A DNA stretch of 64,000 nt from Argopecten irradians (lineage: Eukaryota > Mollusca > Bivalvia > Pectinida > Pectinidae): NCBI RefSeq assembly GCF_041381155.1, contig NC_091135.1, forward strand, positions 63,199,567 through 63,263,566, written 5' to 3'. This document shows, one piece after another, positions 1-64,000 of this stretch. The notes beneath the pieces were generated by a model, which searched no databases, was not told the DNA's origin, and saw nothing but the letters and a program-made list of their open reading frames with translations. The stretch's first letter is position 1. Each line of letters opens with the position of its first letter. The translations under genes and the position numbers were made by a program.

Positions 1-508
1 ACAACTGAAATACCTTTTCCTTCATATGTCCATGATTCCGATTCCTTAATATTCCCATCATTTCGAAAAACTACAATTTTGGTCTTTTCAGTGTTAACAG
101 TTAGCTTCCATTTTTTAGTGTAATCACATAAACAATTAAGCAAACTTTGTAAACCTTCGACAGATTCAGAGAAAAGAACCAAATCATCGGCATATAAAAG
201 TAAAAATAGACTGAGATCACCGAATTCGTATGTACTTGCACCATTTTCAATAAAACTATTTTCAAAATCATTTATAAACATGGAAAAGAGTAGAGGGGAT
301 AAGATTTCCCCTTGCATCAATCCAATATGACTAGTAAAAAAATCAGAACATTTCCCATTCACAAAAACACATGATTTTACAAATGAATACAGACCCTTAA
401 TAACTTTCAACAATTTCCCTCTGATGCCCATTTTGATTAACTTATACCATAAACTTACTCTATCAACAAAGTCGAATGCTTTCCGAAAATCAACAAAACA
501 GCAAATAA
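1..508 (-). mobile_element. LINE (non-LTR retrotransposon) reverse transcriptase fragment
   Basis: Read on the minus strand, the segment is open for about 168 codons without a stop and runs off the left edge of the window. It encodes the palm of a non-LTR reverse transcriptase. Motif A reads FVDFRKAFDFVDR (near 450-495), motif B reads GLMQGEILSPLLFS (near 280-325), and the catalytic motif C reads YADDLVLFSES (near 170-205). These are followed by a KKWKLTVNTEKTK thumb-proximal stretch typical of LINE proteins. The 5' end of the element is missing: it begins abruptly inside the palm, directly at the edge of the 57-bp array, as expected for 5' truncation during target-primed insertion. The clade cannot be assigned safely. 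It lies in what should be intron 3 of the V-ATPase subunit d gene, in the same orientation as that gene. Confidence 0.87.
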
Positions 509-3500
509 CCTAGTAAGGTGTCCACCAACACAGCATTATACAGTACTGGTGGCTAATGTTAATTACCTAGCGGTGTGTCCACCAATACAGCATTATACAT
601 TTCTGGTGGCTAATGTTAATTACCTATGCTAGGGGTGTGTCCACCAACACAGCGTTATACAGTTCTACTGGCTAATGTTAATTACCTAGCGGTGTGTCCA
701 CCAACAAATCATTATACAGTTCTACTGGCTAATGTTAATTACCTAGCGGTGTGTCAACCAACACAGCATTATACAGTTCTGCTGGTTAATGTTAATTAAC
801 TAGCGGTGTGTCCACTTACACAGCATTATACAGTTCTGGTGGCTAATGTAATTACCTAGGGGGGTGTCCACCAACACAGCATTATACAGTTCTGCTGGCT
901 AATATTAATTACCTAGGGGTGTGTCCACCAACACAGCGTTATACAGTTCTACTGGCTAATGTTAATTACCTAGGGGTGTGTCCACCACAACAGCATTATC
1001 CAGTTCTACTGGCTAATATGAATTATGTAGCGGTGTGTCCACAAACACAGCATTATACAGTTCTGGTGGCTAATGTTAATTACCTAGCGGTATGTCCACC
1101 AACACAGCATTATACAGTTTTGGTGGCTAATAATTACCTAGGGGTGTGTCCACCACAACAGCATTATACAGTTCTGCTGGCTTATGTTAATTACCTAGCA
1201 ATGTGTCCACCAATACAGCGTTATACGGTTCTGGTGGCTAATGTTAATTACCTAGCAGTGTGTCCACCAACACAGCATTATACAGTTTTGGTGGCTAATA
1301 ATTACCTAGGGGTGTGTCCACCAACACAGCATTATACAGTTCTGCTGGCTAATGTGAATTACCTAGGGGTGTGTCCACCAACACAGCATTATACAGTTCT
1401 GCTGGCTTATGTTAATTACCTAGGGGTGTGTCCACCAACACAGTGTTATACAGTTCTGGTGGCTTATGTTAATTACCTAGCGGTGTGTCCACCAATACAG
1501 CATTATACAGTTCTGGTGGCTAATGTTAATTACCAAGGGGTGTGTCCACCACTACAGCATTATACAGTTCTGGTGGCTAATGTTAATTACCTAGGGGTGT
1601 GTCCACCAACACAGCATTATACAGTTCTACTGGCTAATGTTAATTACCTAGGGGTGTGTCCACCAACACAGCATTATACAGTTCTGGTGGTTAATGTTAA
1701 TTATCTAGGGGTATGTCCACCAACACAGCATTATACAGTTCTGCTGGCTAATGTTAATTACCTAGGGGTGTGTCCAGCAACACAGCGTTATACAGTTCTG
1801 CTGGCTAATGTTAATTACCTAGGGGGGTGTCCACCAACACAGCATTATACAGTTCTGGTGGTTAATGTTAATTACCCAGGGGTGTGTGCACCAACACAGC
1901 GTTATACAGTTCTGCTGGCTAATGTTAATTACCTAGAGGTGTGTCCACCAATACAGCTTTATACAGTTCTGGTGGCTAATGTTAATTACCTAGAGGTGTG
2001 TGCACCAACACAGCATTATACAGTTCTGGTGGCTAATGTTAATTACCTAGCGGTGTGTCCACCAATACAGCGTTATACGGTTCTGCTGGCTAATGTTAAT
2101 TACCTAGCGGTGTGTCCACCAACACAGCATTATACAGTTCTGCTGGCTAATGTTAATTACCTAGGTGTGTGTCCACCAACACAGCGTTATACAGTTCTGC
2201 TGGCTAATGTTAATTATCTAGAGGTGTGTGCACCAACACAGCATTATACAGTTCTGGTGGCTAATGTTAATTACCTAGCGGTGTGTCCACCAATACAGCG
2301 TTATACGGTTCTGCTGGCTTATGTTAATTACCTAGGGGTGTGTTCACCAATACAGCTTTATACAGTTCTGGTGGCTAATGTTAATTACCTAGCGGTGTGT
2401 CCACCAACACAGCATTATACAGTTCTGGGTGCTAATGTTAATTACCTAGAGGGGTGTCCACCAACACAGCATTATACAGTTCTGCTGGCTAATGTTAATT
2501 ACCTAGGAGTGTGTACACCACTACAGCATTATCCAGTTCTACTGGCTAATGTTAATTACCTAGCGGTGTGTCCACCAACACAGCATTATACAGTTCTGCT
2601 GGCTAATGTTAATTACCTAGCAGTGTGTCCACCACAACAGCATTATCCAGTTCTACTGGCTAATATGAATTACGTAGCGGTGTGTCCACCAACACAGCAT
2701 TATACAGTTCTGGTGGCTAATGTTAATTACCTAGCGGTGTGTCCACCAACACAGCATTATACAGTTTTGGTGGCTAATAATTACCTAGGGGTGTGTCCAT
2801 CAACACAGCATTATACAGTTCTGCTGGCTTATGTTAATTACCTAGCAATGTGTCCACCAACACAGCATTATACAGTTCTGCTGGCTAATGTTAATTACCT
2901 AGGGGTGTGTCCACCAACACAGCGTTATACAGTTCTGCTGGCTTATGTTAATTACCTAGGGGTGTGTCCACCAATACAGCGATATATGGTTCTGGTGGCT
3001 AATGTTAATTACCTAGCGGTGTGTCCACCAACACAGCATTATACAGTTCTGCTGGCTAATAATTACCTAGGGGTGTGTCCACCAACACAGCATTATACAG
3101 TTCTGCTGGCTAATAATTACCTAGGGGTGTGTCCACCAACACAGCTTTATACAGTTCTGGTGGCTAATGTTAATTACCTAGCGGTGTGTCCACTTACACA
3201 GCATTATACAGTTCTGCTGGCTAATGTTAATTACCTAGCAGTGTGTCCACCAACACAGCATTATACAGTTCTGGTGGTTAATGTTAATTACCTAGGGGTG
3301 TGTCCACCAACACAGCATTATACAGTTCTGCTGGCTTATGTTAATTACCTAGGGGTGTGTTCACCAATACAGCTTTATACAGTTCTGGTGGCTAATGTTA
3401 ATTACCTAGCGGTGTGTCCACCAACACAGCATTATACAGTTCTGGGGGCTAATGTTAATTACCTAGGGGGGTGTCCACCAACACAGCATTATACAGTTCT

Positions 3501-6500
3501 GGTGGCTAATGCTAATTACCTAGGGGTGTGTCCACCAACACAGCGTTATACAGTTCTACTGGCTAATGTTAATTACCTAGGAGTGTGTCCACAACTACAG
3601 CATTATCCAGTTCTACTGGCTAATGTTAATTACCTAGCGGTGTGTCCACCAACACAGCATTATACAGTTCTGCTGGCTAATGTTAATTACCTAGGGGTGT
3701 GTCCACCAACACAGCATTATACAGTTCTACTGGCTAATGTTAATTACGTAGCGGTGTGTCCACCAACACAGCATTATACAGTTCTGCTGGCTAATAATTA
3801 CCTAGGGGTGTGTCCACCAACACAGCATTATACAGTTCTGCTGGCTAATGTTAATTACCTAGGGGTGTGTCCACCAACACAGCATTATACAGTTCTGCTG
3901 GCTAATGTTAATTACCTAGGGGTGTGTCCACCAACACAGCATTATACAGTTCTGCTGGCTTATGTTAATTACCTAGGGGTGTGTCCACCAACACAGCATT
4001 ATACAGTTCTGATGGCTAATGTTAATTACCTAGCGGTGTGTCCACCAACACAGCATTATACAGTTCTGGTGGCTAATGTTAATTACCTAGGGGTGTGTCC
4101 ACCAACACAGCATTATACAGTTCTGGTGGCTAATGTTAATTACCTAGCGGTGTGTCCACCCAATACAGCATTATACAGTTCTGGTGGCTAATGTTAATTA
4201 CCTAGGGGTGTGTCCACCAACACAGCATTATACAGTTCTGGTGGCTAATGTTAATTACCTAGCGGTGTGTCCACCAACACAGCATTATACAGTTCTACTG
4301 GCTAATGTTAATTACCTAGGGGTGTGTCCACCAACACAGCATTATACAGTTCTGCTGGCTAATGTTAATTACCTAGCGGTGTGTCCACCAACACAGCATT
4401 ATACAGTTCTGCTGGCTAATGTTAATTACCTAGGGGTGTGTCCACCAACACAGCATTATACAGTTCTGCTGGCTAATGTTAATTACCTAGCGGTGTGTCC
4501 ACCAACACAGCATTATACAGTTCTGCTGGCTAATGTTAATTACCTAGGGGTGTGTCCACCAACACAGCATTATACAGTTCTGCTGGCTAATGTTAATTAC
4601 CTAGGGGTGTGTCCACCAACACAGCATTATACAGTTCTGCTGGCTAATGTTAATTACCTAGCGGTGTGTCCACCAACACAGCATTATACAGTTCTGCTGG
4701 CTAATGTTAATTACCTAGGGGTGTGTCCACCAACACAGCATTATACAGTTCTGCTGGCTAATGTTAATTACCTAGCGGTGTGTCCACCAACACAGCATTA
4801 TACAGTTCTGGTGGCTAATGTTAATTACCTAGGGGTGTGTCCACCACAACACAGCATTATACAGTTCTGGTGGCTAATGTTAATTACCTAGCGGGTGTGT
4901 CCACCAACACAGCATTATACAGTTCTGGTGGCTAATGTTAATTACCTAGCGGTGTGTCCACCAACACAGCATTATACAGTTCTGGTGGCTAATGTTAATT
5001 ACCTAGCGGTGTGTCCACCAACACAGCATTATACAGTTCTGGTGGCTAATGTTAATTACCTAGCGGTGTGTCCACCAACACAGCATTATACAGTTCTGGT
5101 GGCTAATGTTAATTACCTAGCGGTGTGTCCACCAACACAGCATTATACAGTTCTGCTGGCTAATGTTAATTACCTAGCGGTGTGTCCACCAACACAGCAT
5201 TATACAGTTCTGGTGGCTAATGTTAATTACCTAGCGGTGTGTCCACCAACACAGCATTATACAGTTCTGCTGGCTAATGTTAATTACCTAGGGGTGTGTC
5301 CACCAACACAGCGTTATACAGTTCTGCTGGCTAATGTTAATTACCTAGGGGTGTGTCCACCAACACAGCATTATACAGTTCTGGTGGCTAATGTTAATTA
5401 CCTAGCGGTGTGTCCACCAACACAGCATTATACAGTTCTGCTGGCTAATGTTAATTACCTAGCGGTGTGTCCACCAACACAGCATTATACAGTTCTAGTG
5501 GCAGGCTAATATTAATTACCTAGTGGGGTGTGTCCACCAACACAGCATTATACAGTTCTGGTGGCTAATGTTAATTACCTAGCGGTGTGTCCACCAACAC
5601 AGCATTATACAGTTCTGCTGGCTAATGTTAATTACCTAGCGGTGTGTCCACCAACACAGCATTATACAGTTCTGCTGGCTAATGTTAATTACCTAGCGGT
5701 GTGTCCACCAACACAGCGTTATACAGTTCTGGTGGCTAATGTTAATTACCTAGCGGTGTGTCCACCAACACAGCATTATACAGTTCTGCTGGCTAATGTT
5801 AATTACCTAGCGGTGTGTCCACCAACACAGCATTATACAGTTCTGGTGGCTAATGTTAATTACCTAGCGGTGTGTCCACCAACACAGCATTATACAGTTC
5901 TGGTGGCTAATGTTAATTACCTAGGGGTGTGTCCACCAACACAGCATTATACAGTTCTGCTGGCTAATAATTACCTAGGGATCATGTGTCCACCAACACA
6001 GCATTATACAGTTCTGGTGGCTAATGTTAATTACCTAGCGGTGTGTCCACCAACACAGCATTATACAGTTCTGGTGGCTAATGTTAATTACCTAGCGGTG
6101 TGTCCACCAACACAGCATTATACAGTTCTGCTGGCTAATGTTAATTACCTAGCGGTGTGTCCACCAACACAGCATTATACAGTTCTGCTGGCTAATGTTA
6201 ATTACCTAGCGGTGTGTCCACCAACACAGCATTATACAGTTCTGGTGGCTAATGTTAATTACCTAGCGGTGTGTCCACCAACACAGCATTATACAGTTCT
6301 GGTGGCTAATGTTAATTACCTAGCGGTGTGTCCACCAACACAGCATTATACAGTTCTGGTGGCTAATATTAATTACTAGGGTGTGTCCACCAACACAGCA
6401 TTATACAGTTCGTGGCTAATGTTAATTACCTAGCGGTGTGTCCACCAACACAGCATTATACAGTTCTGGTGGCTAATGTTAATTACCTAGGGGTGTGTCC

Positions 6501-9500
6501 ACCAACACAGCGTTATACAGTTCTGGTGGCTAATGTTAATTACCTAGCGGTGTGTCCACCAACACAGCATTATACAGTTCTGGTGGCTAATGTTAATTAC
6601 CTAGCGGTGTGTCCACCAACACAGCATTATACAGTTCTGCTGGCTAATGTTAATTACCTAGCGGTGTGTCCACCAACACAGCATTATACAGTTCTGGTGG
6701 CTAATGTTAATTACCTAGCGGTGTGTCCACCAACACAGCATTATACAGTTCTCTGGCTAATGTTAATTACCTAGCGGTGTGTCCACCAACACAGCATTAT
6801 ACAGTTCTGGTGGCTAATGTTAATTACCTAGCGGTGTGTCCACCAACACAGCATTATACAGTTCTGCTGGCTAATGTTAATTACCTAGCGATGTGTCCAC
6901 CAACACAGCATTATACAGTTCTGGTGGCTAATGTTAATTACCTAGGGGTGTGTCCACCAACACAGCATTATACAGTTCTGCTGGCTAATGTTAATTACCT
7001 AGCGGTGTGTCCACCAACACAGCATTATACAGTTCTGGTGGCTAATGTTAATTACCTAGGGGTGTGTCCACCAACACAGCATTATACAGTTCTGCTGGCT
7101 AATGTTAATTACCTAGGGGTGTGTCCACCAACACAGCATTATACAGTTCTGGTGGCTAATGTTAATTACCTAGCGGTGTGTCCACCAACACAGCATTATA
7201 CAGTTCTGCTGGCTAATGTTAATTACCTAGGGGTGTGTCCACCAACACAGCGTTATACAGTTCTGGTGGCTAATGTTAATTACCTAGCGGTGTGTCCACC
7301 AACACAGCATTATACAGTTCTGGTGGCTAATGTTAATTACCTAGGGGTGTGTCCACCAACACAGCGTTATACAGTTCTGCTGGCTAATGTTAATTACCTA
7401 GCGGTGTGTCCACCAACACAGCATTATACAGTTCTGGTGGCTAATGTTAATTACCTATGCTAGGGGTGTGTCCACCAACACAGCATTATACAGTTCTGGT
7501 GGCTAATGTTAATTACCTAGCGGTGTGTCCACCAACACAGCATTATACAGTTCTGCTGGCTAATGTTAATTACCTAGGGGTGTGTCCACCAACACAGCGT
7601 TATACAGTTCTGGTGGCTAATGTTAATTACCTAGGGGTGTGTCCACCAACACAGCATTATACAGTTCTGGTGGCTAATGTTAATTACCTAGCGGTGTGTC
7701 CACCAACACAGCATTATACAGTTCTGGTGGCTAATGTTAATTACCTAGCGGTGTGTCCACCAACACAGCATTATACAGTTCTGGTGGCTAATGTTAATTA
7801 CCTAGGGGTGTGTCCACCAACACAGCATTATACAGTTCTGGTGGCTAATGTTAATTACCTAGCGGTGTGTCCACCAACACAGCATTATACAGTTCTGCTG
7901 GCTAATGTTAATTACCTAGGGGTGTGTCCACCAACACAGCATTATACAGTTCTGGTGGCTAATGTTAATTACCTAGCGGTGTGTCCACCAACACAGCATT
8001 ATACAGTTCTGGTGGCTAATGTTAATTACCTAGGGGTGTGTCCACCAACACAGCATTATACAGTTCTGGTGGCTAATGTTAATTACCTAGCGGTGTGTCC
8101 ACCAACACAGCATTATACAGTTCTGGTGGCTAATGTTAATTACCTAGCGGTGTGTCCACCAACACAGCATTATACAGTTCTGGTGGCTAATGTTAATTAC
8201 CTAGGGGTGTGTCCACCAACACAGCATTATACAGTTCTGCTGGCTAATGTTAATTACCTAGGGTGTGTCCACCAACACAGCATTATACAGTTCTGGTGGC
8301 TAATGTTAATTACCTAGCGGTGTGTCCACCAAAACACAGCATTATACAGTTCTGGTGGCTAATGTTAATTACCTAGGGGTGTGTCCACCAACACAGCATT
8401 ATACAGTTCTGGTGGCTAATGTTAATTACCTAGGGATGTGTCCACCAACACAGCATTATACAGTTCTGATGGCTAATGTTAATTACCTAGCGGTGTGTCC
8501 ACAAACACAGCATTATACAGTTCTGGTGGCTAATGTTAATTACCTAGGGGTGTGTCCACCAACACAGCATTATACAGTTCTGCTGGCTAATGTTAATTAC
8601 CTAGCGGTGTGTCCACCAACACAGCGTTATACAGTTCTGGTGGCTAATGTTAATTACCTAGCGGTGTGTCCACCAACACAGCATTATACAGTTCTGGTGG
8701 CTAATGTTAATTACCTAGGGGTGTGTCCACCAACACAGCATTATACAGTTCTGCTGGCTAATGTTAATTACCTAGCGGTGTGTCCACCAACACAGCATTA
8801 TACAGTTCTGGTGGCTAATGTTAATTACCTAGCGGTGTGTCCACCAACACAGCATTATACAGTTCTGGTGGCTAATGTTAATTACCTAGCGGTGTGTCCA
8901 CCAACACAGCATTATACAGTTCTGCTGGCTAATGTTAATTACCTAGCGGTGTGTCCACCAACACAGCATTATACAGTTCTGGTGGCTAATGTTAATTACC
9001 TAGCGGTGTGTCCACCAACACAGCATTATACAGTTCTGGTGGCTAATGTTAATTACCTAGCGGTGTGTCCACCAACACAGCATTATACAGTTCTGCTGGC
9101 TAATGTTAATTACCTAGGGGTGTGTCCACCAACACAGCATTATACAGTTCTGGTGGCTAATGTTAATTACCTAGCGGTGTGTCCACCAACACAGCATTAT
9201 ACAGTTCTGGTGGCTAATGTTAATTACCTAGCGGTGTGTCCACCAACACAGCATTATACAGTTCTGGTGGCTAATGTTAATTACCTAGGGGTGTGTCCAC
9301 CAACACAGCATTATACAGTTCTGGTGGCTAATGTTAATTACCTAGGGGTGTGTCCACCAACACAGCATTATACAGTTCTGGTGGCTAATGTTAATTACCT
9401 AGCGGTGTGTCCACCAACACAGCATTATACAGTTCTGCTGGCTAATAATTACCTAGCGGTGTGTCCACCAACACAGCATTATACAGTTCTGCTGGCTAAT

Positions 9501-12500
9501 GTTAATTACCTAGCGGTGTGTCCACCAACACAGCATTATACAGTTCTGGTGGCTAATGTTAATTACCTAGCGGTGTGTCCACCAACACAGCATTATACAG
9601 TTCTGGTGGCTAATGTTAATTACCTAGCGGTGTGTCCACCAACACAGCATTATACAGTTCTGCTGGCTAATGTTAATTACCTAGCGGTGTGTCCACCAAT
9701 ACAGCATTATACAGTTCTGGTGGCTAATGTTAATTACCTAGCGGTGTGTCCACCAACACAGCATTATACAGTTCTGGTGGCTAATGTTAATTACCTAGGG
9801 GTGTGTCCACCAACACAGCATTATACAGTTCTGGTGGCTAATGTTAATTACCTAGGGGTGTGTCCACCAACACAGCATTATACAGTTCTGGTGGCTAATG
9901 TTAATTACCTAGCGGTGTGTCCACCAACACAGCATTATACAGTTCTGGTGGCTAATGTTAATTACCTAGCGGTGTGTCCACCAACACAGCATTATACAGT
10001 TCTGGTGGCTAATGTTAATTACCTAGCGGTGTGTCCACCAACACAGCATTATACAGTTCTGGTGGCTAATGTTAATTACCTAGGGGTGTGTCCACCAACA
10101 CAGCATTATACAGTTCTGCTGGCTAATGTTAATTACCTAGGGTGTGTCCACCAACACAGCATTATACAGTTCTGGTGGCTAATGTTAATTACCTAGGGGT
10201 GTGTCCACCAACACAGCATTATACAGTTCTGGTGGCTAATGTTAATTACCTAGCGGTGTGTCCACCAACACAGCATTATACAGTTCTGCTGGCTAATGTT
10301 AATTACCTAGCGGTGTGTCCACCAACACAGCATTATACAGTTCTGGTGGCTAATGTTAATTACCTAGCGGTGTGTCCACCAACACAGCATTATACAGCAT
10401 TATACAGTTCTGGTGGCTAATGTTAATTACCTAGGGGTGTGTCCACCAACACAGCATTATACAGTTCTGGTGGCTAATGTTAATAACCTAGCGGTGTGTC
10501 CACCAACACAGCATTATACAGTTCTGGTGGCTAATGTTAATTACCTAGGGGTGTGTCCACCAACACAGCATTATACAGTTCTGGTGGCTAATGTTAATTA
10601 CCTAGCGGTGTGTCCACCAACACAGCATTATACAGTTCTGGTGGCTAATGTTAATTACCTAGCGGTGTGTCCACCAACACAGCATTATACAGTTCTGGTG
10701 GCTAATGTTAATTACCTAGCGGTGTGTCCACCAACACAGCATTATACAGTTCTGGTGGCTAATGTTAATTACCTAGCGGTGTGTCCACCAACACAGCATT
10801 ATACAGTTCTGGTGGCTAATGTTAATTACCTAGCGGTGTGTCCACCAACACAGCATTATACAGTTCTGGTGGCTAATGTTAATTACCTAGCGGTGTGTCC
10901 ACCAACACAGCATTATACAGTTCTGGTGGCTAATGTTAATTACCTAGGGGTGTGTCCACCAACACAGCGTTATACAGTTCTGGTGGCTAATGTTAATTAC
11001 CTAGCGGTGTGTCCACCAACACAGCATTATACAGTTCTGGTGGCTAATGTTAATTACCTAGGGGTGTGTCCACCAACACAGCATTATACAGTTCTGGTGG
11101 CTAATGTTAATTACCTAGCGGTGTGTCCACCAACACAGCATTATACAGTTCTGGTGGCTAATGTTAATTACCTAGCGGTGTGTCCACCAACACAGCATTA
11201 TACAGTTCTGCTGGCTAATGTTAATTACCTAGCGGTGTGTCCACCAACACAGCATTATACAGTTCTGGTGGCTAATGTTAATTACCTAGCTAGGGGTGTG
11301 TCCACCAACACAGCATTATACAGTTCTGGTGGCTAATGTTAATTACCTAGCGGTGTGTCCACCAACACAGCATTATACAGTTCTGGTGGCAGGCTAATGT
11401 TAATTACCTAGCGGTGTGTCCACCAACACAGCATTATACAGTTCTGGTGGCTAATGTTAATTACCTAGCGGTGTGTCCACCAACACAGCATTATACAGTT
11501 CTGCTGGCTAATGTTAATTACCTAGCGGTGTGTCCACCAACACAGCATTATACAGTTCTGGTGGCTAATGTTAATTACCTAGCGGTGTGTCCACCAACAC
11601 AGCATTATACAGTTCTGGTGGCTAATGTTAATTACCTAGCGGTGTGTCCACCAACACAGCATTATACAGTTCTGGTGGCTAATGTTAATTACCTATGCTA
11701 GGGGTGTGTCCACCAACACAGCATTATACAGTTCTGGTGGCTAATGTTAATTACCTAGCGGTGTGTCCACCAACACAGCATTATACAGTTCTGGTGGCTA
11801 ATGTTAATTACCTAGCGGTGTGTCCACCAACACAGCATTATACAGTTCTGGTGGCTAATGTTAATTACCTAGCGGTGTGTCCACCAACACAGCATTATAC
11901 AGTTCTGGTGGCTAATGTTAATTACCTAGCGGTGTGTCCACCAACACAGCATTATACAGTTCTGGTGGCTAATGTTAATTACCTAGGGGTGTGTCCACCA
12001 ACACAGCATTATACAGTTCTGGTGGCTAATGTTAATTACCTAGGGGTGTGTCCACCAACACAGCATTATACAGTTCTGCTGGCTAATGTTAATTACCTAG
12101 CGGTGTGTCCACCAACACAGCGTTATACAGTTCTAGTGGCTAATGTTAATTACCTAGCGGTGTGTCCACCAACACAGCATTATACAGTTCTACTGGCTAA
12201 TGTTAATTACCTTAGCGGTGTGTCCACCAACACAGCATTATACAGTTCTGGTGGCTAATGTTAATTACCTAGCGGTGTGTCCACCAACACAGCATTATAC
12301 AGTTCTGGTGGCTAATGTTAATTACCTAGCGGTGTGTCCACCAACACAGCATTATACAGTTCTGGTGGCTAATGTTAATTACCTAGCGGTGTGTCCACCA
12401 ACACAGCATTATACAGTTCTGCTGGATAATGTTAATTACCTAGGGGTGTGTCCACCAACACAGCGTTATACAGTTCTGGTGGCTAATGTTAATTACCTAG

Positions 12501-13170
12501 CGATGTGTCCACCAACACAGCATTATACAGTTCTGGTGGCTAATGTTAATTACCTAGCGGTGTGTCCACCAACACAGCATTATACAGTTCTGGTGGCAGG
12601 CTAATGTTAATTACCTAGCGGTGTGTCCACCAACACAGCATTATACAGTTCTGGTGGCTAATGTTAATTACCTAGCGGTGTGTCCACCAACACACCATTA
12701 TACAGTTCTGCTGGCTAATGTTAATTACCTAGGGGTATGTCCACCAACACAGCATTATACAGTCCTGGTGGCTAATGTTAATTACCTAGCGGTGTGTCCA
12801 CCAACACAGCGTTATACAGTTCTGCTGGCTAATGTTAATTACCTAGCGGTGTGTCCACCAACACAGCATTATACAGTTCTGCTGGCTAATGTTAATTACC
12901 TAATGGTGTGTCCACCAACACAGCATTATACAGTCCTGGTGGCTAATGTTAATTACCTAGCGGTGTGTCCACCAATACAGCATTATACAGTTCTGCTGGC
13001 TAATGTTAATTACCCAGGGGTGTGTCCACCAACACAGCATTATACAGTTCTGCTGGCTAATGTTAATTACCTAGCGGTGTGTCCACCAACACAGCGTTAT
13101 ACAATTCTGCTGGCTAATGTTAATTACCTAGCGGTGTGTCCACCAACACAGCATTGTACAGTTCTGCTGG
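509..13170 (-). repeat. 57-bp satellite array derived from V-ATPase exon 3/intron 3 junction (about 220 copies)
   Basis: This is an uninterrupted head-to-tail array. The minus-strand unit is 43 nt from CCAGCAGAACTG to CACACCGCTAG, followed by GTAATTAACATTAG (14 nt). The 43 nt match the end of V-ATPase exon 3, which adjoins the array at its right edge, and the 14 nt are the start of intron 3 including the donor GT. Common variants are CCAGCAG versus CCACCAG, CCGCTAG versus CCCCTAG (synonymous in the gene frame), and a 6-bp deletion inside the intronic part. The middle (about 4.2-12.6 kb) is very uniform. The left 3.7 kb is the most diverged and contains segmental duplications. The unit is 19 codons long and one plus-strand frame has no stops, so long open frames (repeating [19 protein letters not shown]) run across it. 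I treat these as artefacts because the unit's origin is the opposite strand of a known gene. Confidence 0.97.
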
Positions 13171-14848
13171 AGTAGCTGCTATGTGTATTGCTTCCATCTG
13201 CTCAAAACTACCAAGAGGATGACATTTGGGAATGAGCTCATTGATTGGACGCTGGTGAAGCGTGCCCGTGATCAACAGGATGATATTGTCAATCATGTAA
13301 CTGTACCTGTAACAAATAATGTACTGTGTGTTTAATCACATATATTCTTATTCTAAAATAGTGTGAAAGTGAGAGGGATTTTGTATAGCCCAAATCTATG
13401 TATATACATGTATACTTACAACCAGTCTCACCATGAAGAGACTTATACATATAGCTTTCATTTTGTTCCATAAATTAATTATTCTAATATTATGTATATT
13501 TAAAGAAACAATACAATAATGTTGAATTAATGACAAAACAGTAAACATCTATTGGCTATAGGTCCATTATATACTGTTATATTTGTTAAACATCAATTGC
13601 AAATACAATATAATGTATATATTACAAATCAGCAAACATTAACATATTAAAGATAAAGACTGAAAATAAATATTGACATCATATGTATGGTCTTTGTTTC
13701 AAGATTTGAATACTAGTCTACAAAATAAGAATTACAATCAAACTAATTTTGTTATTGATTGTATTTTAGATTTAATGCCATTCTAATTATAAACCCATCA
13801 CCACTTATACCAATATTTACGTTATGTAATCTAGGAAGGTGGCTAGTGGCTCCAAACAGTGGTTACGGAGATGCTGGAACTCTATCACAAGTTTTTCCTT
13901 GAGTTTGTCGTCAATGACGGAAACAGTTAGAGGGCTTGGTTCATTGGCAAGGAAGTTCCCATAGTCAGTACTTTGTAAATGTAGTTTTAAATCTGAAAAA
14001 AATACTCAAATCAATCATTTTTAGTAATACAGGACTCACCTAGACGGTCCTGATTTTCCTGTGAGATTTGCCAACTCTATATTTCTTTGTACAGAGGATT
14101 CCGCTTATTTGAATAAGTCATTTTCCAGAAGAAAATATGTATTGGGATTCATCAAAATTTGACAATTAACCTTCTGAACTCGCCTTAAAAATCCTACATA
14201 AATTGTTGATTTTTTACACTTTTATCTAGCAATTTGCTTGCATTGATTGATTGTATAACTACAACAAATAATCAAATTTGGAAAACATAAAATGCAAAAT
14301 CAATCACATTTAATGACACAACACTTCAACACACACTAAGTACAAAAAGTGTAACAGATCTAGAGCTCTCTATATATGTTTCTGATAGAAGCTAGTAAGC
14401 TTAAACAGACCGAAAATCATGTAAATAAACATTCAGTACTGTAGTAAACTCATAATTCGGAATAGTGTTAGAACCCTTAGGGCAAAGATTCCAATATATT
14501 TTAAATATAGTTGATTTTAGTGCAGTATAAATTATGAATTATTCAACAAACTTTAATAAATCACATAATTGTCATATTGTCATGTTTAAAAATCTAAACA
14601 AGGTATTTTTACTCTAACCGATACCATTTAGTTATGACATAATGATACCCGTGCATGCCACGGTGTCGAAAGTCATAGCCGAGTCAGGTCATATGTTGTC
14701 GATCTGTCTTACCGTCCAGACTTTCACATTGGACAAGATTAAGATAATCCGCTTGTTTCAAGATCCCTCCCTTGAATCCCCGAACTAGACCTTCAAGATA
14801 GCCATGGTCTATATTAAAGTACATCTCTGGCATCGTGTAAGCCGACAT
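13128..14848 (-). CDS. ATP6V0D1: V-type proton ATPase V0 subunit d, exons 1-3 (5' part of gene)
   Basis: This subunit forms the cytosolic cap of the membrane V0 sector and couples the V1 stalk to the rotating c-ring in endomembrane and plasma-membrane proton pumps. Exon 1 is 14848-14713 (starts [20 protein letters not shown]), exon 2 is 13992-13821 ([20 protein letters not shown]), and exon 3 is 13306-13128 ([16 protein letters not shown] through [12 protein letters not shown] to NAVLVDTPL). Donors GTAAGA, GTAAAT and GTAATT and acceptors TTTTTTCAG and TTGTTACAG give compatible phases 1, 2 and 1 and a continuous 161-codon frame. It aligns closely, from memory, with the first half of animal subunit d (about 350 aa). 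The expected next exon (AAFFQDC...) is not in the window and should lie left of position 1. Exon 3 ends inside the first unit of the satellite. The start codon is the first ATG and fits the family N-terminus. No defect is seen in the three exons. Confidence 0.95.
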
Positions 14849-15235
14849 TCTTCAGTTATTCCTGATTTCTGGGAGAGATTCTTCAGTTGTCAATATTTTA
14901 TCCGGAAGTAAGAATCACATGAACGATCGGCGCGTCATCTACACACGCCTATCAGGGTAGATAACTGTGGTTTTACGACTATTTCATAATAATAAAATTA
15001 TTGTAGTGATAAAGAAACATAACTATGCAATTATTTGTGGAACAAAGTACATAAAACAACACAAGGAAATAAAAAAATATTTAAAACGGAAATAACACAA
15101 AAGATATACAAAATTTACTTTATATCCGGAAAGAGTAACCGGATATTATAATGTAACACGTTGTACCAGAGACATATCTCTGATTGTACATAAACATACA
15201 ACTATTTGACTGTGGTTTATCTAATCTCGTTCAAA
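14849..15235 (-). promoter_or_regulatory. 5' flank of V-ATPase subunit d gene
   Basis: This is non-coding sequence upstream of the minus-strand start codon. A TATA-like ATAAAATA (minus strand, 14894-14901) lies about 46-53 nt before the ATG, and an ETS-type CCGGAAG core (plus strand, 14902-14908) sits next to it. A GC-richer patch with GGCGCGTCA is at about 14929-14937. If the TATA-like box is used, the 5' UTR would be very short. These are motif matches only, and the transcription start is not determined. The rest of the stretch, AT-rich and ending at the mobile element, shows nothing recognisable. Confidence 0.3.
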
Positions 15236-15237
15236 TA

Positions 15238-16341
15238 GGGGAAAGTAGTCAAATTTCGGACACCTTAATAGTAAAACCTTTGTATGCTTGAAACCTAGCC
15301 ACATACCCCCACAACTGAGGTATGAGCAGAAAGAGAATTTTCTTTTCTTGCATTTATCACTTGAAACTCGACACAGATACAAATGTACTAAATTTGTGTT
15401 ATACCAGGCAAAAGTAATCAGCAATGTGTAGCTGTTCGAATTTCAGGCAGGGGTGTTCTTAATTCGGACATAGGGTGTTCAAATTTCGGACAGCAATTAC
15501 AAACCAATTAAAATAAGTATGATTTTCAAATAAAACATATATATTGTTACATAATCATGAATTTCATGTGAGCAAATGTATATGCATTGAAATAAAAAGT
15601 TTGTTGAGTTTGTTTAGTTAATATAATATATATCTTTTGTAACTTTCATCATATATACCCAGATTTTGGGCTCAATGTGTAAGAACCCTTAAAGGTTTTA
15701 GCTGATAAACATGTTCCCTTGTCTACTTGCACTTTTATTTTCTAGGATATAACTGGTTACCTTAGTTACTACTTCTACTTTTTTATTAATTTTATAACTA
15801 AGGAAAGCTCTGAATTACTAAAATCCATTCAGAACTTTACAAATGTTACGAAAATTGAACAATATTTAAGTATTTATCGATTAATTTGGACTGTTCCAAA
15901 TAAGGAAATTTTCATATTAGTAATGGGTGTTCAAATTTCGGACACCAAACTTTATATAGGTATAGTGATACAATTCCCACTGTATTGTTTATTTTTTACT
16001 CAAAATACAATAAAAGGATGTGTTTAAACAAAACAAAAATAAAAAGTTTAATGAACACACTGAATAAGACATGTTTGACATGGAGTTCCATATTGTGTCA
16101 TTTGACCAGTTCATTTTTGTATATTCAACCGCAGGAAAGGTCGCAGTCACATATTCACATTCAAACTTACCATACAAAATATAATGCTCACATATCTGTT
16201 CTTCAATCTTGTTAATTTCCAATTTGAAAGTAAAGCATTGGTCAGTTACAATGACTTTTTCTGGACTATTTCATGAGTTTTTTAAGTATTTTCTAATTAC
16301 TGTCCGAAATTTGAATCCGTCCGAAATTTGACTACTTTCCC
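15238..16341. mobile_element. TA-flanked DNA transposon derivative, about 1.1 kb, non-autonomous
   Basis: The ends are inverted repeats. The left end reads GGGGAAAGTAGTCAAATTTC and the right end, reverse-complemented, reads GGGAAAGTAGTCAAATTTCG. Both are bordered by TA (15236-15237 and 16342-16343), the target duplication of Tc1/mariner/pogo-type elements. The core word TCAAATTTCGGACA recurs inside near 15478, near 15930 and, inverted, near 16302, so the ends carry sub-terminal copies. No transposase-like frame is visible and the interior is AT-rich, so this looks like a deletion derivative or MITE. It occupies most of the interval between the divergent V-ATPase and AHCY genes. The superfamily assignment rests only on the TA duplication and the shape of the ends. 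Confidence 0.62.
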
Positions 16342-16527
16342 TATATAAAATGAAATGCAATGTTTACATTTTGACATTTGATAATAATAAAAATATTCCA
16401 CTCAATATATTTATTTTAAAAAAAAAAACACGCTAATATAAATAATTTCTCCCAAGGCGCCCCATAAATTTCATCCAGACTACGATTAATACGAATTATC
16501 TGATTCGCTGTTGGAAACCATATTCGA

Positions 16528-16625
16528 CCAATCGTATATCGTGAACCAAAGAGCATCACGTGATTATGTAAATGAGAAAAGGGTATAAATATGCCGGCGA
16601 ACATGAAAGCGACCTCTTTCTTCAT
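16528..16625 (+). promoter_or_regulatory. AHCY core promoter: CCAAT, CACGTG palindrome, TATA box, pyrimidine-rich start
   Basis: In order there are CCAAT at 16528-16532, the 10-bp palindrome ATCACGTGAT (E-box CACGTG) at 16555-16564, and TATAAATA at 16584-16591. About 30 bp after the TATA box comes a pyrimidine tract CCTCTTTCTTC around 16612-16622, where transcription would be expected to begin. A start in a pyrimidine run would give a TOP-like mRNA 5' end with an untranslated leader of about 55 nt before the ATG at 16670. The spacing is that of a normal animal core promoter. The E-box could bind bHLH-ZIP factors (USF, MYC/MAX or MITF/TFE families), but which one is unknown. Confidence 0.55.
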
Positions 16626-16669
16626 ACTAACACACGTGGGCACAGAACCGGCAGAGACGATCTAGCAAA

Positions 16670-24933
<8,264 letters not shown>

Positions 24934-25744
24934 GCTCCATACTGGAAGCTCCTTAATCCTGAGTCCTAGGGATAAAAAAAAAGCCAATGAATAACCAATC
25001 TTTCCCTTTCTTCGTGGATGTGACTTAAAAAATCCTGAACCCTGATGTTAATAAGTGGTCCAACAGGTTTCTATGTTGCATGCTCTGAGGAGAGGACGAA
25101 TCGATTCCTTCCCTCCCATCAGCTTATTTTGTTTAATCAGGGTTCAGTAGTTCAAGGATTACAAAAATATTGTAATGACATGATACAAGTGTATTGTCAT
25201 ATCATTGTATTGTGTTAAAATGTGCAATCTGTCATACCCCAGAAAGGGATGCAGAAAACTGCTCTAATGGGAGACAACTCATCTGTATTGTGTGACAAAC
25301 ACAGAATGCAGTTAACCTTTCATCCCTCTATGATTGAAGATCAATGAAGAACTAAGAAAGAGCTCATGGTTATAGAGGGATGTAAGGTTCTGGGAGATAC
25401 CACTTGTCTATTTAAATGTTAAATCATACATCAAATGAATCGTTGAGAATTCAGAAATCCAAGTTGACTGTATATGTTTGTTGGTAATGTTATTTGTTAC
25501 AGACTTAGTTTTTCTGAATTTCCAATTTTTAATGAATAGTTCACATTGTGAGCAATGATGTCAGGATTCATTAACAAGTCCATTTGAAATTATTCTTGGA
25601 AGGAAATGGTGTTTGTAAAAGAATATATTTTAAACAGGTTTGTTTTTCTATCATATCACCTTTGCAAGAAAGTAAAATTTTCATGAGAAAACTCTTCAAA
25701 TGTGTTGTGTTTAATAGAAGTCATGATATATTATTGTACTACCA
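24934..25744 (+). other. AHCY 3' untranslated region and flank
   Basis: The stretch between the AHCY stop and the 76-bp array has no other gene. A canonical AATAAA was not found, so the polyadenylation site is undetermined. It could be a variant signal here or lie in the array. The sequence is unique apart from a short lead-in to the array from about 25735. Confidence 0.5.
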
Positions 25745-28700
25745 TATCACAGTACACTGTAGCTTCACTGTACCCTTAATTATCAATGGACAGAACTGAC
25801 ATCCTGTCATGTTTAGGTACTATCACAGTACACTGTAGCTTTACTGTACCCTTAATTATCAATGGACAGAACTGACATCCTGTCATGTTTTGGTACTATC
25901 ACAGTACACTGTAGCTTCACTGTACCCTTAATTATCAATGGACAGAACTGAAATCCTGTCATGTTTAGGTACTATCACAGTACACTGTAGCTTCACTGTA
26001 CCCTTAATTATCAATGGACAGAACTGAAATCCTGTCATGTTTAGGTACTATCACAGTACACTGTAGCTTCACTGTACCCTTAATTATCAATGGACAGAAC
26101 TGAAATCCTGTCATGTTTAGGTACTATCACAGTACACTGTAGCTTTACTGTACCCTTAATTATCAATGGACAGAACTGAAATCCTGTCATGTTTAGGTAC
26201 TATCACAGTACACTGTAGCTTCACTGTACCCTTAATTATCAATGGACAGAACTGAAATCCTGTCATGTTTAGGTACTATCACAGTACACTGTAGCTTTAC
26301 TGTACCCTTAATTATCAATGGACAGAACTGAAATCCTGTCATGTTTAGGTACTATCACAGTACACTGTAGCTTTACTGTACCCTTAATTATCAATGGACA
26401 GAACTGAAATCCTGTCGTGTTTAGGTACTATCACAGTACACTGTAGCTTCACTGTACCCTTAATTATCAATGGACAGAGCTGACATCCTGTCATGTTTAG
26501 GTACTATCACAGTACACTGTAGCTTTACTGTACCCTTAATTATCAATGGACAGAACTGAAATCCTGTCGTGTTTAGGTACTATCACAGTACACTGTAGCT
26601 TTACTGTACCCTTAATTATCAATGGACAGAGCTGAAATCCTGTCATGTTTAGGTACTATCACAGTACACTGTAGCTTTACTGTACCCTTAATTATCAATG
26701 GACAGAGCTGAAATCCTGTCGTGTTTAGGTACTATCACAGTACACTGTAGCTTCACTGTACCCTTAATTATCAATGGACAGAACTGAAATCCTGTCATGT
26801 TATTTTACTATCACAGTACACTGTAGCTTCACTGTACCCTTAATTATCAATGGACAGAACTGAAATCCTGTCATGTTTAGGTACTATCACAGTACACTGT
26901 AGCTTCACTACCCTTAATTATCAACGGACAGAACTGAAATCCTGTCGTGTTTAGGTTCTATCACAGTACACTGTAGCTTTACTGTACCCTTAATTATCAA
27001 TGGACAGAACTGAAATCCTGTCATGTTATTTTACTATCACAGTACACTGTAGCTTCACTGTACCCTTAATTATCAATGGACAGAACTGAAATCCTGTCAT
27101 GTTTAGGTACTATCACAGTACACTGTAGCTTTACTGTACCCTTACACCCGGTCCACCCCAACTGCGAATGATAAATATTATGAAGTTCCTTACCGTCAAT
27201 CGATTGATTTGTGTAGCGATAAACGCTAACACTCTACCGACACAACGTGGCTATTTTTAGACTCGAGTACTGTCGCCAAATCCACAGGTAAATCGCGGGG
27301 CGCTCTGGCTACACCAGCTATACCAAACACAATCGTAAATGTTACAAATACCGTAAAATCTTGTGTTACTTACACACCAGTGTACTTTGCACATGTATTT
27401 TTTCTTATGGCTTTAAATACTGAAAAAAATCTACTATCGGTATATTTACTATCACAGTACACTGTAGCTTCACTGTACCCTTAATTATCAAGGACAGAAC
27501 TGAAATCCTGTCATGTTTAGGTACTATCACAGTACACTGTAGCTTTACTGTACCCTTAATTATCAATGGACAGAAACTGAAATCCTGTCGTTGTTAGGTA
27601 CTATCACAGTACACTGTAGCTTCACTGTACCCTTAATTATCAATGGACAGAACTGAAATCCTGTCATGTTTAGGTACTATCACAGTACACTGTAGCTTCA
27701 CTGTACCCTTAATTATCAATGGACAGAACTGAAATCCTGTCATGTTTAGGTACTATCACAGTACACTGTAGCTTCACTGTACCCTTAATTATCAATGGAC
27801 AGAACTGAAATCCTGTCATGTTTTGTTACTATCACAGTACACTGTAGCTTCACTGTACCCTTAATTATCAATGGACAGAACTGAAATCCTGTCATGTTTT
27901 GGTACTATCACAGTACACTGTAGCTTCACTGTACCCTTAATTATCAATGGACAGAACTGAAATCCTGTCATGTTTAGGTACTATCACAGTACACTGTAGC
28001 TTTACTGTACCCTTAATTATCAATGGACAGAACTGAAATCCTGTCATGTTTAGGTACTATCACAGTACACTGTAGCTTACTGTACCCTTAATTATCAATG
28101 GACAGAACTGAAATCCTGTCATGTTTAGGTACTATCACAGTACACTGTAGCTTTACTGTACCCTTAATTATCAATGGACAGAACTGAAATCCTGTCATGT
28201 TTAGGTACTATCACAGTACACTGTAGCTTTACTGTACCCTTAATTATCAATGGACAGAACTGAAATCCTGTCATGTTTTGGTACTATCACAGTACACTGT
28301 AGCTTTACTGTACCCTTAATTATCAATGGACAGAACTGAAATCCTGTCATGTTTTGGTACTATCACAGTACACTGTAGCTTTACTGTACCCTTAATTATC
28401 AATGGACAGAACTGAAATCCTGTCATGTTTTAGGTACTATCACAGTACACTGTAGCTTTACTGTACCCTTAATTATCAATGGACAGAACTGAAATCCTGT
28501 CATGTTTAGGTACTATCACAGTACACTGTAGCTTTACTGTACCCTTAATTATCAATGGACAGAACTGAAATCCTGTCATGTTTAGGTACTATCACAGTAC
28601 ACTGTAGCTTTACTGTACCCTTAATTATCAATGGACAGAACTGAAATCCTGTCATGTTTAGGTACTATCACAGTACACTGTAGCTTTACTGTACCCTTAA

Positions 28701-30063
28701 TTATCAATGGACAGAACTGAAATCCTGTCATGTTTTTACTATCACAGTACACTGTAGCTTACTGCCCTTAATTATCAATGGACAGAACTGAAATCCTGTC
28801 ATGTTTTGTTCTATCACAGTACACTGTAGCTTCACTGTACCCTTAATTATCAATGGACAGAACTGAAATCCTGTCATGTTTTGTTACTATCACAGTACAC
28901 TGTAGCTTCACTGTACCCTTAATTATCAATGGACAGAGCTGAAATCCTGTCATATTATTTTACTATCACAGTACACTGTAGCTTTACTGTACCCTTAATT
29001 ATGAATGGACAGAACTGAAATCCTGTCGTGTTTAGGTACTATCACAGTACACTGTAGCTTTACTGTACCCTTAATTATCAATGGACAGAACTGAAATCCT
29101 GTCATGTTTAGGTACTATCACAGTACACTGTAGCTTCACTGTACCCTTAATTATCAATGGACAGAACTGAAATCCTGTCATGTTTTGGTACTATCACAGT
29201 ACACTGTAGCTTCACTGTACCCTTAATTATGAATGGACAGAACTGAAATCCTGTCATGTTTTGGTACTATCACAGTACACTGTAGCTTCACTGTACCCTT
29301 AATTATCAATGGACAGAACTGAAATCCTGTCATGTTTAGGTACTATCACAGTACACTGTAGCTTCACTGTACCCTTAATTATCAATGGACAGAACTGAAA
29401 TCCTGTCATGTTTTGGTACTATCACAGTACACTGTAGCTTCACTGTACCCTTAATTATCAATGGACAGAACTGAAATCCTGTCATGTTTTGGTACTATCA
29501 CAGTACACTGTAGCTTCACTGTACCCTTAATTATAATGGACAGAACTGAAATCCTGTCATGTTTTGGTACTATCACAGTACACTGTAGCTTCACTGTACC
29601 CTTAATTATAATGGACAGAACTGATCACAGTACACTGTAGCTTACTGTACCCTTAATTAAATGGACAGAGCTGAAATCGTGTTTAGGTACTATCACAGTA
29701 CACTGTAGCTTTACTGTACCCTTAATTATCAATGGACAGAGCTGACATCCTGTCATGTTTTGGTACTATCACAGTACACTGTAGCTTTACTGTACCCTTA
29801 ACTATCAATGGACAGAGCTGAAATCCTGTCATGTTTTGGTACTATCACAGTACACTGTAGCTTCACTGTACCCTTAATTATGAATGGACAGAACTGAAAT
29901 CCTGTCATGTTTTGTTGCTATCACAGTACACTGTAGCTTCACTACCCTTAATTATGAATGGACAGAACTGAAATCCTGTCGTGTTTAGGTACTATCACAG
30001 AACACTGTAGCTTCACTGTACCCTTAATTATGAATGGACAGAACTGAAATCCTGTCGTGTTTT
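25745..30063. repeat. 76-bp satellite array, about 53 copies
   Basis: The head-to-tail unit starts TCACAGTACACTGTAGCTTC, continues ACTGTACCCTTAATTATCAA and ends GTCATGTTTAGGTACTA. Variation is mainly CTTC/CTTT, GACATCC/GAAATCC and TTTAGG/TTTTGG/TATTTT at the 3' part. The first part of each unit is an imperfect inverted repeat (GTACA...TGTAC), able to form a small stem. The array is split by a 305-bp unrelated block at 27143-27447 and becomes ragged (short deletions) at its right end near 29.5-30 kb. It starts about 0.8 kb after the AHCY stop codon. The unit does not match AHCY coding sequence. Confidence 0.97.
27143..27447. other. 305-bp unrelated insertion inside the 76-bp array
   Basis: The array breaks off after GTACCCTTA, and 305 bp of single-copy-looking sequence (starting CACCCGGTCCACCCC, ending CTATCGGTATATT) intervenes before the units resume with ACTATCACAG. 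I see no terminal inverted repeats, target duplication or coding frame. It may be a mobile element fragment, or original unique sequence left between two arrays. Confidence 0.55.
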
Positions 30064-30229
30064 GGCCTTGGTGTTGTCCTCTTTAGTGATCATGAAATTC
30101 ATTTCTATTGTATCCCACATTTCACTGATGGTCATCTTCAGTTCGTAACAAAACATTGATTGAAGAAGATAATGGACAGCGATGTGGTCTTTCATGTCTG
30201 TCCACATTTTTAGCCCATGCACAATCATC

Positions 30230-30381
30230 AGATTAGATAGTGGGCTATTCAAATTACCTTTAGTCTGTGGTCCAGTGGTCCGTCATCTGTCCATGTTATC
30301 AATTCTTGTTGCCGCTATTTCCCAGCAAGTACCGAAAGGATCTTTCTCAAATTCTATATGTAGGTTATCGTATGATCTTAG
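30230..30381 (+). repeat. Dispersed repeat, left part, interrupted by the miniature LTR element
   Basis: Words such as GTCCAGTGGTCCGTC, TTGTTGCCGCTATTTC and AAAGGATCTTTCTCAAATTC match the unit seen in AHCY intron 2. The repeat continues after the LTR element at about 30811 with GGACCGATCGGTCAACATGG, so the LTR element sits within this repeat tract. No coding. Confidence 0.4.
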
Positions 30382-30806
30382 TGTAACCCTGGTCAATACT
30401 AGTCGCAATATATCGCTCGGCTAGAGAGAACTTCCCTTTAGCTCGATCGGTTGAGCGTCAGACTAGTAATCCAGAGGTCCCGAGTTCGGTCCCTGGCAGA
30501 GGCAGGTATTACATTTATTGTAAATCCTGCACCCTGATACATTGGCGCCCACGAAGGGACTCGGGAATGATACTTCACGATACCTGCGAAGGAATCGTTG
30601 TGACCCATGGAAACTCGAGGACGAGTTGATTCCTGGAGGGGGAGTATGTAACCCTGGTCAATACTAGCCGCAATATATCGCTCGGCTAGAGAGAACTTCT
30701 CTTGAGCTCGATCGGTTGAGCGTCAGACTAGTAATCCAGCGGTCCCGAGTTCGATCCCTGGCAGACACAGGTATTAAATTTATTGTAAATCCTGCACCCT
30801 GTTACA
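30382..30806 (+). mobile_element. Miniature LTR retroelement (TRIM-like) with tRNA-like promoter in its LTRs
   Basis: Two 160-bp direct repeats (30382-30541 and 30647-30806) each begin TGTAACCCTGG and end TACA. They differ at about nine positions (about 94% identical), so the copy is old to middle-aged. Between them are only 105 bp. Next to the left LTR is a primer-binding-site-like TGGCGCCCACGAAGGGAC, and next to the right LTR is a purine tract GGAGGGGGAGTA. The insertion is bordered by TTAG on both sides (30378-30381, 30807-30810). There is no coding capacity, so it is a non-autonomous fossil. Inside each LTR is a tRNA-like segment: an A-box-like TAGCTCGATCGG (30439-30450), an anticodon-loop-like CTAGTAA as in tRNA-Thr(AGT), and a B-box GAGTTCGATCC or GAGTTCGGTCC. 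Confidence 0.75.
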
Positions 30807-30810
30807 TTAG

Positions 30811-30950
30811 TTGTGCATATAACATTTTGGGACCGATCGGTCAACATGGCCGACCAGCCGTCATCTTGGATTTTTGATAATTTAAGTTTGTTGCTGCTAT
30901 TTCTCCATATGTACTGAAGTGATCTTCCAAATTTCTGATGTAGTTTGTAG
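30811..30950 (+). repeat. Dispersed repeat, right part, interrupted by a TTAA-flanked MITE
   Basis: The repeat resumes after the miniature LTR element with a gene-less stretch carrying CAACATGGCCGACCAGCC, TTGTTGCTGCTATTTCTCC and TACTGAAGTGATCTTCC, the same vocabulary as AHCY intron 2. It is cut again by the MITE at 30955 and continues with AGTTTGACAGGTACCC after it. Confidence 0.4.
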
Positions 30951-30954
30951 TTAA

Positions 30955-31351
30955 AGGCCCATTACCTTTCCGGAGCAAAATATAAAGGTTTCTTAAAAAA
31001 ACATTGATAACATCAGAAAATGCGTACCGATGACCTAAAATAAGGTTACGACACCAAACATAAGATTTCCTGCGTAATATATGAAGACAATGGAGAGTCA
31101 ATTCGCTGTTTTGCCGTCTGGCGCAGTGATAGTCAACTACCGCCCGGTATTTAGGACGACGGCGGGAAACATAATACGACCCGCGTTATGAAAATAAAAA
31201 TTTTATTTATTTTAATCAAATCGTTCAGAAGGTGATGATAAATATAGTATTAACTGTAAGTTAATAATTCTTAAGACTCTACAAAATTATCGATCTTGTT
31301 TTACATTCCCATTTTAAAAATTTAAAGCCGTTTCGGAACGGTAGTGGGCCT
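30955..31351. mobile_element. 397-bp TTAA-flanked MITE, copy 1
   Basis: The ends are AGGCCCATTACCTTTCCGG (left) and, reverse-complemented, AGGCCCACTACCGTTCCG (right). TTAA lies directly outside both ends (30951-30954 and 31352-31355), the target duplication used by piggyBac-type transposases. It is non-coding and AT-rich in the centre. A second copy (32898-33295) is nearly the same length and closely similar throughout. The superfamily is inferred from the TTAA only; no autonomous partner is seen in this window. Confidence 0.77.
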
Positions 31352-31436
31352 TTAAGTTTGACAGGTACCCTCTTTCCATTGTCTAAACTAGGCATTAAAT
31401 GATTTGATTGGCCCAAATATCCCTCTGGGATCGCTT

Positions 31437-31534
31437 TAGTCCGCTAACCTGCCTATATTATTAGGCTTTTTGAATTTTTTTCCTAATATATTAGGGCAAA
31501 AAAGCCTAATAATATAGGCAGGTTTAGCGGACTA
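31437..31534. mobile_element. 98-bp foldback MITE with 9-bp target duplication
   Basis: The element is almost entirely a hairpin. The left arm TAGTCCGCTAACCTGCC... continues for about 35 bp to GGCTTTTT, and the right arm is its inverse with one extra base. The loop is about 25 nt. The 9-bp word GGATCGCTT stands on both sides (31428-31436 and 31535-31543). Nine-base duplications with long inverted repeats are typical of Mutator-like elements, so this is a candidate MULE-derived MITE. Confidence 0.75.
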
Positions 31535-31683
31535 GGATCGCTTGTGCTAAAAATTGTTACTGCCTTATACAGGTACAATGTAATTATTGACAAAAATTTA
31601 GTTCTGAAGGAAAGAAAAAAAAAACATTGCCCAGGGGAGAGGTTATAGAGGTTATTGATATCACTTTCAAAGAATAGTTTTTT

Positions 31684-33320
31684 AGGGTCATCTAACCGAA
31701 GGTCAGGATGACCTATTGTCATCGTGTTTTGTCCGTCGTCGTCCGCCGTGCGTCGTGCGTAAGACTATTTATACAAAAGCCTACTCCTCCTTCATCCTTT
31801 GATGGATTTCATCCATATTTGGTGTGTAACATCATTCGGGAAGGACAATTATATTTTATATAAATGAGCCTGGTCCGACCCCTAGGGGCTGAGGGGTGGG
31901 GCCCCAAATTGGGAAATTTTCTTAATTTTAGCTTTAAAATTCTACTCCTCCTTCATCCTTGGATGAATTTCATCCATATTTGGTGTGAAACATCATTGGG
32001 GAAGGACAATCATATTTTATATAAATGAGCCTGGTCTGACCCATAGGGGCTGAGGGTGGGGCCCCAAATGGGGAAATTTTCTTAAATTTAGCTTTAAAAT
32101 CCTACTCCTCCTTTATCCTATGATGAATTTATCCATATCTGATGTGAAACATCATTGGGGAAGGACAATCATATTTTATATAAATGAGTCTGGTCCGACC
32201 CCTAGGGGCTGAGGGGTGGGCCCCAAAAGGGCAAATTTTCTTAATTTTAGCTGTCCCACTTCCTGTTTTCAGGTTTTGGTCTCCGATCTCAATGAAAATT
32301 TGTCTATAGGGGTTTTAAATGATGCCGAACAACATTCAAACATTTTCGTAAAGATTTTGGTATTCCAAGATGGCCGCTGGCCCACTTCCTGTTTTAAGGT
32401 TTCAGTCTCTGATCTCGATGAAAATTGGTCTATAGGGGTTATAATTAATGCCGAACAACATACAAACATTTTCGTAAATATTTTGGTATTTCAAGATGGC
32501 CGCTGGCCCACTTCCTGTGTTGGGATTCAATCTCCGATATCTCAATGAAAATTGGTCTATATGGGTTTTAATTGATTCAGAAGGGGGAACTTTAGGTGAA
32601 GACAATCATATTTTATAAAGGACCGAGCTAAAACCCATGGGGATAGTACGGCGGAGGTCCAAAATGGGAGCTTTGCTGAAATTTGGCTTTAAAATCTGAC
32701 TCCTTATATTAATCATGGAATGGGTTACAACCATATATGGATGAAGGGCTACCAAGTTTGTTCAACAAATGACATTTACCTATTTCAGAAACTTACACAT
32801 TCAACTAAGGAGTTCCTTGTATTGTTTATATTAATTGTTAACCACAATTTTATACTGTGAATTTGTTGTTTTGTGCCATGAGTCAGATGACCGTTAAAGG
32901 CCCATTACCTTTCCGGAGCAAAATATAAAGGTTTCTTAAAAAAAATAATAACATCAGAAAATGCATACCGATGACCTAAAATAAGGTTACGACACCAAAC
33001 ATGTGCAAGATTTCCTGCGTAATATATGAAAACAGCGGAGAGTCAATTCGTTGTTTTGCCGTCTGGTGCAATGATAGTCAACTACTGCGTGGTATTTAGG
33101 AAGACGGTGGGAAACATAATACGACCCGCGTTATGAAAATAAACATTTTATTTATTTTAATCAAATCGTTCAGAAGGTGATTATAAAGTAGTATTAACGG
33201 TAAGCAAATAAATTTTAAGACTCTACAAAATTATCGATCTTGTTTTACATTCCCATTTTAAAAATTAAAAGCCGTTTCGGAAAGGTAGTGGGCCTTTAAG
33301 GCCCATGGGCCTCTTGTTTT
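31684..33320 (+). mobile_element. Long copy of the GGTCATCTGAC-ended element with internal tandem repeats
   Basis: It starts AGGGTCATCTAACC and ends GTCAGATGACCGTTAA ... GGCCCATGGGCCTCTTG, the same ends as the short copy in AHCY intron 3. The interior holds three tandem copies of a unit of about 140 bp (CTACTCCTCCTTCATCC ... AGGGGCTGAGGGGTGGG, 31780-32250). These are followed by about 2.5 copies of a second unit of about 124 bp (CCCACTTCCTGTTTT ... GTAAAGATTTTGG, 32256-32530). No protein of its own. A MITE is inserted near the right end at 32898-33295. Likely a non-autonomous DNA element; superfamily unknown. Confidence 0.58.
32898..33295. mobile_element. 398-bp TTAA-flanked MITE, copy 2, nested in another repeat
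   Basis: The ends and interior are those of the copy at 30955-31351. It is bordered by TTAA at 32894-32897 and 33296-33299. It splits the host repeat's word CCGTTAAGGCCCATGGGC, which is intact in the short host copy at 20284-20556. This gives a natural filled and empty pair and shows that the duplication is exactly TTAA. Non-coding. Confidence 0.82.
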
Positions 33321-33509
33321 ATTGAGTACGATTATGATAGCTAGTCAGTAGATTGCCAATCGTGCAACCATCGAACCTTACTAAAACCAACAAAACTTGG
33401 TGTAGGCATCAAAAGACTACTAAATTTGACATTGTTCAGTACCTAATCTTGCACAATATAAAACAATTTGTTTTATTATATCGGTATTAACAAATTTTGT
33501 AATAGTGTA

Positions 33510-33800
33510 ATTTGTATATATTTGCTATATCACTGAAGTATGCCACCGAAGACACCAAACACGCACCCGGTCACATTATATTGCCAATGGACAAACTAGT
33601 CGTCCATATGCAGAAACTACTTTTTTTGTATACCATTGACCAGTGCGTCTCGGCTAGGGGACAGAACTCTTGAGCGAACGCTGAAATCAAGGCTAAGAGT
33701 ACTAGTGGGTCGATGCCCAGGGAAATGAAATATCGTCCCAAATTTAGTTGCCTTTTATCATCAAATGGAGCCAGCAAATACAATGAAGACGTTTTTAGCT
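33510..33800 (+). repeat. Diverged dispersed repeat (relative at 52540-52960)
   Basis: The order of words TATATCACTGAAGTATGCC, ACATTATATTGCCAATGG, GGCTAGGGGACAGAACT, GCCCAGGGAAATGAA and TAGTTGCCTTTTATCATCAA is matched by similar words in the same order at 52660-52940. From memory this resembles a repeat common in bivalve genomes. A 70-codon minus-strand frame across it is not convincing as a gene. Confidence 0.4.
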
Positions 33801-33874
33801 ATACAGCGTTCAAAAGTCTCACAAGTTTCTTTATTCAAACCAAGATCAAATGGTACGTATCAGGATGCGATTAA

Positions 33875-34879
33875 GGATGTATTCTTCTGTGGTTTCAGTC
33901 CCGTTAAAGTCTCGTTTCGACATAGATCAAAAACGTTATGAGATTTTCAAACACGATTTATCAATATCTCTAGCATGTGGTCTGTAGCAAATTTTGTCAA
34001 AAAATTACATTTCTGTTTTTAGTAGATTTTTTTACACAGCGATTTTAAGAAATCGCCCATTTGGCGGCCATTTTGAAATTGTGTCGTTTTTGGCTTTGAG
34101 TAGAGCCACCGTTTTCCCATTTTTTTCTTAAATTGTTTTTACTTAAATCATCACCGCGTCAGCATTTTCAGCTGTATCGAGTTAATTTTTGATGTAAATC
34201 TTCACTTGGTTCATGGTAATTAAAATATTGAACATTAATGTGTGGAATGAAACACTTTTGTCACTTTATTTCTACATTTAATGGTAATTTGAGCACTTTT
34301 ATTTTTTAGTCAAAAAATATTGAAAAATAACAAATATTTAAATGGGGCAAAAAAGTAAGCACACGGACCCCCCATTTTTCTGCCTGATTAAGAAAGAACA
34401 ACCCTTTCCCTATTGATATGCAAACTATTGACAAAAGTTTAATACCAAAACTTTTTCTATAAATGGTTAAATTTGACAAAAATGGCTGAAAATGGTGCAT
34501 TTTGGAGCTCAAAATCAAGGGGTAGGGGTAGCATATGTTGTTATTTTGAGAAAAAATATGACTCTTATTAATCATAACTGGTATATTTTTAATGAAGAAT
34601 ACTTGAAAATAAATTCTACAAACATTCATACATATCGAACACCTCATTAGGGAATTGTGGCTTTAAATTCTAGTGTATGTGGTCAAAACGGCTGAATTCC
34701 AATAAAATCCACTATTTTGTCATTTTGGTATCTTTGAGTGACAATAGCTCAAAAACGAGCACACGGACATATGTTTTTTCTTCCATTTTCTTTCATGGTA
34801 TGAACTCCTATTTCCAAAAATCTATATCAGAAAAAAAGTTTAATACAAGAAAATTTTGACTTCTCAGAGGAGTACATCC
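33875..34879. mobile_element. 1.0-kb TTAA-flanked non-autonomous element
   Basis: The left end GGATGTATTCTTCTGTGG and the right end, reverse-complemented, GGATGTACTCCTCTGAG form diverged inverted repeats. TTAA lies outside both (33871-33874 and 34880-34883). The interior is AT-rich, with words such as GAGCACACGGACATATG and a relative GCACACGGACCCCCC, and no transposase-like frame. This is a second TTAA-type element whose ends are unrelated to the 398-bp MITE. Confidence 0.6.
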
Positions 34880-34883
34880 TTAA

Positions 34884-36125
34884 CTACACCAAATATCGGA
34901 ATTACTGCTGATTGTTATTGGTGTTTTCCACGTAATCTGATGGTGGTAATGGTCTGGCGTATTTCTGTTTGTACTTCTTTTCCAGTACACGAACAGTCGA
35001 GTTCCTCTACACCGGATATACGAAAAAAATGTTTAAGTATTGCAGTTAAGATAATATTGTATACAACTTAATGTAGAACGAATATACATACCCGGCCTAC
35101 TATACCTTTCGGCGAGGTACGAAATGGTGCCTATGTGTCCTAGTGGAGCGCTGCGTCAGAAAATCACTCGGGCACAGTTTTCTATACTTTTTTGTAGGTT
35201 TCCAATAATTTCTTAATATCTACCGTACCGCTCACAAGACGCCGTATAATTTTCCTTTGAAAAGACCTTCAAATTTATATGTGAAAAAATAAATTTTTGT
35301 GAATTTTATACTGTTTACGATTCAGTCTTATTTCCTAGTAGGTAAGTGTATAAAACAAGTACGATAAAATCCATACCGCATACGCTTTAATTATGGTTTG
35401 TATAATCGTTACTTTGCTCCATTATCTGTAATAGAAACCAATTGTAGCTCTAAAGACGACACAATTATCTGTCTAAAAGTCTTTTGAGCTATATTATTGC
35501 AGCTAAAAATAATGTAGCAGGTACTCCCACAATTTAGTTTTATACAGGAGTTGACTTAACAAAAAAATTATCTTGGAATCAAACTGTTATACTTATGAGC
35601 CTATATCAATCATGTTTTATACAGGATTTTGCTAACTTAGATATATGTATGTATCGTACATGTAAATTGCTTCTGTGTGCAGAATAATTTCTCAAATACA
35701 TATTAATGTAAAAAGATAGTAGACACCGGAACTCCTTATAATAATAGAGCAATGTTAAGACTGTTTGTTAATTAGAAATCTATTGAAAGCTTCACATCGT
35801 GATGAAATAATGTGACAAACATGTATAACCCCTTTAAAACTTTAGTAGCAATAAAGACGTTACTGAAGTTCTATGTGTATCCAGATTAAAACATGTCAAA
35901 GAGGTCACTTTACAATGACTGATTAATAAGTGTGAATATGTGAAATGAGATTTTAGACCAATATGTACTCTCTTTCTGATATTAAATATATCACATGGTG
36001 TTGTATAACTTATTGATTACTTTTCCCGATTTCTGTGTGTACAACTTTAGGACTCGATAAAAACATCTAACACAACAGGTCTATCATTTTGAACAAATCG
36101 CGTACATAGCACACCGTACATGTTC
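34884..36125. other. Intergenic stretch, nothing recognised
   Basis: AT-rich sequence with only short frames of fewer than about 75 codons in any direction, none resembling a known protein. No tandem repeat or element ends noticed. Confidence 0.5.
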
Positions 36126-36260
36126 GAGATATAATTTCGAAATCACCCGTACAGTGTTTTCGTAACAACCGTACACTTTCTGTGTTCGACCGCATGTAGT
36201 TTCCGTCCGTAAATACCATTTTACATGACATAAGACAGTCAGAAAACTCGAAACTTGCCA
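36126..36260. repeat. Left copy of 135-bp direct repeat flanking a LINE
   Basis: The segment from GAGATATAATTTCGAAATC to CTCGAAACTTGCCA recurs at 37266-37401 with two differences. The copies directly border the LINE fragment, so they are best read as a very long target-site duplication. Confidence 0.8.
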
Positions 36261-37265
36261 ATAAATTTATAATATTATGGTTATGAATGGTGATCTTATT
36301 TCACTTGGTAGAAGAAAATGGGAATATCTATTTGATGAAATTGAATTAAATTGGGAAAAAATATTTAACAATCCTTTCAAGGTTACTAACAACACAAAGC
36401 TACAATGGTTCCAGTACAGTGTAGTTCAAAATATTTTGACAACAAACTCATTTTTATATAAAGTATGATTAGTTAATAATCCAATATGTAATCTTTGTAA
36501 TCTTGAAAGTGAGAATATTGTTCACATCTTATGGGGATGCAGGGAAACTCAGAGATTTTTACAAACTATAGAGACACTTTTATATGCTTTGTATATCCCA
36601 TTTCAATATAATAAGCAAAGTTTTCTTTTTCGTATGTGTCTGAACGATAGACCTTCTCCAATAAATAGTCTAGACAATGAAATTTTAATCATAATAAAAT
36701 TATATATATATAAAACAAGATGTCTACATAAAGCTTTAAATCCACATGCACTTATTAATTTAATCTATGAGCATTATACTTCTCAAATGCACATTGTTTG
36801 CAGCAATGGTGAACATGCACAGCAGCAATGTAAAAATGAATGGAGGAAATGGGAAAAACTCATGAAATTATAAGATTATATATGGATTTCCTTTATATTT
36901 TTGTATGAATATAAACTTATTATTACATATTATTACATAATAGAATGTTTATATCATACACACAGGCACACTTCATTTTATTTTATGTATTTTTAAAATT
37001 CTTAACACGTATATCTTATCAATTACAAGAAAAATTCATATTCACCGAACATAATTACTACATTAATGGAAAAATATCAAAACTTTTTTTATATTTTTTT
37101 TTTCATTTCTAGCCCAGTCTTTCTCTTTTATCTTTGTTCTCTTCCTTTCTCTCTCAATCTATTGTTTACTACTTTATTTCTCTCTTTCCTTTTCTTGTTT
37201 CTTCTAGTGTGTATGTATTTTCTTGTATGTGAAAAAAACCAGAATATATGTATGTGTGATTACAT
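36261..37265 (+). mobile_element. 5'-truncated LINE, 3' end with zinc-knuckle region
   Basis: From about 36280 to 36872 the plus strand encodes the C-terminal region of a non-LTR retrotransposon protein. It begins SLGRRKWEYLFDEIELNWEK and includes a C-x2-C-x7-H-x4-C zinc motif (CNLCNLESENIVHILWGC, about 36490-36543). It ends NEWRKWEKLMKL with a stop at 36871-36873. One in-frame TGA (36468-36470) interrupts it, so it is not functional. About 390 bp of 3' untranslated sequence follows, with a pyrimidine-rich patch. It lies between 135-bp direct repeats. Whether it is the same family as the LINE at 1-508 cannot be told, because the parts do not overlap. Confidence 0.8.
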
Positions 37266-37401
37266 GAGATATAATTTCGAAATCACCCGTACAGTGTTTT
37301 CATAACAACCCGTACACTTTCTGTGTTCGACCGCATGTAGTTTCCGTCCGTAAATACCATTTTACATGACATAAGACAGTCAGAAAACTCGAAACTTGCC
37401 A
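37266..37401. repeat. Right copy of 135-bp direct repeat flanking a LINE
   Basis: It matches 36126-36260 except for one substitution and one extra C. Beyond GAAACTTGCCA the two flanks diverge, which sets the limits of the duplication. Confidence 0.8.
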
Positions 37402-39068
37402 GTAATGGTTTCAAACTTTCGTTTTGCAATATGATATTTGCGGTATTGCAGATAATGGAACGACAAATGGAAAATAACTGATCATTTTGCTTCGACATCG
37501 GAAGAATCGAGGGCGATTATTGATATTCTTGATAGATTTGCGACAAATCAAACATAGGAAGACAATCTTAGAATGATATGGATATTCTATCTCCTAGCAA
37601 AGCATATGTACAGTTGTAAGATGTCAACATCCGTCGCAACATCCGGTACCGTACAAAAGAGTTCGCACACTGTGAAATACAAAACCAGAAGAAAAAAAAT
37701 GGTTTACTAAACGCCAGTCAGATATATACAGTACGACGTTTCTGTGAAAGGTGATCAAACCAATAAGACATGAAAGTGATAATTGTCGACGGATTTAGAG
37801 TTTAAACTTATATATTTGAATGCTTCCGTCGTTCACGTGTATTTACTTTCCTAATTAACAGTCATGCTCTTTGCACAAAAGTCGTGTTATCCTAATGAAG
37901 TCGCGCACTAATGATAAAAGCAGGCGGTGTTGAGGAAAAATTACCCATAACTTGGGTATGACCTAGTGGTACTGAACTAGGTGGATATTAAAGACACCAC
38001 CACCAACAGAGCATAAATGATATTAATCACTTGAACAATAATTGGTGTTTAATCGTGTATATATATGTCTAATTAACACAACAAATAATATAAAATAATT
38101 TATTTTGCCCTTAGCGCATGCGCAATCAGTACTTAATTCCATATAGGATATTGTGCCACGGATTTTTTTCGGGATGCAATTAATTATTTTTTGTAACTTT
38201 AACTTGAAGTAAAATTAGAAGCTCAAACTTTTCAATGGTGGTAATGGTGTAAAGTAAGTAACTTTTGTAACTGAAGAAAATTAATAAATCGTCTGCTCGT
38301 GCTTTTGATAGTGAAAAAATATCATTTGTCAGCGGTGGAGCATCTTTAAAAAATGCACCTGCTGGAGATAAACCTTTGGTATATCAGCTTCTTGGATTAC
38401 AATTCATATTAACCATTCTCATATGCAAAGCCCTCCTAATGTTATATCCACCCCTGGCAAAACTCAAGGGTCTGTGCGACAGTAGATGAGACAGGTATAG
38501 TTTGGTTCTTTGATGTACACCAAAAGAATCGAAAAACAGTACAATGTCTGGCTTTGAAATTGGGCATTGCTCTCTGTAATCTTAACAGGATCGAGGACGT
38601 TAATCTGACTGTTTTGATCAGCTTCTTTAGTATACGAAACTTAACTGATACCTTGAGGAGTCTCATTTATAGGGGGGGGGATAAATGATACAGAACGTAC
38701 CTGAAATTTGATAATTTTATGCATCCCTAAAACGAATACCGTTAACAATCAGATTGGTATTCTGTTCCTGAAAGGTTAGCTATTTAAGCCTCCTTACTTA
38801 GTTCCAGGATGAAGGGAAATGATTGTCCGAATGAAAATCGGAAAGACTTCATATGTAAGTAGTTATGTACTCTATCTTGATGTGCTGATTTGTTCTTATA
38901 CAATGAAAAATATATTTTCCAAATGACCTAATTATACGTTTTAAATTATTTACAGGTTTCGTGCCAGGTCCCTGTGGTTTTATTCGCATTCGTTTGCTGT
39001 AATATCTTGGAACATATTAACCGAGAAATTTCACCACTGGGACAGCAGCGCGTGGATGACAGAAACAA
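37402..39068. other. Intergenic stretch with one diverged dispersed repeat
   Basis: There are no convincing genes. At about 38430-38600 there is an inverted, diverged copy of the repeat seen in AHCY intron 1 (words ATATCCACCCCTGG and, on the minus strand, AGATTACAGAG and GTGTACATCAAAG). At 38809-38854 and 38956 onward an ATG-led piece with a good donor (GTAAGTAG) and acceptor (TTTACAG) could encode a 30-residue peptide. This is weak evidence and is listed only as a possibility. Confidence 0.4.
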
Positions 39069-40945
39069 GGTCGGTTGTCAATCACGACTGGACCATTTCA
39101 CACAAGGTCGGTTGTCATTCACGACTGCACCATTTCACACAAGGTCGGTTGTCAATCACGACTGGATCATTTCACACTAGGTCGGTTATCAATCACGGAT
39201 GGACCATTTCACACTAGGTCGGTTGTCAATCACGGATGGACCATTTCACACTAGGTCGGTTGTCATTCACGACTGGACCATTTCACACAAGGTCGGTTGT
39301 CAATCACGACTGGACCATTTTACACAAGGTCGGTTGTCAATCACGACTGGACCATTTCACACGGTTTCGGCTGTCAATCACGACTGGACCATTTCACACA
39401 AGGTCGGTTATCAATCACGGATGGACCATTTCACACAGGTTCGATTGTCAATCACGACTGGACCATTTCACACTAGGTCGGTTATCAATCACGGATGGAC
39501 CATTTCACACTAGGTCGGTTGTCAATCACGACTGGACCATTTCACACAAGGTCGGTAGTCAATCACTACTGGACCCATTACACACAAGGTCGGTTGTCAA
39601 TCACGACTGGACCATTTCACACAAGGTCGGTTGTCAATCACGACTGGACCCATTTCACACGAAGGTCGGTTGTCATTCACGACTGGACCATTTCACACTA
39701 GGTCGGTTGTCAATCACGACTGGACAATTTCACACAAGGTCGGTTGTCAATCACGACTGCACCATTTCACACAAGGTCGGTTGTAAATCACAACTGGATC
39801 ATTTCACACAAGGTCGGTAGTCAATCACGACTGGACCATTTCACACAAGGTCGGTTGTAAATCACAACTGGATCATTTCACACAGGTACGGTTGTCAATC
39901 ATGACTGGACCATTTCACACAGGTACGGTTGTCAATCATGACTGGACCATTTCACACAGGTACGGTTGTCAATCATGACTGGACCATTTCACACAGGTTC
40001 GGTTGTCAATCATGACTGAACCATTTCACACAAGATCGGTTGTAAATCACGACTGGACCATTTCACACAGGTTCGGTTGTCAATCACGACTGGACCATTT
40101 CACACTAGGTCGGTTGTCAATCACGACTGGACCCATTTCACACAAGGTCGGTTGTCATTCACGACTGGACCATTTCACACTAGGTCGGTTGTCAATCACG
40201 ACTGGACAATTTCACACAAGGTCGGTTGTCAATCACGACTGCACCATTTCACACATGGTCGGTAGTCAATCACGACTGCACCATTTCACACAGGTACGGT
40301 TGTCAATCATGACTGGATCATTTCACACAGGTTCGGTTGTCAATCATGACTGAACCATTTCACACAAGATCGGTTGTAAATCACAACTGGATCATTTCAC
40401 ACTAGGTGGTTGTCATTCACGACTGGACCATTTCGGTTGTCAATCACAACTGGACCATTTCACACTAGGTCGGTTGTCATTCACGACTGGACCATTTCAC
40501 ACTAGGTCGGTTGTCATTCACGACTGGACCATTTCACACAAGGTCGGTTGTCAATCACGGATGGACCATTTCACACAGGTTCGGTTGTCAATCACGACTG
40601 GACCATTTCACACTAGGTCGGTTATCAATCACGGATGGACCATTTCACACTAGGTCGGTTGTCAATCACGACTGGACCATTTCACACAATGTCGGTAGTC
40701 AATCACGACTGGAGCATTTCACACAGGATCGGTTGTCAATCACGACTGAACCATTTCACACAAGGTCGGTTATCAATCACGGATGGACCATTTCACACAA
40801 GGTCGGTTGTCAATCACGACTGGACCATTTCACACTAGGTCGGTTGTCAATCACGACTGGACTATTTCACATAGGTACGGTTGTCAATCACGACTGTACC
40901 ATTTCACATATGTCAGGTACGTTAGGCAATCACGACAATCAGAAT
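39069..40945. repeat. 37-bp satellite array, about 50 copies
   Basis: The unit starts GGTCGGTTGTCAATCACGAC and ends TGGACCATTTCACACAA. Variants alter the junction (CACACAAGGTCGG, CACACTAGGTCGG, CACACAGGTTCGG, CACACAGGTACGG) and one site (GACTGG/GGATGG), with patches of neighbouring units sharing variants. Because 37 is not a multiple of three, an open frame cycles through all three frames every 111 bp and yields spurious proteins containing DHFTLGRLSI. The array decays gradually at its right end. Confidence 0.96.
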
Positions 40946-41275
40946 GTCTTACTGAGTATCCCCCAAGTTGACCATACAACCGGGACATGTATTCTTTGAG
41001 GTGTGAAGTACCATAACATGGAAGGTGAACTTAGGAGTCAGGATGTGGTCTGACCTACACCAATGGGTAAGGGTCAACACACATAGCCTTCATTTGGGGC
41101 CCACAAAATATTGAGGTATGTACAGATCTTCGCACAAATTTCGCGTTTAAGCACCAACAAAACTTGAGGTACAAATCAAAGAACAAATGACCCGATAAAC
41201 ACAACAAAAACTGCATTTGAACCCAATATGAATCGGGGTTCAAACACCCAAATAAATCGGATGTGTCCCACACTC

Positions 41276-41800
41276 GTCTTGGGGTGTAGACCCTCGTTAA
41301 TACTGTGAGGTATGGACCCCACAACGGTCCTGGGGTGTAGACCCTCGTTAACACTGATATATGGACCCCGCAATGGTCCTGGGGTGTGGACCCTCGTTAA
41401 TACTGTGAGGTATGGACCCCACAATGGTCCTGGGGTGTGGACCCTCGTTAATACTGTGAGGTATGGACCCCACAATGGTCCTGGGGTGTGGACCCTCGTT
41501 AATACTGTGAGATATGGACCCCACAATGGTCCTCGGGTGTAGACCCTCGTTAACACTGTGAGGTATGGGCCCCACAATGGTCCTGGGGTGTAGACCCTCG
41601 TTAACACTGTGAGGTATGGACCCCAAAATGGTCCTGGGGTGTAGACCCTCGTTAACACTGATATATGAACCCTACAATGGTCCTGGGCTGTGGACCCTCG
41701 TTATCACTGAGTTATGAACCCCACAATGGTCCTGTGGTGTGGACCCTTGTTAACACTGAGTTATGAACCCCACAATGGTCCTGGGGTGTGGACCCCCACA
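41276..41800. repeat. 51-bp tandem repeat, about 10 copies
   Basis: The unit starts GGTCCTGGGGTGTAGACCCT and continues CGTTAACACTGTGAGGTATG then GACCCCACAAT. Copies on the right lose part of the GTGAGGTATG segment (shorter units with ACTGAGTTATGAACC). The length is 17 codons, so both strands carry long open frames (minus strand repeating LTRVYTPGPLWGPYLTV), which I do not regard as a gene. The repeat lies 0.6 kb upstream of the plus-strand B-box gene. Confidence 0.92.
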
Positions 41801-42382
41801 TAACCTGTCAGAGGGCGATCAGGTTTTCTTCATTCACCACTCACCAAAACACAGAGCCACGCTCCGTGTTCAATCACCGTGCACCCAAATGTATATGTAC
41901 TACAGCCATGCTTTTACCATTCAACCTTATCAAAATGGACGCTACTGAAGCGTGCCTTTAAAAAGCACAATTAGTCAATATTTTTGGCACATATTAGAAA
42001 TAAAAAAAATATTTTAATGTAATTATAGACACACTCGCTGACTTAAATCGCTCATTTGTAATGTACTGTTTTTTATACTAGTACCGTAAAACCCGTAAAA
42101 TGCATATCGGATTTCGGCCAAACCAAACCTATAGGGGTATTCAATATATATATTTGATTGACAGGTTTAATATTACATTCTGTACACATGATTATTATAT
42201 TTCAAATGATATCGGGTGTGCGCAAAGAACGATTTAGCCCTCGTTACTGTTGCTATCATGATAGCGGACGTAGATTTTTAATAGTTGATTGTTAGTGCGG
42301 GTCGTAAGACAAAGCAAGTGTGGCCAGGGAATATTGGTGTTATGTGGATACTTTCCTAAGATTTCGTGAGAGTTGCGAGGCT
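41801..42382 (+). other. 5' flank of the first B-box gene
   Basis: Unique AT-rich sequence. An in-frame stop at 42305-42307 precedes the coding frame and no other ATG lies between it and 42383, which supports 42383 as the start. No clear TATA box was identified. Confidence 0.4.
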
Positions 42383-44250
42383 ATGGAGTGCCCAAAACAC
42401 CGAGACTCCAATGTGGTAATGATATGTACCACTTGTAACAATGTGTTCGTGTGTTTGGAATGTGCAACGAACGAACACAGGGGACATACTTTTGGCAAGT
42501 TTGACGAGGTAGGCAAATCTATTCGAAAAAAGTGTTCTAACTTATCTAATGTTATACGAGATCTACGTTCGGATTTGCAAACTATCATCTACGCAAAGAA
42601 GGACCAAATTCGGTACACGAAGACTGCCAACATGAAGATTAAGCAGCAGAGAGAAATCATGCACAAAGCTTTGGATGATATAGCCGAGTACCTTATATCT
42701 ATATGTGAAAAGCAAAAGCTCAGAAATCTAGCCTTGCTCAACGAACATGAATCTGCTTTGACCGAACAAATAGGTCAAGTTGAAGCCGAAGACGAAAAAC
42801 TCAAACGAGTTCTGACGTCTAAAAACGATATCGATCTTATACGTGGTTCTCAGAATATGAAATCTTCGTACACCAGACGGAAATCTCGCCACATCCCCAA
42901 ACCACTGGAGTTCCATACGGGAATGATGGACGCTAGTGCCCTTCAGCAGATGCTTGGCTCTCTGATCAGTGATCCAGTGGACACTTTGATCGTACCATGG
43001 CACGACATCCCCGCGTCTTTGAGGCCTCATGAAAATGATGATATGTCTACTGTGCACTCAAAGTTCCCGCCAATAGAAAGCAACGGAGTGAATCGCGAAT
43101 CCAACAAAACTCCCAGTTCACAAATATCTACTATGTCGATGAACAAGAAGAAAGCAATTGCTGTAGTTTCCACGTTCAAGCATTCAGCCAGTATGGGGAT
43201 CAGTGCCGTGTGCACGGCTAATCCTGGACATGTCTGGGTAAAGTGTGCAGGCCAGAATGAGATCAGACTAGCGGATAAAGCTGGCTACATCAAACGCATC
43301 CTCCGTTTTGGAACTTTGATTCGCGGACTAGCCGTTACGGCTGATATGAGACTTCTCGTCTGTTGCTTTGACGCTCGTTGTATCAAACGCCTTTCTCCAC
43401 CAAACTACAAAGCGTCTACGTCGTTTAGTACAGGCAACCTGAAACCTAACTATGTATGTTCAGCGACAAAAGGAGACTTCCTGGTCACACTTGTGGACAG
43501 AATGTATCACGATGTTTCTCATGACAGTCAACGATTACTAGCTCGTTACACTGAATCTGGCAAGGAGGTGGCCCGGGCACAGTTTGACAAGTTCGGCGTG
43601 AACCTGTTCGTCTTGCCAGGTCAGGTGAGACTAACGTCTAACGGAGACGTCGTGGCTGTTGTTAATGAGACGAACGAGGAATCTGCACATTTAGTTCTTT
43701 TGGATGGCAGCTTTAAGTTGAAATTGCGCTTCTTCGGTGATGGCCGAGCCATCCCTGGTGAAAAGAGGCATAGTTTTCCAAAGAGACAAAAGAAATTTTA
43801 CATCAATGATGTTGACTTTGATTCCTTTGACAACATCATCTTTGCCGAGTCCCACACGCGAACTGTCCAGATACTGGACCCTTCCTGCCAACTACTTCAG
43901 GTCATCCTTCAGGAGATCCACATCCCCTGGTCTGTAGGTCAGTAACATAGCAATCTCATACCTAATAAAGCAACACTCAATAAGTATACATGAATTATAC
44001 TGCTACTTTTTCGAATAAAGTTTAGTAACATGATTAGTGATTGATTAAAGGACGCAAAAGCTAGGTATCGTGTGAAGCAAGGCAATGTTATACGAATTGC
44101 TTCTAAAAGGATAAGATAAGATTGATTGTAACGAATAGTAGAAGATACATTAATAACCCTACTTTTAACTAACCTATGTTTTCAGCGGTGAGCGAGTTCG
44201 GTGATATCTGGGTCGGTCTGGACGACGGAAGAGTGAAAGTGTTAAAGTAG
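42383..44250 (+). CDS. B-box zinc finger / coiled-coil protein with C-terminal propeller-like domain (TRIM-like, no RING)
   Basis: Exon 1 is 42383-43937 and exon 2 is 44186-44250 (donor GTCAGT, acceptor TTTTCAG). They join to 539 residues ending GDIWVGLDDGRVKVLK. The start is the first ATG after an in-frame stop and gives MECPKHRDSN. Residues 3-35 form a type-2 B-box with zinc ligands C3, H6, C15, C18, C24, C27, H32 and H35. Residues about 45-165 are charged and helical, a likely coiled coil. A serine-rich linker follows, and from about 255 on there are repeated beta-strand-type blocks (IRLADKAGYIKRILRFG, HLVLLDGSFKLKLRFFGDGR, DVDFDSFDNIIFAESHTRTV), as in NHL-like propellers. There is no RING, so E3 ligase activity is not indicated. 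The closest relative in view is the minus-strand gene at 49029-50672. Such genes are multiplied in bivalves; the exact role is unknown. Confidence 0.87.
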
Positions 44251-44928
44251 CTAGAACGTAAGTAAGACAATTTACTTATTTTTGTACATAATGTGTATAT
44301 TTAAGTTCAGTATATGTTATATGCTCTGGTGTGATCAGGTGTTCAACAATCACTTTTGTTTTGCAGGTGTCGTTGACGGAATACAAAGAACATGTTCGGT
44401 CGAATCCTTCCAATCCATTTCAGAACCTGATGACGCATTGTGGAACATGTCCCCACTTTACTCATTCTCATATTTAACTTGGTACACATATACTTGTGAG
44501 AGCAGGAACACATCCTCAGCCAGAAAATTTATTGCAAAGAGGATTTTGAACATTTCGTCATAACAAGCAGTGACGTTCCAATAGACGTTTAAGTACATGA
44601 TGTACGGTTTTCAAGGTGTCACACTGGCAAAAACATAAAAGAAATCTACGCTTATGTGTGACGTCAGTCTGAAGATGTTAGCAGTACGTTCTGTAGTGCA
44701 TTAGTGAGAGTAGGTTTGTCCTGTTTTTCATAAATGTTTCATCTTTATAAAGTCAACAATTGACACTAGAGATGCAAAAAAGACAAGGACATGGCAACTC
44801 GATAATATATTAACTAGATTTTTATCTTAAAATATAAATTACTGGATGGGAAATTGTGTATGGCCATTAAATTGTATTTATCACATAAAAGATAAATTCC
44901 TTTCTTTAGTCCGTTGTAATGGCACTGT
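44251..44928 (+). other. 3' flank of the first B-box gene
   Basis: Non-coding sequence between the stop codon and the 44-bp array. Only a short frame is present (44282-44563) and it resembles nothing known. It probably contains the 3' UTR, but the end was not identified. Confidence 0.4.
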
Positions 44929-45714
44929 GACATTCTGCTGAAGACACATGCCAGCCCGCCCGTCGGCCATGAGACATTCTGCTGAAGACACATGCCAGCC
45001 CGCCCGTCGGCAAAGAGACATTCTGCTGAAGACACATGCCAGCCCGCCCGTCGGCAAAGAGACATTCTGCTGAAAACACATGCCAGCCCGCCCGTTGGCC
45101 ATGAGACATTATGCTGAAGATACATGCCAGCCCGCCCGTCTGCCATGAGACATTCTGCTGAAGACACATGCCAGCCCGCCCGTCGGCAAAGAGACATTCT
45201 GCTGAAGACACATGCCAGCCCGCCCGTCGGCAATGAGACATTCTGCTGAAGACACATGCCAGCCCGCCCGTTTGCCATGAGACATTATGCTGAAGATACA
45301 TGCCAGCCCGCCCGTCTGCCATGAGACATTCTGCTGAAGACACATGCCAGCCCGCCCGTCGGCAAAGAGACATTCTGCTGAAGACACATGCCAGCCCGCC
45401 CGTCGGCAAAGAGACATTCTGCTGAAAACACATGCCAGCCCGCCCGTTGGCCATGAGACATTATGCTGAAGATACATGCCAGCCCGCCCGTCGGCCACGA
45501 GACCTTCTGCTGAAGACACATGCCAGCCCGCCCGTCGGCAAAGAGACATTCTGCTGAAGACACATGCCAGCCCGCCCGTCGGCAAAGAGACATTCTGCTG
45601 AAAACACATGCCAGCCCGCCCGTTTGCCATGAGACATTATGCTGAAGATACATGCCAGCCCGCCCGTCGGCCATGAGACCTTCTGCTGAAGACACATGCC
45701 AGCCCGCCCGTTGG
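44929..45714. repeat. 44-bp satellite array, about 18 copies
   Basis: The unit starts GACATTCTGCTGAAGACACA and continues TGCCAGCCCGCCCGTCGGCA then AAGA. Variants at two places (ATTATGCTGAAGATACATG, and TTGGCCATGA/CTGCCATGA/CGGCAAAGA) alternate in a repeating order, which indicates higher-order units of several copies. It is GC-rich against an AT-rich background. Minus-strand frames (GRAGMCLQQNVS...) are stop-free but cycle through three frames, an artefact of the repeat. It lies between the two convergent B-box genes. Confidence 0.94.
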
Positions 45715-48254
45715 TGTGTACAGACGGTCCTCGCCACATATATATACAAGTCAGTTGTCTTTACACAGACGAAAACTAAACACTGTAAAACTGATCAAGC
45801 TTACTTGAGTTTAAGTAATTCCATAATGCGATAGTACAAAGCGCGTTTTATCATAGAATACAATTACATTGATTAACGATAAAGTAACCAGCTGCTTATC
45901 ATATCAATTAATCACCCCGTTATTATACAGGGCACGAAATGTCAATTCATATATGGTCTCTAGAAAATACTTTTTTAGTTTTAGTGTCAAGAATTAGTCA
46001 TAACATTATTTACTTAGTATGTATTTGTGTTTATAATTACGTTGGAAATTAAATAATACTTAATTATTTGATTTATTTTTGATTGTTTAAGCTTAAGTTG
46101 GTAAAAACAATTTTTTCCAACGGCTTCTTTCACTTTAATTAGGACATTACTATGTGAAAATATAGTTAAATAATCCAGCGTGCGTGTAAAGCCAAATAAA
46201 GACGTTGATTTGTAATTTTGTTTGTTTATCATTTATGAATTGTTAGTTTAGCAAAGACATTGTATGTATGAGGATTTTCGTAAGCGGAGAAAATCTCAAA
46301 AACATTTTTGTTCTTGATATCTACAACTGTAATAGACAGTGTTTTTGAGAAAAAGAAACCCTTTGTTTTAACCCTATGTCCAGGATCATAACAGATAATC
46401 TGTGCCATTAGTATAAAGTATTACCTGTAATAGCTAGACAACATTATGATGTTATCAGCACTAAGAGGTCTGTGATTAACCATTGTTAACACAACAAAGG
46501 AGTATATAAATTACCAGTAGGGCAGCTGTGTATAGGTCTATATATAGACGGTGACGTTAACGAGGACTAAGGGAGGTTAAGTTCATTTTCTGACCTTTTG
46601 ATATGTACTTCTTATTTTATTTCATTTTCATTTTGTATTCTATTCATTTTTATGTATTTTCTCAAACCTTTTTTCATATAACTTACATTGTATCGGAAGA
46701 TAGAACATATAAATATAATGATATATTTATCCTTATACAAAATAATAAAATATTGATAGAATATAACATTAATACATGAATATGTTATCACCTTCATAAA
46801 TAAATACCATATGACTATACCTGTCTGCTAATGAAAAGTATATTCGATCATGATTAAATGATCTGTATTGACATTGACGAATTTATGACTTTATTTTCGT
46901 AATACCATTTAATGAAGATCAGGTCGTATAAAAGTACATTATAGTACTATACATGTATAAAGTTATAAACTATAGACAGCCCTCGGTGAACCTAGTTGGA
47001 ACAAAAATAATCACATTGTACATATGACAATACATTTAAAGTTTCATTAGATATGATTTCAAATGTTCAAAATATCAGAAACAGTAATCGACAGTCCACG
47101 AATAATATTATTACATGTTTAAAAGTCCTTGGCCCAGATTCGCGAAATTCAAGGAGTCCATTCACTTAAAACTTTCCATAGGAAAGCATTACATATTTTA
47201 AGGAAGGCTCCTTAACTTAGGGGGTTTTCCTTAACTTCTCTAATGCTTTTCTAAGGGGAATTTTAAATTAAAGGAATGTTCCTGTAATATTTCCGATTAT
47301 CTATTAAATGTGTCTCTTTTTCTTAGCTTGAAATAAAATACATTGTATGTTATGAGGCCTTATCAGCCCAACATTTGTATCAATGCTATCCGATTCCATA
47401 TTGACAACTAGACCGAGAAGTTACAAATGATTTGACAATGTGTGTATAACAAAGGTACATTATTTTAATACACATATCAGTTAACACTTATATTGAAGAG
47501 TTTGATCTATGACTATTACAACACACAGTGGCATAAACCATATCAACTGCGCTGTCTATCGTCTCTTGAACACCTGGAAGAATCTTCCCTTTGTTCGCCC
47601 CCTTCATACCATGAAGGAGAAGAACAGAGACAAGATTCATAACATAATTGTTTACATAATATCTATAAATACATGGTAGTGTATTTGAATGTCGATTATG
47701 AAGCCCATTTGGAATAATTGCGTAATTACCAAACAATTTATTCTATTTTTAGTGTAAATATCTTATGAAAAGTTTCAGAAAAGTTAAATATGACCCATAT
47801 TATTCTGATGTCATCGAAATAAAAACTCAAATTATCCGATGTTTTTTATACATTCAAGTTTTATTCCATTCTTTTTTTATTTCATTACGTGAAATATACA
47901 TATTATATATATATATATACACCCATAAAATACAACACAATGTCAAATCCCCACTATTCAATGTTTAAATCCGCGAATGTAAATCATTGTGAACTTGTTT
48001 TGAAATGGAAATCGCGAACTTTAGTAACAAAAAAAAAAAAAAAATGGTTTGTAGTAATAGTGAACACAGGGACACAATTTTTGCAAATACATCTTGATTT
48101 TTATACTGATATGAATTTTGTAACTAAATTCAAGTAGTATATAGAGGTAATGTACAAATTCATAATCATATTCAATCTAATGTGCCATTTAAGAATGAAA
48201 TGCAGATCACATAGAAATGTTGAAGTATACCAATATATATCAAAGAATCCTTAC
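45715..48254. other. Intergenic stretch between the two B-box genes
   Basis: Strongly AT-rich with no frame over about 85 codons and no recognised protein. A TATATAAA with a following short GC-richer segment (about 46502-46580) could be a promoter but leads to no visible gene. Around 47150-47280 several copies of CCTTAACTT-like words occur in both orientations. A poly-A run of 16 lies near 48030. Confidence 0.4.
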
Positions 48255-48490
48255 AATGAAAGGACCGTGGTGGCCTAGTGGATAGTGTTCCGACATATTA
48301 CCACTGACCCTCCACCTCTCTGTACTTACATGGAGCAGGTACTGGCCACAGGTCGGTGATTTATCTCCGGATATTCATACTTTCCCTCATACCCTTGACC
48401 ATACTCATTTTTCAATGAAAACGTTAGCTCCAAATATAAAGATGAATTTTGGACTGAAGGAGGCCCTATAGTGACTGAATAAAATAGATT
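48255..48490 (+). mobile_element. Possible tRNA-derived SINE fragment
   Basis: CCGTGGTGGCCTAGTGGATA resembles a tRNA-type A-box region, followed by CACTGACCCTCCACCTCTCT and a unique-looking body ending GGCCCTATAGTGACTGAATAAAA. From memory, molluscan SINE-like repeats share the GTGGCCTAGTGG start. No good B-box and no target duplication were identified, so the call is weak. Confidence 0.35.
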
Positions 48491-49028
48491 TCCATAGAAA
48501 TGATTTTTAATTTTACTTTGAATTTATTTTGGTCTTCATTTCGGATTATTAATATACTAGCTTTATATAGTTTTTACCTCATTATAAATATGCATAAATA
48601 GAGTATTTTTACATATACATTGAAGCGCTGCTATTTCCCTTCACATGCTGTGTTTTGGCAACAGTTTTGAAACGTTTATACAAATGCAAAAAAAATGCAG
48701 TGAAACACATATTAATCACGAAATACGTAAAAGAGTCAGTTTTATCATTGCATGCTTAGTAGTCGTCGTCGGAAACTCACGATTCACGGCGGTAGAGCGA
48801 CGACTCGCGTGACAAAAGTAATGAGAGACTATCGATAATAAGGTAAGGGGGAAACCAAATGGATCACACGCACTACAAATCGTTAACATAACACTTTAAA
48901 TGCAGTTTTGTACCTACATTATTGGAAATAGTCTGATATTCCCCAAACCGTTCTCTGCTTCATTGACACTGACTGCTTTTTCTATCACAAAAGCGTTCCA
49001 CACTGAGATGATATCAAGTTCCACAACT

Positions 49029-50672
49029 TCATATACCTACAACGCTTAGTGTGCCGCCGTCTAGTAATACCCAGAGAGTCTGATTGTGGTATACCATGGC
49101 TAGGGCCAATGGCGACTCGGTGAAAGTGCCGATAACTCTCAATGGTTGCATACTTAATTGGTTGAGCAGTTTCACGGTGTGTGAACGCGAATCCGATATG
49201 ACTAGATTGTTAGTGTTATCAAACACAGCGTCCGACAAACACATATTCGTGTCCATGTGAAGCAAATGTGAGTCAATGTTTTTATCTCCTCGATATGCGC
49301 GTCCATCACCAAAATACCGCCACAAAAGTTCCAGTTGTTTATCTAGGACTACCAGGTGCGTGTTTGCCTTATTGTTGATTACGGCCATTTTACTCCCAGT
49401 TCTGTTGAAGGATATCTTATTTGGACCGTAGAATATGTCGTTTCCAAACTGATCTTTTCTCACCCTTTTTTCTTCTTTCCCCGTCTTTTTGTATCTTACG
49501 ATTTCGCAAGAGGAGCCGCCGTGGTTCGGACCAGGCCTTTCAACAACGGCTACAATATCCTCGTCGAAAAGACCGGAGCACACACATATTGGTACAAACG
49601 GGCCCGTACTTATGAAGTCGACAGAGCTGTATCTATCTACTTGTCGGATAGTTTTCTTCTCCGGCAAGCACACAAGCAGCTTTTCATCAAGACAATAACA
49701 AAACCCACTGATTTTGTCAGAAAATGAAATAGGCGTTCCTACTTCTTTCCCATATCTGTTGACAAGAGTTATTGCGTTTTTGTGCTGATTTTTCTTCCAG
49801 CACTGGTCGTATTGCTTGGAAACTACAATCTGTGAAACATTTTCCGGTCCAGTGCCATTAGATTGTGGTACAGGAAGTGTCGGTCTATAATTATTACAAA
49901 CTGCCTCGATCTCGCTAGCTGATTCTGAAGTCACTGACAACGAACTGCACCTTGAGGGTGTCATGCTTGCATACGCACCGTCATCCTGGTCTGTGGGGTG
50001 TGTGATTATCAACTCCGGCGACTCAATGGATTCATGGTGATCCTCCTGTGGATTCTCTTCAATATGTCCAAATATTTCCGGAGTAGGATCATTTCTACTG
50101 GGAACAAATTTACACGGTGAAGGTATATGGGTCATGACCATGCCATCTGTATTAGGAGCTGAGAGTAACTGGATATGTCTGATCAGATCCGATACTTTGT
50201 CAGTGTTCATTAGTTTGCTTAGTTCAGTTTCATATTGTGACACCCTCTTTATATTCCGTCTGATGTTGTCAGAACTTGTCTGTAAATCATTGATTTTGAT
50301 TTCATGACACTTTCGATTTTTCTCCTCATTTTGTTTGTATTGTTTATCAATCATCTTTTTTAAGTCTTTCCTCCTTATATCTGCTTCTTGACGGTTTTTG
50401 TTATAGACTCTATTGTGTCGGCTGATTCCGTCCTTAAGTTTCGCCAAGTCCTGCTCTAATTTTATTTTGATAATAGCATTTTCCTCCTTCCGTTTCCGTA
50501 CTCCGCTCAACAGGTGCTCCTTTACTTCAGATTCTTTTCTGAATGTGTGTCCCGAATGCTCTGTATTGATACATGTTGTACACACCGCTTTGTCCGTACA
50601 GTCTATACAGTATAACACTGTTCTTTCGGTGACATGGACAGCGCACCTCTCCATGTCGTCGTCATCATACAT
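49029..50672 (-). CDS. B-box zinc finger / coiled-coil protein with C-terminal propeller-like domain (TRIM-like, no RING), single exon
   Basis: An uninterrupted 547-residue frame starting MYDDDDMERCAV. The type-2 B-box has ligands C10, H13, C22, C25, C31, C34, H39 and H42. A lysine- and glutamate-rich coiled coil spans about 55-165, followed by an acidic, serine-rich linker (about 185-275) and a C-terminal region of propeller-type blocks. The match to the plus-strand gene is clearest in LVVLDKQLELLWRYFGDGRA and DAVFDNTNNLVISDSRSHTV. The C-terminal end (TLWVLLDGGTLSVVGI) corresponds to what the plus-strand gene encodes in a separate exon, so this paralogue lacks that intron. There is no RING, transmembrane segment or signal peptide. 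The Asp-rich start is the first ATG. Function is unknown beyond the family's usual scaffold or regulatory roles. Confidence 0.9.
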   Translation of the reverse strand: MYDDDDMERCAVHVTERTVLYCIDCTDKAVCTTCINTEHSGHTFRKESEVKEHLLSGVRKRKEENAIIKIKLEQDLAKLKDGISRHNRVYNKNRQEADIRRKDLKKMIDKQYKQNEEKNRKCHEIKINDLQTSSDNIRRNIKRVSQYETELSKLMNTDKVSDLIRHIQLLSAPNTDGMVMTHIPSPCKFVPSRNDPTPEIFGHIEENPQEDHHESIESPELIITHPTDQDDGAYASMTPSRCSSLSVTSESASEIEAVCNNYRPTLPVPQSNGTGPENVSQIVVSKQYDQCWKKNQHKNAITLVNRYGKEVGTPISFSDKISGFCYCLDEKLLVCLPEKKTIRQVDRYSSVDFISTGPFVPICVCSGLFDEDIVAVVERPGPNHGGSSCEIVRYKKTGKEEKRVRKDQFGNDIFYGPNKISFNRTGSKMAVINNKANTHLVVLDKQLELLWRYFGDGRAYRGDKNIDSHLLHMDTNMCLSDAVFDNTNNLVISDSRSHTVKLLNQLSMQPLRVIGTFTESPLALAMVYHNQTLWVLLDGGTLSVVGI

Positions 50673-52537
50673 AATAACAACAAAACAACCTTACATGGAT
50701 ATTTGAATGCAAGTTAACTGCTATTTCGTCCATTCTATAATTAGACCCTATCATGCCTTTGTGTCAGGAGTATGATGTAATGACATTGGACAATCAAAGT
50801 TACCGTATGGTATGTGTATTCTTCAAAGCAACAGGGATTTAATGTAACATTTAGACAATGCACATGTATAAATACACATGTTTTAATATATGTAAAAAGA
50901 AAATCCAGTCTATTTTTAACGATGCAGCAATTCATTAAGATTGACTATTTCATTTCGAAAAAAATAACTCTTTAAATATCTTTAAATATCATAACTTTGA
51001 TATTCCATCGGATTAGTTAAACAGTAACTATATCAGAGACACATTTGAAAAGAAATCTGAAATTATCAATGATGTATAAAATGAGACATGTATTTCTATT
51101 TGAGACTAACGTTTGTTCTTATCGTCGATGAATGTGGATTACTCCTATCGGATACAACTAGAGTTTTGTGTATTGGTTTAAACAATATTTTATTCAATAA
51201 CGATACAGTACAGTATAAATGTCAAAAAGGTTGGATACAGAAACAAGTACAATGTACTTATGTTAATCTTCGTCTACTATTCTTAAGGTATCAGCTCCTG
51301 TATGAACTAGTGATGTTTCGTATGCCTATTTATCTATTCTACCTGAAGTTAATAGAAAGTGTGTATGCATGAGCTAACCTTAGTTATGACTGATTATTAC
51401 TGATATTATTGTGCTGCTTGTAAATTTTATTTAAACAAGTCCACACAAGTCACCAAATAACCACGCCATTATGATTACTAGTATTGCATATTGGGGTTTT
51501 AACCAAATTTGGTTGGAAACATTTCTGAAAAAAGAGCAACAAATTGTAATAAACCACAAATAGTCAAATACTACTGAAATATCGAATGGACTGTGACACA
51601 ATTAAGAAAATATTTTTATTGGAAGATAGGAAACAGATTTTGAATGGAGACCATTGTGACCCGGGCACAATAGCGAAAAAAGAGGTAGGTCGTTAAAATC
51701 GCCACTAATAATATACTGCTTAAGAAGTATCATATGATTAAAATACTGTTCATCATAATATATGGTGATCTCGGTGAATATATACAAGCCATGGACTCTT
51801 CCTATAGAAATAAAAAAAAACATCGATACAATTAGGGAAACACGAGTCATTAAGTATGAAATTTGTATCGTCATTATAGGTTTTTTTTTTTAAATATATT
51901 AAATTACATTCAAACTAAACATCATGATCGACCCAGTTGTCCCCCTTTAGATATGAATATCTATAAACACTGAGCAGTTTATAAGTAGGAGAGGTAACTG
52001 TTTTTTCCGATCATCGCCGCGCGATCGTTTGCTATCACAATGGATATGACAATGTTCGGTGTCGCGTGTTTTAGTTTTGTGAGCAAAAACATAATGAATT
52101 TTTAAATATCGTATCTCCCGGTGATTACGATGTAACGCGGTTTATTGACATATAATTAGTGACAATAGGTAAGTTCACGCATATTCTTAGTTAGTGTATC
52201 TAGGTTTAACGGTTAAGGTTGTATTAAGCAATAGCAATATTGATACGATGAAAATATCTAAAGCTTTTTCTCTGTTAAACATTTGCAAATACAGAAAGCA
52301 ATATATGCAGATTTATGTTTTTCAGAGAGTAATTTGTTTCTATAGATGTCTGGTCCCATCATAAACACCCGTCATACTATTCCATGTCGAACAATCTTCA
52401 ATGTTCAGTGAGAATCGAATGGCAATAACCAGACCACGAGGCATACTATTTTGGCTAACTAATAGCGCACGACTGATTTATACTCTTATGAAAACGATAG
52501 TAGCGCTAAATATTATACTTGGTTTAGTTTATTAGGT
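50673..52537. other. Upstream flank and intergenic stretch, nothing recognised
   Basis: AT-rich, with only short frames (up to 94 codons) that resemble no known protein. At 52039 an ATG-led frame of about 22 codons (MDMTMFGVACFS...) lies in a GC-richer patch, but no clear exon structure follows. Confidence 0.4.
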
Positions 52538-52971
52538 TTGATGTCCTCACATGGGAGGCCTGTAACGTGTTTTAGTGTGGATATCTGCACATCGTTGGAG
52601 GCTGTGGTAAATTCAATTTGTGTCTCCTTGCTATATGGGAATTCTAATAATTTTTATAGTGCTATCTCACTAACGAATGCCTCCAAAACACAAAACAAGC
52701 ACATTTCAGCCGATACTGTTATACTGACAACGGGCAAACCAATCGTTCCACCCCCTACACCCTGAGCGCTAAGCAGGACCAATAATTATTACTTGTAAAG
52801 CCTATTCTAGGGACAGAACTCAGCGTCTTCATCACAGGTGCGATCAATCAACTGAAGACCAAAAGTGAGTCGGTGTCAAGGGAGATGTTAGGAAGAAGAG
52901 CAAACATACCCTAAGATTAATAGCCTTTTACGGTCAAGCAAGACGTCCTACACCACTTGTTTATTGTTTGT
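52538..52971 (+). repeat. Diverged dispersed repeat that runs into the 48-bp array
   Basis: It contains CGTTGGAGGCTGTGGTAAAT, TCTCCTTGCTATATGGGAAT, ACTGACAACGGGCAAACC, TCTAGGGACAGAACT, GTCAAGGGAGATGTT and TAGCCTTTTACGGTCAAGCA. The last five have counterparts in the same order at 33510-33800. The repeat passes through CTTGTTTATTGTTTGTTAAC directly into the first 48-bp unit. A 75-codon frame inside it (MMSSHGRPVT...) is probably repeat-derived, not a gene. Confidence 0.42.
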
Positions 52972-54560
52972 TAACGTCCCATCAATGACCAGGGTCATGT
53001 AAGGACGGCCTCCCATGTATAACGTCCTATCAATATCCAGTGTCATGTAAGGACGGCCTCCCATGTATAACGTCCTATCAATATCCAGTGTCATGTAAGG
53101 AGGGCCTCCAATGTATAACGTCCTATCAATATCCAGTGTCATGTAAGGAGGGCCTCCCATGTATAACGTCCTATCAATATCCAGTGTCATGTAAGGACGG
53201 CCTCCCATGTATAACGTCCTATCAATATCCAGTGACATGTAAGGACGGCCTCCAATGTATAACGTCCTATCAATATCCAGTGTCATGTAAGGACGGCCTC
53301 CAATGTATAACGTCCTATCAATATCCAGTGTCATGTAAGGACGGCCTCCCATGTATAACGTCCTATTAATATCCAGTGTCATGTAAGGACGGCCTCCCAT
53401 GTATAACGTCCTATCAATATCCAGTGTCATGTAAGGACGGCCTCCAATGTATAACGTCCTATCAATATCCAGTGTCATGTAAGGACGGCCTCCAATGTAT
53501 AACGTCCTATCAATATCCAGTGTCATGTAAGGACGGCCTCCCATGTATAACGTCCTATCAATATCCAGTGTCATGTAAGGACGGCCTCCAATGTATAACG
53601 TCCTATCAATATCCAGTGTCATGTAAGGACGGCCTCCAATGTATAACGTCCTATTAATATCCAGTGTCATGTAAGGACGGCCTCCCATGTATAACGTCCT
53701 ATTCAATATCCAGTGTCATGTAAGGAGGCCTCCATGTATAACGTCCTATCAATATCCAGTGTCATGTAAGGACGGCCTCCCATGTATAACGTCCTATCAA
53801 TATCCAGTGTCATGTAAGGACGGCCTCCCATGTATAACGTCCTATCAATATCCAGTGTCATGTAAGGACGGCCTCCCATGTATACGGCGTCCTATCAATA
53901 TCCAGTGTCATGTAAGGACGGCCTCCCATGTATAACGTCCTATCAATATCCAGTGTCATGTAAGGACGGCCTCCCATGTATAACGTCCTATCAATATCCA
54001 GTGTCATGTAAGGACGGCCTCCCATGTATAACGTCCTATCAATATCCAGTGTCATGTAAGGACGGCCTCCCATGTATAACGTCCTATCAATATCCAGTGT
54101 CATGTAAGGACGGCCTCCCATGTATAACGTCCTATCAATATCCAGTGTCATGTAAGGACGGCCTCCCATGTATAACGTCCTATCAATATCCAGTGTCATG
54201 TAAGGACGGCCTCCCATGTATAACGTCCTATCAATATCCAGTGTCATGTAAGGACGGCCTCCCATGTATAACGTCCTATCAATATCCAGTGTCATGTAAG
54301 GACGGCCTCCCATGTATAACGTCCTATCAATATCCAGTGTCATGTAAGGACGGCCTCCCATGTATAACGTCCTATCAATATCCAGTGTCATGTAAGGACG
54401 GCCTCCCATGTATAACGTCCTATCAATATCCAGTGTCATGTAAGGACGGCCTCCCATGTATAACGTCCTATCAATATCCAGTGTCATGTAAGGACGGCCT
54501 TCCATGTATAACGTCCTATCAATATCCAGTGTCATGTAAGGACGGCCTCCCATGTATAAC
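52972..54560. repeat. 48-bp satellite array, left block, about 33 copies
   Basis: The unit starts TGTCATGTAAGGACGGCCTC and continues CCATGTATAACGTCCTATCA then ATATCCAG. The right half of the block (53.8-54.5 kb) is almost invariant, while the left half alternates CCCATG and CCAATG variants. Both strands are stop-free in one frame (16-residue repeat TLYMGGRPYMTLDIDR on the minus strand), an artefact of a 48-bp period. The same family continues on the other side of the BEL element. Confidence 0.96.
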
Positions 54561-54590
54561 CATTACATCTTTTATATAAATAACTTATCC

Positions 54591-55101
54591 TGATACGAGG
54601 GGGCGAAATACTACACAAAAAACCCGAATCCATATCTCGGTGTATGAGGTTTATTTTAATCACGATGAAACAAAGTGAAGAACTGAAACAAACAGAAAGA
54701 AGAATTACTCTTTCTGATAGACAGAACACATAACAAACAACACTATGCTATAATGCAATAAATGTTACTCGAAACGATATGACCTTAATTTAACATGATT
54801 TACTTTAATATGTCGACTGTATATTTCCTATTCATAGTAAATATGAGTGATCGATAACATAACATACAATAGGAATGAAATTACATTTAGTCTAAACGAT
54901 TATAAACTCTGTAAACTCACATTTTTGGACCACCCAAACTAATGGTGCGAGGCCCTCCAATGGCGTATCTTGCGAAAAGAGCGAACCAAAAGGGAAATAA
55001 CTCTAATGTGACTATAAAATTTTAAAGCGGCGATGTACCGAATCTATGACACATAATATAATACGAAATAATTGTATAATGTAACTATTTGTTACAGAAC
55101 A
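54591..55101 (-). repeat. BEL/Pao 3' LTR
   Basis: 511-bp direct repeat of 61653-62163, about 99.6% identical by eye. It follows the polypurine tract and borders a 30-bp spacer that leads to the 48-bp array. Confidence 0.95.
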
Positions 55102-55280
55102 CTCCCCGTCTGGTATTGAACATGGGAAATACCACTATAATCAAACATACAACTAATAAGCCTTTCAAGTATACTTCAGTTCGTAGTGGTCACTTTAACC
55201 TACAGGGCAATCAACTAGTTCATTAATACACTTTAAATGTCCATGAAATTAGTCTCTAAATTTCCCATGATTGGCACAAA

Positions 55281-58200
55281 TTACTGATTCTCTTTTTCTA
55301 AGAGTACGATAAGTTCCGTGATGGGTCTGACATAGTTTTTGATTTTTTGTTCATCATTGCGATATAACTGAACTGTGACGGTGCGCACATGACCGTCGTC
55401 ACCTGGGAAAGTCTCCTTCACGATTCCCATGGGCCAGTTGTTCCTATGGGAGTCCTTTTCTATAACTAGCACAATATCTCCAGGTTGCATATCACGTTTG
55501 CGAACAGTCCATTTGCGACGTTGTTGGAGAGACTGAAGGAACTCGAGACGCCAACGCTTCCAGAAAACGTTGGCCAACGCTTGAACTCGACGCCAATGAG
55601 CTCTGTACATGTCTTTACTGTTAGTGTCGGTGATGTACTCTCCTGTTTCAGCTGGTTTCTGTGTAAGTAACATGCTGGGACTCAGAACTGTTGGATTATC
55701 CGGGTCAGTAGAGACAGGAAGTAAAGGTCGCGCGTTGACCATTGCAGTGACTTCCGCCATTAATGTAGTAATCACATCATGAGTTAGGTCCTTAGTCGTA
55801 GTATGGAAAAGCATAGAGTCTAAGATCCGTCGAACAACACCTATCATCCGCTCCCACACTCCGCCCATATGGGAGGAATGTGGAGGGTTAAAGATCCATA
55901 CTGTTCCACTTCTAAACAAGAACTCCTTCAATGGACCCATCCTCTACATTTACAGCGTCGATTCTCATCAAGTCGGTAGCGCCCACAAAATTGGTGCCTC
56001 GATCTGACCTGAATTCCGTCACTTTTCCTCTGATGGCGATGAACCTACGAGTCGCGTTGATGAATGCTGAGGTGCTAAGTTCTTCAACGACTTCAATGTG
56101 AATGGCTCTAGTCGTCAAGCATGTATATAGTACGGCCCATCGTTTACTGTTGGCAACACCACCTCGTGTCCGACGTGCGACAACATTCCACGGGCCGAAA
56201 ACATCGACACCCACAGAGGAGAATGGCGGTCCTGGTACGACACGATCTTTTGGCAGATCTGACATTATCTGGTTCCCTTCCTTGCCTCGAAACTTCCTAC
56301 ACGTGACGCACTTATGAATGATAGACGATATAAGGCGCTTGCCACCAACAATCCAAAAGCCAGCCGACCTGATAGATCCCTCGGTGAGATGGCGACCCTG
56401 ATGTTTCATCTGTTCGTGATAGTGTCTCACAATGAGAGTGGATATATGATGAGCGCTGGGAATGATGATCGGATATTTCTCGTTGGTGTCTATCTTCGCG
56501 TGTTTCAAACGTCCTCCCACGCGCAGGAGACCATGCTGGTCCAGAAACGGGTTCAAGGCAGATATGCGACTATCTCTAGGACATGGATTGCCAGATGACA
56601 AACATTCGATTTCCGTCGGAAAGGTGTCTCGCTGAACAAGTTGTAGAATGAAAGTTTGTGCACGCGAGAAGGACTCGAGGCAACTCGGAGTTGAAGGTAA
56701 ATTCCCTCCACCAATTCGCCTTGCTAATTTAATCAAAGTTCCCATAGCCGTAACCAACTGATGCCAATTGGAAAACTTTTCACAGCGCTTAAGAATTGTC
56801 TCACCTGATACTTTTGCCTTGGTGAGGAGACAGGATACCTCTGGCCGAACTTCCTTATCGTCAGCCGATACCTCTGGAACAAGGTCGTCGGAGAACTCTG
56901 TTCCTTCGAGGAGAAACGTGGGACCGTGGAGCCACTTGCTTTCCAACAAGTCCTTTGCGTGAATAGGTCTAGTTCCTTGGTCAGCGGGGTTATGTTCTGT
57001 TGATACAAAGTTCCACTGTTCAGGAGTTGAGCTCTTGCGGATCCTCGTTACGCGATTACACACGTAGTTATAGAAACGGCGGGTCTGGTTATACACGTAT
57101 CCTAAAACCACTTTACTATCTGTGTAGAAGCGAAAGATGCTTAACGGCAGATTGAGTTGCTCAGATATAGTTTCCGCGATTTCTATCGCAAGAACAGCAG
57201 CACACAGCTCAAGTCGTGGTATCGTCGTGGTATGAAGTGGCGCAACCTTGGTCTTACCCAAGATGAACCCTAGCTCTTGAGTTCCATCTTCACATGCTGT
57301 CAACAAGTAACCGACAGAGGCTATAGCTTTCTCTGAAGCGTCTGAGAAAACATGGACACTGATGTTCTCGCACTCTTTGAAGGATGATGAAGTATACTGA
57401 CGTGGAATTCTGAGGTCCTGAAGATCATGTAATGAATCTCTCCATCGTTCCCACTCATTATAGAACTTTGAAGGAAGAGTCTCATCCCAGTCGAACATAC
57501 CCGTAGTCATAGAGCGCAGCAGTATTTTCCCTCCGATTGCAACAGGTGCGATAAAGCCTAGTGGATCAAACAAACTATTAGTCACTGAAAGAACACCGCG
57601 ACGAGTGTACGGTTTGTCATCTGGAGATATGCGAAACAGAAATGAGTCCGATTCAAGATCCCAACTGAGTCCGAGACTGTGCTGGACAGGTAAGCTGTCT
57701 GTACCTATCTCCAGATCCTTTAAGTCTTTTGCGAGGTCTTCTTGGGGGAATGATTTTAACACTTGTGTGCTGTTTGAAGCCACTTTGTGAAGCCTTATGC
57801 CAGCTGTAGCGAGAGCTTGTTGCGTACGTTTCATGAGGTCAATAGCTTCTGGTGCAGATGGCAGCGACATAAGCCCGTCATCAACATAAAAGTCTTGCTC
57901 AACGAACTCCTTCATATCATAGCCAAAGTTGTCAGCGTTTTCACATGCAGTTCTCCGAAGGCCGTACGTAGCAACCGCAGGTGAGGGGGTATTGCCGAAT
58001 ACATGCACACACATGCGGTATTCAACCAAGTCCTTGGACATGTCATTATCTTGATACCATAAGAACCTCAAGAAATTTCGATGATCCTCACAGACAAAGA
58101 AGTTGTAAAACATTTGCTGGACGTCGGCTGTTACTGCGACCTGCTCTCTGCGGAAGCGCAACAAGATCCCTGGTAAATTGTTGGTCATGTCTGGACCGGA

Positions 58201-59250
58201 CATCAAGACATTGTTGAGCGACAGCCCATCATGTTTAGCCGATGAATCAAAGACTCCGCGGATTTGGTCTCTCTTTTTCGGATGATACACTCCGAAGATT
58301 GGCAAGTACCAACATTCTTGACCGTCATGGAGCGGTGGAGCTAGTTCGGCGTGTTTTTGCTCAAACAGTTTCTGCATGAAGGTTATGAAATGTGCTCTCT
58401 TGATGGGATCCTTACGCAGTGTATTGTCAAGTATATGAGCGCGCTTTACTGCTTGGGACTTGTTGTTTGGCAAACGCGGTCGATGTGGTTTAAATGGTAG
58501 TGGAGCTGTCCATCGCCCATGTAAGTCTTTTGTAAAGTCTCTATCCATAATTTTCAGGAACTCCTGGTCCTCACGAGAGAAACCCAGTTTTTCGTCATCT
58601 CTGGTTCTTTGGAAGATTGAGTGTTCACACTCGTCGTGCGCAGTGGTATCTGAAGGTGCACGTTCCTTCACTCGGAGATTGTAGGGACAAGGTTTGCAAA
58701 AGCGATGGTCGGTCCTTGATGAGATAAGTCTTATTGACATTGACTGTGTCGGGACGATGCATAGTACCTAAACACGTTTCTCCAATTATTGTCCATCCTA
58801 GATGGAGTTGTTGCGCGTAAGATGAACCGGAAGGACCAATACGTTGATCTTGTACGTGATGTACCTCAGGGATATCACGGCCTAGAAGCATGACAATTTC
58901 TACACTAGGATCGAGATCGGGATTGTATTGTGCGAGGTCAGAAAGATGGGGGTAACTCAAGGCAACATCCGGAGTTGGAATTTCCTCTCGTTCGTTCGGC
59001 ATATTGTCACATTCAAGTAAGCGCGGTAGATACGCATTAAATGAACCATCAAGTGCTGAGACAGTTAAGTCACACGCTTTCCTCCCTGTAGCTGAAGCAA
59101 GTCCAGAGCATGTCGATAGCGAGTAGTTTACAGTTTCGTACTTTTTATCAAAAAGTTGGAAAAACGCAGGGCGTACAAGAGATCTATTACTTTGTTCATC
59201 TAACAACGCGTACATCTTTACTGTATTCTGTGGCTCTTGTGTAGGGTGAA
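55281..59250 (-). mobile_element. BEL/Pao pol region: protease, reverse transcriptase, RNase H, integrase
   Basis: In minus-strand order there is a protease-like ALLDEQSNRSLV (near 59200), then the reverse transcriptase with catalytic FYVDDGLMSLPS (near 57885). Next are RNase H with HVFSDASEKA (near 57360) and YTDSKVVLGYV (near 57110), the integrase zinc-binding part with RHYHEQMKHQGRHLTEGS and CVTCRKF (near 56290-56400), and the integrase core with VDVFGPW, FRSDRGTNF and PPHSSHMGGVWERMIG. This domain order and wording are those of the BEL/Pao superfamily. It is an old-element part, not a host gene. Confidence 0.92.
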
Positions 59251-61414
59251 CATTTACCATGAGGATTTTGGCGCACGATTTACTTCGGCCACTGGCATTG
59301 TTAATACGCGTACAATTTGCCGTAACTTTCTCATTATGTGGTATGGTGACTGTTTTTACTAGTGGTTCTTTGTCACGATTTTTCTCCCCGCCGTCAAAAT
59401 GTAGAGCTCCCGGATGTTCAGTGCTTTGACATACATTGCATGTTATGTTCTTCGAACAGTTTTTGTACACATGATCAGTGCTGTCACAACATTTGAAACA
59501 GTACCTCTTTTCTTTAAGGTATTTTCTCCTAACTCCAATAGGTTTTGATCGAAATTGACGACAGGAGTTTAACGAATGGCCTGTGTGATGCAACGGACAA
59601 AGCGATGAACTGTCGATAGACTCCATGTTTCCTGTAGGTGAGATTTCAGTTTTGAAAGTAGAGACATGAGGTGCCGACTGGTTTCCACGTTTCTTTGCGG
59701 GGGCACGACTAACAGGATTTCTGTCCTGTTTCTGAGTACTGCTGTCTTTCGCAGTGTCGTTGTCATAGACAAATCCTGGATCATTCTTTATCTGACTCAT
59801 CTCGCGCACGAATTCTGTGAAGCATGAAAAGGGTGGGAAAACAACATCAAATTGTTTACGATACCGAACAGCATGATTTGTCCATTTTTCCTGAATGTTG
59901 TGCGGCAACTTAGAGACTATAGGATTTATCCCAGCAGTGGTGTTAAAGTATGAGAGAAGTTCTCGGTATGTCGGGTTTTCCATGGCAGATTCAATTTCCG
60001 AAAGAATGTCAGCAAGTTCATATAATCGCTTGAAGTCCTTGTTCGTGATCTTGGGAAAATTGTTTAGTTTTGTTTTGAGTGCGCTCTCGACCATTTGGGG
60101 GCTTCCATACCTTTCATTAAGACGGTCCCATAGTCGTGAAAGACCTTTAACTGGGTTTGACGTACTTGCTGCACGGATGCTTGTCGCGTGTTTCATCGAT
60201 TCAGGTCCTAACCAACGTATTAACAAGTCAAGTTCTTCAGGTGGCGAGACATTGAGTTCGTCCATGATGTTACAAAACCCAGTTCTCCAGGCAGCATAAT
60301 TTTCGGGTGAATCGTCGAACTTGTGTAGTCGCGAGAATATTAGATCTTTTTTTAATAGAAATTGCGAAAGTTCAGACGCGACAGTGCTCTCCTTCATGAC
60401 TGGTTGTCTCAATTCATTTTTGCGACACATTTTCCATGTTCGGTTGTCTTTCTTCGTCGCGCGACACATTTCCAATGTTGGGTTGCCTCGCTTCGTAACG
60501 CGACATATTCTCAAAGTGCGGTTCTCTTGCTTCGTAACGTGACACATTTTCAATGTTCGGTTCCCTTGTGTCGTAACGCGACCCATTTTCAATGTTTGTG
60601 AGCGAATTAACATATTTCTCTGTACGCAACACAGTATCCACTACAGGAACATTGAGATGTGCAGGAATATGTATACTTTCACCTGCAGCACTGATTGTCT
60701 CAAATGCATCAGCTTCCGCTTCCGCTGCGGCACAGTTTTTACGTTCTTGTAAAACATACATATCCGCATTTAGTTCTTGTTTTTGACGTTCTAATTTTGC
60801 TAAGTGTAATTTCTCTCCTGCTGCTCAATAAGTGCTTGATGTTTACGTAACTCAGCTTCCTTTTGTACATATGCGACGCGAACCTTAGCAGCGTCTGCCT
60901 TAGCTCTCCTTCTAGCGGCATCAGAGCTAGAGTTTGAATGTTGTGAGATGCGATCGGAGTGTCGTGAAGTGCGACCAGAATGATCGGAGTACCTCGATGA
61001 CCGATTGGAACGAGTCTCATATTCTGCGGAACTAATTTTTACATCTATCTGTTTAAGGACGTTTTTTACTATGAAGTCTGATCTTTTGAAATTTGTTGCG
61101 TGATGAGCTACTTCACCTTGGCTTTCTGCAGAGTTGATTGTGTCCATGTAGGACGTAAATTCATCTGAAATCATGCAATATCCACCATATACTATTGACA
61201 GAGAAAGTCTTACTTTTTTCAGATTTTCTACATTATCATCACTAGCACACATAACATTGTCCAACTCAGACTGGCACTTTCCCCAAGCAGAGGACAATTT
61301 ATCCTTGAATTTGGTTAATGTTTGTTCATATTGTTCTTTGGCCTTCTCAGTCAGGACCCGTGTCCTTCGGCTTTCAAGAATGTTTTCCTGAGTTACAGAT
61401 GATTTGATCGACAT
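59251..61414 (-). mobile_element. BEL/Pao gag-like region with zinc knuckles
   Basis: The amino-terminal part is rich in Ser, Arg and Lys with heptad-like charged stretches. It is followed by a zone of short degenerate repeats (NRTLKMCHVTKQE-like, 60410-60610) and a capsid-like region, then a cysteine/histidine cluster (CFKCCDSTDHVYKNC, CNVCQSTEHPG, about 59415-59510) that resembles nucleocapsid zinc knuckles. This layout matches gag of BEL/Pao elements. Confidence 0.8.
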
Positions 61415-61652
61415 ATTTGTACGAATGTTCTAGTTAACTGTACACAAATTGAGGCTGTATATGTGTAATATATATGGAAAGTCTTATATGGAGTAGTTTT
61501 CAAGTAGTGGTACGTGTGACACTAATTTGTACGAAATTGCTTGTTCGAAAACAGTTCCATTGGTCACTGAGACTAGTACGAGTAGTTGTACAAGTGTCTA
61601 TCGGGCTGCATTGAAACACGATTACAGAGTGTCCGAAATTTCTTCACTATCC

Positions 61653-62163
61653 TGATACGAGGGGGCGAAATACTACACAAAAAACCCGAATCCATATCTC
61701 GGTGTATGAGGTTTATTTTAATCACGATGAAACAAAGTGAAGAACTGAAACAAACAGAAAGAAGAATTACTCTTTCTGATAGACAGAACACATAACAAAC
61801 AACACTATGCTATAATGCAATAAATGTTACTCGAAACGATATGACCTTAATTTGACATGATTTACTTTAATATGTCGACTGTATATTTCCTATTCATAGT
61901 AAATATGAGTGATCGATAACATAACATACAATAGGAATGAAATTACATTTAGTCTAAACGATTATAAACTCTGTAAACTCACATTTTTGGACCACCCAAA
62001 CTAATGGTGCGAGGCCCTCCAATGGCGTATCTTGCGAAAAGAGCGAACCAAAAGGGGAATAACTCTAATGTGACTATAAAATTTTAAAGCGGCGATGTAC
62101 CGAATCTATGACACATAATATAATACGAAATAATTGTATAATGTAACTATTTGTTACAGAACA
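61653..62163 (-). repeat. BEL/Pao 5' LTR
   Basis: 511-bp direct repeat of 54591-55101. The internal region starts to its left, and on its right a short spacer of about 17 bp leads to the 48-bp array. Confidence 0.95.
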
Positions 62164-62180
62164 AAGATATTCAAAGAATT

Positions 62181-64000
62181 CATGTAAGGACGGCCTCCAA
62201 TGTATAACGTCCTATTAATAGCCATGGTCATGTAAGGACGGCCTCCAATGTATAACGTCCTATTAACAGCCATGGTCATGTACGGACGGCCTCCAATGTA
62301 TAACGTCCTATTAATAGCCAGGGTCATGTAAGGACGGCCTCCCATGTATAACATCCTATTAATAGCTAGGGTCAAGTAAGGACGGCCTCCAATGTATAAC
62401 GTCCTATTAACAGCCAGGGTCATGTAAGGACGGCCTCCACTGTATAACGTCCTATTAACAGCCATGGTCATGTAAGGACGGCCTCCACTGTATAATGTCC
62501 TATTAACAGCCATGGTCATGTAAGGACGGCCTCCAATGTATAACGTCCTATTAACAGCCAGGGTCATGTAAGGACGGCCTCCACTGTATAACGTCCTATT
62601 AACAGCCATGGTCATGTAAGGACGGCCTCCACTGTATAACGTCCTATTAACAGCCATGGTCATGTAAGGACGGCCTCCAATGTATAACGTCCTGTTAATA
62701 GCCATGGTCATGTAAGGACGGCCTCCAATGTATAACGTCCTATTAATAGCCATGGTCATGTAAGGACGGCCTCCACTGTATAACGTCCTATTAACAGCCA
62801 TGGTCATGTAAGGACGGCCTCCAATGGTATAACGTCCTGTTAATAGCCATGGTCATGTAAGGACGGCCTCCAATGTATAACGTCCTATTAATAGCCATGG
62901 TCATGTAAGGACGGCCTCCAATGTATAACGTCCTGTTAATAGCCATGGTCATGTAAGGACGTCTCTAATGTATAACGTCCTATTAACAGCCATGGTCATG
63001 TAAGGACGGCCTCCCATGTAAAACGTCCTATCAATATCCAGTGTCATGTAAGGACGGCCTCCAATGTATAACGTCCTATCAATATCCAGTGTCATGTAAG
63101 GACGGCCTCCCATGTATAACGTCCTATTAATAGCCAGGGTCATGTAAGGACGGCCTCCAATGTATAAAGTCCTATTAACAGCCATGGTCATGTAAGGACG
63201 GCCTCCAATGTATAACGTCCTATTAATAGCCATGGTCATGTAAGGACGGCCTCCAATGTATAACGTCCTATTAACAGCCATGGTCATGTAAGGACGGCCT
63301 CCAATGGATAACGTCCTATTAACAGCCATGGTCATGTAAGGACGGCCTCCAATGTATAACGTCCTATTAACAGCCATGGTCATGTAAGGACGGCCTCCAA
63401 TGTATAACGTCCTATTAATAGCCATGGTCATGTAAGGACGGCCTCCCATGTATAACGTCCTGTTAATAGCCATGGTCATGTAAGGACGGCCTCCAATGTA
63501 TAACGTCCTATCAATATCCAGTGTCATGTAAGGACGGCCTCCAATGTATAAAGTCCTATTAACAGCCAGTGTCATGTAAGGACGGCCTCCCATGTATAAC
63601 GTCCTATCAATATCCAGTGTCATGTAAGGACGGCCTCCAATGTATAACGTCCTATCAATATCCAGTGTCATGTAAGGACGGCCTCCCATGTATAACGTCC
63701 TATCAATATCCAGTGTCATGTAAGGACGGCCTCCCATGTATAGCGTCCTATTAATATCCAGTGTCATGTAAGGACGGCCTCCCATGTATAACGTCCTATC
63801 AATATCCAGTGTCATGTAAGGACGGCCTCCCATGTATAACGTCCTATCAATATCCAGTGTCATGTAAGGACGACCTTCCATGTATAACGTCCTATCAAAG
63901 CCAGGGTCATGCATGGATGGCCTCCCATGTATAACGTCCTATTAATAGCCATGGTCATGTAAGGACGGCCTCCAATGTATAACGTCCTATCAATATCCAG
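62181..64000. repeat. 48-bp satellite array, right block, about 38 copies, runs off the window
   Basis: Same family as 52972-54560 but more varied. Units ending TTAATAGCCATGG or TTAACAGCCAGGG dominate at the left, and units ending TCAATATCCAGTG, the type that fills the left block, appear from about 63020 and dominate after 63480. Sub-family blocks alternate, which indicates local amplification. Long open frames on both strands are artefacts of the period. Confidence 0.96.

Follow-up and report, generated by a model that had tools for sequence, protein, structure and literature searches.

A minisatellite in a V-ATPase subunit d intron of the bivalve Argopecten irradians, derived from the edge of exon 3 and its splice donor

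How does the edge of a conserved coding exon, together with its splice donor, come to be present some 220 times in the intron that follows it? The question is raised by a 64,000-nucleotide stretch of Argopecten irradians DNA (assembly GCF_041381155.1, contig NC_091135.1, positions 63,199,567 to 63,263,566 of the forward strand; hereafter the window), in which a V-ATPase subunit d gene adjoins a long array of 57-bp units (Table 1). Exons 1-3 of this gene (14833-13128, minus strand) read open and encode 157 codons plus one nucleotide (472 nt) of V-ATPase subunit d. The 157-aa peptide, which ends ...PAELYNAILVDTPL, matches vATP-synt_AC39 (Pfam; PF01992) with E=4.2e-42 and gives a gap-free alignment with V-ATPase d1 (PDB 6vq6, residues 5-160). 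In view of this profile match and alignment, the 43 nt at 13170-13128 that recur in the array belong to a conserved exon. Exon 3 stands intact beside the array, and for exons 1 and 2 the rest of the window yields nothing beyond chance matches of 12 bp. A tblastn search of the window for exon 4, with an approximate human d1 C-terminal query, returned nothing at E<=1.

Table 1. Features of the V-ATPase subunit d locus and the adjoining array (positions are those of the window).
Feature	Position	Strand	Remarks
V-ATPase subunit d exon 1, coding part from ATG	14713-14833	-	donor ACG/GTAAGA; Pfam match of the 157-aa peptide
V-ATPase subunit d exon 2	13821-13992	-	donor AAC/GTAAAT
V-ATPase subunit d exon 3	13128-13306	-	donor TAG/GTAATT; the repeat derives from the last 43 nt (13170-13128)
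Intron 3, first 14 nt	13114-13127	-	GTAATTAACATTAG; non-coding quarter of the 57-bp unit
Head-to-tail 57-bp array	518-13113	-	220 complete units and one partial
Distal, more diverged part of the array	518-4301	-	units 155-220, in three blocks with 3.8, 5.5 and 5.9 differences per unit pair
Reverse-transcriptase fragment (RVT_1, E=6.3e-23)	3-509	-	open frame; runs off the window on the left

The parentage of the unit can be read directly: on the minus strand, it consists of the last 43 nt of exon 3 and the first 14 nt of intron 3, which include the donor. The array consensus is identical to exon 3 at 41 of these 43 positions, whereas the best of 500 shuffled versions of the consensus reached 26 matches at any placement along the three-exon coding sequence, on either strand. 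Tandem Repeats Finder reports an array at 518-13170 with a period of 57, 221.6 copies and 94% matches, and a cyclic alignment running from 13170 to 504 resolves 222 units, starting with the exon/intron junction and ending in an incomplete unit; the left edge is accordingly uncertain, at about 504-518. Exactly 57 bp is the length of 196 of the 221 complete units (exon copy included), and the order is head-to-tail throughout a total span of about 12.65 kb. In the assembly the array is contiguous with its parent exon, both this contiguity and the copy number resting on that one assembly. A sequence-only reading of this DNA had proposed precisely this anatomy, namely a unit made of the end of exon 3 and the start of its intron, a right edge formed by exon 3 itself, and an approximately 220-fold amplification within the intron; all three elements are borne out, down to the 14 intronic positions (13127-13114).

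The same reading called the array a satellite. The tandem array is real but the label is generous. Within the window, no further copies of the unit were found outside the array, all copies lie downstream of 13128, and the term minisatellite is understood to mean a single-locus, head-to-tail series of units of some 10-100 bp; since one local array is what the data show, intronic minisatellite is the better name. The array is richer in GC (43.6%) than its flanks (30.8% and 31.4%), with 39.3% in the window as a whole and 53.5% in the 43-nt exon seed. Searches of viral contigs with an exact 38-base unit pattern containing one ambiguous base gave no matches, and scans of the window for Rfam families at gathering scores and for tRNAs were likewise empty. 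Unusual DNA folding was considered as a cause of instability and rejected, the stability of two units lying within the range of 200 shuffled sequences (z -0.69), 47 of which are equally or more stable. The predicted RNA fold of three consensus units (-50.9) is not compelling in comparison with 200 tripled shuffled units (-41.1, sd 7.7).

The variation among units bears on the history of the array. There are 77 distinct sequences among the 221 units when insertions are ignored. Column 15 is T in all 220 array units and C in exon 3, which is the pattern to be expected of an array with one common seed and no recent conversion from the exon. The exon side is homogenised and the distal end diverged: seven exon-side blocks show 0.4-2.3 differences per unit pair, with 2.3 in the first 22 units, the minimum of 0.44 in units 23-44 and the maximum of 5.9 at the distal end, in units 199-220. 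Identical neighbors occur as a run of eight (units 21-28). When the five commonest variable sites are taken in pairs, each of the 10 pairs shows all four combinations, a four-gamete result that recurrent mutation can also yield. Taken together, this pattern fits an interior that was amplified and homogenised by exchange between units, with older edges, and recurrent mutation could have contributed. Mean differences are flat (2.2-2.5) at lags of 1-60 units, so that no higher-order repeats are apparent within the array, and no coding selection on the units was detected: of the changes that are possible, 15 of 35 synonymous ones and 28 of 91 nonsynonymous ones occur (Fisher p=0.21). As a separate observation, 132 of the 221 units have at column 4 a C that makes an inverted repeat, CCACCA/TGGTGG, complete within the unit; this C is probably derived, given the G in the exon, and reaches its highest frequency where homogenisation is strongest (20 of 22 in units 23-44).

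In all likelihood, then, a local tandem duplication at the boundary of exon 3 and intron 3 gave rise to the array, exchange or slippage multiplied its copies, and the array probably has no function. In the scenario that we infer, a 57-bp segment across the junction was initially duplicated in tandem just inside the intron, and the array would then have grown to more than 220 copies via unequal exchange, gene conversion or replication slippage between copies. The array is probably tolerated: the own donor of exon 3 is the one nearest to its acceptor and, for this reason, the array would be removed along with the intron.

One challenge to the absence of function comes from the donors. The exact donor 9-mer of exon 3, TAGGTAATT, is kept in 209 of the 220 array units, GT in 216 and AGGT in 210, and an in-frame TAA or TAG is present in 219. 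With this many intact donor 9-mers and in-frame stops, the intron contains some 200 potential decoy donors, and with near-identical exon sequence ahead of each of them, the copies differ mainly in position. Use of a decoy donor would add GGT AAT TAA after Leu157, with a stop at the third codon. It is conceivable, albeit unlikely, that the approximately 210 intact authentic donors in near-native exon context constitute a U1 decoy or poison array, the copy number of which would set V-ATPase d output. The elaborated form of this idea, which we consider quite unlikely, holds that the array is used: by binding U1, the tandem donors would compete with the true donor or act as a buffer for it, some transcripts would gain a stop and be destroyed, and the copy number would tune the output of the gene. 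Such use is compatible with an origin by duplication and contradicts only the absence of function. It draws on the retention of the 9-mer within a nearly identical 43-nt upstream context, on a human minisatellite with reportedly used donors discussed below, and on the quality of the donor itself. The splice donor consensus is CAGGTAAGT, to which the exon 3 donor matches at 7 of 9 positions and the donors of exons 1 and 2 at 6 of 9 each. However, homogenisation by itself keeps donors alike, and the low variation of the donor depends on how it is measured: by three measures, 2, 3 and 4 of the 57 overlapping nine-column segments of the unit (the donor 9-mer included) are as low or lower, whereas by the number of distinct variants the 9-mer is unremarkable, with 13 of 57 as low or lower. 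Low donor variation could thus hint at constraint, but given its dependence on the measure, we do not read it as demonstrated selection.

A different challenge concerns the duplication itself. The intron could have been born by tandem duplication of an AGGT-bearing exon segment, as in the Rogers model, and subsequently overgrown. Tandem duplication of AGGT segments is a described route of intron gain (PMC3443670, PMC4974935), and the unit consensus contains CTAG/GT, the AGGT of which is retained in most units. The 14 nt beyond the donor are, however, non-coding and carry an in-frame stop, and hence the intron seems to have existed before the duplication. In addition, the candidate acceptors within the unit are pyrimidine-poor, with 10 of 20 nt before either AG, where exon 2 has 14 and exon 3 has 12. 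We therefore regard an origin of the intron by this route as very unlikely.

At its left edge, the array meets a reverse-transcriptase fragment, in which the RVT_1 match begins at position 70 of the 205-position profile; the fragment thus lacks its 5' part at the array edge. Judging from the way such elements insert, a 5'-truncated LINE-type insertion would have this appearance, and the array may continue past it, to the left of the window. That a dispersed satellite or mobile element landed next to the exon, or that the join is an assembly error, is highly improbable despite this adjoining retroelement fragment, as the exon sequence lies inside the unit, in register and contiguous with the exon, the many distinct unit sequences and their graded divergence are unlike a looped assembly, and there is no copy of the unit elsewhere in the window.

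With respect to precedents, the sequence-only reading knew of no described example of such an array, a statement that does not hold in the face of the literature. Hron et al. (2026; PMC12954441) report the same anatomy in 115 chicken genes under the name of exon stuttering, whereby an intron carries repeated copies of a lateral part of the neighbouring coding exon, donor or acceptor included, and a minisatellite that provides multiple splice donors was described in human IFI6 (6-16) by Turri et al. (1995; cited in PMC4526556). With these two cases and intron gain by AGGT duplication on record, the kind of structure found here is already known. The correspondence with exon stuttering is extensive (PMC12954441). 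Both involve tandem copies of a coding-exon edge including a splice site, are confined to the adjacent intron, within the window in the present case, and leave the exon intact; the exon part measures 20-187 bp (median 36) in chicken and 43 here, over 90% of the chicken cases, like the present one, have an exon-border source, and the span of about 12.65 kb falls within the chicken range of 112-23,555 bp. The two also differ. Chicken cases have 1-44 copies (median 4), compared with 220 complete copies beyond the source here, and their repeats are described as less organised, in contrast to the very regular array described here. The authors link exon stuttering to GC-rich sequence and mention it in birds and some gerbil genes (data not shown); 190 of 236 introns are on GC-rich dot chromosomes and 36 on macrochromosomes, whereas the present array has 43.6% GC and flanks of 31%. 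A GC-rich setting, which is a correlate and not the definition of exon stuttering, is thus absent here, although the exon seed itself reaches 53.5%. Finally, length variation between individuals is reported in chicken, whereas the present array is known from a single assembly.

The other parallels are partial. The IFI6 minisatellite shares with the array repeat units that carry splice donors; in IFI6, two downstream units are reported to be used, with three mRNA species (PMC4526556), whereas the array donors in Argopecten are potential ones. Intron gain by AGGT duplication (Hellsten 2011, cited in PMC4974935) similarly involves tandem duplication of an AGGT segment within or beside an exon, but creates a new intron, whereas the Argopecten intron seems to have been present already and to have grown; a multiplied 24-bp exonic segment is also described in fission yeasts (PMC4974935). 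The CapA satellite, for which an origin from a NOS1AP intron has been suggested (Valeri et al. 2018, cited in PMC8210747), is likewise a tandem repeat with a genic seed, but that seed is intronic and was amplified in one clade, in contrast to the one local array with an exon-edge seed found here. Earthworm metallothionein introns also contain minisatellite-sized repeats in an invertebrate gene, and duplications of the fourth exon are absent from transcripts in one clone (PMC12783039); unlike the present units, these repeats are not stated, in the available text, to be exon edges with a splice site. We found no exon-edge array from a mollusc or other invertebrate in the open-access literature searched, and the available parts of PMC5615363 and PMC12628747 describe no exon-derived satellites.

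Exon-seeded arrays were also sought among the other repeats of the window, with 12 of the 15 repeat loci compared and the window masked for those 12; the three loci omitted are short, of about two copies each (at 17, 15451 and 18236). Ten of the 12 have no match at E<=0.01 in the masked window, and the remaining two, with 171-bp and 159-bp repeats, match only nearby sequence (22448-22553 and 32601-32704, respectively) outside the stretches treated as coding. Conversely, none of the six stretches treated as coding, namely three presumed to be adenosylhomocysteinase (17776-18027 being the one scanned with Pfam), two B-box frames and a Pao-type element, recurs elsewhere in the window at E<=0.001, apart from the Pao-type element's own 39-bp repeat. 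This 13-codon repeat (60422-60596) lies inside the element's open frame at 58625-60640 on the minus strand. The Pao-type retroelement (55281-60640) is itself flanked by two arrays of a 48-bp family in the same orientation (52972-54560 and 62180-63999), the second of which reaches the end of the window. The 171-bp repeat (22623-23195; 3.4 copies), to which the sequence at 22448-22553 is related, probably sits in an intron of the adenosylhomocysteinase gene, 17776-18027 being a Pfam AdoHcyase match and the nearer exons having been judged by eye. A 76-bp array (25745-27144 and 27447-30065) is split by about 300 bp unmatched by the unit, and a 44-bp array (44929-45711) shows a 176-bp higher-order period of four units (97% match). 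The long open frames at 42308-43945 (plus strand) and 49029-50690 (minus strand) have N-terminal matches to the B-box zinc finger (Pfam), the latter just under the cut-off (23.4 vs 24.1 bits).

What is new in Argopecten is the far greater number of copies, their great regularity and a setting that is not GC-rich. The combination of high copy number and regularity with flanks of 31% GC argues that a GC-rich setting is unnecessary, although the exon seed itself has 53.5%. Moreover, some 210 copies of one donor in near-identical context, differing mainly in position, provide a natural test of the rules of proximity and exon definition, and raise the question of how the right splice site is chosen among so many copies. 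Should the array act as a decoy, the amplification of exon edges would be general in animals, extending beyond the GC-rich chromosomes of birds.
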